This document shows positions 1 through 64,000 of a DNA stretch of 64,000 nt, one piece after another. Within the stretch, counting starts at the first letter, position 1. Each line of letters starts with the position of its first letter. The notes below the pieces were generated by a model. It made no database searches. It saw only the letters and a program-made list of their open reading frames with translations, and was not told the origin of the DNA. A program made the translations under genes and the position numbers. The stretch lies in NCBI GenBank assembly GCA_021527695.1, contig JAKFAO010000002.1, forward strand, positions 1,240,501 through 1,304,500, read 5' to 3'. This DNA is from Naematelia aurantialba. Taxonomy: Eukaryota > Basidiomycota > Tremellomycetes > Tremellales > Naemateliaceae.

Positions 1-829
1 GGTTCGAGAAAGACGAGGCTGCGGAAGGATCCGCAAAGTTGAAGAGCTCGGTGAGTTATTGGCTAAATCACTCGGAAAGCACTGACTTGCTGTCAGATTC
101 TGGCGCGGAATTTTGTGTGGCTCGCCGATCAACCTTTCCTCGAACATTTCTACCAGGCAATCGTCCCCTTTGTCCCACGGGCCGCACCGATCACCGTCGA
201 TGGGAATGGGGGAGGCAAGGTGCGAGGAATCAATGCTAGATTCAGAGTGTATCAGTATACGGAAAACCAGGTCTACAGAGTAGGTCATGTCACTTGTTAT
301 CGCAGTCAGATACTCATCAGGCAGCCTCATATAGACGGTGCATGGCCTGCCGCGGGGCTCGACAAAGTGACTGGAGAATATCTACACGAGTGAGTCGTTG
401 GTCCAAGCTCAATTGAGTAACTAATGGGCAGCTCTTCACCCCCCGATGACCCCTTGTGGTCTCGATATACCCTCTTGGTCTACCTCAACTCTGATATACC
501 GGCAGACACTGGGTGTACGACTTTTTTCTTGCCGTCGGACAAGATTGGAGTGATGGAGGCTACTTGCGTCAGGCCGATACAAGGCGCAGTACTGTGCTTC
601 CGTGAGCTGTGATCGCAATGTGTGGTCTTCCAACACGCTGACATCAAAAGCACATGGTGATACGCAGGGCTCATTACTGCACGAGGGTAGCGCTGTAGGC
701 GCCGGTGGTGGGAAGCTGGTCATTCGCACCGATTTACTCTACGAAGCAAAAGGATTTGGTCATTTCAAGCCTCCTGCAAGTGTCGGCGTCGCTCAGGGCG
801 GCAATGGCGAGGAGGGTCTCGGAGGTTAG
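1..829 (+). CDS. 2-oxoglutarate/Fe(II)-dependent oxygenase, prolyl 4-hydroxylase-like (5' partial)
   Basis: The frame is joined across four introns: 51-96, 280-324, 390-431 (with a ctaat branch site) and 602-650. Spliced, it gives the jelly-roll core of a fungal prolyl-4-hydroxylase-like dioxygenase. The iron ligands HxD sit in PHIDGAWP just after the second intron. They are followed by LWSRYTLLVYLN, TTFFLP, the VRPIQGAVLCFPHG strand, the distal His in SLLHEGS, and the 2-oxoglutarate-binding basic residue in KLVIRTDLLYE. Every expected metal and cosubstrate residue is present, so the enzyme looks active. The N-terminus lies left of the window. The stop is taken at 829 after a short Gly-rich tail. 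Family members hydroxylate protein or small-molecule substrates using O2 and 2-oxoglutarate; the substrate cannot be told from the sequence. Confidence 0.85.
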
Positions 830-940
830 GTTGGTGTCCAGTTCCCAGGACTTGAGCAGAAGGGTCTCCACAAGGTACAGACCGCGTATAGCCACAGCGC
901 AAGCGAGGCAGCAGACTTCGACAATCCTCCCTCGTAATGC

Positions 941-1016
941 CTGGTGATATATATAATGGCTGGTGATATATATAATGGCTGGTGATATATATAATGGCTG
1001 GTGATATATATAATGG
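941..1016. repeat. Four perfect tandem copies of a 19-bp AT-rich unit
   Basis: The unit ctggtgatatatataatgg starts at 941, 960, 979 and 998 with no mismatch. Each copy holds an ATATATATAA core, so the array presents four evenly spaced TATA-like elements. The perfect identity suggests recent expansion. Confidence 0.95.
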
Positions 1017-1661
1017 CTTGAACGCAACCCTGCCAAACGGGGACCTAGAATGTACCGTCCGTGCTGATATGTATTCGTCTGCTTGATGACTGGGTGGGCT
1101 GGGACAGTCTTCAGTCACCCAAGACTTACCTGTTGTTCGGACCAGCTCGCAATTGTCGACTCGGCGAGTGAAGAGCACCACGGGCAACTCCGCTTTTCTC
1201 TGATGCGCCGAAGAGCTTTCTTCAGATAACGCACGACTCTCCACCTCGGGATTGCCCTCGGCCCAAATCATTGATCAAGGAGGCCCAGATTGAACTCCGC
1301 ATTTCCCTGGCTGACAAGGTTGCAGATTGAGGGTCCCCGTCCACCACTGTTGCTCTGGATACGGTAACTCGGCCACACCCCTGACTACCTGGGGGGGGGG
1401 GGGGGGGCGAAGACCAGTGACGGACCGAAATTCCAGCAGAGGTTACACAAGGGGGCTGCGCCGATGTCGGTCTGCACGACCCCAGTTTCTTCTCGCCCTG
1501 GCAGCCACCTCTACGTTCCATTGTTTGACGTCCCGTTTGAAAGATACAACCTCGGCGGAAGAAAGGCCGCGTCCACTCTCACCCCCTACGCACCGGAGCC
1601 GCACATTTGTCTTGCGAGGGTCCATAGAAATGGAACAAGATAAGCGTCGGCCGGGACAGCT

Positions 1662-1667
1662 TATAAA
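1662..1667 (+). promoter_or_regulatory. TATA-like box of the amidase gene
   Basis: TATAAA lies 53 bp upstream of the amidase ATG at 1720, a plausible core-promoter distance for a fungal gene. This rests on position and motif only. Confidence 0.4.
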
Positions 1668-1719
1668 TGCTCTAGGAAACTTGAGCCATAACAGCCTCGG
1701 CGCCCACATCTGACTCAAG

Positions 1720-4203
1720 ATGCTGCTCGTTCAACTCTTCAGTCTTGTGACCCTCCTCGCCGGCCCGATCGTGGCCACGCTTTTGGCCGGCAACGAGAAC
1801 TATGCGGCTCTCTCTCGCTCTCTCCGACGACGTAACGCTCTCCAGCGCCGCACGGGACCTGGGGACCTCTCGACCACTTCAGTGTCTTTCAGTGTTGGAG
1901 ACGGAGATGACAGCAAGCAGTATCTCTCGCCCATCGGTCCCAAGCATAAAAGCTACACTCTCAGCGCCGATTGGGGCCTAGATGACTTCCCCGGACAGAC
2001 GTTGGCCGTGACTGTCTTCTCCGTCGAGGGACAAGTCACCTGCGATGTCCTCGGCAAGCAGCTTTCGAATTATGCTGCCGTGGATGACGTTTGGGACCAG
2101 GTGCATCATTCGACCAACCATTCATGAGTCACCGTCGCTGACGGGTGCAGGCGTTCATGCAAGCTATCGTCTTACAGTCCAACTCGTCTTACCACGTAAC
2201 TGAAGATGTGACGGGGTGCCTCAAGGGCTGGGGTGGGTCACTCCTGATCAAGTCGGGAGAGGCTACCTCGAACGTCACCGACATTGGCATCGCCCTTGTC
2301 TCCGGATCCACCGTGAGAGCCAGTAGTCAACCGCCGTCGCAGGCCGCTGATTGAACAAGGTGCCTCCCGGACCATACCTCGCCGTCATTGACGGCAACAT
2401 CACTCTGACGGAGATGTATCGCGTCTACCGTGATGAAAACCAAGCCTTTGTTGCCGCTATTGTTCCCACGACCGACGGCAATTTCGCAGAGCTCACAACA
2501 TCAACACCGGGCATGAACACCCTCTCGATTCCAGTGCCGTCCCGTTTGTATACGCTCAACCTTCCGAACCCGCGTCCCCTCGAAGGTCGTCGTGTCGCTG
2601 TCAAGGACATCTTTGACATTGCGGGTCTCAAAACGGGATGCGGAAACCGGGCTTACTACAACACCTACCCGGCTCGCGAAGTACACTCATATCCCGTCCA
2701 GCGGCTGGTTGATCAAGTAAGTTGAACTGTGCAGAGCATGCGCTGACCGCACAGGGTGCCATACTCGTGGGCAAGGCAAAGACATCTACTTTCGCCAACG
2801 GCGAGACCGCCACGGGAGGTGCGTACATTCGAGAACACTTCATATCAACGCAGACGCTCATTCCTGTTCCACAGATTGGGTCGACCAAATGTGCCCTTAT
2901 AATCCTCGGGCGGATGGGTAAGTGCGATTCTGCCGTCGGAGATGTGGCTGACCCGTGCTTATGCAGCTACCAACAGCCCTCTTCATCGTCCTCGGGACCC
3001 GGTGCCGCCATGGCAGCCTATGATTGGCTTGATAACACAGTGGGGTCTGACACGTGAGTCTCTGGGAAATCACCCATGGTTGACCTAATTTCTCCACAGT
3101 GGATGCAGTGTCCTTTGCCCGTCGAGCGCAAACGGCGTGTTCGGGATGCGACCCACTTGGGGCCGCTTAAATCTGACTGGTGTCATGCCAATGGCGCCAG
3201 CCATGGATACTGCCGGTTTCTTCTCCCGGGATGCCGTGAAAGGACGAGACTTCTCCAAAGGCTGGTATGGTGATCTCTTTGAGACCTACACGACGCTTCC
3301 CAAGGTGTGTTCTACTGATTAATAACTGGGAGGGAGTTTGTTAACTCGTTAAGACCCTCATTTTCCCAGAGGAGGACTGGACGTTCTCCGCAGACTCCCC
3401 AGCTGCGCCGATTTACAACGCCTTCCGAGACGGCATTACCCAGTATATAAACCCGACTACCATCGACAACCGCTCATTTGACGGGTTCTGGAACGACACT
3501 GGAATGTACGCTCAGACAGGCAACGAGACTACTGCCGACTATCTCGCCGATGTCTGGGGTACGTTAGTCGACTATGGACAGTGGACGACGTTTGGGGAGC
3601 CCTGGTTTGAGGATTACGCTTCTGCCAATGAAGGCAGACTCCCCTTTGTTGCACCGTCACCAAATACGCGATGGTCCTGGGGCCGCGTCAATCTTACCGT
3701 GGACGATTACACCGAGGCCGAAAGACGCAAGGGGATCTATAAGGAGTGGATCATCGAGAACGTCTTGGTACCCGACAACGAGACTTGCTCAAAGACCATT
3801 TACCTTGCTCCATACAATGATGGGTCGGCCCCAGCCTACCGCGTAAGTATTCCTTACCCTGTTTCGTAACCGGCTGAAGCTCTAGAACCTCTACCTTAAT
3901 CCTCCCAGTCACGGTTTCTTCAGCACCGGAGTTGATTCGTTCATGGCTGGAAACCCGCAGATGATGCTTCCTATTGGCCAAGTCCCGTACTTGTCGGACA
4001 TCACCAACCACACCGAGTACATCCCGGTCACTCTGACCATGTACGCTGCGCCCGGCTGTGACTACCTCTTGTGGGACATTGCCGCTGCCTTGCAGGTGAG
4101 TCAGAACCGGCCACGGGGTTAGGGTTGGCATGCTTATGCTGCTCCGAAGGAATCTGGTGTCCTCGCGGCTGTGACTACCGGCCGCATCGGTTTCTCCACC
4201 TAA
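1720..4203 (+). CDS. Secreted amidase-signature hydrolase with N-terminal extension
   Basis: Ten exons join to 2052 nt (683 aa): 1720-2100, 2151-2312, 2360-2716, 2755-2818, 2875-2917, 2967-3053, 3100-3304, 3354-3842, 3886-4095, 4150-4203. The N-terminus is a signal peptide ([19 protein letters not shown]). Next comes an extension of about 230 residues, of the kind fused to fungal amidases and named in databases after a scytalone-dehydratase-like Arp1 N-terminal domain. The amidase-signature domain follows. The catalytic Lys is in [13 protein letters not shown] (near residue 263), the cis-Ser is in the SSSSSGPG run (near 343), and the nucleophilic Ser is in [12 protein letters not shown] (near 368). 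All three triad residues are intact. Several N-glycosylation sequons fit secretion. It should hydrolyse an amide or carbamate outside the cell; the substrate is unknown. Two flavin oxidases and a permease lie next to it. Confidence 0.9.
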
Positions 4204-4386
4204 ACGTACGTATTCAACAGAGTGAAAGTATAAACCCAACCAAAAGCCGCGGGTCCAGCATCCTATGATACGTCTCGAGCGCTTTATAATATACAATGCA
4301 ATGACGTGTAATCCTCGAAGGTGGTGGATCAGAGACTCATCCCGATCATCAGTCGGTTTTGCATCTAAGTAGTCTATTTACTCTGT

Positions 4387-6338
4387 TTACAACACCCCTA
4401 GGCTGTGTGGAGTACGATGTGGGCCCTCGGGTCTCCCGTTGAGGCTGGGCTGTTGGGTCGCTTTCGCTAGCCCAGGCTTGTCGCCTCTCATCTCCTCGGC
4501 AGTAATGATCTCGGGAGATTCCCGACGCGCCCTTTCGAGTCGTTCCTCGGTGATCTTGAATGACGTGGGCAGTCTCTCGTCCCAAGACGAGGGACCACGC
4601 AGGAGCTGTAGAGCTAGGGCTCTGGTGCAGGTGAGAATTCGGGCCATGCCATGCCCGTGGAAAGCCACAGCGGCATACAAGCCCTCTTTGCCAGGTACAC
4701 TACCAATGAGCGGTAAGTTATCGCGGGAAGCAGCCATGATGCCTGCACCATGAGCCAGATCAAACGTGTGTCGACATGCGGAGACGGTGGCACAGACAAC
4801 GCACCTGTCCACACTCGAGTCAGTCCCTCGCCGTGCGCTTCTTCTCCCCATCCGTCGAATGTTCGCTCGCAGTACTCGCTCAGCCCTAGTGAGAATCAGA
4901 GTTTGTCCTCAATCTTCGTAAAGAACCGAGGACCCACATGTTTTGAAACAAGGCAGGACCACGGAGTCATCAATGACCCCGTATATGTCACCCTTCTTGG
5001 CGAGGCCGACCGAAAGGGCAGTAGCATTGTAGACACCTGACACTATACCGCAGGACGGTGTCGTCATAAAGTACGGTCCAGCCTCCAAACTATAGCTGTG
5101 CTCGATGGTCCCTTTGCCACTGTAATTGGGTGTAGGGGTGATGAGAGAAGCGTGGCCGCGGAAGGGCTTGATGCTGCTGGTTTGAGTATGGTCGTGATGA
5201 ACGGCACTGTCAACTCACTGTCTCGCGATACCTCCCGCCTGGTCTTCCGCGGGGAACAAGTGCCTGGTGTGGGCGTTCGTACACAGGATGACGACCTTGG
5301 CCCGCACGAGCCCACGACCGTGGCAGTCGAGCACCCAATTCGCTTCTGCATCATCTCGAGAGATCGACTTGACGGGACACCATGAGTGAAACGTAAACTT
5401 GGATGAAGCGGAAGCTAGAGCAAGCTTCATGAGAGCGGTCGCCAGCTTGTGAGGATGACAAGAGCCCGCAGGTCCCCGATTGACGGCCAACGCGGAAGGT
5501 ACGCGGGAAAGCTATGGGATGTTATTCTTCTAAATCGCTCGATGCTGTGATACAGGCAGGATCAGCTCACCTTCTGAGCTATCTCTGGGTCATCAAGAAG
5601 CTTCCATACTGCGGTGGTATGGCTGTTCACGCTTTTTTCATGCGCTTCGGCGTATAATCTGTATGCTTGTCTATTTGCTTCTGCACCCTGCTGGCTAACC
5701 TTGACTGAGCAATGTGAGCAACGAAAGCACTGAGTCCGAGCCCCATCGGCTTACCTTCGAGTTTGTAACCTCTCCAGAAATCGACGGCGAGCTTTTCATC
5801 CTCGATGAGTTGCTGGGCATAATCCAGAGTATCAAGCTCGTTTGCCAAGACGGCCAGAGCCTCACTATCAGTCAGGCCAGCTCCGCCAGCTGAGAGAGGT
5901 GCTATGAGGCTGGGAAAGGTCGCAAAGCTGGCAGGGGCGATATGGCCACCATTTCGGCCGCCTTAAGGGTGGTCAGATATAGGAACGCCAAGGACAGGGA
6001 TGAGCTTACTGGCCCCAGACGCCACATCCTTTGCTTCCAAGCATACAACAGTCTTCCCGTCTCCTGCAGCTCCGGACCGTGTCAAGTGATAAGCCAACGA
6101 TGAGCCTTCGAGCCGGGATCAGCACGCCCATATGTCATCATGGAAGGGCACCTGCCTGTCATCCCAGCTCCGACGATGACGAAATCCACCACATCAACCG
6201 GCAAAGGGTCGCTCGAGCCATGAGACCAAAGTGCATCAGGTCCACGGTTCTGTCGCTCTCAGCGGAGAGCGTAACTACACTCACCGTCGCCTGCCAGTGC
6301 GATACAGTGGATTTCCATGTCTGGGGAAAGGCAGACAT
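4387..6338 (-). CDS. FAD-dependent oxidoreductase, DAO family
   Basis: On the reverse strand the gene starts at 6338 (MSAFPQTWKSTVSHWQAT). It crosses a 35-nt intron into a Rossmann FAD site (VDFVIVGAGMTG), followed by VASGA...GGRNGGH, typical of the GlpD/YgaF-like branch of the DAO fold. Further exons give KVVILCTNAHTRHLFPA, a PFRGHASLITPTPNYSG strand, SLEAGPYFMTTP, and the C-terminal FAD-contact segment GIMAASRDNLPLIGSVPG...VAFHGHGMAR. Frames stay open across at least six short introns. Relatives oxidise amines, amino acids or related compounds, releasing H2O2. No targeting signal is obvious; the C-terminus does not end in a peroxisomal SKL-type tripeptide. It is convergent with the amidase, from which it is separated by about 180 bp. 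Confidence 0.88.
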
Positions 6339-6844
6339 CTTGCGGCGCAGGGTGGCTCGGCCAAGAGACAGTAATCATCAAGATGAGAAGAATCAGTTTG
6401 GCTTTGGATGAATAGCTACACTGATCCGTATTCGCGGAGCTTTTGTTATCGTCCTACAACCCTTGTTCCGCACCACTCCCTGAGCTCCCTCTGCTTGTGG
6501 TTTTGATACTAGGGCATACGACCACCTTCAGAACGGGATTGCGAGGAGTCTGGATAAACAGAAACCCTCAACACTCAAGCAGCAAGGTTGATTGATTCCT
6601 TACTGTTCGTCTTGTTTGACTCTGTCCAAGTGCTGTGAGATTCGGACGAGGCCGACAGCCATAGTGCTCACTCTGCGCAACAGACCTTAACTGCAAGTCT
6701 TCAAGCGTTGCTAGCTTTGCGATCTATGAGAACGTACATGCCAGTGGTTGGAATGGGGAATGTCGGCAAGTTTGGCGGCACAGATACTGGTCCATAGCAT
6801 GCATCTAGGTCTCACTCGTAGCCAGAGAAGCAAGCATATGCTCA
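6339..6844. other. Intergenic region between two flavin oxidases
   Basis: About 500 bp holding the presumed promoter of the DAO-family gene at 4387-6338 and the 3' region of the D-amino-acid oxidase. No gene or repeat was recognised. Confidence 0.6.
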
Positions 6845-8144
6845 TCAGAGAGAAGCTTCGACCAACTTGGCGACTTCAGCCGCCATACCCCATGAGTACA
6901 CGTAGCCACCGCCAGTGAGACCTATTGCATGTCAGCACCAATACAACAGCAAGCATCGGCAGGGGCGACTTGCCATAAGCATGAACTGCCTTTTGACCAC
7001 TGGGAAGGATCTCCCTCTCGACGCGTACAGAATCTTCTCTCTCCGGGCGGAAGCCCACTTGATCGCGGATGATCACCAGATCTTCAAACTTCTCAGGAAT
7101 GTACTCGGGTAGCAGCTTCCGGCACCGCTTGTGGATCTGATGGCGTGAGTGGCGACGCCTCATGGGAGCAAGGTGACTTACTGATCTGCGTAACCACTCT
7201 TTCGGAGCCGGCTCGACATCGTCAAACTCCTTGATACCGCCCATGATGGCGGTCCCGTCTCCACGCGGTAGAACGTATGTGTACTCGCTCCAGTGCTTCC
7301 CATGGGAAATGTGGATGGCGGGGGCGGCGCATTTGACCAAAATGACTTGCCCTCGAACCATGTGACATGTCTCATCGTTGACGTCGACGAGGAATTTAGC
7401 GCCGTTGCCAGATGCATTGACGATGACCTCGCAGGGAGATATCTGGGCGGCTTGACGAAGAGAGGTAACCTCTTGACGAACAAACCGGACACCTGCATCG
7501 GTACACTGCGCTTGTAGCCAGGGCAAATATGTATCGGGAGTGATCACACAGGATGTGTCTGGTTGTCAGAGGTGTACTATCCCAAGCAGGACTTACAGTA
7601 CATTCCAGATCCGGCACCTAGTCGCAACTCGGCGGCCTCCAGATAGCGGAACTGGCGCATCAGTAAAGATAGCATAGTGCGGCCTGAACGTTGCTTACAT
7701 TTGGCATGAAATTGTACCACAGACCTGAGGCGGAGGTTAGGTCGGACTTGTGCTGGTAATCGTAGACCTCGATCCTCTAGGTCTTCGTCAACTGGATGGA
7801 ATCGGCTGAATGGCAGTCTACACACCTTGGAAGAGCTCTCCGGGGCACTTTCGGCCAAGTCCCAGAACTTCTCAAAGCTTGCCCTCTGCATCTTCTTCTG
7901 AGCAGGTGTAGACCCATCGACCCCAAACCACATGGCACCCGCCCAAGGTGATGCCCACCCCAAAGATGGAGGGTCGCCGGGCATATTGCGAGCAACAATA
8001 GTAACATCGTACGTTCTGTCATGTCAGTCCTCCTGTCAAAGGCTTAAGCAGAGCTTACTTTGCCAGCTCAAGGGCAGAAGTCAAGCCGACGACACCGGCG
8101 CCCAACACAGTCACGCGCGGTTTGGTGGAGGTGCTTATAGGCAT
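6845..8144 (-). CDS. D-amino-acid oxidase (DAAO)
   Basis: On the reverse strand it starts MPISTSTKPRVTVLGAGVVG, with the FAD dinucleotide-binding GAGVVG near residue 16. It continues with LGWASPWAGAMWFG, IVNASGNGAKFLVD, VRGQVILVKC, YVLPRGDGTAIMGG, the substrate/FAD segment VIIRDQVGFRPERED, and the C-terminal TGGGYVYSWGMA signature. This order is diagnostic of D-amino-acid or D-aspartate oxidase, which deaminates D-amino acids to 2-oxo acids, NH3 and H2O2. At least five short introns are needed. The protein ends ...VEASL, without a canonical SKL-type PTS1, although most fungal DAAOs are peroxisomal. It diverges from the permease gene across a 373-bp shared promoter region, which suggests uptake and oxidation were once co-regulated. 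Confidence 0.9.
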
Positions 8145-8517
8145 GTTGCTGAACGGTCACCGAGTAAAGATACCGTGGTGTAGGCACACAGTGAGGGTGG
8201 AAAAGCTATCTTTGGCAACCATCTTGTACGCCATGGCCCTGTCGTGTTGCAACAGCAATTGACCGCTCCACGGAGCATTTGCTCCTAGCATATCGCAGAG
8301 GCATCCGCAACTCGGATCAAATGGCGGCTTTATCTTTCGGAGTCTACGTTGAGCCCCTGAAGTTGGCGTTACCTCTGTATCGATGCCAATGTTGCATCCG
8401 AAATTGAGGAGCTATTCGTTTCGTTCGAGATAGGAAACTGAAGCTCTTAAAGCGGCATGAAGCATCCCGGTCGTCCCCTGCAACGCTCCTCTTCCAGACT
8501 TGTGGTGGACCGACAGC
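8145..8517. promoter_or_regulatory. Divergent promoter region between DAAO and permease
   Basis: The two start codons at 8144 (minus) and 8518 (plus) face away from each other across 373 bp with no other frame that reads as a gene. No specific operator was identified. Confidence 0.4.
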
Positions 8518-9238
8518 ATGTCTGACATCGAGACCACTGCAAAAGTCTCACCGCCTGGCGAAGAAGTCAAGGAGATAGAGGTAGAGGATGGAGCCTACCA
8601 GGAATTTCTGGCATTGAGCGAGATATTCCAAGGTGAAAGACTCAGCAAGCTCACGGCAAGTCATGCACAGTAACGTGGAAGCATACACTGATACAGATCG
8701 CAGAGGAAGATCGACTGGCATGTGTTGCCGCAACTCATCTTCATTTATCTGCTTTCCTATGTTGATCGGTACGTTGCCCGTTATTGTTACTGCCTATGGC
8801 ATCAAAGTCTGATATGGCAGCACCAACATCGGAAACGCAAAACTGTTTGGCGCCCAAGCCGACCTGAAGATGACTGCGCAAGACTGGAACACGGGGCTCA
8901 CCGTCTTCTGTGCGTCTCGCCCTCACGGACCGAGCTGATGGAAATGCAGTCATCACCTATGCGATCGGTGGTCCGCCCAGTAACATGGCATTGAAGCGCC
9001 TTGGGCCCAAAAAGGTGTTGCCTTTTCTCCTAGCCTGTGTGTCGATCATTCTTGTTGGCTCCGGTTGTGCTTCGAATCGTGCTCAATGGTTTGCCCTGCG
9101 TATGCGTGAGTCGTCATCTCTTGCCCGATCTCCTGAAACTATGCTGATTGGGATCAGTACTCGGCCTATTCGAGGCTGGTGTATTTCCAGGCGCGGTCTT
9201 TTACATACGTCTACGAATGTGACACTTCTCGTGTAGTA

Positions 9239-10674
9239 CTACAAACGTCGAGCTGGGTAGCCCTCTACTCTAGCCATTGCGTCTGTTCTCCTTTTCACCA
9301 AGCCAATCCCTATGGTCTGGGTCATGAAGCTGAGGACCCCGGGTCCCAGCTTCTGCCTGAGTGATGCGAGGAGGCGTGTGGTTGACCTGTCGGTCAGACC
9401 GCCCGCTGAGAGCACGAAGGGGTGGAAGGAAGCGGCCGTGCTACCCATCGTGGGCAGTGCTCCGGTTGTAGCCCGGGAGACCTCGTCGAGGGCTCGTACA
9501 GCGTTCTCCTTTGCCTCCACAAAGGGATCCGGGTCATTGAATCTAGCGTTGGCCCAGACGCGGTGGCGTTCAGATTGTAGGCCAGTGACTTTGACGTTGA
9601 ACTCCATGGGGCCCAGGTCTGCTTCAGGCGATCCGGAGAACCTGACATCGTTGAAGCGGGCTGCGCCTGGCGCCCTATCGAATATGAGGGGCTCGTACGT
9701 TACCTCTGAATTGGGGGCCATCTGAAGTGCCCGGCCGAGTGCGTATTTCACCACCTCGTGCCGACCCGTCCGGTGCCGTTGCGTTCGAGTGCAGGACTCC
9801 GAGTGAAGGGGGGGGAGGGGAGTGACGCCACAACTCCGGCAGGTGGTCACCGCGGGGCGGTCAAGAGTCCTGAATCGCAGCGCGAGAGCAACTTGGGTGT
9901 CTGTGAGGCGGAGGAGAGGCAAGCTGGGAATGATACTAAGCCAGCGGCGTCCTATCGCAGACGGATTTTCGACCAGCACCATCTTGTCCGTGTTGTCGAG
10001 GCTGTCCAGCAGGGTCCCTCTCATCTCGTAGAACATGTTCTCACATTTCTCTTTCTGACTGGAGATCGACGCTGGGGCCTGTATGGCGGGGATGAGGGCG
10101 CTGAGAGATGCCGTGGCGCACTCGTCGGCGGCAGCCCACGCGTGCGGGCTGGTCAGGGCGAATGACGCAAGACCGAGGCCGCCTAAACAAGTCGGCAGTG
10201 CTAGAAGGATGCTATCGGTCTGCTGCCGTTCCGCCGGAGGCACCGACCAGCGAAGCGAGGAAAGAGCGGCTGTGGCTATGTGGTCCATCGCCTGCCAGGC
10301 TTCCTGGGTGTCGGCAGGTGGCAGGGTTCGTAAGAGGTGTCTGTATCGCGGTACGATGCAGGTTCTAAGAAGCAGAAGCCCATGTTGACTTGGGAGTTGT
10401 GATAGACGGGCACAGTCAGCTCTGAAATGAGTGGCTTGTTCTGCTATGAGCCCCCGGTGGGAGTGTCCCGGGCCGACCATCGTCCCCAAGAGGGCATGGC
10501 GAAGAAGACGTTTAGAGCCCGGATTAACCAGTTGTATAGACGGGCACAGTCAGCTCTGAAATGAGTGGCTTGTTCTAAAACCTGGTCTATACTTTGACCA
10601 CCTGGTTTACCCCAGAGCAAATCCACGGCAGGACGACCATCTACTACTGTGGGGCATCCCTGTGAGCCCTTCAA
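9239..10674 (-). mobile_element. 5'-truncated LINE (non-LTR retrotransposon) fragment, reverse-transcriptase C-terminus
   Basis: A minus-strand frame of 416 codons (10489-9239), plus a shorter related frame (10674-10444), reads as the end of a LINE ORF2. It shows LLLLRTCIVPRYRHLLRTLP, LALPTCLGGLGLASFALTSP (the GGLGL thumb segment), and a C-terminal knuckle C-R-S-C-G ... H-S-E-S-C ... R-H-E-V-V. The polymerase FADD region is missing, so the copy is 5'-truncated and cannot move by itself. It lies antisense inside the permease gene. A tactac hexamer occurs near both edges (about 9235 and 10,650) and might be a target duplication, but this is weak. Confidence 0.75.
10402..10576. repeat. 41-bp direct repeat, copies 134 bp apart, inside the LINE fragment
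   Basis: An identical 41-bp stretch beginning atagacgggcacagtcagct is at 10402-10442 and again at 10536-10576. On the minus strand both encode EQATHFRADCARL. An internal duplication or two overlapping insertions would explain it. Confidence 0.9.
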
Positions 10675-12189
10675 CTACTCCCTCGTGCTCCAGTTTGACA
10701 ATCTCACAGTGCTGGTGCCTTTTCGGGGCTACTGGCCTATGCAATCGGTCAGGCGGACTACACGTGGGGCTATCGCGGATGGAGATGGATATACGTGCTT
10801 GTAAGGCACCTTCTCATTCATCGTCGCCATCCTTGCATTTTTCCTCCTGCAAGAGATGCCACAAAAACAAGGCAAATGGCTCCAGGAGGATGAGAGACGT
10901 TTCCTCGTCCTTCGCTCCAAGTTCATGTACGGCGGTGTAAAAGGTGGATCCGACGATGAGTTCCGATTGAAGGATTTTGTTAAATCCCTTAAGGTTACCT
11001 TCCCGCATTAGGACGGCGGTGTACGGTTCAGAGCTGATCCGTCTGTCAAGTCGTGGCACAACTATGTGCTTGGGTTCTCGTTCTTCTCCACCTCAGTCGC
11101 TGCCTACGGTCTCTCTTTCACTCTGCCCACCATCGTTTCCAACATGGGGTTCTCTGCGGCAAGGGCTCAAGGTCTATCCGCGCCGCCTTATGTATTCGCC
11201 TGTGTCTGTTTTCTGTTGTCGGGGTGGTTCTCGGACCGCTATAGGTTGCGCATGTGGGCTACCGTCATTCCTAGTGCGGTGGCGTTTCTGTCAGTTGCAC
11301 ATTCTCATCTACGGGATCCTGGCTCCGAGCTGACATGGTCATAGAGGGCTCCTGATTGCAGTCTTGACCGTGACACACAAGAACCTTGTGCCCCTAAGCT
11401 GTACGTGGCATTCTACTTCGTCTTTCCTTTTCGGTGACTCTGACTCACATCCAGATATCGGCGTGTGCCTTGCAGCCGGTGGCGTGTACTGCCTTTCGCC
11501 CTGTATTGCAGTATGGACTGGCCTCAACCAGGCGGGACAAACTAAACGTGCGGCTTCCATTGGACTCACCATCTTTATCGCCCAGCTTGGTGGCATTGTT
11601 GGCTCGAACATCTACCTCACCAACGAAGCTCGTAAGTCGGCCCTGCACTGCGCCACCTAAATGGTTAGGACTAATGGGGGCGCGATAGCCTCATATCATA
11701 CAGGGTTCGGCTGCTCACTCGCTTTCCTCGGCGGGGGCTGCATTGTAGTGCCCATGATTTACTGGTACATCCTCGGACGAATCAATGCCAAAGGGGAAGC
11801 AATGTCGGAGGAGGAGATTCACGCTCGTTATACCCCAGAGGAGCTGCAAGATCTTGGCGACCTCTCGCCATTTTACAGGTACGAACGCTAGAAGCTTGCG
11901 AAAGGTGGGGTGAAGACGATCTAGGCCTCGAGTCGTTCCGACGCTGTTGTGACGCTGTTCCGATGCTGTCCCGTGGCGAATTCCCTGTTGCAATCAAACG
12001 TCTTACAGATGCCTGACTGGGGGAGATGAATGTCGTACTAGTGACGGGAGCTTCGTGTCCCTTGAAATGCGGAACATTGTGGAACGACTTTGCTGTGGTG
12101 TGGGCTGCAGGCCAAGGCGCATACATCGTTTGCCAATTAGCCGGAATGTAACACAGCATCGACAGCAAGAATGCCGTAATTATCAACAA

Positions 12190-15176
12190 CTATGCTAGAA
12201 CTGCACCTAGTCAGAAGATACCGCACTGAAATAGGGCAGATCTTACAATTGTCCAGATCGAAAAATTCGTCGCCAAACTCCCTCGCATCGACTCCTTCTG
12301 GCAACGACATCAAGTCAGGCCCAGAATCGTTCAGTCCGGTACTATGCGTCTCGTTATGCTCCGGCGTGGTCCATTCTATCGGGTTCCAAGGGTCAGCGAG
12401 GAACTCATTCTGCACCGCCACCGCGTCCTCGAGAGTGGTGGGCAGCGCTGGTACAGCCTCGCCAATTGCTGCTGCTATCTCGTGTGTGCTCAACGCCACA
12501 ATTGGTAGGGACGGTTCTGATGCTCGCACGCGTCGGAGTGTTGTTCCCACACCTAGCAGATCTTCGGTATGATCCGGCGAGGATGCTCGAGCAGTCACTA
12601 GCGCCAACGACGCTCGCTCGAGGAGACGCTGTAAAGCCGGCTTGGGATTATGAGCGATCAGTCCATCCTGCACTTGACGAGGGACAAACCAAGTCGTTCC
12701 GTGGTGCACACGCCGGATCTACTCGCTGAAACAGCGCCACTCCGACCTGCATCTGGGCGAAGGCGGCACCTGCCAGAGAGGAAGTAGGGGAACGTATGAC
12801 AGTGGCAGCGAAGTTGATGATTGCCGAGAATGCATGGAAGAAGAAGATCCAGAACCGCGATGTGAGACCTTCATGTAGATGTCTTGTGCTGGAATGAGTG
12901 GAGGGCGGCTCGTGCGTTTGACATGACTTACAGAGCGCACTGAAGCATGTGAATCATCACTCGAGACGATTCGAGCACCGAAACGTAACTGAAGCGGAAA
13001 TGCGATTCAAGTGGTTGACTGGGATTAGAAGTCAAAGCCCAAGCAAAATGGCTCCGGTGGAGGAAGAGAAAGCTGAAGCGGCATCAGACCACACTTTTGG
13101 GAAGCGCTGACCCTTCTGTGATCATCACTTTCATGACAATTTGCTGCAGGGCATCTACTCGATCGACCCCTGTTGGACGACTTTCGTCGAATCGTAGAGC
13201 TTCCGGCAACTCTGATTCGACTGTGCAGTCATCAACATCAGAACATGAACCAGCCTACGGGACACACATTGCCTCAGAGCATGATCGACTTGCAGAATGT
13301 CCTTATAAGCGGGTCTGAGAACGGAAATCTGCAGATCGTTCACACGGGTTAGAAGCTTTGCTAAGCGATACTCGGCAATATCAGCAAGTCGCCACTCATG
13401 CTCAAATTCGCTCACTTTGTAGTGATGGACTGCACGGGAGGCATCAGTACCGTTCAAAAGTTGGGGAAGAAACTTACAAAGCATTCTGAGGGTGATCGGG
13501 ACTTCGAGACTCGGTAGCTCCACATCGTAAGAGCCTTCGGAGAGAACCACTGCTACCGTCAATCCATATTCCATCTGCACGAACCGCGTTCTTTGGACTC
13601 ACGTCGCGGTCGACCTTGTGTCATGCTCTGTAGTATGTCCTCGGTGTGAATCTACCAAGTCAGGACGTCCCGGACCAGATCTGTTCGTCCATACCTCCCA
13701 AAAGACCCGCCGTCGAACCTCCAACTCGACCTTTTCCAGACCCCACTTCGCTCCATCCCGATGCAGACCAAGCTTATTACTGTATTAGTCCCATATATGT
13801 ACAGAGGTTGAGCCACTTGCCTGTTGACAGCATCGCACAGCGAAACCGATGACCGACCAGAAACCTGACATGCGAATAACTCCTCCCTGGCTATTCACGT
13901 GGTATCGACTCATGAGATGAACAGCCTGTATGAATGCTATCGAACTCGAAGTATCTGTTGAATGTCAGAAAAATAATGTCAGGAAGAGTGGCGCTGATAA
14001 TTCACCAAGAGAGAGAGACGCCCTAGCTAGTCGAAAGAAGGTCTCTCCGAGGCTGTCATCTGCCAGCGGGTCAGCCTTATTAGGTTTGCTCTGCTTCGAT
14101 GCTGACAGGGTTGGATAGAGAGATCCATCTGCACGCCGATCGCTAGAACGAGCAGGAGAATCGCGAGTCTGTGGTTGTCTACTCTGCGCCAGTCCACTAC
14201 ATCGCCGTTTTGGTATACGTGGGAGATACAAACATCATCGAAGGTGCTTCGGTCGACTATATGGTTGATGAACGATGCATCCTAAGTCGCGCGTTATATC
14301 GGAGTTCGGCGTGTGGTGGATTGTGAAAACAAGGTTACTGACCTCAAAATATACCGTTGTCAAGCGGCGGGCTGTAGCAAGTGGCGGCAAATAGGTGCAA
14401 ATCGCTGCCAAGGTGTGTGGTGCGTTTGATAATCCGCCGAATATCGGGAACCAATCTGCAGCATTTCCCAGAGGATCATCAGTGGCGGCCCGGGTGGAGC
14501 GCTTTCGAGTTATGTCTCGATCGTCATCGCTCTGAAATGGTGTCTCGTGAGTCATGGGATACAGGCAGTGGAGCTCGTCCTCACAACAAGATAAGCTGCT
14601 CCAGCCCCTCCAAAATACCTCGAAGCTCCCGGTCCATCACCCAATGTGAGCTGCCCGTGATCGTTTGAAGCCTCGTTGTCCGAGGCCTCTCTCGACGCGC
14701 GTGCGACGATGTCCACGACATCCACCACCGAGGGCAATGGCACTTGAGCGCAATGTTTCACTCTTGCCTGTGCCACTTTGAGAGACGCTTCAAGCCGGTT
14801 TATCTTCTGCTGCAGGTGATTCACCAATTCACGGTTATCTAGGAGGAGGTTCAGTTGACAATCGTGTTGCACCAGCTTACCTTTGGCAGAGGCCAATTTG
14901 CCATCCGGACACAGTTCTTCTAGACCTCGCTTTGTGCAATTTGCGCAGGGGAACTTGCGATCGCATCTGATATCACTCGGTCAGCCTGCTCTCGAGCGTC
15001 TATCGCCTGTACTGGACCCGGATAACCTACTTCCATTTCATACGGCGGCATTCTAAGCAGCTGACGATAGGTTGATTATGGTTACCTCTTGACCGCTTTT
15101 TGACACCAATGCGACTGCATTCGTTCTCGTACGACAGATCATGCTTGACCTCCTGGTCTTGTTGATCCTCGGACAT
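12190..15176 (-). CDS. Zn(II)2Cys6 transcription factor with fungal-specific middle domain
   Basis: On the reverse strand it starts at 15176 (MSEDQQDQEVKHD). The binuclear zinc cluster has spacing C-x2-C-x6-C-x5-C-x2-C-x8-C (CLECRRMKWK, then CDRKFPC, CTKRGLEELC), split by an intron after the first Lys-rich part. A leucine-heptad coiled coil follows (LVNHLQQKINRLEASLKVAQ), then LGDGPGASRYFGG, which is the usual entry to the fungal transcription-factor homology region, and HRLAILLLVLAIG. Many short introns separate the exons; inner exon borders between 12.7 and 14.2 kb were not all resolved. The stop is placed at 12190 after a final splice; an unspliced tail would end at 12137. It is a nuclear DNA-binding regulator. 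Its position beside the amidase, oxidase and permease genes suggests, but does not prove, local control. Confidence 0.85.
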
Positions 15177-15553
15177 GTTTTTGAACTTCGAGATGAATGC
15201 CAAACCGCATGGAGATCGATCTGTTGATCCGATATTGCGGATACAACAGGACGCACCACGTGGCCAGATAAGGCACCAGTCCCAGTTTAACCGACTCGTG
15301 GAACGCGCGTAACAGTCGGAGTTAGTGTCTTGGCCTGATAATTGTATCTCCGATAATGGAAAACGCCACCAGGTGAGAGGATCTTCGGCGTTTTGATTTC
15401 TCCGGCTCTCGATGCTGGCCAGGATCGTGGGCTCGCTGAAAGCTGCAGAAACGTCTGTCCGGTTCCTCTTTATACTTCAAGAGGTCATACGTGAGCATAC
15501 CTCTGTGTTCCAGTGCAGCTGGTTGCTGACAAGAGCCAAATAGTATTGTCAAA
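15177..15553. promoter_or_regulatory. Divergent promoter between the Zn2Cys6 gene and RPL11
   Basis: The 377 bp between the two start codons hold no gene. They must carry the strong RPL11 promoter, but no defined ribosomal-protein element was identified. Confidence 0.35.
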
Positions 15554-16694
15554 ATGGTGCGTGCTCAAGTCCCCTGGTGTAGCTGGCTGCGTGAATGGCA
15601 TTTGAAGGATTGAAGGAAGACGGCTTGATTGCAAAAATCTTGGACAGGGCTAGGGCTTAAGACAAGCTCGAGGCAATGGGAGGTGACATGGAGACGTCGC
15701 AGCGAGGGCGATCTAGTGGTATCATTTTCTTGGCGGTAGGATGTGGGCTGCAAGAGACGGGAGAGGGGCAAATGCCTGTCTGAGTTGGATGTCCAACTGA
15801 CGCTCTTTCCAGGCCGACAAGACTGCCGCCGTCAATCCCATGAAGGAGCTTCGTATTGAGAAGTTGGTCATCAGTGCGTCCTCTCCTGTGTATTCAGTTT
15901 CGAGCGTAACTGAATTTGCGTGTCTCTCTCTTGAACCTACCATCAAAACGTCACCTCGCAGACATCTCGGTCGGAGAATCCGGTGACAGACTCACCCGAG
16001 CGTCCAAGGTGCTCGAACAACTGACCGGACAATCTCCGGTCACATCAAAAGCACGATACACAGTCCGATCTTTCCAGATCCGTAGGAATGAGAAGATCGC
16101 CGTCCACGTCACCATCCGCGGTCCCAAGGCGGAGGAGGTTCTCGAGCGGGCCTTGAAGGTGAAGGAGTACGAGTTGAGGAAGAGGTGAGTTGGCCGGGGT
16201 TCCACTGGGAGAATAATTGTCAATGGGGAATGAAGCGGAGATGGCTTAATGGAGAAAAAACGTCATGAGCGAGGACTGATCTTGCAGGAACTTCTCCGAG
16301 ACTGGAAACTTTGGTTTCGGTATCGAGGAGCACATCGACCTGGGTATCAAGTACGACCCGGGAATTGGCATCTTCGGCATGGACTTGTACGTCATCACCT
16401 GGTTCGACTTCGAATTGCAGCTGACCACATTGCCTCCTTTTCCAACCACTACTCTATTGCACTGCACTCATGCCTCGCTACATCCGTCATCGTATCCCGA
16501 ATAGTTACGTTGTCATGGGCCGCCCCGGCATGCGTGTGGCTCGACGAAAGGCGAAGACCGGCCGCATTGGCTTCCCCCACAAGGTCAAGCCTGAACAGTA
16601 AGTGTCATTGATAACCCCGTCAAATTGCGACCTGACGGATTCCAGGACCATCTCATGGTTCAAGCAGAGGTTCGACGGTATCGTCTCTCGTTAG
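15554..16694 (+). CDS. RPL11: 60S ribosomal protein L11 (uL5)
   Basis: Six exons (15554-15556, 15813-15873, 15962-16184, 16288-16386, 16505-16597, 16646-16694) total 528 nt, giving exactly 175 aa, the normal family length. The protein reads [40 protein letters not shown], ...[40 protein letters not shown] and ends FDGIVSR. It is the 60S central-protuberance protein that contacts 5S rRNA. The first exon is only the ATG, followed by a 256-nt intron, much longer than most others here. Long first introns are common in ribosomal-protein genes and may enhance expression or host a small RNA; no clear C/D-box pair was seen in it. Confidence 0.98.
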
Positions 16695-16868
16695 GCGTGA
16701 GGGATGTATTCATATGACGCGCTCAACTGCACCGTTGTGAACTCGGACCTAGCCTAGCGTTCCTACTGGCAACGTGGATTCGCACTACTGATTCCTTTGC
16801 ATATCCCTATCACTGACTACAATGTAAACTGACAAGCGGATCTGACGCGCGGTATGGATTGGGGGTTG

Positions 16869-18991
16869 CTATGACGCAGGGAACGGCATCATCCCCTCAA
16901 ACTGCACTCCTCCCATGTCCTCGACTGTCACAGCTGCTGTACCAGCGCCTTGTCCTGCGCCGGTAGACAAGCCAAGCGTATCCTTCGTGTTCCACGTTTC
17001 GTTTTCTACTTCATCGTCTTCAAGGTTGAGAGGCTGATCAAAGAGCATGGGCGACATGATCTCACCAGTCTGGGGCCCGAAAGAGAGGGACGGTGACATG
17101 GCTGAAGTGGCACTGGATGGGCCCGGGCTCCCGACGCGACTGCCGGGCGCCATGAGCGTCTTGAGGGAAGGCTTCCGGATGCGCTTAAGGGCGATCATGG
17201 CGGGTGAGTGGATGGGCGAGATGGATGGTACGGTGTGTGTTGGGTTGTTGGAGTACAGTGGGCCTGGAGCTGCCGAGCGTGGACGAGAGGGAAGGTCGTG
17301 AGTATCTTGGATCGGAGCGAAAGGGTCGGTGAATGAAACATTAAAGTTGTGTCGTTGTTCTGCGAGCATCCCACTACTGGGGTGTTCAATAGAGATGGGA
17401 GCGGTCTGGACGGTGTGATGGGAGTTCAAGTCGAGCTTGGTACGGATGGGCGATACGGCGCGCGAGAAGGGATCAGTAGCTCCAGTGTGTAGACTGATGG
17501 GGAAGGCACCATCAGGTGTCGGAGGATACAGTACGCCGGGACTTGCGGATTCTAGTCTGTTAGTGATGGCTATTGGCAGACCGAGACCGTGACTGGGCGA
17601 CGGCACCGGGACCTCAGAGTGATGGGGCGAGTCTGTTGGTATGCGTTGTCCGTGAATCCAGCGTGGGCCGGACAGCGCGGCGGATAGGGAGTGCTGCAGC
17701 GGTCCAGGTGGGAACAAGTCACCGCCCGCCTGCTCTGAGGGAGGGGACGCCGACGGCTCCGTGTCATACGGGTTGGTTTGATGGCCGGCGTAGGGGGAGG
17801 TGGCGAATCCTGCATTCGGGAGGGCCGAAGAAAGCCCGCCGTATCCCGGGTGGAGGATGTTGGGAGATGCATAGCGCGATTCTCGGCGCTTGTATGGTCC
17901 ACTGAACACGTCGAGGTCAGCAAGTAGGACATATGGGCTGGACACGGGGCGAGGACTTGCCGTTTGACGCCAGTCTTGCGGGGCTTGCGAGTCGAGTCGA
18001 TGCAGTCTTTCAGACCATACTTGACGCATCTCTCGCAGGGTCTGAAGAAGCACATGGCGTGATCAGCTTTGCTTGGTGAGCCTACATGCTGAACGATCTC
18101 AAGCAACACAGGGAACTTCCCAGGGGAAATTGAGGGACATACCGCGTGTTGGAGCACTTTTTGCACGCTTTCTGGCAGTGCGTGCAAGCAATTCTGACCT
18201 GTGCACGCTTCTTGCGTGGCGGTCCGTGCTCTGACGGTGGAGTCTCCTTGTCGTATTCATAGGACTGAGGACCGGAGGCGGGATACTGGGTCCAGGCTGG
18301 CTGCAGGGAGAAAGGATCAGGTTGGGACGCTGGCGTCTAGACCATGAAGTGGGACCGAGCGATGCGCGAGAGAGTGGCAAAGGAAGCGACAAAGTCAGCA
18401 CAGAGCCAAGACCCCTGCGGCGCGAGCCGGAGCTTTCAAAGAGTGCGCCAAGAGATACGGAAGAAAAGCAGCACCGAGACGCGGAGGAGAGCCTCCATGT
18501 GGCGGTTACTCACCTCTGATCCAACGCTGAAGAAAGCTTGAGCGGAACGGGGCTGAACTCAGATCAGCTGTTGAGCTCCTGCCGAGTGGCAATCGCCACC
18601 CGGCTTCTCGGTCCAGACTTACTCCGCCTTCCCACAAAGCTTCATGCCGCTGACCCAGCAGCGGTGAGGATGGCATGGAAACTGTTCCCCGTTGTTGTCC
18701 AACGGTGGCCAGCGAAAGGTGCGCCGGGTTGAGCCTTGATGGCTGCCTGGGAGCATAGGTGGTGACGGAATCGGAAAGGCCGCGGTTCATACTCAATTCC
18801 AACGCTGGCGACGTCGAGTTGTCTTCACTTCGGAAAGACACCGGTGGGGGTGATGGGAGCTCAAGTCCGACTGGAGCGGATACAGGTGTGATTTCTTGGG
18901 CGGGAGAAGATGATACAGCACAGGCTCTCTGAGCGGAGGGCGGTGTTTTTATAGACTGATAACAACGATCAGTGGGAATCGAGCTGTGCAT
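16869..18991 (-). CDS. Zn(II)2Cys6 transcription factor, proline/serine-rich
   Basis: On the reverse strand the frame starts near 18991 (MHSSIPTDRCYQSIKTPP) and crosses two introns to RKKRAQVRIACTHCQKACKK. An intron splits the zinc cluster, which continues RPCERCVKYGLKDCIDS and then a basic tail RKPRKTGVKR|GPYKRR. Spacing is C-x2-C-x6-C-x5-C-x2-C-x7-C. The remaining 350 residues are Pro/Ser/His-rich with PSISPIHSP and SPLLFDQ-like patches and no fungal_trans domain, ending EGMMPFPAS. The KYGL...RK.RK.G.KRGPYKRR arrangement is a recognisable basidiomycete subgroup, but I cannot assign an ortholog. An upstream start is possible because an acceptor-like site (ttatcag) follows the first dozen codons. 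It should act in the nucleus. Confidence 0.82.
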
Positions 18992-19920
18992 GAAGGCCAG
19001 GCTCGACAGCAAGGTGAAGCACAAAATGCGCGACCTGAAAAGAGGGATCACACGTAAAGGAGTAGCTGCAGGACGTGTGAGATTTGCTTGCGACCGAACG
19101 GCCGGTGTCCGGAGTCTGGCATTACGCAAATCCTTTGTGAGCCATCAGGGATCAGCATGAAAGGACCCAATGTTCTAGGCATCAGTGGGAACTGAGGCGC
19201 CGTGTAGAATGGTGTCTCAGGCGTGCGATTGCTTGGGGGCTGTCCCGGGGCAGGTGAACAACCGGAATGAAACGTCAGTAGACGCGTGCTTCGGCGCTGT
19301 CAGCGCGACACAAGGAAGGGAATTAACACAGGACGGCACAGAACAGGTACCATGGGGTCACGTCTCAAGGTGGTAGATGGACTGCTAAACACGAATGTTA
19401 GAGCACAGCTCGCCGCGACACGCAAATACATCGTTCTGGCAAGGAGACAGGAGTCGAGGGGCATAGGACAAGAGCTGAGTCGGGTCAGCGTGAGGTCGTA
19501 CATAGACGAGCAAAGAGTTTAATAGGATAGATGGGGGTATCAGATGTCCGTTGAGAGCAGTGGCCTGTCCTAGTAGCCCATCTCGAGGATGGGACGTACG
19601 GAAGGACGAGCCCTGGGTCAAGAGGTGCCAATGGGGCAGATGTGCCGCTCTTCACTTATTGGTGTGGGAATTGGTGGGAAAGACCAAAAGTGGGAGATGT
19701 GAGGACGTAGGAGCGAGGATACTGACCATTTCGTGGTTACCCGCCAATGGAATGCAGAGAGATGAGAGACAAGAGACAACAGAGAGAAGTTCGCAAAGAC
19801 AATTTGGCTGTGAATCGTTGCTTGAAGAATGCCACGTCAGCCCTCGCCCCTCTGTTTCCAGACGTAGCTGAAAAATTATCGTGTTCGAGGCATCGACTCT
19901 ACCACAGACCTAGTCCGAGC
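18992..19920. other. Long divergent intergenic region between Zn2Cys6 gene and MRH4
   Basis: About 930 bp without a supported gene. Several short frames exist on both strands but none has a recognisable domain or splice pattern. It may contain a 5' leader or first exon of the regulator. Confidence 0.5.
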
Positions 19921-22254
19921 ATGCTCAGGACAGCACAGAGGACTGTCGACATCGTCTCGGTGGTACCTTCCCTACGACTTGTGTTCGCTCGAGCGTTTCA
20001 GACCAGTGTGCCGAGTACGGCCGGTGGAAAACGATTCGATGCCGGACCATCGTATCGCCCGCGGCCGCCTAGGTCTGGTGCTGTAGCACGGGGACGGCCT
20101 GCATCGGCAGCCTCGCACAACAGTGAACATCGATCCTACGATGGAGGCCAACGCTCTTTCGATAGGGGCCAACGCTCTCCCAATGGTGACCACGGACACT
20201 CGGGCAATCCACCTAGAACTACCCATCGCCAACTTGCCCCACTTCCTGCCTCCGGTTCCCGGACATGGGCTCCTCCCTCTGGTCGAGTACGACCCGATCT
20301 CCATCCGAAGTCACAGCCATTCACCCCCGAGACATTCCGCTCTCCTAAAGTGACTCCAGAAGCGGAAGCCAAGGCAATGCCGCAGCCATTCGACAATTTC
20401 CTCATGATTCCCAAGCTACTCGATCTGATGCATCAGAAATACAGTATATCGGGTCGGACCACGCCGGTACAGTCGTTGGCCTTCGACTACTTTCTCCCCA
20501 CTTGTCCGACACCGGCGAGGGCTCTTATTGGAGGCGAAACTGGATCGGGCAAAACAATCGCGTACCTCGTCCCTCTATATCACCATCTGAAAGTCACCGA
20601 TCAGAAAGCTTTGCCCCAAACGTTGCGCAAGCCGTTGTCTGCTGAGGAGAAGAAACGTCACCAGGAGATTCTACTACCCCGGTCAATCATTCTCTCACCC
20701 ACCCACGAGCTAAATCGGCAGACGACCGACTTTGCAAAAGCGTTGTGTCATCACGTCAAACTCTCGGTGGTGGGCATGAGTGACACCAAGTTTTCGGGCG
20801 TAGGCTATCGTACCGGTTCGCTCGACGTACTATTGGGAACAGGTAACAGCATGAGAAAGGTCTTGGGTCTGAACAAGGAATGGGACTTGGAAGAGGAGGA
20901 TGAGGATCCGACGTCGAGGGAGACGGACAAGAAATGGTGGAGGGACAAGTCCGTCCAAGCAAAGGCGAAAAAGGGCGCGCAGGTTCGAGCCAAGATCATA
21001 GATCGCAAAGCATTCGTGGGCGTGGACAATGTGGAATGGGTCATTGTTGATGAGGCTGACATCATGTTGGGTTGGTCATCTTCAACCTTGACATGGAGTG
21101 CTTGGAGCTCACGATATTTCTGCGTAGGCCCCAACTTTGTCGCCGAGACCCTGTCCGTCCTGAACCACATCCACGTCACTCGCCCTGCTGTCAACTTTGT
21201 TTTGGTGACAGCTACCGTCCCCCCCGCATTGTTGCACCTGCTCCGGATCGATCCTCTTCTATCGTCCATGCCGTTCGTCCGTCTGCTCTCACCTGCAATG
21301 CACAAACTTCCGCAAAATCTGGAAGCCAGATTCGTGCCCAAGTCTATTTCAGGCACCCTACTCGACGACGTTGCCCACGAATTGAGGCGCATCATCGCCG
21401 AGGATAGTGTCGCCCGCCGAGCAAAGGGCAAAGCTGGGAAATGGGTCGAGAAGAGCAAGATTGTCGTCTTTTGCAATTCAGATCTCAAGGTTCAGCAGCT
21501 CAGCAAGCTCCTAGACAATCAGGGGCTGAAGAACATCGCATGGACGGGACACTCGACTGTGCGAGTCAGGGGCACGAACGGAGTTCTGTCAACATTCCTT
21601 CTACCTCCTGATACTGGTTTGAAACGACCTCTGCCACCAAAAGAGCAGCAATCGGAGAGGGTCACGTCGTCAGAGCAGGAAGATGCACGACCGAATCTGG
21701 TTGAGGAGGAGCCTCTGAGCGACGAGGATGCGGAGGAGGTGATGAGTCTTATCATTGGAGATGGAGACCAACATGGGAGCGGGCAGTTCGAATTGGTCAA
21801 TGGAGAGAAACTCTTACAAGAGCTCGAGGAGATGGATGATGAGGCTGTGTTGGCAGATGCTGAGCTTGAAAGCTCTGGCTCAACCGCGCTCGAACCAAAC
21901 ACAAACGCCAGCGAACATGTAGTTACCAGCTCGCCCGCAAAGGAGGATCTCAAGTCGACGGAGGAGTCCGACAAACCGGCAGAAGGCAAGACCCCTCGTA
22001 TCCTCATCACGACGTCACTCTTGTCTCGGGGTCTTGACTTTTCACCCGCCGTCTCCACCGTCGTCTTGGTGGACAAGCCCAAGGACGTGTTGGACTTTGT
22101 ACACCGTGCTGGACGGGCTGGCAGAGCAGGGCGCCCGGGGCGCGTTGTCGTGTTTGGAATGGGTCACGCAAAGCGCACGGGTGGTCTGGAGAAGGGAGTG
22201 GGAGAACTCGTGGGAAAAGGGGCAAAGGCGAGGTTGGGCGGGCGGAAGGCTTAG
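19921..22254 (+). CDS. MRH4: Mitochondrial DEAD-box RNA helicase MRH4-like
   Basis: The start at 19921 (MLRTAQRTVDIVSVVPSLRL) gives an Arg-rich, acidic-free mitochondrial presequence ending near FARAFQTS. An upstream in-frame extension to 19747 lacks support. Helicase motifs follow in order: TTPVQSLAF, motif I GGETGSGKT (near residue 205), SPTHELNRQ, motif II VDEADIML (near 377), motif III VTATVPPA, motif V TTSLLSRGLDFS and motif VI HRAGRAGRAGRPGR. Between III and V there is an acidic insertion of about 120 residues, as is usual in this family. Right after DEADIML lies a 57-nt stretch (21071-21127) with GT...tag ends; removing it restores the junction DEADIMLGPNFVAET, so it is probably an intron that happens to stay open. 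The role is assembly of the mitochondrial large ribosomal subunit. Confidence 0.9.
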   Translation: MLRTAQRTVDIVSVVPSLRLVFARAFQTSVPSTAGGKRFDAGPSYRPRPPRSGAVARGRPASAASHNSEHRSYDGGQRSFDRGQRSPNGDHGHSGNPPRTTHRQLAPLPASGSRTWAPPSGRVRPDLHPKSQPFTPETFRSPKVTPEAEAKAMPQPFDNFLMIPKLLDLMHQKYSISGRTTPVQSLAFDYFLPTCPTPARALIGGETGSGKTIAYLVPLYHHLKVTDQKALPQTLRKPLSAEEKKRHQEILLPRSIILSPTHELNRQTTDFAKALCHHVKLSVVGMSDTKFSGVGYRTGSLDVLLGTGNSMRKVLGLNKEWDLEEEDEDPTSRETDKKWWRDKSVQAKAKKGAQVRAKIIDRKAFVGVDNVEWVIVDEADIMLGWSSSTLTWSAWSSRYFCVGPNFVAETLSVLNHIHVTRPAVNFVLVTATVPPALLHLLRIDPLLSSMPFVRLLSPAMHKLPQNLEARFVPKSISGTLLDDVAHELRRIIAEDSVARRAKGKAGKWVEKSKIVVFCNSDLKVQQLSKLLDNQGLKNIAWTGHSTVRVRGTNGVLSTFLLPPDTGLKRPLPPKEQQSERVTSSEQEDARPNLVEEEPLSDEDAEEVMSLIIGDGDQHGSGQFELVNGEKLLQELEEMDDEAVLADAELESSGSTALEPNTNASEHVVTSSPAKEDLKSTEESDKPAEGKTPRILITTSLLSRGLDFSPAVSTVVLVDKPKDVLDFVHRAGRAGRAGRPGRVVVFGMGHAKRTGGLEKGVGELVGKGAKARLGGRKA

Positions 22255-22496
22255 ATCTCGGCATGATCACCAAGGATAGCATACCACTCCACGCATGCAC
22301 CACCTATGCAGAACACAAAGAGGCAATGCTCAGTGATTCGAAACACGAGGTCGACTTGCATGCTTGACATTATGCGCAAGCTCAAGTCCATGGACAATGC
22401 CTCACAATCACCGTACCCCTTACAACGAACTATGCAACAGATGATCACAACGAAACCACCACGGTACAAGATTTTCGATGTGAACAAGCCTATCTT

Positions 22497-23996
22497 TTAC
22501 CACTCCCATAGTCGCGCCACTTCATCGCGTCCCTCGCTATCGGCAACTAATGACGCTGCCGTTCCCTCGACGATTTGCTGTCCCTCTGTCTCTGGTGGAG
22601 TGTACGATTTCCGCGGCGTGATGGCTCTGCCGAGCGCAGCCTCGTCGCCACCGCTTAATAAATCGTCATGATTCCAGCGGTTCGCGAGCTGATCTGCACC
22701 GGCAACGGTGGATACAAGACTCGTGCGCGAGTCGGTTAGACTGCTATGAGAGCTTTGACGAGAACCGCTGCGGGAGGATAATCGATGGCGGTTTGCAGGC
22801 TCGGGAGGGGCAGGCGACGGTGACGGAGATAAACTCCAGGCTGGCAACATGCCTTTCAAGGTGGATCTGTCGGGTTAGCCAAACATGGCCCATCACGTCG
22901 TCCACAAATATCTACTCACAAGTCCAGAGTAGCATTCCCACTCTCATGTTCCGTCAAAGGTACAGTACCTCCAGCTGCAGCGCCAACGGTACGCACAAGG
23001 GCTCCCCAGAAACGCTTGCCACCCTCGATGGTCTGCGGCGAGAGAACACCCTCTTCGCCCCATGCACTATCGAGCAGAGCCTTGAAGCTGGATCCCGTGG
23101 CCTGGCCATCTTCGCTGTGATTTTGCGCTATGGCGTGGTCCGAGACTGCTTCAGAAAGCGTAGCAAGGCTGGACATGTTCGACGATGTCGACGAGGATGC
23201 AGACACGGGGCGTTCATGGGCATTGGAGGATGAAGAGTGTGATGTGGTGGACATGGTTGAGGTGATCATTGGAGCAGCAGTTGGAGGACGAGAGCGGGAA
23301 GCGATGGACGTCCATCGTGACTTGAGCGCTGTAAGAGCAGACTCTTGCTGTGCCAATTCTGGCAATGCATCAGCGCTGACAAACTTTTCAGCCCGATATG
23401 TGGTTTTACGCACCTTGGCGGAGCTCGTTGACGCGGCGCTCCTTTTGGGCGATGAGAACGAGCAGATCCGCATGTCTAGAACATCAGATGACGTGGTGCA
23501 TAGACGCAACTCACCTGTCCGTCAACGTCTCACCTCGGCGTTTCTCCGCCCTGACGGAGCGTCCCCAGTCCGATGACATTGCCTGCTCGTGCACTGCTTC
23601 TTCGGAACCCGTCCGCCCCACAATGTCCTTGAGCAATGCGGTAGATCTCGGCGCAGGAGAATAGCTGATACTGCTGCGCATTCCCGTAGGGCGTGGTGTA
23701 GTAGTTCTTGGCGTGCTTGGATCCGCACGCCCAGCTCCCAGATCAAAGCTAGGAGGCCTTGCAACGAGGGAAAGGCGCTTCAATTTTCCTGGTGTAGGCT
23801 CGAATGCGAGATCCAGAACCGGTCGTTCGATGTTTGGCACGGTGGACATGGTGAGCGGTCGCGGTGCTCGCTGTGGGATGTCGGGCACAGCAAATTGCGA
23901 GGTGGAAGAGCGGCTTGAAGACCGGCTTGAAGAGCCACTTGAAGAGGCATTTGAAGAGCGTTTGGGGGTCGAGGGCGGGGGCTGTAGCTGTGACAT
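22497..23996 (-). CDS. Serine-rich protein of unknown function with short coiled coil
   Basis: On the reverse strand it starts at 23996 (MSQLQPPPSTPKRSSNASSS). It runs through a Ser/Arg-rich segment, LLKDIVGRTGSEEAVHEQAM, then across an intron to a helical stretch RHADLLVLIAQKERRVNELR. A second intron of about 85 nt joins this in frame to QALKSRWTSIASR. A Ser-rich linker, FKALLDSAWGEEGVL and FWGALVRTVGAAAGG follow, then a last intron into STLKGMLPAWSLSPS and the stop at 22497. The layout (disordered N-terminus, one predicted coiled coil, a small C-terminal hydrophobic patch) resembles fungal DUF4048-type proteins, but I cannot confirm this. There is no signal peptide or membrane span. It is convergent with MRH4 across about 240 bp. 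Confidence 0.7.
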
Positions 23997-24775
23997 GCTG
24001 AGCTGATGATCAAGTAACACTGATGACAATGAAATGGATACTTTGATGGCAAGAATAATGGGTTCACTGACAGCGTCAACACGCGCCTGGCTTTTTACAT
24101 TTGCCACGTGGTTGAAAGTGGCGGGTCACAGTGTGGCGGAATTCCTCCGACAGCGCCTAGCTGTTGCATACAGCCACGTTAAGGTCGAGAATGTCACGAG
24201 TGTCAAACAAAGCTGTGGCCAATGCCCTCTACTTGTAGGGCTGCAGAGAAAGTAAGCCGCTCCTTAAAGGTCTACAACCTTCCTTGGAATACTATGTCTT
24301 TGAATCACGGCAGTGATCAGGGCGAAATCAGTCGCCCATTGTTCTTTCCGCCGTCAGGGTACGGGCGAACATCTCAGGGCCTCCGTATAAGACTGGAAGG
24401 ACGAACCTAGGCTAGATGGTAAGTTTCCTGTCTTCGACAAACGACAGAAAGGAGGAGGTTAGTCTCATGCACTGACGGCGAATGGTGTAAAGTTTCAAAC
24501 CGTACTGTACCAGCCGTCGAATCCTTCGGCCTGCTCCACCCTTGGTCAAGGTAGGACTTCCAGTTGGTCGGCATCATGTAAGTGTATTCAAGCATAAAGG
24601 GTGATAGACCTCCCTCTTCTAGACTTGACTGCCAATGTCGCGGCTCACAGCGACCCTCGAGTTGTCCTCTCTCCCGAATTCCTCTTTATAAATCGCCCTT
24701 CCTGCTTTGGATCTTTAGTGTATCGATCGTATTCGGCTCTATTCACGTGTCTATATCCCCGTGCATGGTCACGCA
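23997..24775. other. Intergenic region at the start of the first orphan cluster
   Basis: About 780 bp with only short, low-quality frames. Includes the promoter of the Ser-rich gene; nothing else recognised. Confidence 0.5.
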
Positions 24776-25234
24776 CTACAAGCTGTAAAAAGTAGGGGGG
24801 GTTTCTATCTCCGTGCCTAGGATAATATGCGAGTGAGACACAGACAGTTCCGGGGCATTCAACAACCATCGGTCTATGCGCGTTTTGCGCTTCGTGAGAT
24901 ACCGCATGGCTTTGTCGATCTGCATCTTCTTGGTTGACGAGACGGTAGGATCTGTGAGTCTCCGTTGAGCCTGCAAAATGAGCCAGTGAGTGGCGGCAGT
25001 CAGGGTGACACCGTGCACGGACTTAGTGGTGCTGCCGAAACTGAACACCCTCATCTGTGATCCCGCTCAGCACCATCGTGCATAGTATTCTCTTACCAGA
25101 TTGCGGGTCAACGTGTCCCATCCCATAGCCTGCCAATTACTGATCTGCTGTGCGGTCGAAAGCTGGGTCTCAGAATCCACCGAGTACCACTCTTGTCCTT
25201 CGTAGTCAGACAGTCTCTGATAGGAAGAAGACAT
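24776..25234 (-). CDS. Orphan two-exon family member (group X, unit 1), 138 aa
   Basis: Exon 1 (25097-25234) encodes 46 residues from MSSSYQRLSDYEG to ISNWQAMGWDTLTRNL. A 42-nt phase-0 intron (25055-25096) follows. Exon 2 begins MRVFSFGSTTKSVHGVTLT. The same layout, with W(K/Q) near the end of exon 1 and then M-V-(F/Y)...GV(T/S)...A after the intron, recurs in the units at 25.9, 27.7 and 28.9 kb. The C-terminus (TRIDRWLLNAPEL, then SHIILGTEIE) aligns with the end of the other units but stops short of the full LGY helix. There is no signal peptide, membrane span or known domain. The function is unknown. Confidence 0.6.
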
Positions 25235-25854
25235 GGGCGTAGAAGTGTTGGACGGAAACTTGATGGTGATTGAAAGGCTGACAATGACAGTACGAGCAAT
25301 TTGTGAAGAAATCTTTCCAAGCCACAGGGTCCTTTAGTACAGCACAACCGTCAAGTGCCTTCCACAGAGACGAAGGCAAGGTCAATGGCGTCCCGAACAA
25401 TGGATCGTTGTGCGGTTGAAAGAAATGCTACAGTATTCGAATGGCCGGTAGAGCGCAGCAAGGTATGCACCATAGACTAACACCGTTGCCTGCAGGATGG
25501 AGACGCCAAGCTCGTTCTTCAATGATCCTTGGGCAGGTTTCTCGCGCGGGTCTGAAAAGTTTGTCGTATGGCTACTCGGGCACAGTCAGACTAAAGGATG
25601 ACTCGCGGAGTGGGTACTCCAGAGCCAACTGACCTGCGCACAGGCTTTGCCTGAATTTCGCAAGACAATCTGGCCGTGATAATGCATTCAGCGCCAAGAA
25701 AGAACTTCGCATTTCAAACTTATCAATATAGGCATCTCTCCCTTCCGTACGCAGTGTCGACAAGGGGTAGATAAGGAGACATACTAAACTCAGTTGAGTA
25801 GAGTATTGCAGGGACTTCCAGAGTGATTGTCAAGGAGAGGACATGAGCTCCAAT
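25235..25854 (-). other. Possible decayed group X fragments
   Basis: Minus-strand frames at 25206-25400 (FGTPLTLPSSLWKALDG) and 25572-25763 (MRSSFLALNALSRPDC) resemble the middle and C-terminal parts of group X units, but in the wrong order for one gene. They may be remnants of broken copies. Confidence 0.3.
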
Positions 25855-26320
25855 TCAACATAGTTCGGCTTCCTGGAGGCGAAGCTGAAATCTGGTCTGG
25901 GCAATTCTGTCAAGCGTATAATCCGGCCAGCCCAGAATGGTCATGGCGGCTCTCCCTAACTTTTCGCGCTCCGTCGGAGACGTGAACATCGATCTGAAGG
26001 TCGAAAGTTTCGGCACTCTATTGCTGAGTGTCTCCAGCGCTTGTTGGACCGTGGGTTGTGCCGAGGTGAGCAGCGGTACGTCATCGCTCCATTTGGTCCA
26101 GGTCCTTTCGCCTCGATAGGCATCTGTCTGCACGTAACGAAGGTACGTCAAGGCTCCTTGGGGCGACACTCCCCAAGCACCCTGTTTGTAGCTGAAGACG
26201 TCCACCTACTCGGGAATTAGGCAGCCGTCAAGAACAGGACCATCAGAATAGTTCACATTCCATGCGTTCGAAGAGATCAGTTGGGTGTAGAGATTTCCAG
26301 CTCTCCATGGTTCTAAGTGT
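25855..26320 (-). CDS. Orphan family member (group X, unit 2)
   Basis: The second exon (25855-26205) reads VDVFSYKQGAWGVSPQGALT, LETLSNRVPKLSTFRSMF, and ends LGRAAMTILGWPDYTLDRIA, a clean match to the C-terminal pattern of the other units (AAM.L.GY....I..AR). An upstream segment near 26.25-26.32 kb reads RTMESWKSLHPTDLF, matching exon 1 of units 1 and 3. The splice between them could not be made in phase: the best donor is phase 1, the acceptor phase 0. So this copy may be frameshifted or use a junction I did not find. The function is unknown. Confidence 0.5.
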
Positions 26321-27651
26321 GTGGGGATCCGGCACGCAAAGAGTTTGACCCACTGCCCAGTGATTGTTTGGGACGATTGAATACCTAGTCCGCTTCTTCC
26401 ACGGCAGTTTCGAGCATACACTACCCATGAATTTGGGAAGTGTGCCCCGTGTATGCATGGTAGGTGTTAGGGCGAAAGAGAGCATTGTGATAGAGCTCGA
26501 GTGACAGTATGGAATTTGTTGCGAGCTGTTGGATAAATCCGGCCTGCTTCATAATCCCTAAGAGACAAGAAGCGGCTTGCGCTTGGAAGCCCCAACGACA
26601 CGCTTCTTAAACACGAATACGCCGTGTGTTTTCAAAAATCGAGAACTAGGGAGTATATTGGTCTTCCAACGATAGGGGACAAGCTTCTCAGACCTGCAAG
26701 TGCTTCATCACCTTGAAGGTGCCGCATGTGGCAGCCACACTGCGCTCGATGCTTCAACATGCCTTGGTGCTGCGACAAGGCAGGCCATCCACAAGGGATC
26801 ATAACGTCGTTCGGGCTGGTGGAGCACATCGCCCCTCATGGCAGCATGCGTCTTCAGAATTCACAATGGATACACACATAGCACTGCCTGTCAAGGCTAA
26901 CATGGCCGTCTCTGTCACACCGACGGTTAGCAGACCTTTGATCTTATGAGCAGTTTTCCGGCGTTCCCCGCAGGCCTTCATAGAATGATCCGACTAGCAT
27001 TTCCCAGGTGAAACTGGAAAGAATGCTTGACAACCACAGTATCCTCCGTGTTATGAGCCAACACGTGCGGAACGGGTCAATGGTCAGTACTTGGGACCAT
27101 TATGTCTAACTACGGGATCACCATGTATATCCCCTTACAACAGACGTTCAATGAGCTTTGTCGAACAGAATGGGGAACAGATGCTCTTTCTTATCATGTG
27201 CCGGACTGTCTTCGGAGGCTGGTGATCGGTTGGGGGAGCGCACCAAATACGACACGTTTTAGTTGAAGCTCTGCATAGTATAGTAAAGAGGCGGTTCCGA
27301 GGAACAGCCATCCTCTTATGCAGTATCGCGTAATCGACTCTTCAGGTAAGGATGACCTTCGTTGGGTGACCAAAGTTTATACCGGATCTGAGAACTGACC
27401 TACTGTAACGACGTCCAACTTTGCCTCCAGCCCGTATTCCTGGTGGTTCGATGTGAAAAGTGGAAGGGTGCACCAGTGCGTCATGTTTTCCTCCGTTTGT
27501 TGGTGGAGCGAAGAGGTCCTCACAGAACATCCTTTCAGATCATTGTTCCTCATTGCCAGAGCGTCACCACAAGCAGTATTCCTGAGGTCTATGAATTATA
27601 CATAATCGTTCTTCGAGGCTTTTTGGGACGCTTCAGGTCTGGCTTGAATCG
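26321..27651. other. Gene-poor region inside the first orphan cluster
   Basis: About 1.3 kb with short frames on both strands and no recognisable domain or splice pattern. I see no gene I can support. Confidence 0.5.
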
Positions 27652-28163
27652 TCAGGGACCCAAACCAGCGTTTCTAACAAGCCTGCTATGCTTGGCAGAT
27701 CTGACAGCTGCAAAGTCTGTTCTGGCTTGCGTGATTTCAGAGTGTGAATAGCCGGTCAAGGTCATTGCTGCTTCGCAATACTTCGATCTATAGATGGTCT
27801 TGTTGAGCCAATTCTTCAGTTTTCTGGACAGCCTGTTGCCCATGTCAAAGTCTCTGAGAATGGCCAGACTGTTCTCGTATGGCTCACCTGAGGCCGCTGC
27901 CATTGAAAATGGTTTCGTTTCGAACATGGTCAACGCTAGTTCGGGAGTGACTCCATCACAACTTCTCGTTTTCCCATAGACCGACATCTGTGAGCGTTTC
28001 AGCGCATCGCGGTAGGTGGAGGACTAGTGCTCACATATTTGGCGTAAATGACACTTGGACCAGCCGTCTTCCAGCTCTCGATGGTGGTGCGAGTCGTGTT
28101 CTGCTCGTTTATACTAGAAGCATCGGCGCCTTGCTCCAAGAGACTGTACTCCGGGGGCGGCAT
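27652..28163 (-). CDS. Orphan two-exon family member (group X, unit 3), 154 aa
   Basis: Exon 1 (28035-28163) runs from MPPPEYSLLEQGADAS to TTIESWKTAGPSVIYAKY. After a 47-nt phase-0 intron (27988-28034), exon 2 starts MSVYGKTRSCDGVTPELALT. It continues with YENSLAILRDF and then KYCEAAMTLTGYSHSEITQA, the clearest form of the group X C-terminal motif. The two exons total 465 nt with no slip in frame. No signal peptide, membrane segment or known domain was found. It shares intron position and phase with unit 1, so the two very probably derive from one ancestor despite low identity. The function is unknown. Confidence 0.65.
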
Positions 28164-28843
28164 ACCCTTGCACTGTTCAAAATGCTAACTCGGTCCTCCA
28201 GACTGTTATGGGATTTCGGGAAGCCTGCGAGTTGGAGCACTAGCTCCAATGTCGACTCATATCCTGAATTCAGAGTCTGTTGGAAGCCGCAAATTTTCCC
28301 CTGCGTATTGGAAGGGAAGCCGAAAGGAGCTTCATTCACCGATAGGAGACTATGTATGTGCTGCAATCGCTGAGTCTTGAATTTTATTCTCGGCACCAGT
28401 TCTAGGGCTGGAAACACTCCTGTTGCCTTGCGGAAGGTAAGGCTTAGGGATTGCTCAAATCCGCGCGGCAGCTCCCCAGAGCTAAGGAATTTGCATGTTC
28501 ACTAGCATTAGTCTGGCTTGGAACTAAGTATGACTGAGTGAGAGAGTCAGATCTGCAGATTCTGTCGTCTCCTCGTGTCTGGCAAGGACACCAGCTGTCC
28601 CCCGCCACCCACTGGGAGACAGTCTCGTCCGTGCCAAGCTCGTGCAGAGCTGGCTCGAAGCGGCTATAGTGGCAAAATTGACGAATCTGTCATGATTACC
28701 TTCCTCCTATCAGCCTTTTCGGCTGAGCTCAGCACAACAATGCTCGATAATTGCGCCCCCGGCTTCAGATGATCCCGAATTCATAGCATACTAAGGCAGG
28801 CTACGAATCATACACAAAGGCTCGCCATGCTCCGGTCCATGGT
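28164..28843. other. Spacer with a possible group X fragment
   Basis: A minus-strand frame at 28109-28417 reads QTLNSGYESTLELVLQLAGF, similar to the middle of a group X exon 2, but it overlaps exon 1 of unit 3 in another frame. It may be a decayed copy. The rest shows nothing. Confidence 0.3.
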
Positions 28844-29430
28844 TCACGACGCAAAACCAACTGAGGCTACGTTGCTTGTAAACGGGGCGTTCTTGCGACT
28901 CTGGACTTCGGTTCTTGCGGTTTCAATTTGATCTTCGGTATAGCCACTCAAAATCATAGCTGCCTTGCAATACGTGTCCTTCTTTTTGGTTGTCAACACG
29001 AACTTTCGTTTGAATGAAGTCCGCGCCTCTTGCAAGACTTTCAGACTTTCATCATACAGCCCCGACATTTGTCCCTGGTTCACGAAGAACATATCACGCT
29101 GAAACACCTCAATGAGACTTGCCTCGGAAACCGCTCCTTCATTCACCGTTCGAAGACTTCTCGCCGAGGCCGTGAAAGCTCCATTCAAGACAAACGCCAC
29201 ACACACCGGCAGATACTCTCACGAAGGGAAGGCTTAGGAATCAGAAAGGAGAACAATGCAGCTATAGACGGGTGGAGAAATGCATGTTGGGCAATATCTA
29301 GTCAAGGTGCAGACAAAGTGAGTGGGAGAGGGTTGTCTACATATTCCTTCACCGTAAGCGGTCCCGCAAGCAGTGTGTCAAGACAGCCCGACCTGGCAAG
29401 GCCCTTCCAAGAGTTTGATATCGCTCTGCG
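28844..29430 (-). CDS. Orphan family member (group X, unit 4)
   Basis: The second exon frame (28844-29206) reads LRTVNEGAVSEASLIEVF, GLYDESLKVLQEARTSFKRK and KAAMILSGYTEDQIETARTE. It aligns along its length with unit 3 (YENSLAIL..., EAAMTLTGYSHSEITQA). An exon-1-like stretch (ISNSWKGLARSGCLDTL) lies on the same strand near 29.34-29.43 kb, matching ISNWQAMGWDTL of unit 1. The junction was not resolved. The protein is small, hydrophilic and has no known domain. Confidence 0.55.
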
Positions 29431-29972
29431 CTTTAGGTCAAGTCTATTAGCAGACAACCGAAGTAGTCATGAGTGTCAATGCACATTTCCTAGCCTGGAA
29501 GAGCCCCCAGAAGGGATTTGGGTTTTAGGTCTTGGGTCGCTTCTCTGTTGCGAAGCAATGTGGCAGCTTGCCACTATGGAATAGTGGGGGCACGTGCAGA
29601 GTCTCTCGTCACTCTTGCCCTTTTGGGGCAAGAAGGCCATCGACAGTCATGTTGTGGTATCCTTGGATCCCTTTCTCGCATGACCATCTGCCACCTTGAG
29701 TGAAGAGGCCAGTGACAGCACCGCAAGTTCGTCGCCACTTGCCACTTGTTGTACGTCCGTGCGCACATTCCAGTCTGCCAAGATTGCCAAGACGACAACA
29801 ACGGTGTTCCGCCTTCATGATTCGTTCACACGCTATCTGTTCCGTATAATCTCTGCCCTTCTCTCAACCCCTGCTCTACATTGAGAGCTGCTTGGCCGGG
29901 GATCTGTACATGGATAGCCAAATCTAAATAACTCTTGGTCATGGATCTTTCCAACGACACTGTACAGCAGGC
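29431..29972. other. Intergenic region before the LtrA-like gene
   Basis: About 540 bp without a supportable gene; it includes the LtrA-like promoter. Confidence 0.5.
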
Positions 29973-32966
29973 ATGTCTTCCAACAGCACGACCGCCGAGG
30001 CGCCCGCGCCCAAGCTGTCACATCGGGTCTCTGAGGGTCGAGACAAGTTTGGCGCCAACACACACATAGTGTATCATAATAAGACGGGAGAGGAGGAGAA
30101 AGTCACGCGTATCCGGGACCTGATACGCGAGCCGTGTGTGAGGCAGGTGAGCTATGCGGGCTGACGAAGGAGGCCATCTGTCATCGTTTCTGACCGAAAA
30201 GTAGTGGGTCGAAGGGGTGAGTGTTACTCGTGTGGTGTGTGTAGATGTCCATGGACCGACATGTGTGCCCAGGGAAAGCTGTATCGTGAAGCAAGCAGCC
30301 GTGAGATCCCCCGCTTCGAGCTCTTCTTCGACTTGCTCTACGTCGCTATAATACACCAGCTTGGCAGGTCGCAACCCTAAACGCAGAGGCTCCGGCTGAT
30401 GTCCACACAGCGGACGCTGCCATCGGTAGGCCTGAATATCGTGCTGTTGGCCTAAGTACTCATGGTGGGCAGAGGAGCCGGGCGGGCCGGCAGTAGCACG
30501 TTTCGTGCTTACCTTTTGGCCGAGGTAGGTCGGTCGGCGCCTTCTCTTGCTTGTACCTCCTGGCTTATGGCGAGGGCAGTTGGAGTATCTGGGAGGAAGC
30601 GAGAAAGTACAGTAACGTCAGCGGGACGGACGATGTGAGTTCATTTATCCTGTCTCCTGTGCTCCTCCAGTTACTCGAACCCCCGGCGTCGCGTCTTGAC
30701 GAGCACCGAGGAGTCAGAGGCCAAAGTCTCATAGAGAGTGGCTTTACTGACGAATTCAGCTACTCCACCGTACATGGGTCCTCATCGGTATGGCATGCCT
30801 GCTAGGGTACTCAGCCAATGCCTCTTCCATCGAACTACATCCGACGGACGAAGGAGCTGGACTGGACCATACGGCCGTCAGGGCAGCCGCAGCATTCTGG
30901 TTGATTGTGAAGCTTACTCGAGGTGCGTTGGAATCTCCCGCCCTGCGTCTTCCTTGCCGATTCTGGGGGCTCTCATCAACTCTCTTGTGACACTGCTTCT
31001 ATCGTCTTTCTTGTCCTACCTCCCCTTTTCTTCCCCGCAATCCCTGGCATCCGAAACCGGGTCCCAATCTTGATCTTTCTTTCGTTTCGCTTCATGACAT
31101 AGGCTGAGCCTCATAGTGGTTGTCCTGCTGTACTACGCGTACTACCTGCCTCTGTTTCGGCGAGCACAGATTATGATGGCGTTTGCCGTGGCGCTTCCCA
31201 TGTTCTTTTACCTTGTACGTCCCCCCTTCCCCGTTCTCCTCCTTACAGTGTCGCTAACTGTGCAAAGCCATTGATATGGGTGACATCACGCCATGCCCAA
31301 ATCATTCTCGCCTCACTTGGGATCGTGGTCGACCTGATCCGGGTCGATATGATCGTACATTACATGAGGGGAAAACTTCATCAATGGCGACACCTAGAGC
31401 GAGGGTTGGAGGGCAGGACGAAGACGCGCGTGTCGCTGCATAGGATGCCTGAGCTGCCGGGGGGTACACGCGTACCTGGTGAGTCGCTTTGTAGGACGAG
31501 CCGCTGGCTAGCGTCCGCCGTTTGGAACCCCTGCTATGAATTTCTGACTCCGAGCAGCTATGAACATCGAGCATGCTATCGAGAGGAGTTCGGCGTTTGT
31601 GGTCATCGTGGTAAGTCCTGACCGACTTGAGATCTCGTTCGACGTTGACCAGCATCCTGTTACAGCTAGGCGAGCTGGTGTAAGTTGCTGAACAACTGAA
31701 CCGCCTGTCGTCTGACCTCACGTTCTATGCAGCATGAATCTCTTGTACCAAGCTGGCTCAGGCGACCTGGGCGCTTCACACATCTACTGGAAAGCCGTCT
31801 TGGGGCTGATGGTGGCATGGGCAATCAACTACCTGTACGGTACTCTCAACTCCTCGTACTGGACCGTTCTGACCCCACTTGTCAGGTACTTTCTGCCCAA
31901 CGAGCCGAATAACGAGTCAGCGCTTTACACCTGGCCACCCTCAAACATGGCAACATGGCTTAGCTGACGTCGCTGGCGTAGATACGAGCACGCTTTACGT
32001 CGAAACTGGCTATCTGGGATCACGTTCAACTTGTGAGCTCCATGCCGCCCACCTATGTAGCTGTTACGTCTGTGGTCTGCGGCAGCAGGGCATCACTATC
32101 ACCTGCTCTGCACATCTGCTTACATTGCCTGTGCTGACCCTTGTTAGCCTTCACTGGCCGTTATGCGCGTCGCTGCTTCTCGCCTCGGCCGCTTCGGGGC
32201 GAATGGTAGCGGAAGACGAGGTGGAGCTCGGTGTGCATTGGTGGGCCGTCTCGCTGCTTGTCGTCGCTTGGCGTCGTCTCGAAGCCGATGGTTCTGACGC
32301 GTGGTAGGTACTGGGGAGGCGGGCTGGGGTTTGCCCTGCTGTGTTTGGCTGGGATCGACTGGACACATCGCAACCTCGCGCCGAACCGAGAAGCGCTGGT
32401 GCCGCGGGTACGTCTACTCTCCATCATGCCCCATCTTGGCCACCTACGACTCCTGCCGCCGTATAATGCACTCCCATCTTGGCGTCCTACTCCTGCATCC
32501 CCTCTAAATCAACGTTGACCTCTGACCCGCGCAGCACCTCCGCAACCTCCTGACCGTCGCCGGCGCGCTCAGCCTCATCCTGTTCCCGCTCGGCGCAGAC
32601 GACCTCACGGCCATCGCGATGCTAGGTATCGCCGTGGGTATCACGTGGGCTGTCTTGGGTGTTGGCGTGGTCGGCATGATTCCGCGGCCCTCGGTTGCGC
32701 GTGAATGGCAGGACGCAGCGTCGACCCGGGAGAATCAGAACCGCCCTCACGCAGACACACGCTCGCGCTCGGTCGAAGATGGACATGGACGCATCGGTGC
32801 CCAGAACGGACAGCATGGACAGCATGGACAAGATCGACCTGGAGACCTGGCTGGAGACAGAGACAGACGCAAGGGATACATAGACGACACACGAGGAGAT
32901 CACCCCAGTCTGTATGATGGAGCACAACAGGCCAGAACGGACCAGGTCATGCCTATCAACATCTAG
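29973..32966 (+). CDS. Low-temperature-requirement A (LtrA) family membrane protein
   Basis: It starts MSSNSTTAEAPAPKLSHRVS and is read across about 12 introns. The family core is clear: FELFFDLLYVAIIHQLADAA, FVLTFWPSWSIWEEARKYSN, VSGTDD, MACLLGYSANASSIEL, LSLIVVVLLYYAYYLPLF, then MNIEHAIERSSAFVVIVLGE and many hydrophobic spans (TLNSSYWTVLTPLVR, LLTVAGALSLILFPLGADD). The hydrophilic tail holds QHGQHGQ and ends PINI at 32966. Two splicing oddities are needed: a 12-nt microexon (WVEG) just before GKLYREASSREIPRF, and a GC-AG donor after IIHQL. LtrA proteins are multi-pass membrane proteins of unknown transport role, common in basidiomycetes. Confidence 0.88.
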
Positions 32967-33112
32967 TCGATGACTGCCTCAAGGCCCTAGAATTCGGTAG
33001 AACATCTGAATGCGAAGATCATCCAAATGCCGAGCCAGGAGAGAACCTCTGCACCATACGAGTTGGTGCCGAGTCTGCAACAGAGCCGAGTCACACAGGA
33101 GATGCATGAGAA

Positions 33113-36100
33113 CTACGAGATGTACGCCGGCACACCGTCGTCGTCTCTGCCATTCTCCCTGTCTTCCTCCCACGCCAACACATCTCTCTCCCGTCTCAAC
33201 TCTTCAAACCTCTCTCTCTCCCTCCTCGCAGCTTCCGCAGCCTCCTGCAACACCCTGAAGCGCTCCATCTCTTCCCGCCTCCGTCTCTCTTCCCCCTCCC
33301 TCACCCACCGCCCGCGTAACCAGAACAGCCCTGCAATCCCGATCCCAACTAACAATACACCGAGCGTCTCACCCGCCATGTCCTCACCATCGCCATCGCC
33401 GTCTCCGACCCATCCCGAGCCGGAAAAGTCGTCAAACATCTCGGGGTCTCCTTCCTCTGGCCCAATGTCGTCGACAAAGTCAATCGGATACGGCGTGAAC
33501 AGCGACTTTACGCGCTCCCATAGGCCCAAAGTCGGTAGCATAGGTCCATTCGGATCGGATTCGAACAAACTCAGACCAGGCACCTCGCCCTTCGTCCGGA
33601 AATCGACCCACCAGCTGCATGCGTGAGGGACATCCAGCAAAGACACATGAGCACTTACCTGCGGATGTACAGGCCCGCGAGGCTTGCAGCAATGCCCAGC
33701 CATCCATCCTCGCCGATCTCACTACTCAAATCATAATACCGTTTGGCGAGATGCCAGTCCCGCGGGACGCCCCGACCGTGCTCGTACATATGTCCAAGGT
33801 TCCAATACGCCAGCGCAGACGATTGCGTGTCAGCCGCCGTTTGGTAATAACTGGCCGCACGTGCAACGTCCGGCTCGGTTTCGCCTGGCGTCGAAACACC
33901 ACGCCCTTCGTCTGGGTGATCAGCGAAGCTGAAAGGGGCGGAGACTCACAATAAAGATCCCCAACTTTGACCATGGCATCCACATTGTCCTGACCGGCAC
34001 TGCGCACCCAGTTGACCATCTCAGAAACCCTCGCCTCATCCTCCCTGAGCCATCCTTTATCGCGGCCGTGTTTCTGACCAAGCAGGAACGCCACGTTGTT
34101 CATACTACTCTCCACGCCCATCTCACTAGCAATCCACCAGCCCAAAAGCGCTTTGTCCTCCTCACCCCTAGCCCAGGCTCTATCGGCATCCAGCATGAAG
34201 TTGTCATCCCAGCTCCCTCGCTCAGAGACAAGCTTATACCAGGCCACTGTCGCTCCGCACAGCCCCGGGCGACCCCCTCTTGCAGTTTTGGCATGGATTG
34301 TTGACAACAGGTGGAAGGCTTCAAAAGGTGAACCGTTACGCAGTGCTGCTTCAAGATATTGCACAGCCTGAGTTACTTCTCCTCGTTCTTGTCTGTCAGC
34401 GTTGCCGACACAAGCGATTTACCTATATGTAGCTTTGCAAGATTGACTTGGGCCTCGGCGAGATCTTGCCCCGCTGCGGCTTGGAAATAGTGAAATGCTC
34501 GAGTAGCGTCTTTGGGCACGCTTAGTCCATCGCGATGGATGATCCCGAGACCATTGAGCGCTTCTCGGTCACCCTGAACAAGTGAGCCCAATCACACCCG
34601 ACTGCCGTTTCCGGTGGCTGCTGACCGAACCAGCCAACAATAATCCGTTGAGGCAGCTCGGAATGCAGTGACAACTCACCAGATCGGCAGCCCTTTCGAA
34701 CCACATCCTGGCCTTTCCCAGATCAGCCTTTGCTCCCTCCCCTCGCAGCGCCATCCTCCCGAGGAATCCGGCTGCCCACATTGCGGGCTCCCGTATTGCC
34801 TCTTCAGCTTCTTTGCTCATCTTCCTTCTAGGCGCCACATTGCCCTTGCTGTCCAGGTCCGTCGGCCAAACAACCCTAGCGACTTTCAAGAAGTATTCTC
34901 TCGCCTTGGTGAAGCTCTGGGGGATCTCACCCACACCCTCTGCACCAGACGCGAGACCGCCTGGTAGGAAGTATACGCTGCCCAGGTACAGCAGCCGTCC
35001 GAGTCGGACCGTGTAGCCATGAGCGTCGCGGTCAGAGTGATACGCATAGTACTCCAGCACTTCGCGCTCGGTCTCGCCACGCGCGTTAGCCGACGACGCC
35101 TTGATAGCGGCTCGGTGAGATTGGGCGCCGGTGGAAGCCCATGAGGCGTGTGGGCCATAGATTCCCCCAACTCGATCGGATAGGCGGGTAGGGGTAAGTG
35201 GTAGGGTGAGTCCGCCCGGAGGACCTGTCAAGAATGTAGCATAGGCTGGACGTGTGAGCTTGAGGATAAGATAGGAATGATGAAGGATGATTCCTCGTTG
35301 CCTAGCATGGCATAGATCTGGTGGCCCAACTTACACTTCTCAGCAGCGCTCTGATAAAAGTCCAGTGCCGACAGACACTCTTCCTGCACGCCAATTCCAG
35401 CCCAATGTCTGTATCCCAAAGCCATCTCTGCCGGACGATACCCTTGCAGCGCCGAAAAGGTGTAGTGTAAGAGCGCCTGTGGAGCCCATCAACATGGCTA
35501 CCTTCGAAGGGGGTGAACAGGGGTTGACATACCCTTCCTTGATCCTGCTCCGCTCCACCTAAACCTGTAGCGTGAAAGAAGCCAACAAAGAACTGAGCCG
35601 CGGGATCTGAAGAGTAGGCTAGATAGCGCTGAGGTCGTTAGCGGGCTCTTTTTTCGATGATGGGCTGCTGTATAGAAACGGAGAGTCGAGATCGAGCGAT
35701 GGGGTTGTTAAAGAAGGAGTATTTCGTGACGCTTTACGCAATCTGCCTATATCAGGAGGGAATGAAGTGTCTCTCACATCGTACGCATCAAAAGCCGCCT
35801 CAAGATCTTGGGCCACTCCTTTTGGCGGAAACTAGGACATGAGCCCAAGTTCTTCGCTCCGTACAGAGACGCACCATGTATAGATTCCCTCTCCATCCCC
35901 ATACATCCGTACATCCAGCCTGTTCCGCCTCGTCTCCGAGTCGCAACATCTCGTCTATCCTGGCTTTCCGACCTTTTCCGGACCGGTCTCTGGATTTCCC
36001 ATCTTTTGACGGTTGCCTGGAGCCCAGGAGACTGGATGGGCTGAAGAGGGTGTTCAATAGGCGTGGGAGAAGCCGCAGGGCTGTAGATATTGGCCCCTGA

Positions 36101-36537
36101 GAAGGTCAGCCTGCGTTTGGATGAGAATCATGGGCTTGTCCTATGTGGCGGCTACATGCTACGATCAAGGAAAGAAAGTACCTCGTGTGACCATCCTAGG
36201 GATTCTCCCCAGCGGGAACCAAAGGGGCCGGCCGCACTGCCGATTTTCCGCTCGAGGTGCGCATTGGGCGACGGTTGCAAGGTCTCTAGGATTCTCCTAG
36301 CTTGATCGAGGGAGGCGCAGACTGCTTCATGTCAGCGGGATGTCTGGCGTCTCCCCAGCTACTGTTGAAGAAAAGAGACTGCCAGCAGCGGAGAAGGAGA
36401 GGAAGAAAGGGGGATATACCGTTGTTCTCTTGAGCCTGTGGCCGATCTATGCTCTCGCTCTCTTCAGGAGTTGCGAATGCCTGGGGAGAGAGGAGAAGCG
36501 CTGTGTATAGGTAAGGCGCCAGAGCAGACAATAGCAT
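33113..36537 (-). CDS. HRD3: ERAD ubiquitin-ligase subunit HRD3/SEL1L-like
   Basis: On the reverse strand it starts at 36537 with a signal peptide (MLLSALAPYLYTALLLSPQA). Successive exons carry SEL1 repeats: AAQFFVGFFHATGLGG, AEMALGYRHWAGIG, EREVLEYYAYHSDRDA (the HRD3 spacer), ALNGLGIIHRDGLSVPKDA, EAQVNLAKLH, SSMNNVAFLLGQKHG and LAYWNLGHMYEHGRGVPRDW. The C-terminal part has an acidic stretch, one membrane span (LGVLLVGIGIAGLFWL) and a charged Arg/Glu cytosolic tail ending at 33113. That is the HRD3 topology: a lumenal SEL1 solenoid that hands misfolded glycoproteins to the HRD1 ligase. About nine short introns are required. It is convergent with the LtrA-like gene; only about 150 bp separate their stops. 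Confidence 0.9.
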
Positions 36538-37746
36538 AATGGTCGCAAGAATACAGAGAGAGCTGTTGCGGTCTACTACTCGAGTAGAGAGATATGACAC
36601 GTCAGTAGCCCTCCAGGATCCCCCGTCTGTGGAGCCCCACCATCCGGGCTGGCATGTCAAACGGAATCGTCATCCGTGAGAAACAATGGCCGGTAACCCG
36701 GAGAAGGGATGCCACGGCCCACGTTTTTGCACCTGCCCTTCGTACGCGTTCCCCCGAAAAGTGCAAATAGCTGGCGCCTGCAGGGATAACTCCCAAGGGA
36801 AGAGCTCAAGCAAGTCGTGCAGCAGCTGGTAGGCGTCGAAGGCAAGAAGACAAGCTTTATTCCACAAGAGGTCGGAGGCGTTGAAAGAGGCGCATGCCGT
36901 GAAAGACGGAAGGTTGGTCCGGAAGCTAAAACAGCGAAGGGAGAAGGGAGGTTTCCCCCTCCTGCCTGTGCCTGGGAGAGGGGCTGCTCGGCCGACAATT
37001 CACCTTTTTGTTGTCGAAACACGCCTTTGAGGAAAGAGCAGCCATTAGGAATTCCAAGTCCACATTTACAACGCCATTAAGCCCGGTCCTCACGAGCCAT
37101 TAGACCACTTCGCCCCTTGGTGGCGAGCCCTGCCTTCAGGTGGACCAATTTTTTGTTGTGTGGCGGCGAGTGGCCATTTGGCCCCTAGCATCCCAGGCGG
37201 GGGGATTCGTATGCATTCCCAGTTCCCGAAAGCACACACACGGTCAAAACCTCTCTCTCCGCAGCCGTCCATATTGCTCCTCGAACAAAAAGCGCCCATT
37301 CAAGACAAACAGCGGGAAAAGGTAGCCCAGGGTCGAGTTGAACGGCGATTTGTAATTTGGTGGGTGGTATTTGTAGAGACCAAGTCAGTCACCCCGTGAA
37401 GCCCGTGTTGATCCGTCACTCTTGCTTACTGGATGCTGCCAGATAATACTCGATTAAGCTTCTCTAGAGCACTCACCCCCCTACCCTCCCCTTGCCCCCT
37501 CCCCCTCGCTGGAAGCGCGGCTGACTCTTGCTGCCGAAGTGCCTTGGCTCTTCTGCGGCCAGAGGAACAAAATACAAATCGGATGTACCCATTCTTTGCT
37601 CGTCCGCGGCTGCCCTATAAGCATGATGAGAGACTGTCACCACCGGTGATGAACCAACGCCCCCCTTTCACAACAAGTTTTTCAACCGCCTTTCTCGACT
37701 GCAGTACAACCACAATCTCATCCTCCCCTCGCACCATCAGTGCAAC
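36538..37746. promoter_or_regulatory. Long divergent promoter between HRD3 and bZIP gene
   Basis: About 1.2 kb between two start codons facing away from each other. Short frames on both strands show no domain. Pyrimidine-rich stretches lie just before the bZIP ATG at 37747. A long upstream region would suit an ER-stress or stress-regulated pair, but no specific element was identified. Confidence 0.4.
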
Positions 37747-39530
37747 ATGCGCGGAGGCCACCAGCGGCAGCATCCACCACCTATGATTTCCTCCGTGGAG
37801 GCATCATCCTCGACTTCGCCCGCCAAGCGACCCACGTCGTTCCCGCCGGGCCGCAATCCCAGCTGGGACACGGTCGATGAGGAACAGGGCGACAGCGACT
37901 CGGACGATGGCATTACCCCGGCGCAGCGGGACAAGCTGGAAGTGAAGCGAGAGAAGAACCGCGTCAAGCAGAGGAATCTACGCCGTGAGCAAATGTTTCT
38001 GATCTATACCTTCGGCGTGCGGTCCACACCCATCACCCGACTCTTCTCCTCAGTCTGTAGAACCCCATGGAACCGTCCGTCCATGCCTGCCATGGGTTCC
38101 GAGAAGGAGACGGCCCGACCCCCTCCGGGATACCGGTTTTTTCCCAGCTGTCTCGGTGCAACCTTGGCGTCGATCCCTTCTCCGCGTTATTACGAGAGAA
38201 TCGTGCCTTCCTCGCAATCACCAATACTTTCCATTCTTCCCATTCCTTGCTTCATCCTTTCATTCATCCATCCATCTGAGCGTCTCTGCCAGTCAACTCC
38301 CAATCGACACCCATGCATACGAGATTCACTCACTGACCATGCAGTGCGGCGCGCCAATCACATCACTCAGCTCGAGAGCGCACTGGCATCCTTGGAATCA
38401 CAACACAAGTCGCTCCGGACCGCGCACGAGGCATCGGCATCCCGCGAAGCAAACCTGCAAGCATGGATCCGCGATCTCGAGGGTGTCCTGTATCGTTCTG
38501 GCGCAGCCAACGACGTAGAATCACTCCGACGCGTCTGGTCAGCTTCGACTGGCGTGGACGTGAAACAAGACTCTCGTAGTGGCAGCGATGGTGGAGGTGG
38601 AGCCCTCGGTGCGTTGGTGCAGGCAGCAACATGGGAGGGCAGCGCCGAAAACTATGCGACTGCGGAGAGTCGGAAACGTAAACGCGAAGAAACCCACCCC
38701 AACTTTTGGAGCCGCAACAGCCTGAGTGGGCTCCAGCCCCCTCCATCGGCCCCGCCCAACGTCCCTAGGCACAGCTCGCATCATATTCTCCCGCCTCTTC
38801 CTGCTTTCCCGTTTTCACAGCCCGCGCAGCAGCCACGTCCCCAGACGGCGCCATACGACCCGTCTCGCTCGAACGAGCCTTCACCGCGAGCAATGCGCAT
38901 CGAGAATTTGCTTTCGCCCACCGATCCCAACGCACCGGCGCAAGGCGGTAGTGATAGTCCATCAGAGAGAAGATGGTCAGGAGATGTTTCGGTGATTGAT
39001 CAGCTCTTAGGTGACACCGGCCAACTCGCTGACGATATTCCCCTCTCCAGGATCCACTAGCGACAGTGCAGACACCCACCGACCAGACTTTGGAGAACCT
39101 TCATGTCCAGGTAAAGGTGCACGAGATGCAGCCCGAGTCGATGTACAGCGCAGTCAACGCCGACACGAGCTTGAAACTGGAGCCTGGGTCCAAGTCTCCG
39201 ATGCCCTTGTCCAAGTCCCCCCTGGCCATGTCCAGGTCGCCTTTGCCCACGGCCAAATCCCCAAAGACGATTACCAAATCACCCAGGGCCGTGGCAAACT
39301 CTGCCGTGCCCGTGATCAACTCTTCCAGAGTAGCGCAGTCCCTGTCGCCATCGAGGTCGCCTTCGCCGCGTCTGCGTACCCCGTCACTACCGCACATCCA
39401 CCCGCCTCAGCCCCAGGTATCCAGCTCGACGTGACCCGCCTCTTTCTCCATCCTTTAGTCCTCATCGTTCGCCAAACTCTCCTCCATCTTCTTCCCTCCC
39501 TCCGTACCCGCTCCCTCCGATCCCGCTTGA
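37747..39530 (+). CDS. bZIP transcription factor
   Basis: Exons 37747-37984, 38345-39010, 39067-39416 and 39459-39530 join to 1326 nt (441 aa). Splicing out the 360-nt first intron rebuilds the basic region KREKNRVKQRNLRLRRANHI, with the N-x3-QR-x2-R-x-R pattern, followed by a zipper (TQLESALASLESQHKSLRTA). This first intron is a multiple of three with no stop, so unspliced sequence would stay open but destroy DNA binding. The middle is Pro/Ser-rich (LPPLPAFPFSQPAQQPRPQ). The C-terminal exons carry repeated (S/T)KSP motifs (SKSPMPLSKSPLAMSRSPLP), possible proline-directed kinase sites, and end PPSVPAPSDPA. If intron 2 is not removed the protein stops earlier at 39060. I cannot name an ortholog. 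Confidence 0.8.
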
Positions 39531-39576
39531 CTGCTCGACGCCCAGCAGCCCGCTTGACTGCTCGACGCCCAGCAGC
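39524..39576. repeat. Two tandem copies of a 27-bp unit at the bZIP 3' end
   Basis: cgcttgactgctcgacgccc... occurs at 39524-39549 and again at 39551-39576, identical apart from the single spacer base. The first copy spans the predicted bZIP stop codon. Confidence 0.85.
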
Positions 39577-41389
39577 GGACCTTGCTCGACGCGCTCTTCC
39601 ACCTCTCACCGAGTCGGTCAACTGGCATCATTGCCGGCTTCTTACGCGAAGATCCTCGTCGATTACCTATCGTCGCCTACAGCAGGTGTACGGTTAAACT
39701 TGTTCCCAATCGGCATCCTACGGGTATCCGTCATTTGAATCCTTGGCCAAGGGATTCCGTTCAATCTGTCAGAACCCTCACCCTGTCGGCTGTGAGGACA
39801 TTCGGCGATTCCTTCGATTGGGATGCATGGGAGCTACCAGACAGCTGCTGGGACAAGTGGGAAGCATGGTGCGACCGGGCAGGGGCGGTTCTGCCACTGG
39901 CTCGGTACATGGAGGAGACGCGATAGCATACAGGTGCCGCGGTGGTTCAGATGATTCTCGGCATGGAGGCAGACGGCAGGCGGAGGACAGAGAGAATGGG
40001 GCGGCCTGAAGACTGGAGCTTTTACCAAGTTCGCCAAGGGCGAATAGCGAAGCCATTCAGTAAGCAGCGGCGCGGTGGACGGATGTCTAGTCACGATGCG
40101 GATGGGTAGTGGTCGTATGTGGGGAAGTAGGGTGAATGAGGGTGAGCGAATCGCGAATAGAATGAATGAGGGTGAGGGGATTGCGAGGCGATCCAACTGT
40201 ATCTGTACATGAAGCGGAGGTGCGCGACGTGAGCTTGTGGGGGATCTTGTGGGATCTTTGTGGCGAGTAGGAATCTTGTAGAATCTATTAGAGTGTCTTG
40301 ACGTGTATGCATCTAGATTGTCTCTTTGAAACGCGTCTTTTGCATCGAGACTGAACATCCCGCACAAGAGCACCAACGCCCGAACAGATATGCGTCAGGG
40401 AGGAGGTCCTTCAAAGAATGCCCGAGTACGCTTGCAACAGGGTACGGGGTGGATACATCTTGAAACATGGTACGTCTCACGTTGCCGAGCGATCCCAGTG
40501 CAGTGGACGAGCAAGCCCTCACATCGAGACGAAATTCCGCAATGCCACGCCAGTCGCCCGTGCGGCTTTTGCCACTCCTCCTTCGGCCCCTCTGTCCCTA
40601 GTTTCAGCCTATCCAAATAGGAATAATGGGAGTCTCGGTGCCACAGGCTGCCCACCCAACGGTCCAGGAGTTGACCCTGGCCTCATCAATCTGCTGACCC
40701 GCCTGCGAGGAATTGGTTACTCAGCACTTGGTCTTGAGCATTTATTATGTCCCACCGCTGCACTTGCCCTACAAGACCGCGATGGGAAATCGAGTAGGCT
40801 GGAAGGTGGAGCTGACTAGTCGAAGCCATCAGCTCCACTTCCTGGTCCGTGAACCCTTCTCGTCTTCGACGGGACAAGTCGTCCCGGACCCGGAATTCAT
40901 CACAGCGCGACTTGGAAGGTCCTCATCACCAGCGCGGAAAATACAACAGCTTCGTAAACTCCACCCTGCAGTCGTATGATCGCTACTGTTGGCAACCATA
41001 TGCATTGACGGCGTACAGTGATAGAATACGTGAGAATCGAGACAGACAGCCCCCACATACCCTACGTCGTCTTCTTAAGGGAGTATCCTCTGTCGATCTG
41101 ACTCGATGGCTGGCGCAAGCTGTAGCGTATACAAAGGTGCCATGCTGGGAGGCAAATGCCGCTCTTGGAAGGGATGTCCCCGGAGGCAAACCCAGTTTCT
41201 ACGTCACCTCTTCCAGCGCGCCGTAGGGGAAATTACGCCACTGAGAAGCCTTCTCGTGGTCGTGGAATGTCTATGGCGCTTGAGAGGAGATGGGAAGGCC
41301 TGAAGGGGGTTACACTAAAGCTAGATGAGCCAGCCCAAGTTTCTTGTCTTGAACAATATCTCATTCTGAATCATCTTTTCCTAGCTACA
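39531..41389. other. Intergenic region with possible coding remnants
   Basis: About 1.9 kb. A plus-strand frame ending at 39926 (FDWDAWELPDSCWDKWEAWC) looks protein-like but could not be joined to a gene. On the minus strand near 40.82-41.19 kb, VYEAVVFSALVMRTFQ and, in another frame, EGFTDQEVELMAS resemble the C-terminal motif of the orphan family, suggesting a frameshifted antisense copy. Short GA-rich direct repeats (gaatgagggtgag) occur near 40,134-40,180. Confidence 0.4.
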
Positions 41390-42193
41390 ATGTCGAGCAG
41401 TGACACCCCTAGTAGGACCAATGACGCGACATGGAACACTTTGTGGGAGCAGGCAAAGGGCACGATATCAGACATGATCGCTCAGCGACGCTCCAGGCAG
41501 CGGCAGAAGCGGCTCGAGAAGCTTGAGCGTACCAACGCAGTTCTGGAAACACTCGGTCCTATGACGTGCTCTGCGCCGACGGCATGCGACGCTTTGGTAA
41601 GTCTTCAACTCGAGGGCCGTCTTTCGGTCGGCGGCTGATTGCTCTAGTACCGCCTGCTGCACGATCGCAATGTTCGGCCCCGCGACATCCACGGCCAGGA
41701 GCTGAACGAGCTGACCATCGGGGGCCACGAATTGGTCGAGCTCGTTGAACATCGGCTCCTGCAGGAGGATCCTTCTTCAACGGTCTACTTTGACGGCAGA
41801 GATTGGCCGGCCAAAGACTTCACAGCGGCTCTTTGGGTAGAACTGGTCTATAACTTTGGCAACTCCGGGTGCAGCGGTCGTACTCCCATTCCATCCATGA
41901 TCGTCCGAACAATGACCCTTCTCGGGTTCACCCTGGAAGAAGCATGCGAGAGCATTCCAACTTGCGAGCATATGAAACGCCTCAACCAAAGAATTTACAA
42001 TCCGTCTGTGATGACTGTGCAAGTAATACCAACGTTGCCACAAGCAAATTCGATGACCACTGGACAGTCGACGGTCAACCGCAACGTTTCCACTATTCAA
42101 CTGTCCGACTGGCAGTTCCATTCGGCACGACAAGTCACCCCGTCCCCTACGGACTCTCAGACCACTCTTCTACAAGAGGATGGAGCCATGTAG
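41390..42193 (+). CDS. Orphan two-exon family member (group Y, unit A), 250 aa
   Basis: Exon 1 (41390-41596, 69 codons) encodes MSSSDTPSRTNDATWNTLWE, a basic segment (AQRRSRQRQKRLEKLE) and a helix VLETLGPMTCSAPTACDAL. A phase-0 intron (41597-41647) follows. Exon 2 (41648-42193, 182 codons) begins YRLLHDR, contains STVYFDGRDWPAKDFTAALW, and the C-terminal helix PSMIVRTMTLLGFTLEEACE, then a Thr/Ser/Gln-rich tail. The same order is found in five neighbours on the same strand. There is no signal peptide, membrane span or recognised domain; the basic N-terminus could be a nuclear signal. The function is unknown. This is the best-preserved copy and a good reference for the family. Confidence 0.7.
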
Positions 42194-42859
42194 AGAGGTC
42201 TGCGACGGAGTTTCTCAGTCGTCATCCACGACGCCTGGGATCAGGTCTGGCGGTAGATACCGTCGAGTCGGCAGCGAGGTGCTATATACAAATGTCTTGC
42301 ACAGTCTATGTACTGTACATCTCTGTGAGTGCTTGTTCATGCGGGGTTCAGGAGTGACGACTCCTACCGGGGCGAAAAGATTGCATAATCTGAGAATCTT
42401 CCGTCGCCTTCTCTCAAGAGCCACATTACTCTTCAATTGCACCACGCGAAACTCGTCACCTGGATGGTCGGCCGCTATGACTAAATAAATCCTTCAGAGT
42501 AGTTTTCCACTCGGTGTTTGGGCACATGTCAGCCCTTCTTCCTAATATCCGAGATGAAATGGTGTGTTGTAAGCCTGAGATGTCGATCAGAGCACTGAAC
42601 TTCTGGCTGCTGGGTCCAGGCCTCGGGCCTTCTAATGTTGTTTTTTGCGACCAACAGTCAGGCCATATAAACGCCTTCCTCTACTGCTCCACTCGCCGGA
42701 AAGTCCCCCCTTGTGCGGGCAAATGCTCCCAGTATGACTGGGAGGAAGATACGCCTAATAATGAAGTTATAGGAGATCGGCACGTCGCCCTGTTGACACT
42801 CTCTTACCGATAGCTCAGAGGGACCGCGTGTCAGAGTTGACGTGGCGCGCACAACCGAC
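42194..42859. other. Spacer between orphan units A and B
   Basis: About 670 bp, no gene seen. A catataaacg TATA-like box lies near 42,664, about 195 bp before the next ATG. Confidence 0.5.
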
Positions 42860-43459
42860 ATGCTGAAACGGCAAAGCATTCTGCTCAGCACCACTCTGTC
42901 TAGTGTGTATTCGACGAGACCTGACCGTTCTCCTACAACGGGACAACAATCCGATTCAGCGAGGCTCGCCGGGATCCCGGCACCCGATCTCGTCACTCTG
43001 AGGCTACTTAGCCCGGACATTTGCAGTGCCCCAACGGCGTGCGATGCACTGGTATGTGGATTCCATCCGCCACTCCATGTTCGCTGATGAAGGCAGAACA
43101 AAGTGCTTCGGAATGACTCGTGCGAGCCCATCAGCCACAAATGCACAAAGCTCCCCAAGATCACTATGAGCCCACTTTCGGTCTTGGCGGTCATGAGGAA
43201 TCTGACACTCCAAGCAGATCCCCAGGCGAAAATCTATCATGACAAGATGTCATCCGACGTGTTCATCGAACAGTTCCTGTGGGCAAGTGGCATATCGCTG
43301 CGGCCTGGATATAACACACGCTTCCCCTCAGCCATCGTCACCACGATGACCGCCCTGGGATCTGTTAGGAAATGCCACGCTCGGAGTTTGATTAGCAGTT
43401 TAGTACGAGGTCCTTACGATCTCGTACGACTCGAAACTCTTTGTATGCACATCGTATAG
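42860..43459 (+). CDS. Orphan two-exon family member (group Y, unit B), C-terminally decayed
   Basis: Exon 1 (42860-43051, 64 codons) ends LRLLSPDICSAPTACDAL, nearly the same as unit A at this place (CSAPTACDAL is identical). After a phase-0 intron (43052-43096) exon 2 reads NKVLRNDSCEP, KIYHDKMSSDVFIEQFLW, and FPSAIVTTMTALG. At that point, where the other copies read LG(F/Y)S..EA, the frame turns into SVRKCHARS and stops soon after. This suggests a small indel and recent decay. The CSAPTACDAL identity shows that units A and B are a recent duplicate pair. Confidence 0.6.
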
Positions 43460-45179
43460 AAGAATCCGACAGGATTTACCATGGAGGACTCGTGTGATGC
43501 CGTTGCCCAGCACCCAGAGCTGAAATCCGCCAAACGCACCCTATACACCCCCCCCCCCTGCGACAACGGCTCGCACGCGAACCACTCGGGCCGTTTCGCC
43601 TCTCCCTGCTCCACACCATGCAGTCAGCACTGAATCCTGGTTTGTTGGAAGCACTACTGACAGCGAGAAGACGCCTGACACTCTTGACGAGCTCGTGGAA
43701 ACAGCTCTAGACAAGGAGTGAGGGATTTGAGCGAAGCCACCTACCCACTATCAGACTTGGAGTGGCGATCGTCGTACTATAGCTCAAGGTGGCTGGATAT
43801 ATGGTGATGGAAGCGTCAGCTCACATCGTTGGCTTAGGGGGGCTGCTCACATATCCTTGATAAAGTGTGTCAAGCAAACCCGGTGCCGAGGCTTAAGCAG
43901 CCTCCAAAATGTGAAGACGAGTCTCGTGTAACTGCCAAATGTTGCTCGTCACCTAATGGCTGAAATGGTTCGTCGCATGCAGAAATCATATGTCGCACTC
44001 CACCCTGTCCGCGAATGCACTAGGTGATCGGTGTTCTCTTGGAATGCATCTCCTGGCGGTGGCCATACTCAGGCGAGGCTTCGCAATTACAATAACAATG
44101 CTTCTTCCTACCACTACGGTCTGAAGCACTTCCCGCCTTCTGTCATGGAATCCATCGCACTTCCCCTTTTTGGATATATCGTCTAAGGGAACCCGTATCG
44201 CCCCGAACATGCCCCGTCCCTTAGTAATCCATTCGATGAGTCCCTGTAGGGTGACGTAGTCCCTCGTATATAGCAGATCAACTCTGTCTCGATATCCTCA
44301 TCGAATGTATCGCATCTCATCTCATCTCAAGTATACATCCGTTCTATATAGAAACCGTTCGTCCACGCCAGGTATACCACCGCCGTAACCCGTACCACAG
44401 CCCGTGACACCTTCCTCACCGGTTCCTACCTGTCCGCTTGGCTCACAAATGTTGCCAACCCTTTCCGCTGTGAAAGGGGTATGGGCAAGTCCGTGCGCGC
44501 GCGTGTCGGTAGTTCTCGTCTGTGGGACGAGAGCAGATCAGAAAGGCTCTCATGGCTGCAAGCTGTACACCGCTATGGCTCCACTTCTTTGTATCGATCA
44601 GCTCGGCCTCGACAAAATGAACGGAACGGCGCTGCTTCGGACGGTGACGTAGCGCAGGCTTGGCAGCTTCCCAGCATTTGGTGTTTCAGGATCCAAAGCC
44701 AGACACCTAGCAGTTCTGGTCGTTCCGGCCCGAGTGGAATGAGATGACCAGCCTTGCACCGTGGAGATGGGGACAGAGACGCTCTTAAGATCCCAAATAC
44801 CCCTGGAAAGTAAACAATCCCAACCGCCTCGGAGTTTACGTACTACTTTGAACGGACTGACCGAAAATCAGACGTTGTTGCGCTTCCGGGATAGGTGATC
44901 AAACTTCTCGCATTCCCTCACGCCCCTTGAGGCAAGCCCCCCATCGAAGGGATTCAGTCGTGTTGATCCTTTGTAGACATGCTACTCTGGGATGGGTCGT
45001 AGCGGAAATATTATTACCACTCCGCTCCTTACCAGAATTATCTGCTTGGCTTGGCTGTATAAGAGGGCTAACGACCTATTGCTCTACTGCCCATTCCGTC
45101 TTACCTTGGGCACATTCTCAAGTACTTGCAAGGAATTTCACCGTTTACGCACCTCCAAATCACTGTCTGACTTGATAAA
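43460..45179. other. Gene-poor spacer
   Basis: About 1.7 kb with no supportable gene. A run of nine C lies near 43,550. Short frames on both strands show no shared motif. Confidence 0.5.
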
Positions 45180-45911
45180 ATGAAGAGGGTAAAAAGCTTC
45201 TTTAGGACCCACACTTCCAGTCACTCTGAAGATACGAAGAGGGCTAATGAGGAAACTCTGAGAAAACTGGGTCCAGACAGTTTCCGGGCTGAGCAGACCT
45301 GTGAGGCGCTAGTACGTTGCTTGGTATTTCTGGGCACCGCGACGATGCCTGGCTGATTTACGTAGTACTTAGTGCTGAAGGGCCGGACTGGCACCTTGCA
45401 GGACTACAACGGCCACAACATGACTGTTTCCATGAAGCCGACAGCTTTGACTGACACCCTGCTGCAATGGATGTCAGATGCACAGGGAACTCAGCAGCCG
45501 ACAATTTACTGTGATGGGAAACAACAAAGCGCCAAAGAGGTGTTCCAGGTCCACAGGCTTGTTTCTTCGTCATCAAGTCAAATCGGCAAGCCAGTACCCC
45601 CAGTGCTAATTGCATCGATAATCGCCACAGCGATGCCGTTGCTGGGATACTCTGAAGCAGAGTCGATCTCTGCCTTGAGAAGCCACAGGGTATCACTGGA
45701 CCTTCATGGCTCTCAATACGACCGGAGACGAAGAGCTGAAGACACAGCCACCGCTGGCGGAGCCACATCTTCAAACGTGAGGGCAAGCCACAATACCGGA
45801 GCAATCGGGGACCCGTCGTCTTCTCGTCGAGCTCCAACCTTCCAAATCACTTTCCCCACATCAGGAGGCTGGACTCCCCCCGCGTCCAGGGATCCAAATT
45901 CGTCAGGATGA
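45180..45911 (+). CDS. Orphan two-exon family member (group Y, unit C), 225 aa
   Basis: Exon 1 (45180-45311, 44 codons) is MKRVKSFFRTHTSSHS... ETLRKLGPDSFRAEQTCEAL. A phase-0 intron (45312-45365) leads to exon 2 (45366-45911, 182 codons, exactly the length of exon 2 in unit A). Exon 2 reads YLVLKGRTGTLQDYNGHN, PTIYCDGKQQSAKEVFQVH, and LIASIIATAMPLLGYSEAES followed by ISALRSH, the clearest copy of the C-terminal motif. The tail is basic and Ser/Pro-rich. No known domain, signal peptide or membrane span. The function is unknown. Confidence 0.7.
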
Positions 45912-47160
45912 ACCGGCTGAGTGAGCTCTAGGGGACCAATGAAGGCATCCAGGCAGCGGGAAATAGATACGGAACAGCGAATCGTCTAGATAGTATCACC
46001 GTGGCCAGATGGATCATTTATGATGAAAGGTTTGAGGAGAAGTGGATTTTTGGTTGTAACTCTTGGGTCAGCAAAGAACCCGGCTAGGTGGTACAGAACA
46101 CATTCCATTGGCCGGTGACCGGCGCTGGTATGATTAGCCCCGAAATCCTTCCTTACAATTGGCGGGATTGTTTGCCAGACTTGAACTGTCCCCTATGCGC
46201 CTCCAGACAGCACACCTGATGGATCATCAACTACCCGTGCTCCAATTGTCACAGGTAACTTGACGCAGGAGGTTGTGTTCTCTACACGACCGAAGAAGCT
46301 ACTACCAACTGCTCGAGTCCCCTAGTCCGTGCGCCTCTGTCGCCCGAAGCGGCAATTTCTGTCATGATCCGCCACCACAACGCTCTGGGAAGGTTACAAG
46401 GCTCCGCGAGCTCCCAGCATTCTGATAAGGTGAGGACATTATGTTACGAGCGACAAGCGGCTTCGCAACCAATCGAGAAACTTGGACGACGTCCGCCTCG
46501 GATTGACTGATGCGCAGCAGCAGGCTGGGATACCCAAAGCGTCGGAGTACTGAACACGGAGAGTCGCAAAATTTGCCCGTGTACGAGAGCTCTGATTTGC
46601 TCATTGGCCTTTCATATCATGGTCAAGGAGCTCGTTACAGCGTCAAGTCCGAGTGTACGTGAGAACCTGACGGGTCTTCTTGAAGAAAGGATTCGAGAAC
46701 GATGGCACGGAGACGCATGCTTCTTGCCGCTGTTTGTCCTTTTCTTGCGGTAGATAAAGTAGATCAACTCCTGAGCCCTGGAAACTCGAATCCCCGTGAT
46801 TAAATGGATGTAAGAACGAGATGCTGCAAGCAGAGCGCACCACTGACGGCCCTGGGCATCTTCGCCCTCGACTTCTCCGCTCGTCCGAAACACCGGACTA
46901 CTGTAGGCGGCGACCGCGGCTGGAGGTTTCCCACCCTGCGGCTCCCATGGCCAGACCTCCCAGCAGTTTCGGTCTGATCCTTTTTCCAGTCTCATTTCTG
47001 CGCCTCATTTCTCCGCCTTGGTCCTGTTGGTATGCATATATATAGCCGATCAGAGAGAGACATCCCCTCGAGTTGATTACTTACTAGCCTCCCAGATTGA
47101 ACACAACCTCACATATTATCTCCACCTGCTTTTGCTACAGCACACAGTTATTATCTTCTC
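45912..47160. other. Gene-poor spacer
   Basis: About 1.25 kb. Minus-strand frames at 46362-46604 and 46612-46995 have no recognisable domain and no sign of splicing to neighbours. An AT-rich TATA-like stretch (catatatata) lies at about 47,035-47,043, some 120 bp before unit D. Confidence 0.5.
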
Positions 47161-47749
47161 ATGAGCTCCCAGGAAGTTGAATCTGGGGCGGTGAATCGGG
47201 CAGTTCAGACATTGAAGACACTGGGTCCGGGAAGATCGAACGCGGACCAGACGTTTGAAGCAGTTGTATGTCAACAATTGAAACTTCATCAGTCACTGAT
47301 ATTTTCAGTACAAGCTGTTAAAAAATGGCAGGGCAACTTTGGCGACTTCGGGAAAGAAGGAGCAGTTGACCCTGGGTACTGATGTGACCTTGGCGGCCTT
47401 GAGCAAACTGAGTGACGACAATGATACCATATACAGGCAAGGGAAACGCCATTCAGCCAAGGGGGTCTTAGAAAAAGAGAAGCAAAACATGCTAAAGCAC
47501 CTTGAAACCAGCTGGAATACCATTGAAAACTCCTGGCGACTTGCCTTGGCGATACATGGAACCACCAAATTGGGTTTCTCAGTTGACGATACCATCCGGG
47601 CGGCAAAATCCCGCTCATCGAGGAACCGAAGCTATTCGACATTTCTGCAGGAGGTAGTGCCTCCGGACGAGTCTCAGGCTACGACTTCCGGTTCCCCTCT
47701 GACTCTAGTACGAGGTAGCGTTCCCGGAGGGTCTAATCGTGTCGGGTGA
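47161..47749 (+). CDS. Orphan two-exon family member (group Y, unit D), 181 aa
   Basis: Exon 1 (47161-47265, 35 codons) reads MSSQEVESGAVNRAVQTLKT then LGPGRSNADQTFEAV. The phase-0 intron (47266-47308) is followed by exon 2 (47309-47749): YKLLKNGRATLATSGKKEQL, DTIYRQGKRHSAKGVLEKEK, and LALAIHGTTKLGFSVDDTIR. Each block lines up with units A and C (Y.LLK.GR, TIY..G...SAK, LGFS.DD), although overall identity is low. No known domain. The function is unknown. Confidence 0.7.
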
Positions 47750-48877
47750 ACAATCAGAGGCGAAGATCTTCCATCCTGTTCGAAATATCACGACACTTGG
47801 CTTGGAAGTGCGGATTCGTTTCAGAGGAGTATGGTGATGTGGACGTATGTACTTAGCGATTCGGATGAATTGGACCGTACATAGGGCAATATGAGGTGAA
47901 ACATTGACTGAAGCCGGAAAAGAGAAACCCTTTCAGATATATTCAAGTCCATTTGCCAGTCCATCCCCACCCTCTTGCAAGTCGCATAAAGCGAAGGGGG
48001 GTATCGAGTAGACTAAGAATTTGAGGTGGTAAGAAAGTTTCGACGGGTAGTTGGCAGGAAACATTGAGGGGCACATGTCTTGGTACAGTAGTGTTTCAGA
48101 ATAATGAGATACAAGGCTCAACGGGCTCCAGAGTGTAAAATAGTCGCCACTTGAAAGCGTTCCAACTATTCTGAAACACTACTGTATATTCCCAGATGGA
48201 AGGACGGTGGAGACAATGCTGTGTCCCATTCAAGGCATAGGATGGGTCGAGGTGCTAATCATTCGTCCCGCAAGCTTAGCTGCGGCCTTCGGAACGGACT
48301 AGACGGTATCCGTCATGACTGATGCCTCAAGATTATCTCCCCTTCCTGCTAAAGGCATACCATGCCTGCTACTCGCAGCTGTTGCTGTTTAGTTCCTTGG
48401 CGGGACTGGCCACTTCCACTTTGACCCTGTTGGAGCGCTTCATGGAGCCGACGAGGAAGTGCTCGTGGGTGATAAAAGGATCTCGAGACAAGAAACATGG
48501 AGTCGTGTTGTCATAGAAGCCGAGACGTGATACAGTAACTCGAGAGGGCTTGTTCTTTCGCCATGTGGGCATATGAACACTGCATGTGGAGCACCGTGGA
48601 CATCAAACTCCAATGAAACGTGCCGGCTCTCACCAGCCTCGCCCGCAACTCGGAACAGCGCTGACCGAGGGGTTGGCACGCCCAATTCAAAATTGGCCCT
48701 ACCTGTGTGGATGCACGCTTGGCTTGTTGTCGTCGTGCGTCGCCGAATATGGTCTGTGTAATCAAGGATAAAGCTTGCGGTCGATTCCGTGCTGACTCTA
48801 TCCAGTATCCCACCCTACAATCTCACCACCACTCGGGGATACTCCTCCACTGTCATAACGCACTTGCAGCCCTGAAC
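47750..48877. other. Spacer containing a MITE
   Basis: About 1.1 kb between units D and E. Apart from the 99-bp inverted-repeat element at 48086-48184 no gene or feature can be supported. Confidence 0.5.
48084..48186. mobile_element. 99-bp MITE with Tc1/mariner-type ends and TA target duplication
   Basis: Perfect 18-bp terminal inverted repeats: CAGTAGTGTTTCAGAATA at 48086-48103 and its exact complement TATTCTGAAACACTACTG at 48167-48184. Both are flanked by TA (48084-48085 and 48185-48186). CAGT-type ends with a TA duplication are the hallmark of Tc1/mariner/pogo elements. The 63-bp interior cannot code for a transposase, so it must have been moved in trans. Intact ends suggest a young insertion. 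Confidence 0.85.
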
Positions 48878-49571
48878 ATGTCGGTACTTGTCGGTACAAA
48901 CCATTCGACTGTCAGCCTGAGGAAACAGAGGGAGCGAACAGGGATAAATCCGCAGGTCAAACGAGATGCAGAGTCCTTCCATGTTCTACATGCCACCTGC
49001 TCGACACCGGCAATTACTTTCCACATCCTGGTAGGTAACGTGCCACAAGGGAGTTGCTGACAATACTTAGTACGCCCTGCTCCGCTCTCGGCCTATTCCC
49101 TCCTTCAGTCTCTCCATCGCTAGTCTCCAGGATTTAGATGCCACCAGGGTCCTCAAGGCACTGGCATCCCTCGCTGGGGACCGAAGTATCTTCCATAACG
49201 GCCGCTACAAGGATCCAAGAACTATATTCGACCAGACCAGCGCTGACATCCTTGGCGCGAATTTTATCGGTGCACAACAAGACAGATCATTGACAGTCGC
49301 TTCTGTGATCGGGGGTATGCTAGGTCTGGGCTTTGATGAGTGGACGGCGTGTCGTGCGGCCTTTGACAGTGAAGCAATGGTCAAGTACAAACTACACACG
49401 CGCGTCATCCCGCCAAGGTATTTAAGGAAGTCCACGATACGCAAGGGTGCTGCATATCGTGATGGGGGGAATGATTGGGTGGCTTCGTCTTATTCGAGCG
49501 ACAGCGAGACTGTTTTCAGTGACACGGACACGCTGTTCGGCGACACTAGTCCCCTGCTGGAGAAAGAATAA
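48878..49571 (+). CDS. Orphan two-exon family member (group Y, unit E), 217 aa
   Basis: Exon 1 (48878-49030, 51 codons) is MSVLVGTNHSTVSLRKQRER...CSTPAITFHIL. The phase-0 intron (49031-49070) leads to exon 2 (49071-49571, 167 codons): YALLRSRPIPSFSLSIASLQ, RSIFHNGRYKDPRTIFDQ, and VASVIGGMLGLGFDEWTACR then AAFDS. The blocks Y.LLR.R, (T/S)I(Y/F).NGR and LGLGF.E...A are those of the family. The acidic Ser/Asp-rich tail ends PLLEKE. No known domain. The function is unknown. Confidence 0.65.
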
Positions 49572-50437
49572 TGGCCGTTCAGTTGAAGAAAGAAAACGTA
49601 TCACAGTCTATAATCATGTCGGTTTGAGAATGGATAGTTTAATGCTCTCTTGCAAGATGACCACCAAAGATAATGAATAGGGTCCCCAAGGAAGGCATCA
49701 TCACACGCTTTCCCCCCTCTGATTGCACTGTTGTCTTCCTCGTCGAGATGTCATATTGTGATTAGGTAGGCCTTCGCAGCCAAGTGGTTACTGATCAAGA
49801 CTATTCAGTAAGATCCGGCTCAGAGTGACTTGCAGGACACGTTCCAGGGATGGGAAAAACTGCTGGCCTTCGTTTCGCCTCCCGCCGACTGACGGCGATT
49901 GTTCTACATGTTCATTGCTACTGGGCCTCTAGACACCCTGACTCCATGCGGGAGAACAATTTGCATGCCAGGAAGCCGGCGACTCTTGACAACGGCAAGC
50001 TCACTCATGTATGTAACTGGGCTGACGATTTGGGAACCTTTGTAGAGGTGGCGCAACGTATTCGTACAGTGGCGTTGGTCAGAGACCAAGATCCGTTCCG
50101 AGGATAATGATTGCATTGGCCGCTACGCCTGAGCTGTGCCGTCCCTTTTTTGGTTGGTAGTAACGAGAATGAGAAAGTCCCAACTTGGAAGCCCTGACTA
50201 ATCCCGCTTTCGCTTCTGGCTGAACGGGGCTGTGGGCAGTGGTCCCTGTATTACGCACGGGTGTGCTCGGTGATTGCATTGGTCTCGATCCTTCCATCTG
50301 AGCAAGCTCATCAGACCTTGTTTGCCGTATCCGTCTGGGTGCGAATATACTCGCTTGTCTCCCATGGACCTAAACATATAAATACACCGTTTCTGTCCCT
50401 GACAGATCCTCAACAGTTGACCCTCTCCAACTACAGT
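49572..50437. other. Spacer with a TATA-like box before unit F
   Basis: About 870 bp without a gene. TATAAA at 50377-50382 is 56 bp upstream of the unit F ATG, a good core-promoter position. Confidence 0.45.
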
Positions 50438-51188
50438 ATGCCCGAGACATCTAGCCCTACCACCTCCCAACAAACTCCAGGCTCCAGGACATCTACATTT
50501 GCAAGAAAGGTTTCAGCTTGGTTTTCTCGCTCGAAAAACAGAAAAGCTCAGCGCCGTCAAAGAGAAATCGATGCATTGGCAAGCGAGATCGACGAACTAA
50601 AGTCGCTCAGCAGTGTGGGCACAGAGCAGGCTCGCACAAAGCTAGTAAGCGCATTCAAACAGCGTACAGCCAAGCTTATCTGTACAGAACGAGATGTTTA
50701 GCGGTGCTTTAAACGGGAGGTACTTCAATCACTTGGGGGCACTCTTTCTCATCTCCCAAAGCTGCGACAGAAGTGACAAGGACAGACTGCAGACCTCTAT
50801 AGATGAGTTCCGTGTACGACAACAATTTGAAACTGTCTTTGCTCGTGGTGGCTCTACAGACGAAGACAGAGAGTTTATCGTGGGAACAGCCTTGAAAGTG
50901 CTTTGCAATTCCGACAAGGTCACAGACCTGTCCCCCCAAGATGCTCAGAACGAGCACTCGAACGGCAACGCCTCGGAAGTGGAAGGCAGAGAATCGAGCG
51001 CAGTTGGTGCTTCTGCTCAGATTGAATCGTCTTGCACCTCAAACAGCCTGAACCAGTCGGAAGTGCGTTACGTTAATGCTCCAGAAGCATCCAGTTCCGA
51101 TTCGCGTTCTGTCCTCTCGAGAGGCGGCGACACTGCGCAAACGGACGCCAAACACGAATCCAACCAGGGAGGCGTGGAGGCGGTCTGA
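50438..51188 (+). CDS. Orphan family member (group Y, unit F), divergent
   Basis: Exon 1 (50438-50644) has 69 codons, the same as unit A, and the same layout: Ser/Thr-rich start (MPETSSPTTSQQTPGS), a basic block (SRSKNRKAQRRQREIDALAS) and a helix ending VGTEQARTKL before a phase-0 donor. The best in-phase acceptor is at 50780, giving exon 2 DRLQTSIDEFRVRQQFETVF, then REFIVGTALKVLCNSDKVTD at the place of the family's C-terminal helix, and a long acidic/Ser-rich tail ending at 51188. The Y.LL block is not found, so the intron end is uncertain. No known domain. The function is unknown. Confidence 0.55.
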
Positions 51189-51583
51189 GTTCATGTCTCC
51201 GTCCATGAATCAGATTGCTGTCTTGTATACAATGCATTCAGTTACCGGCAGTGGATGTATATCCGCCGGTTGGGTGGCTCTGAAGATAGCTTGCAAACTC
51301 TTACTCGGGGGGGGGGTGTCGACAGCTACTCTTACCTCAGGCCTTGTCTTAGATTGTAAAAAGATTCCCTCTTCAACCCTACCATTCCCCTTTCTTCTCC
51401 GCTGGAGCTTCATTTCAGTCACATTCCGCTGACAGAAAACATGACAAAGGGCACGGCTCCCTTCTAGCGTCCAAAGGCCCGCCGTACAGCGTGGCCACAT
51501 CTAACGGCGAAAGCGACACGCAGACTTCGATTCCAAATCGTATCGTTAAGGTGAGCGTACGCCGCTTGACAAACCTTGGAAAA
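51189..51583. other. Intergenic spacer
   Basis: About 400 bp with a 10-G run near 51,308. An upstream exon of the next gene may lie here, since its frame is open back to 51,491. Confidence 0.4.
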
Positions 51584-52729
51584 ATGTCCTTTGCAGTGTC
51601 CCACGCATATTCAATGCAACCTCACACATCGCGACGTGCGTTGGAGTCCCTTGTCAACTGGTACGGGATCCGCACTGTCGAGAGGCGCGAACGCAATACC
51701 ATAACCTTGACGTTTGAGCCCCGGGTTTTTGGAGGTTGCGGTTCTGTATGGGACGACGAATTGATCATTCGTCGCGATTCCACCTACTTGCGTGCAGTAG
51801 AGTATGAAGGCTTCCGCCCCGTCCTTCTACGAGATGGTAGTCGACCTGGCGTGCTGCAAATCACCTTTCACCCCTTTCAGCGCCCGTCATCAAGCAGACA
51901 GGATGTCCAGGAAGAGCTCAGACTCGCCATGGCTGACATCGAGGCAATGGTGCAGCGAATGAAGGTGGCCGCCTCGTGCAGATACTCATCTTTTCCGGCC
52001 ATCCAGAGCTACGAAGAGCCCAAACGGTGGACAGAGAAGTACCCGCCATCGATGCTGCCGGTGACCACTCATGTTCTTACACCAGACGGCCTCTATCAGT
52101 TACTTGATCGGATAGAGCGGTTGCAGAGTGAGCAGGTACCCGGGACTCAGCAATATCTCGACACTGACAGAAGGATCCAACTTATGTACAGGTGGTATCT
52201 TTGCATCGAATCCCTAAGAACTGGGAACAAAGCCTTGCCGCCTCTTTCGGAAGATCATGCTCGCAGTCGGTTGTCGATTCATCAAGCCCTCTGGGCGCTA
52301 GAGAACAGAAATTTGTCACCTCGCATTGTTCAAGACCTCAGTTTCACGCTCGAGGCATTCGATCGCGGGGCGTACTTGAACCACTACACCATACCACGCT
52401 TATATGACTCTCTATTCTCGGTCTGCAGGTCACTGTGCAGAGAAGCAGAACGCTTAGAACTTTTCTGCCAAACTCTGCCGATGACTGCGAGCAGCAATAG
52501 ACGCGAAACGATTCTTTCCATACGAGCATATAGTGCCGCGGTCCAACATCTTCACCGCGCCAGAAACAATTTAACAATGTCCGGGGATGTGACTTCTTCT
52601 CGTGAAGATATCGGCTGGTCAGATCGGCACGATCAAGACTGTTTCAGCCACGGTCTCGGTCCCGAGTCCTGTGACTCGGAGCTGAATTCGGCTTCTACGC
52701 GTTGGCACACCACGAATATACGTCTGTAA
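51584..52729 (+). CDS. Uncharacterised protein, about 381 aa
   Basis: A long uninterrupted frame; the first in-frame ATG is at 51584 (MSFAVSHAYSMQPHTSRRAL). An in-frame extension to 51491 has no ATG, and a GT...cag pair (51551-51596) might be an intron, although splicing it breaks the frame. It is rich in Arg, Leu and Ser with several likely helices (EELRLAMADIEAMVQRMK, LYQLLDRIERLQSEQ, SLFSVCRSLCREAERLELF). No signal peptide, membrane span or familiar motif. Codon composition and length suggest a real gene. It lacks the LGY motif of the neighbouring orphans, so I do not place it in that family. Confidence 0.6.
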   Translation: MSFAVSHAYSMQPHTSRRALESLVNWYGIRTVERRERNTITLTFEPRVFGGCGSVWDDELIIRRDSTYLRAVEYEGFRPVLLRDGSRPGVLQITFHPFQRPSSSRQDVQEELRLAMADIEAMVQRMKVAASCRYSSFPAIQSYEEPKRWTEKYPPSMLPVTTHVLTPDGLYQLLDRIERLQSEQVPGTQQYLDTDRRIQLMYRWYLCIESLRTGNKALPPLSEDHARSRLSIHQALWALENRNLSPRIVQDLSFTLEAFDRGAYLNHYTIPRLYDSLFSVCRSLCREAERLELFCQTLPMTASSNRRETILSIRAYSAAVQHLHRARNNLTMSGDVTSSREDIGWSDRHDQDCFSHGLGPESCDSELNSASTRWHTTNIRL

Positions 52730-52915
52730 GCGAAAAGCAGGTGAGGGAACACAACGACCCGATAAGCCACGGGATAATGTGGTAGCTGTGCCAGGATTAG
52801 ATCGACGCTTCCTTGAAAAAATGGCTGCAACGAAGATCAGGGGATCATACTGTGCATATGAAGCGACCAAACCAGATCGTTATAGCCTGCTCAATTTAAT
52901 ATGTCAAAGCGTCCT

Positions 52916-54464
52916 TTAGTCTGTCAAAGCGTCCATGATCATCTTCGCCAGGATGGTGTCGTTCTTGGCATCGAGTGGCGTCGTTTTATACTCCTTCCCA
53001 TCGACCAGTACCTTGTAGAGTTCCTGCAGCTCAAGAGTATATGTATCCTCATATGTCGGTCGAATGACTTTTTCTTCAAAGTCGCCATTGGGTGTCTGAG
53101 ACTGAATAGTCACTTTGATAGGCAGACCCTTCACGTATGGTCTGAAGCTGATCAGCTTCGTTCTTCCATGGCGACCAGAGGCATAGCCTGATGTGTGGCA
53201 CTCACGTGTCGTACTGTATCTTGACCCTCGAGTCATTAGTGTAGACTTCGATATGGGCATCGAACACCGCCACTTCGTCGATTCCCATCTGTCTTCTTCA
53301 GCTTCCACAGTCTCTGCATGTCATCGGATAGCAGCCGCCACCCACCTCGTAATAAGCGTTGAAACCTTCATACTGGAAGAGTGCAGTCCACCACCAGCTG
53401 CTCAGGAAGTCGTCTTCGTTGCTCCTCGTCGCACACAGACACCGCTGAGGCATGCCCAGCAGTTCACGCATGGCGCTCAGATCATGCGATGCAAGCGACC
53501 CCAATAAACTCCAGGAATGCATATTGCGGGGATCCGAGTCCCACCTGTGTCCAAAGTTCTCTTTGAGGTTGGAGAATCGACGAGCGGAGAGGTCGGACGA
53601 AGCTGCGCAAGGAATATCGCTGAAGTATCGAAGGTGCATCCCTGCCTGAGAGGTGAAGTACCGGTTCTGCATCGAGTCAGTTCACTGCCATTCTGCAACT
53701 GCTTCCAGACGTGATGGGACTTGCATTGCCGATAATGTCCCTGATCCGGACGTAGCGGATTGTTTTACCCTGGATGGCTTCCTTGACGCGCTGGAGGGCC
53801 ACTGCATATCTCCTCATGTAGCCGACAAACACAACGACACCGTATTTCACCCTCGCCGCTTCAATTGCATCGCACTCGGCTAGCGTCTGCGCCATCGGCT
53901 TCTCAATAAGAACGTGCTTGCCAGCCGCAGCGCACGCAATGATGTGTTCTGCGTGGTATTGGTCGGCTGTGAGGACGAACACGAGGTCGATCGGGATACC
54001 AGAGGCCAGCATTTGGGGCCTGCGATCGGATGAATCATGTTTGAAGAGGCAGGAATGGGAGGGGAAGGAAGGAGTGCGCAGGGGAGAGATGCGGGAAACG
54101 CAACGGTCAGCTGGGATATGTGGCGGGTCCGCTGTACTCACAGTTCTGTGAACAGCGCTTGTGGAGGAATGCCGAATCGTGTCCCACATAGCCTCAACGC
54201 TGATAACGAGATATCGCATAGCGCTACGGTCTTGTACTGCTCGTGGGCAACGAGGAGATTCGGCAGCTATCCCGCTCGTCAGTACTCCCTTCCTGTCTTC
54301 GACCAAGGATCAGAACCTTTTACGAACCAGGACTGGCAGTACGAGGATGAGGGAGAGCCATGGCAGGAGAGGGGAGACGCTGACGAGACACCTACGTGTA
54401 CACACTGTGCGACCTCTCCGCACCCGATCACCGCAACATTCAAGACCTTCTTCTTCGACGACAT
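52916..54464 (-). CDS. Gfo/Idh/MocA-family NAD(P)-dependent oxidoreductase
   Basis: On the reverse strand it starts at 54464 (MSSKKKVLNVAVIGCGEVAQ), with the Rossmann GCGEVA. After an intron it continues VHLPNLLVAHEQYKTVALCD and FGIPPQALFTEL, then IDLVFVLTADQYHAEHIIAC, and the family signature GKHVLIEKPMAQTLAECDAI, where the EKP Lys is expected at the active site. Later exons give GVVVFVGYMRRYAVALQRVK, SLLGSLASHDLSAMRELLG and EVAVFDAHIEVYTNDSRVKI, ending MIMDALTD at 52916. All expected elements are there. Such enzymes oxidise or reduce sugars, inositols or similar polyols; the substrate is unknown. Six or so short introns. Confidence 0.88.
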
Positions 54465-54864
54465 TGCGTGTGGTCAGGTGTTCTTGAGCTTTGCAGTTTG
54501 CCAGCAGCGCAGACCAGAGCAGTATGTTGCCCGTCTCTGAGAGTGCGAGACGCTTGTTCTTGGCTATAGCAAGAAACTAGAGGTGCTATGTCGAGGATGT
54601 CAAGAAGGGACAAGAGAGCTGCTTGACCAAGGCTGGGGCTCAGGTGGGTGCCGACAATTCCCCGCAAGCTCCGGAAAATCTCCAGCCGGGGCAGCTGGTG
54701 GCCCTGAAGTGATGTGGCATACCTCCAGATATGATACGGGTTTCCTTATAGTCACTTCTGTAAACGTCTCTATTGCTTCTGAACGAGAACCCGGCGACAA
54801 AGATCAAAATGAATGCATAACGGAAGGGATCAACGTGGACGCAGGAGGCATACACAGTTCTAGG
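54465..54864. other. Intergenic spacer
   Basis: About 400 bp between the oxidoreductase promoter and the 3' end of the TPX2-domain gene. No feature recognised. Confidence 0.5.
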
Positions 54865-56907
54865 TCATTTCTTGGTATCATAGTAAATATCAGGAACGGG
54901 ATGCGCCCTTATGACAGTCTCTTTCCTGCTCCTCTGATAAGCCTCCTCTTCCTCTTCCTGCCTTCTCCGCTCCTCTTCTCTCCGCACACGTTCCTTCTCT
55001 TCGATCCTTTCTCTGACGGCTGCATCGAATATGGATCGCTGCTCTGCTCGTATCCTGGAAGCTTTTCCCGGTGTATGGCCACGAATTGGGACGGTTTTCG
55101 GCAGAGTTCTGGTGTCGGCTGTTGGTTTCGAGACCGATTTTACTGTCGGATGGGGAGCTGTGGACCCCCCTTCGAAAACCGCACGCCGTTTCGCCAGGTC
55201 TGCCGCCCGTTCAGTCGGCTTGACAAACAGAGGCTCGGCAGCTCGGGAAGAACCCCTGCCGGGCGGAGGCAGCCGAGCTAGTGCAGACGCAGTGAAGGAC
55301 GAGGTGGTAGCTACGCGCGGCTTTGGAGCGCGGTCCACATTTGATGATTGGGTCTGGAGCTTCGGGGTTCGGGCGGCGCCTGCCGACCTGACAGCCGGTT
55401 TCGTGAACCCTTGGGCCTGCTGGGGAGGGATATTGGACGAAGTAGCCACAGTCCGCGAGCGCTGGAGCGGCTGGCGAGTAGATGCTACAAACGGTCGTGG
55501 CTTGGTAAGAGCAAAGGCTGATTTAGGCTTGACCAAGGGAGGCACCTTTGGCGAGGTCAGAACATGTAGATGAGCTGCGTTGTCCTGGTGCTTCGTGGCC
55601 GGCCTGTGATATGAGTCAGCTCTCATTCCGTACAGGTTAGGTAAAGTAGCTTACATTGACACTGACTGGGAGCTAACAACATCGCAGGGTTCTGACGTAA
55701 TGTTGAGATTGGCCTCTGCTGAGTTTGAACTCTGGGAGGGCGTAGTTGGACGCTTGATTAAGCCAGCCAAAAAGCCGATCACTCGCATACCCGTCGAAGA
55801 CCGCCGTGAGTCTGTGGGAGTTTGATTCGACAGGGGATATACCGTCGACGAAATTGGATGGTCGTCAGCCTGGTCGCCAAGCTTCGGCGACGAAACCTCT
55901 ACATGGATTGAGTTCTGCGGCACGGTTTCAAGAGATCCAGGAACGGAGGCATCTTTGAGGCCGAGATGAATTACGCTAGGCGACATGGCCACCGGTATCG
56001 GTAGGCTAGTCCTGCTTGACGAGACGGCTAGCGACAAAGTCGAGGATTGCGAACTCCCTTCCATGGCTGGAACGGCTGATTGATCGGCAGCACGAGAGTC
56101 GCCTTGGAGCACAGCGGAATGGGCAAGATATCTGGACAATGCTGTACCGCGGATTCTGGGCTGAGCTGGTGAAAGATCATCCTGAACTGTGGCGTTAGCT
56201 GAAGATAAAATTGAGGATCCAGACCATACTTGTTCTGCGTCATCATCGTCCCGTTTCTTCCTCTCGTATGTCCTGCTGTCCCCAGGATATTGTTGTCGGT
56301 ATGAGAATACTTGCGACCGCGAACTGGATGATTTGGAAGCACTAGCACCGCTCGGAGAGTTATCTCGATGGCTCCATGATGGTGCTTCAGGCGAGGCACC
56401 ACGGGGAATGTCGAAGCTAGCTCTGCGCGTTTCCTTCGCTAGCCGCCGACTATAGAGGTCGTCGTTCTCTCTTACGCGGACTGTATGAGTCAGAACATAG
56501 TCACTGGACCGCGATGCCGACTTGCCTTGCTTGATATTCTCCTCTGAAGCACGCAGCGAAGTGAGACTCGCGTCTCTCTTCATTCCACCCTTGCTTGACA
56601 AAGTACATGGCGTGGACGCATCGCCGTCGGGGTCGCTGTCGGAATCTTCCATGAAGCTACTTGATATACGATCTCTCAGGAATGTCTGGCAGCTCTTCTG
56701 CCCTGGTCGGGTGACACTCAGGCCTGAACATGTATCGACCCCTCCTGCTTGAGAACGCCCTTGCAACCTCGATGGACCTGCTGCCGGAAAGCCATAGTCC
56801 TGTTCGTCCAGCGTGACATCCCCAAACATCGATTCGTCGACTAGGAGAGAAGCGTCCCCGCCCTTTCGAAGGTGGGGCAAGAATGGTGTCGGGGGTACTT
56901 GAGGCAT
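54865..56907 (-). CDS. TPX2 C-terminal-domain protein (microtubule-associated)
   Basis: On the reverse strand it starts at 56907 (MPQVPPTPFLPHLRKGG). A long Ser-rich, presumably disordered region follows (acidic patch MEDSDSDPDGD; KKRDDDDAEQ), then one intron (donor within the Met codon at about 55,655) and a Pro/Arg/Lys-rich region with repeated K-P and R-T pairs. The end is a charged coiled coil, RIRAEQRSIFDAAVRERIEE, a run of Arg/Glu (RREEERRRQEEEEEAYQRSR) and KETVIRAHPVPDIYY. The order R..(R)..FD..V.E(K/R)...E......RKE...(K/R)A.PVP..Y is that of the TPX2 C-terminal domain, which binds microtubules and promotes spindle assembly. Full TPX2 length and an Aurora-binding site are not evident, so the exact role is uncertain. 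Confidence 0.7.
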
Positions 56908-57276
56908 TGTTAACAAGAGGGTCAAAGAAATGCAAAAGGTAAAAGCAGTCGCGAGAACGAATGGCTTGTTGATCTTTGAGGCACAGAAGGGAGGATCATT
57001 TAAAGAGTGTGTCGAGGCTCATTGTGATCGTGAGCACGTCGTCTGGCTGACTTTCATTCGCTGTCTTGGAGGTATCACACCATAGCTTGCTCAGTCGTCA
57101 TGCTGTAGATGATGTCGATGAGCAACAATATAACTACTCCTTGTACATTCCTCAGTAGCCTGACAGGGCCTAAGTCCGACAAGCCCGAAGACCTCGACGG
57201 GCATGGTCAGCTCCTATATATATGTCATCCCACGCAAGAGTGTTAGACAAGCACCGTGGTATACAGCGTGCCGGAG
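56908..57276. promoter_or_regulatory. Divergent promoter between TPX2-domain and ATP-grasp genes
   Basis: 370 bp between start codons facing away from each other. A ctatatatatg stretch near 57,212-57,222 is about 55-65 bp before the ATG at 57277 and could be its TATA box. Confidence 0.4.
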
Positions 57277-58734
57277 ATGGAACGGCGTATGATGTCGACA
57301 TTCAAGCTTGCTCTTCTGCATCAGGCGGCGCCGCAACCGGCTATTGGGGGTGTCCGCAAGCCTATGAAGCCTGGAGGTAAGTAAGCAGCACTGGTCATCC
57401 TTATCAGTCGTACAGATACAACCAGCTGACTAGTCACCCTGAGGCTACGCCGATGGATGTGCCGACATTGGCTTTGCGCTCCAGACTGTTGGCGAGACAG
57501 TGATAACCCCTCATCCAGCGTCGACCCCCTCACCGACTATCGACCTCGACTGGTCCTTCCCTGACACACATGCGGGTATCACACACGCCCTTGCTCTTGG
57601 AGCCGATGTCATCTGGCCCAATACATCCATGCACACTAGACACCCGTTGGTTGATCTCCTCCCGGAGCTTGAGGCGAAGGGAGTCCGTATTGTGGGACAG
57701 AACGTCGGCGTGGTGGAAGATTGGGATGACAAAGCGTGGCTGAATGCCTGGTTGAATCAGCAGGAGGGCGTTCAAGGCTGCTTTCCACGAGCATGCCTCG
57801 TCAGGAAGGGTGTATCACCCTCCTGGAATGGCTGGTCGTGGCCAGCCATTGCAAAGCCTGTCAGAGGGAGAGGATCACATGGTGTGACCCGTGTGACATC
57901 TCTTGCAGAGATGGAGCAGGCAATTGTGACCTTGCTGAAAGAGTCGGATGAGGTTTTGGTAGAGGTGAGTGGCGGCTCGGAGTGTTGAGGCTGTAACACT
58001 AAAAGTGCAATCAGGAGTATCTGGCAGGCGAAGAGATCACGGTCACAATAATGCCCCCAGGAACATATGCAGTCAGTCCCTTGTAATCGATCGTCGCCCG
58101 ACTGCAATCTACTCACGATGCAGACTGTGGGTACTAAGAGTCGTCACTGGTCACTTCCAGTTATTACGCGCTTTGATCAAATAAACGGTCCGTCCAATCT
58201 CATGCATCGGTACACTTCTCGTGGCTCATCACATCAGGCGTGGCCCCTTGGAATGGGACTATACCAGTCTCTGCCAATTCCCGGGTCCTCTCGCAAGATG
58301 AACATGATATGGATTCAGCGTACCGACAGATACAAGAGAAGTGCGAGAGAGTGGCGTCGATCTGCAACGCTACGGCTCCGATCCGGATCGACTGTCGGCG
58401 GCGTGCAGCAGGAGGGGACTTTGTCTTGTTCGATGTGAATGTAAAGCCAGTATGTATAGCCTCTGTCCCCTAACACGTCCCTGGATGCCAGCTTAACACT
58501 GCTCGTGACAGTCGAGGACCCAGAGCTCGTTGACAGTAGCTGATTTCCGTGCAGAATGCGGGAGGCCCAGGGCGACCGGGAAGAGAGAGTCAAGCGGCAT
58601 TGACCACTATGGCCGCTGCTGAGATTGGCTGGAGCTGGCCGGAATTTGCGCGTGAGATTGCCCGAGGAGCTCGGCCTCCAGGGGATATTCTTGTACCTCG
58701 GCGCTTTGTCGTTCGGTCGTCCGATCGGAATTGA
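57277..58734 (+). CDS. D-Ala-D-Ala-ligase-like ATP-grasp protein
   Basis: The start at 57277 (MERRMMSTFKLALLHQAAPQ) or 57292 is followed, across an intron, by ADIGFALQTVGETVITPHP. Then come GVRIVGQNVGVVEDWDDKAW, SWPAIAKPVRGRGSHGV (ATP-binding Lys and Gly-rich loop), SDEVLVEEYLAGEEITVTIM (ligase signature), TKSRHWSLPVITRFDQINGV, ATAPIRIDCRRR, and FVLFDVNVKPNAGGPGRPGR, which holds the metal-binding Asp/Asn typical of ATP-grasp C-termini. The order matches bacterial D-Ala-D-Ala ligases. Fungi have no peptidoglycan, so it probably joins other carboxyl and amino substrates. About five introns. It is not part of the orphan family but lies between its clusters. Confidence 0.85.
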
Positions 58735-59508
58735 ACATCTCGTCTTCCAGTCGCGGACCTACCTCGCGCCTAGCTCAAGGTGTGATGGACTGAAGGGCAA
58801 CTAACGGCTAAATGCTCACCTCTTTCACCAAACTTCTACCTGCACTATCACACGCTCTGTGGGACAGGTGTGCAGTCTCGCTTTGTAAGGCTTTGTGCCT
58901 TGAGCGAACAAGAGCTCAAGGGTGGCCACGGCTCAGCCCGCGACTGTTGGCTAACTGGACTTCTGCAGAGAAACCGAGCCTCGTTGAGAGAAGCGGATAC
59001 AAGCGCCGAGCATAGCCTATCTGACTCATCTAAATTGCGTAATGACTCAGAGTAGGTGAAATTCGGATACTCCTCGCCTTCTGCCAAAGAACAACGGCCT
59101 CGAACGGTCGAAGCTCATGGAAAAGACGGGGGAAAGGGGGCTGTCCCTCTGCTTCGCCTTACGGAAGCCCTCGTCCTATTTCTGTCCTGGTGCAGACGAA
59201 GCACCGTGAAGGAATTCCGGTGGCCTCGCAACAATGCCTTCCGAAACGCTCGCCGAGTCGTATTTGTCAGGGTTGCGGAGAGGCTGGAGCAGACAAGAAG
59301 ACTGAGGACAGCTAGCAAAGCTATAGAAGCTGAGGTACCCCTACCTTTCTGCTGAAAGCACGATCCTGAGAAGCTTGAGGGTCATAAGCCGGTGGGAGTC
59401 GAAGATGTAGAGGGCCCTTGCCTTGTAGCTATACTTGGCCCTGACTTTCCGGGACGTACGCATTAACCTCTTCCTAGCTTTGCGTTGCCGCGTTTCCATA
59501 CAGACTCA
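58735..59508. other. Intergenic region before the third orphan cluster
   Basis: About 770 bp. A minus-strand frame (59087-58848, MAEGEEYPNFTYSESLRNLD) and a plus-strand frame (59056-59355) are open but have no recognised motif; I do not call either. Confidence 0.4.
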
Positions 59509-60219
59509 ATGCCACACTCCTCATTCAGAGACCTGTTTTCGGGAGTATTTGGGTACCAGAGTCCCCGCGATAGGCGGAGGAACAGCAAGGTCAAGGCTGA
59601 CCTGGAATGGGTGCTCGAGGAATATCGAAAAGACGGGGAATCGGGAATAGAGATTTACAGCAGGGTGGTGCGTAGGCTCCATCTACTACTACGTGTGACA
59701 CGAGGGGCTGAACACAAGATGCCGACGTTGACGAGCTCTCAGTTCCAGTTGACTGAAAAGGAGAACAACACCACAGGTAAAGACAACGTCAAATGGCGCC
59801 GTTACGTGGCGATACTGAATGGCGACGATGGCAGAGAGCCGTGGGGGGCTTCCCAACATGATCCTCTGGCGGGCTCCGATCAACAACAGATTGACCGCCT
59901 CAGAAAGGTTTTTGAACTGGGAGATAAACTGCATTGGGAGGATCAGCTCAGTGCCACGTCAGCTTTCATAAGACTGTGCGGGGTGCCGCATGACGTGGTA
60001 TCGGGCTGGGAGAACACATATAAACGCCTTACAGAGGATAATCGAAAATGTCAGATTATCGCCACTCAGGCCATCGGCCCTCGTCGTTCTTCCTTCTCCT
60101 TCCTGAGGTCCCAACCAGCTCAGAGTCCTCCTCAATCAGCTTTCACCGAGCTGTCTTTTGGCCCCTCCAGTACGTCGCCCCGGTCCGCACAAGCAAGTCC
60201 CAGCAGTCACGGCTGGTAA
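59509..60219 (+). CDS. Orphan family member (group Z, unit 1), 236 aa
   Basis: A single open frame from ATG 59509 (MPHSSFRDLFSGVFGYQSPR). It has a basic stretch (RDRRRNSKVKADLEWVLEEY), a helix ending YSRVVRRLHLLLR that resembles the ...AL|Y.LL(K/R) junction of group Y but without a detectable intron, and WRRYVAILNGDDGRE. It ends DQLSATSAFIRLCGVPHDVV then SGWENTYKRL, a weaker form of the family's C-terminal helix. The Ser/Pro-rich tail ends SSHGW. No known domain. The link to group Y rests on order of blocks and faces the neighbouring unit 2 on the opposite strand. The function is unknown. Confidence 0.6.
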   Translation: MPHSSFRDLFSGVFGYQSPRDRRRNSKVKADLEWVLEEYRKDGESGIEIYSRVVRRLHLLLRVTRGAEHKMPTLTSSQFQLTEKENNTTGKDNVKWRRYVAILNGDDGREPWGASQHDPLAGSDQQQIDRLRKVFELGDKLHWEDQLSATSAFIRLCGVPHDVVSGWENTYKRLTEDNRKCQIIATQAIGPRRSSFSFLRSQPAQSPPQSAFTELSFGPSSTSPRSAQASPSSHGW

Positions 60220-60664
60220 GGCTTCAGTCTTCGGGCAAACATGGACATGCGAGTCCATGCTAGTGGAACCACTCGGCTTTGGGTAGTTTTTGCAACTGTC
60301 CGAACCCTTTGAGAGTTTGCTAGGCATATCCCAGTAGAGGTTACACGAATGATGCATAGAAAGGATCACTGCAGGCCTTGTGCCGAGCTTACGTGGCAGT
60401 TTGGCGTAGTTACTATCGCCCCAGTAAGAGTGCATATGGGCTTACTGATGTCCACCTTGAGTACGACATCAGTGGATGTGTGGAGGACAAGTGAAGAATA
60501 CAAGGGCCTTTGACATCCATAATACAAACAAAGCCATCCATTATCACCAGAGGCAGCAAGCAACCAAGCTGGAAACTCTACATCCTCCGGAGTGACGTGC
60601 ACGCTCGCCTCACGAGGATAATTTATGTTTGATCAGCATCGGCGAGCTGGGGACAATTCGGATG
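60220..60664. other. Convergent spacer between group Z units 1 and 2
   Basis: About 445 bp between two stop codons. No gene or repeat seen. Confidence 0.5.
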
Positions 60665-61498
60665 TCAGCTCGACATTGATGCAAGAGGTGTTTCGCTCGG
60701 CCATGCACTCTGATGAAGGTGGCGCATGACGCTGTCATTAGAGACTTGACTGGGCTTCAGAATCAGTGGTTTGTCAGGCCATGAGCCCAGTAAGGTTTCT
60801 TCGGGACTCAAGGTCGGGATGATTGACGAAGTGTGCTGCTCAGACAGAGAAAGCTCGACGGCACGCTGGTATGTCTTGAGGTCGTTTATGCGCTTTGTAA
60901 GCCAGTCTTGAAATGTTTCCGAAGCGTCTGCATGCTGTCGCGACCAGGTCTCGAGCGTCAGCTGTTCGGCCCTGGCAAGGTCCAGATTCGACCACCCGTC
61001 TAGCCTGAGCAATGCCTGAACACACGTGAGGACCGTGGGAGCAGTCATCTGGGTCTTCTGTTGAGCGATTCGGGAAGAGTACTCCTGCAGAGTTTTCATA
61101 TCGCTTGAAAGTTGATCCGATGGCGTGCTCACCGTGTACGGCGGGCGATGCCAATACAGGTAAGTCGTTTGAGGGGCAGTCTGGCGGAACACCTTTAGGA
61201 AGTCTTTGACTTTGACTTGTTCTGACCCCGGCAGATTGCGCCCTCTGCGAGTTGCGTCCAGCTAGCCTTGTTATCTCTGAGCGAGCTACTCCTGTTGTGA
61301 TACACATACCGCTTCTTTGAATGCAGTTCGCATCATCTTTGCCCGTCTCTCTTCGTCTTCTTCTTGATCATCATCAGAGTGGCTGACATCCGCATCGAGA
61401 GTCCACTTGATAAGGTTATGTCTGGCTTGATCTCGTCGGCTCCGACGGCGATGACGGCGTTTCTTGGAAAACAAATCTCGCAAGCAGCCCCAGGACAT
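60665..61498 (-). CDS. Orphan two-exon family member (group Z, unit 2), 261 aa
   Basis: On the reverse strand exon 1 (61310-61498, 63 codons) reads MSWGCLRDLF, a very basic block (SKKRRHRRRSRRDQARHNLI), an acidic run and AKMMRTAFKEA. A 48-nt phase-0 intron (61262-61309) follows. Exon 2 (60665-61261, 199 codons) begins LDATRRGRNLPG, contains TTYLYWHRPPYTVSTPSDQ, and the helix VLTCVQALLRLDGWSNLDLA then RAEQLTLETW, a close match to the family's C-terminal pattern (L.LDGWS..D.A.AE). A further helical segment and Ser/Pro tail end PLASMSS. Same intron phase and block order as group Y. No known domain. The function is unknown. Confidence 0.65.
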
Positions 61499-62475
61499 GA
61501 GGAGGGTGTCGTACCTAAGAGTACCCAAGAGCATATAAACGACTCTGACCAGAATGTTGAACGTCTGAAAGCGCCAATTGTTGATGAGGGGATTCTTGCG
61601 ACCGCTCTTGGTGGCTACTAGCATTCCCAAAGCCTTCCCAAAGCCTTCCCAAGCCTTCCACGGAAAACGCAGAAAACATTAACGATGGGGGTTAAAGGAT
61701 CACGACATGGATATTACGTAGAAGGGAACTTGAAGGTCCCAACAACTGTTTAGGTTGTAAGCGGTTTCAAGAAGGGCATGCTACTTTGCTTTCCCAGGAC
61801 GAAGTTTCCCGCCAACTAGCCTGCAGAACTCCTGGCGAACGCGCAAGCGACACTGACAGTGAGAACCTGGGCTCTTTCTCGCGTCTCTCATATAAACGCT
61901 GTACAGAAGCCCACTGGGGCTTCTCAGTAAATCGGGCCTCGCAGATTCTACCTCACAAATGTCTCCGAATGGAGGTTGATATTGGCACGTCCTTCGAGTT
62001 GGACGCCGACTGACACTCAAAATGAATAGTGAGTAGCCCAAATGAGTTTCAGTACCTAAGACATGCTCGACGCGTGACTCTCCCATATTGGAATGACACA
62101 GGTCTCGTCGTTTTGAGAACCAAAAAGAGACCCTGCCGACATGAGGTCATGGTTCGGCCACAAAGTACTAGGTACGGAATAATATGCTTGTAGCAGCGTA
62201 CATATGTATCACACCCTTGTCAATCCCGGTAACAAATTCCAGTTCCCAAGAAGGAACAACGCACAAGACATTATTAACATAAGTGGAAGACGCCGAATTG
62301 CATATTCGCCACTAGCAGTTCCGTAACTTCCCGCAGACCTCTGTGAAATTCACCATCTCAGAGGGACAGTCGCTTCTGTTCAAATGGAAAGTGGCCCTGC
62401 GGCCGCTCGCAAACGTGTTTGTCATGCGGAAGTTCTCAGGTGAGAAACAGTCCCAGGGCATTGTCAAATGGCCCA
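61499..62475. other. Spacer between unit Z2 and the right-end gene
   Basis: About 980 bp with no supported gene. Contains the short CCCAAAGCCTT array (61,625-61,660) and a catataaacg TATA-like box near 61,889 on the plus strand that has no clear downstream gene. Confidence 0.45.
61625..61660. repeat. Short direct repeat array
   Basis: Three near-identical copies of cccaaagcctt in a row (the last lacks one a), just upstream of unit Z2. A small slippage-type array. Confidence 0.7.
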
Positions 62476-62519
62476 TCAGGGGTCGACGTAGAGTCCCAGC
62501 GCATTGTTGAAAGGCCAAT
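62451..62519. repeat. Duplicated 26-bp segment at the 3' end of the right-end orphan gene
   Basis: tcccagNgcattgtNNaaNg-type copies lie at 62451-62476 and 62494-62519, 43 bp apart. On the minus strand they encode (P)F(N/D)NALGL twice: once as the protein's final residues and once just after the stop, in another frame. Confidence 0.75.
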
Positions 62520-63792
62520 TGGGCGACCCAGAAGCGCCCAAGTCGTCCAGTGATATCTCGGGGAGACAATATCCCCTTCCTGTTCTCGCATGAGGAGGCC
62601 GTTGAGAATGGTTATTAGATCGACCCATTCTTTGGGTGTAACGATAGGAGCCTTGGGTGCCTTGAGCATTGGTTCGCGGTCTCGCCCGTATATTTGAGCC
62701 CTCTTGAACGGGCCACTCCTCAGACTGGTCACTCTGATTCGACGGCGGGTGCTCAGTTCCAGTGAATCTGTGAGGAACGGGTGAACCGGTAACTGTGCGA
62801 TGATGACTGTTAGTAGAACCACGGGGTTCAAATGATTGGCCAGGAACACCCTGTCTCGCAGGAGGATACGAGCGACTGCTGTAGGAGCGAGTCTTTATGG
62901 TTGGTGGCGATGCCGTTGTATCCCTCGACGGAATCCCTTGATAGAGCCTCTGCCGAGAGTCCATCTCTTCCTGCCACACGTTATTCAGCGGTGTGTGTAG
63001 TCTCCTATTCTGCCTGATGTTTTCATACTTGTCTCTCATGTACGCTATGCTGTCTTGGTGGTGGATTGGTTGAGTTGATCGATCCGAACACGTAGCCGAT
63101 TCAGACTTCGTCTCAGAATTCCCGCAAGGGGACGTATTCAGCAGTCTAATGGTCTTTGTTGTAACGGTCTCTCCCCCGCGTTTCTGCCGACTGGACTCTC
63201 TCGACCTTCGTTTCCCCCTCCGTTTCTTGGAAGGACCCCTTGTCGAAGGAGGAACCGTGGTAAGCCGAGTATCGAGGTCACGAGGATACCATGAAGCATA
63301 TTCTCGGCTGGTCACCGCTCTAGGGGTGCTGGGATACGATACCAAGTTGCTTTCATCGCTGGAGTGCGACTCGATTGATGAAATGACAGTGCTGGACGGC
63401 GTCAGGAGCATCGTTCTCCCATTTGCACCTGCTTTCTCTGAGCGTAGATATGCCTTGCTTCCGAGTAGGCTCGTGTCCTGACCTGTTTGTCGCCGATATG
63501 AGGTTGTGGTCCTGGGAGTTTCATTTGTCCGGCCTGGGACATCCGCGGTCTTGGACTTATAAGAAGCATTAGTCATTGCTAGTCGCTTTCGGTGCAGCTC
63601 GGTGGTTCCGGGTGGCGATTTCGATCCACAAGTTTTTGTCGTGCTGGTCTGTTTGTGCTTGGGCCTGTCAGTGCTGTCCACGGACCCGGATTGATAAGGA
63701 GACCTCCGAGCCCGGTGGCGGTGGGAGGTCTGGTGAGATCCAGTCCTGTTCCCCTGGGTTGAGCCGAACGGTTTCAACTGGTGACTAGGCAT
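62476..63792 (-). CDS. Basic, disordered orphan protein (about 438 aa)
   Basis: One long minus-strand frame; the first in-frame ATG is at 63792 (MPSHQLKPFGSTQGNRTG), though the frame is open further upstream and a spliced first exon to the right is possible. It is very rich in Ser, Thr, Arg, Pro and Gln, with a basic cluster PSKKRRGKRRSRESSRQKRG that could be a nuclear signal, and IAYMRDKYENIRQNRRLHTP as the only clear helix. It ends SGSPNWPFNNALGLYVDP. No known domain, signal peptide or membrane span. The composition resembles the tails of the neighbouring orphans, but the LGY helix is not evident. The function is unknown. Confidence 0.55.
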   Translation of the reverse strand: MPSHQLKPFGSTQGNRTGSHQTSHRHRARRSPYQSGSVDSTDRPKHKQTSTTKTCGSKSPPGTTELHRKRLAMTNASYKSKTADVPGRTNETPRTTTSYRRQTGQDTSLLGSKAYLRSEKAGANGRTMLLTPSSTVISSIESHSSDESNLVSYPSTPRAVTSREYASWYPRDLDTRLTTVPPSTRGPSKKRRGKRRSRESSRQKRGGETVTTKTIRLLNTSPCGNSETKSESATCSDRSTQPIHHQDSIAYMRDKYENIRQNRRLHTPLNNVWQEEMDSRQRLYQGIPSRDTTASPPTIKTRSYSSRSYPPARQGVPGQSFEPRGSTNSHHRTVTGSPVPHRFTGTEHPPSNQSDQSEEWPVQEGSNIRARPRTNAQGTQGSYRYTQRMGRSNNHSQRPPHARTGRGYCLPEISLDDLGASGSPNWPFNNALGLYVDP

Positions 63793-64000
63793 GTTGTGAG
63801 GCCAATATCGCAAGTTTGATTGTTGGTTGTGGAAGTGGCTCCAAGTGTCTCCATGCTTCAATTATATATGTCAATTTGCAGGACAGCGAGAAGCAGTGTC
63901 CGGGTCGAGCTGGCGAAGTCGCCTCGATTGAAAGGTTTGTCAGCGAGTGGCAAAAACCGGCCTCGAACATGCCCGGGGCGTCTTCAAACTCCAAGTCGTC
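63793..64000. other. Right window edge
   Basis: Minus-strand sequence here is open in one frame (EFEDAPGMFEAGFCHSLTNL) and may be an upstream exon of the preceding gene. Not resolved within the window. Confidence 0.3.

Follow-up and report, generated by a model that had tools for sequence, protein, structure and literature searches.

Tandem families of orphan genes are a kind of genomic arrangement that is already known. The wtf spore killers of fission yeast constitute a local and divergent multigene family with solo LTRs nearby, whose products are multi-spanning membrane proteins. In Neurospora, 670 lineage-specific genes have been described, most of which are reported to adjoin telomeres and cluster with genes encoding HET domains (PMC10684091). 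Here we describe an array of six predicted genes, units A to F (together group Y), contained in a stretch of 64,000 nucleotides from Naematelia aurantialba, which is referred to as the window. The array resembles the wtf genes as a local, divergent multigene family with a probable solo LTR, but differs in its hydropathy, as only unit C contains a 19-residue Kyte-Doolittle window above 1.6 and several transmembrane segments were not seen. With fungal orphan gene clusters such as those of Neurospora (PMC10684091), it shares the scarcity or lack of recognizable domains, the clustering and the lack of detected relatives, whereas it is distinguished by genes that are demonstrably mutual paralogs, by a location in the middle of a contig and by the lack of a detected HET domain.

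All six units are encoded on the forward strand. Unit A (41390..42193, exons 41390-41596 and 41648-42193) codes for 250 aa. Unit B (42860..43720, exons 42860-43051 and from 43097 onwards) is broken by a repeat, with its frame closing at 43459, and its end at about 43720 is an estimate made by eye on the basis of downstream reading frames. It is followed by unit C (45180..45911, exons 45180-45311 and 45366-45911; 225 aa) and by unit D (47161..47749, exons 47161-47265 and 47309-47749), which with 181 aa is the smallest unbroken unit. The row ends with the probable member E (48878..49571, exons 48878-49030 and 49071-49571; 217 aa) and the unproven member F (50438..51188, exons 50438-50644 and 50688-51188; 235 aa). 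The coordinates, strand and start codons of these units, originally delineated in a preliminary description of the sequence, were found again in our analysis, as were the stop codons of A, C, D, E and F and the predicted phase-0 GT-AG introns of 40–54 bp in all six units. Equally reproducible were the 182 codons (including stop) of exon 2 in A and C and the 69 codons of exon 1 in A and F, lengths whose equality we read as coincidence because the tails do not align. The characterization of exon 1 as often basic holds for five units, with net charges between +1 and +6, but not for D, where the net charge is -1. Similarly, the proposed common order of sequence blocks does not extend to all units, as, judged by eye, F has a weak DG turn and contains neither the Y.LL motif nor the LG(Y/F)S helix, and in B an insert cuts off the last block. 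In codon usage, the proposed frame ranks on top of the six frames in each unit, with individual scores being modest. A CTNAY branch point is found in 6/6 introns compared to 255 of 2,018 candidate phase-0 introns, and in A–D a CTGAT starts exactly at position -13.

The relationship between A, B, C and D is manifested in profile searches and in the region around the splice junction. In leave-one-out HMMs of the spliced proteins, each of the four outranks 8,021 decoys, with E-values against the HMM of the other three of 1.9e-15 (A), 1.9e-10 (B), 1.2e-12 (C) and 7.8e-10 (D). A junction-anchored PSSM yields z-scores of 7.6–8.2 for the same units, which are matched by none of 2,010 background junctions. 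The best pairings of single sequences are A with B (E 4e-10) and C with D (E 6e-7 to 3e-6), and it is thus neighbouring pairs that are most alike, while the identity of unit A to the other units amounts to only 16–30%. On the basis of their sequences, A–D are true paralogs with a single ancestor and a common intron position, and we regard their homology, the shared place of the intron, the coding frames and the broken state of copy B as established. The earlier suggestion of duplication followed by strong divergence with retention of the intron position is in this way borne out for A–D by the HMMs and the junction test and probably applies to E, whereas it is unproven for F.

The profile search that recovers A–D gives a mixed result for the remaining two units. 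Unit E is found ahead of all decoys in three of 15 HMM runs (E 0.0027–0.051), at ranks 9–108 in nine and is unlisted in three; in the run seeded with A–E, the first 'decoy' is in fact E in an alternative splicing model. The junction PSSM assigns to E z-scores of 4.2–4.9, with 0/2,010 background junctions as high for each of five training sets. The case of E hence combines one strong test, the junction, with an inconsistent HMM result. Unit F is unlisted in all 15 runs in which it did not serve as seed, and its junction score, reached by 16/2,010 background junctions with A–D as training set, is marginal (11–46 for training sets without one of A–D, 38 with A–E). An intron at the homologous place and in the same phase is therefore found for A–E above the entire background and for F at the level of 16/2,010. 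These results bear on an alternative in which the family is limited to A–D, and E and F adjoin it without being related and resemble it in their two-exon layout by chance. Such an arrangement would account for the absence of F from the HMM runs and for the low rank or absence of E in most of them, but is at odds with the junction of E and with the three runs in which E leads all decoys, and we consider it unlikely. As judged from sequence comparison, E is probably a family member, and F either belongs to the family and has diverged strongly or lies next to it without being related. Several other candidates were rejected. Two genes that appeared alike by eye, G (59.5 kb) and H (61.3 kb, minus strand), were never listed in HMM runs unless used as seed, and H was at background level in the junction test. 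A frame at 24.0 kb scored between B (0.0061) and D (0.041) in an HMM of exon 2 of A and C (E 0.009) and was dropped since, by eye, the surrounding stretch shows no gene structure.

The insert in unit B, which is absent from the preliminary description, is a 109-bp repeat (43363..43471, forward strand) with TG...CA ends and GGAT on both sides, which cuts off the last conserved block of the unit. Nine other copies with 80–90% identity are listed in the genome, and the insert is probably a solo LTR. A scan of the region 40500-52000 for repeats of at least 24 nt detected only weak two-copy pairs (70–76% alike), none of which recurs from unit to unit, and B is flanked by two weakly matching inverted sequences of 27 nt (70% complementary). 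Whereas the repeats inside the array and the inverted pair on either side of B might suggest that the units are remnants of mobile elements or a domesticated transposon protein, this origin appears very improbable in light of the Pfam scan, which contains no transposon domain, the intron that each unit possesses, the lack of a repeat recurring with the units in the scanned region and a DNA signature that has no exact match beyond A–D.

The statement that the proteins belong to no known family is upheld, at limited sensitivity, by searches of Pfam (A–F), NCBIfam (A–D), PDB sequences (with two profiles) and a word-limited protein search. The IY.DG.-like turn followed by a helix and the order of hairpin, helix and hairpin are reminiscent of KilA-N/APSES, T1-type BTB and ubiquitin-like domains, but no Pfam match to any of these was obtained for A–F at E-values up to 1 or for A–D up to 10, with B cut at its insert in the latter scan. 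Likewise, A–F show no Pfam match above cut-off to HET or other allorecognition domains, and the HET domain is absent from 14 other frames of the window that were scanned. In the protein database, neither A (252 candidates) nor an A–D profile (3,349 candidates) identified a relative at E-values up to 10 in a search that depends on shared 5-residue words. A DEAD-box gene used as control found its nearest named matches in Kwoniella at 38–40% identity, which marks the genome as Tremellomycete-like, and fungi are therefore represented in this database. Protein searches of the own genome with A, C, D and the candidate X1 (see below) returned no further member of group Y and are insensitive, because A did not return B. 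The signature RCNTKYGANGCNNTNGTANGT, which was drawn from A–D and matches them by construction, has no fifth exact match in 21.0 Mb; allowing for up to one mismatch it has 16 matches, no more than the 17 of a reversed control, and the five of 12 one-mismatch places that were read contain no member. As far as testable at the sequence level, the family is apparently confined to this locus; this confinement rests on the DNA signature and on protein searches unable to return B from A. Among the literature matches listed, there was no paper on such a family.

Possible remote relatives are located upstream in the window on the minus strand. This group X comprises X1 (27658..28163), a two-exon candidate gene with its junction at 28035 / 27987, the reading frame X2 (28850..29197), whose matched part shares 34% identity with X1, and the reading frame X3 (25861..26205) with the C-terminal block AAMTILGW. 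In hhalign, X and Y match in the C-terminal block only, over a length of 16 columns (P 6e-4; probability 28%), and the score of 26.3 was not reached in 60 shuffles of the columns, where the highest value was 17.3. Of 4,771 reading frames ranked by the Y profile, X1 shares rank 7 with two others, whereas X3 and X2 come only at ranks 75 and 215. Group X (25.9–29.2 kb) may thus be remotely related to group Y. A wider proposal, in which both groups belong to a single superfamily that spans the locus and has a new fold, appears rather improbable. Its small tandem proteins would serve in fungal recognition or conflict and would retain a structural core (a split first helix, two hairpins and the LGYS helical hairpin), with almost all other parts changing.

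The extent of divergence limits what can be said about selection. Pairwise pS among A–E ranges from 0.69 to 0.81, which is close to saturation, and the corrected dN is below dS in 8/10 pairs, namely those with finite dS; a part of the junction block is identical between the A and B proteins, with 7 of its 10 codons differing. Because the divergence is so great, dN/dS is uninformative for the array, which may simply be old. Fast evolution of the sort proposed, comparable to that of recognition, effector or conflict genes, does not find support in these values, and nothing in the tests that were run points towards effector or conflict systems. A reading in which the units act in allorecognition, conflict or interaction and diversifying selection in an arms race drives their divergence nevertheless has features in its favour, including a tandem array with strong protein divergence, relatives that were not found at limited sensitivity, a broken copy and repeats within the array and the reported clustering of lineage-specific genes with HET-domain genes in Neurospora (PMC10684091). 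Conversely, the units have neither a HET nor another Pfam domain above cut-off, the array is placed mid-contig (the window spans 1.24–1.30 Mb of a 2.32-Mb contig), and dS near saturation, with dN below it in the 8/10 pairs of finite dS, gives no sign of positive selection, although such values could hardly reveal it. We find this reading doubtful. Somewhat less remote, yet still on the unlikely side, is an ordinary old family under weak constraint, whose homologs in other fungi have drifted past detection. The low identity of A to the other units and the near-saturated synonymous sites would fit such a family, as would the low identity of even the DEAD-box control to its nearest named matches, and homology detection failure is reported to be able to explain many lineage-specific fungal genes (PMC7660931). 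It is less easily reconciled with four paralogs that were kept adjacent, three of which (A, C and D) have intact frames, and with the conservation of the junction block.

Insight into the architecture of the proteins comes from AlphaFold models of the exon-2 domains of C and D, which display the same order of elements (pLDDT 70.5 and 84.7), with D being the better of the two. Both were calculated for exon 2 only from one shared alignment of the same five sequences and are for that reason not independent, and over five runs the pLDDT varied from 60.2 to 70.5 for C and from 41.7 to 84.7 for D. Among the matches listed, no PDB chain was a good match to either model. For D, KilA-N/APSES, BTB/T1 and ubiquitin-like folds were recognized neither in the best 50 of 125 Foldseek matches nor in the 11 VIA matches listed, and for C there were two matches to ubiquitin (E 1.5 and 1.8, TM 0.16–0.18). 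In the predicted organization, a variable N-terminus encoded by exon 1 would precede a compact domain with a length of about 125 residues. The intron probably interrupts the first helix of this domain (TACDAL/YRLL), after which there would be two β-hairpins with a helix between them and then three helices, the last part of which forms the LG(Y/F)S hairpin. The variable tail after the domain appears Ser/Thr-rich by eye. The best 19-residue Kyte-Doolittle mean is 0.69–1.22 in five units and 1.72 in C, and N-terminal hydropathy, assessed as the best 11-residue mean, reaches 1.41 in B and at most 0.57 in the others. Each gene would encode a small, probably intracellular protein. Since no enzyme-like motif was seen, we infer that the shared domain acts as a binding module. 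With its surface diverged, each copy might engage its own partner, and the family may fulfil a lineage-specific role, for example in recognition or regulation.

Taken together, we favour, with some confidence, the interpretation of A–E as an old tandem array of paralogs shaped by birth and death, seemingly local and encoding small proteins with a probable binding domain. Birth and death would be reflected in the broken copy B, in the closest relationships between the neighbours A and B and C and D, and in F as a diverged or unrelated unit. Within the known kind of tandem orphan families, the array stands out in that common descent can be demonstrated from the exon junction despite the low identity of A to the other units, and in a domain that is predicted with fair to good confidence in one unit and for which the searches found no close solved structure. 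Provided that the array is expressed, it would give structural studies a small domain with defined limits and allow paralogs to be traced far into divergence.

The six same-strand, two-exon orphan genes of group Y (units A to F, at 41.4, 42.9, 45.2, 47.2, 48.9 and 50.4 kb of the window) were compared in 16 runs of hidden Markov models built from their spliced proteins. The targets consisted of ten unit proteins (A to F, the neighbouring orphan genes G and H and the frames X1 and X2 of the minus-strand group X), 5,021 candidate splice products and reading frames taken from 293.9 kb but lying outside the units, plus 3,000 shuffled sequences. With the three others of A to D as seeds, the left-out unit was in each case the top non-seed (A at 1.9e-15, B at 1.9e-10, C at 1.2e-12 and D at 7.8e-10), while in single-sequence searches A and B match best (4e-10), as do C and D (6e-7 to 3e-6). 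Models of some units, which the preliminary description expected to recover the others, do so for A to D, in part for E and not for F. Among the 15 runs without E as a seed, E surpasses all decoys in three, namely those seeded with A, B and D (0.023), with A to D (0.051) and with A to D plus H (0.0027), and is weaker elsewhere, ranking 9 to 108 in nine and being unlisted in three. F is absent from the listing in all 15 runs where it was not a seed.

A gapless position-specific matrix anchored at the splice junction, covering 26 residues before and 6 after it, gave z scores of 7.6–8.2 for A to D, each left out in turn, and of 4.2–4.9 for E, values that none of 2,010 background junctions attained. 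F scored 2.0–2.7, a level that 11–46 of these junctions reached, and H and X1 remained at background level. We take A to D to be established as paralogs with one common intron place and coding frames, and E to be a probable member of the group.

The proposed architecture of a first exon, a phase-0 GT-AG intron and a second exon is borne out by the sequence in all six units. The introns measure 40–54 bp; those of A to D open with GTANGT and close with YAG, with CTGAT at position -13, whereas E has CTGAC at -14 and F, by eye, CTTAT. All six unit introns have a CTNAY motif within the acceptor-proximal stretch that was scanned, compared to 255 of 2,018 candidate phase-0 introns from 293.9 kb, units included. 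In codon usage, the proposed frame is the best of six in every unit, with modest single scores that are reached by 3.5–6.6% of 3,000 random stretches.

The CSAPTACDAL block is identical in the proteins of A and B, yet seven of its ten codons differ, which indicates that it is conserved as protein. The fast evolution suggested earlier could not be established, since whole alignments of A to E (pS 0.69–0.81, pN 0.50–0.64) place synonymous sites near saturation, where dN/dS is unable to reveal fast or positive evolution.

Structures were predicted for the exon-2 domains of C and D from one shared alignment of five sequences (A to E, with B cut at its insert). The models of C (pLDDT 70.5, pTM 0.54; 60.2–70.5 in five runs) and D (pLDDT 84.7, pTM 0.75; 41.7–84.7 in five runs) agree in a predicted order of two strands, a helix, two strands and three helices. 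In D, an additional short helix at the very start adjoins the exon junction, and the intron thus probably splits the first helix of the domain. Neither model found a convincing match in the PDB, nor did C in a viral search, which falls short of demonstrating a new fold.

Unit B is a broken copy. It holds a 109-bp repeat (43363–43471) with TG...CA ends flanked on both sides by GGAT, and its reading frame ends inside this insert, at 43459. A genome search listed ten places, that in B and nine others at 80–90% identity on contigs C12, C7, C15, C1 and C14, eight of which form four same-strand pairs 5.7–19.4 kb apart, with a single copy on C14. The paired copies might be spaced as LTRs of full elements, and we infer that the repeat in B is a solo LTR. 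Between D and E, a MITE-like element of 103 bp (48084–48186), the one copy listed by the genome search, has 20-bp perfect inverted ends (TACAGTAGTGTTTCAGAATA, by eye).

The 21.0-Mb genome holds no exact match beyond A to D for a degenerate DNA signature that was derived from these four units and spans the end of exon 1 and the donor. With up to one mismatch the signature matches 16 places, compared to 17 for the reversed control (exact and one-mismatch pooled), and none of five inspected among the 12 one-mismatch places continues as a group Y member. Model searches of the surrounding 293.9 kb found no further convincing member. These results suggest a local family, with sensitivity limited elsewhere, as a genome protein search with A failed to return B. 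At limited sensitivity, neither families in Pfam, NCBIfam or PDB sequences nor relatives in the protein database were found.

Group X comprises at least three small minus-strand orphan frames (24.7–29.2 kb), of which X1, X2 and X3 (25.9–29.2 kb) have the block AAM...G(Y/W) in common, and X1 as query returns X2 (E 3.7e-4, 34%). X1 can be modelled with two exons (junction 28035/27987), and a further two-exon candidate lies nearby on the same strand (25097/25054). The alignment of Y and X profiles is restricted to 16 columns of the LG(Y/F)S block (P 6e-4, probability 28%), a score matched by none of 60 column shuffles. Scored with a profile built on the C-terminal helices of units A, C, D and E, X1 ranks seventh among 4,771 frames and shares this rank with two others, the six above including the four training units and B, while X3 ranks 75, X2 215, H 433 and G 4,498. 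A remote link between both groups is possible from these sequence comparisons. G (59509–60219, plus strand) and H (about 60.7–61.5 kb, minus strand, with a phase-0 candidate intron at 61309–61262) both have, at the N-terminus, RDLFS and a basic stretch and are similar by eye, but Y profiles recover neither.

The assembly counts 15 contigs, and the locus lies mid-contig, as the window covers 1240501–1304500 of contig C8 (2.32 Mb). A DEAD-box helicase gene (19888–22251) has its best named matches in five Kwoniella species (38–40% identity), preceded by one other match at 39%, which indicates a Tremellomycete-like fungus. Two frames lack Pfam matches at E ≤ 0.001: 37630–39060 (plus), whose basic region we take to be bZIP-like, and a 436-residue frame at 9239–10549 (minus), which looks like the C-terminal portion of a non-LTR retrotransposon polyprotein. 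Immediately 3' of F, a long orphan frame (51584–52729, plus) has none at E ≤ 1.

The group Y proteins probably remain intracellular, as hydropathy reveals no strong N-terminal hydrophobic stretch, B being least clear. A role in recognition, as effectors or in conflict had been envisaged; none of the tests run gave a sign of toxins, of secreted effectors or of allorecognition. Tandem arrays of lineage-specific paralogs are of an already known kind, of which group Y is a new example. Its domain would bind a partner, every copy having its own, and tandem duplication and loss would make copies come and go.
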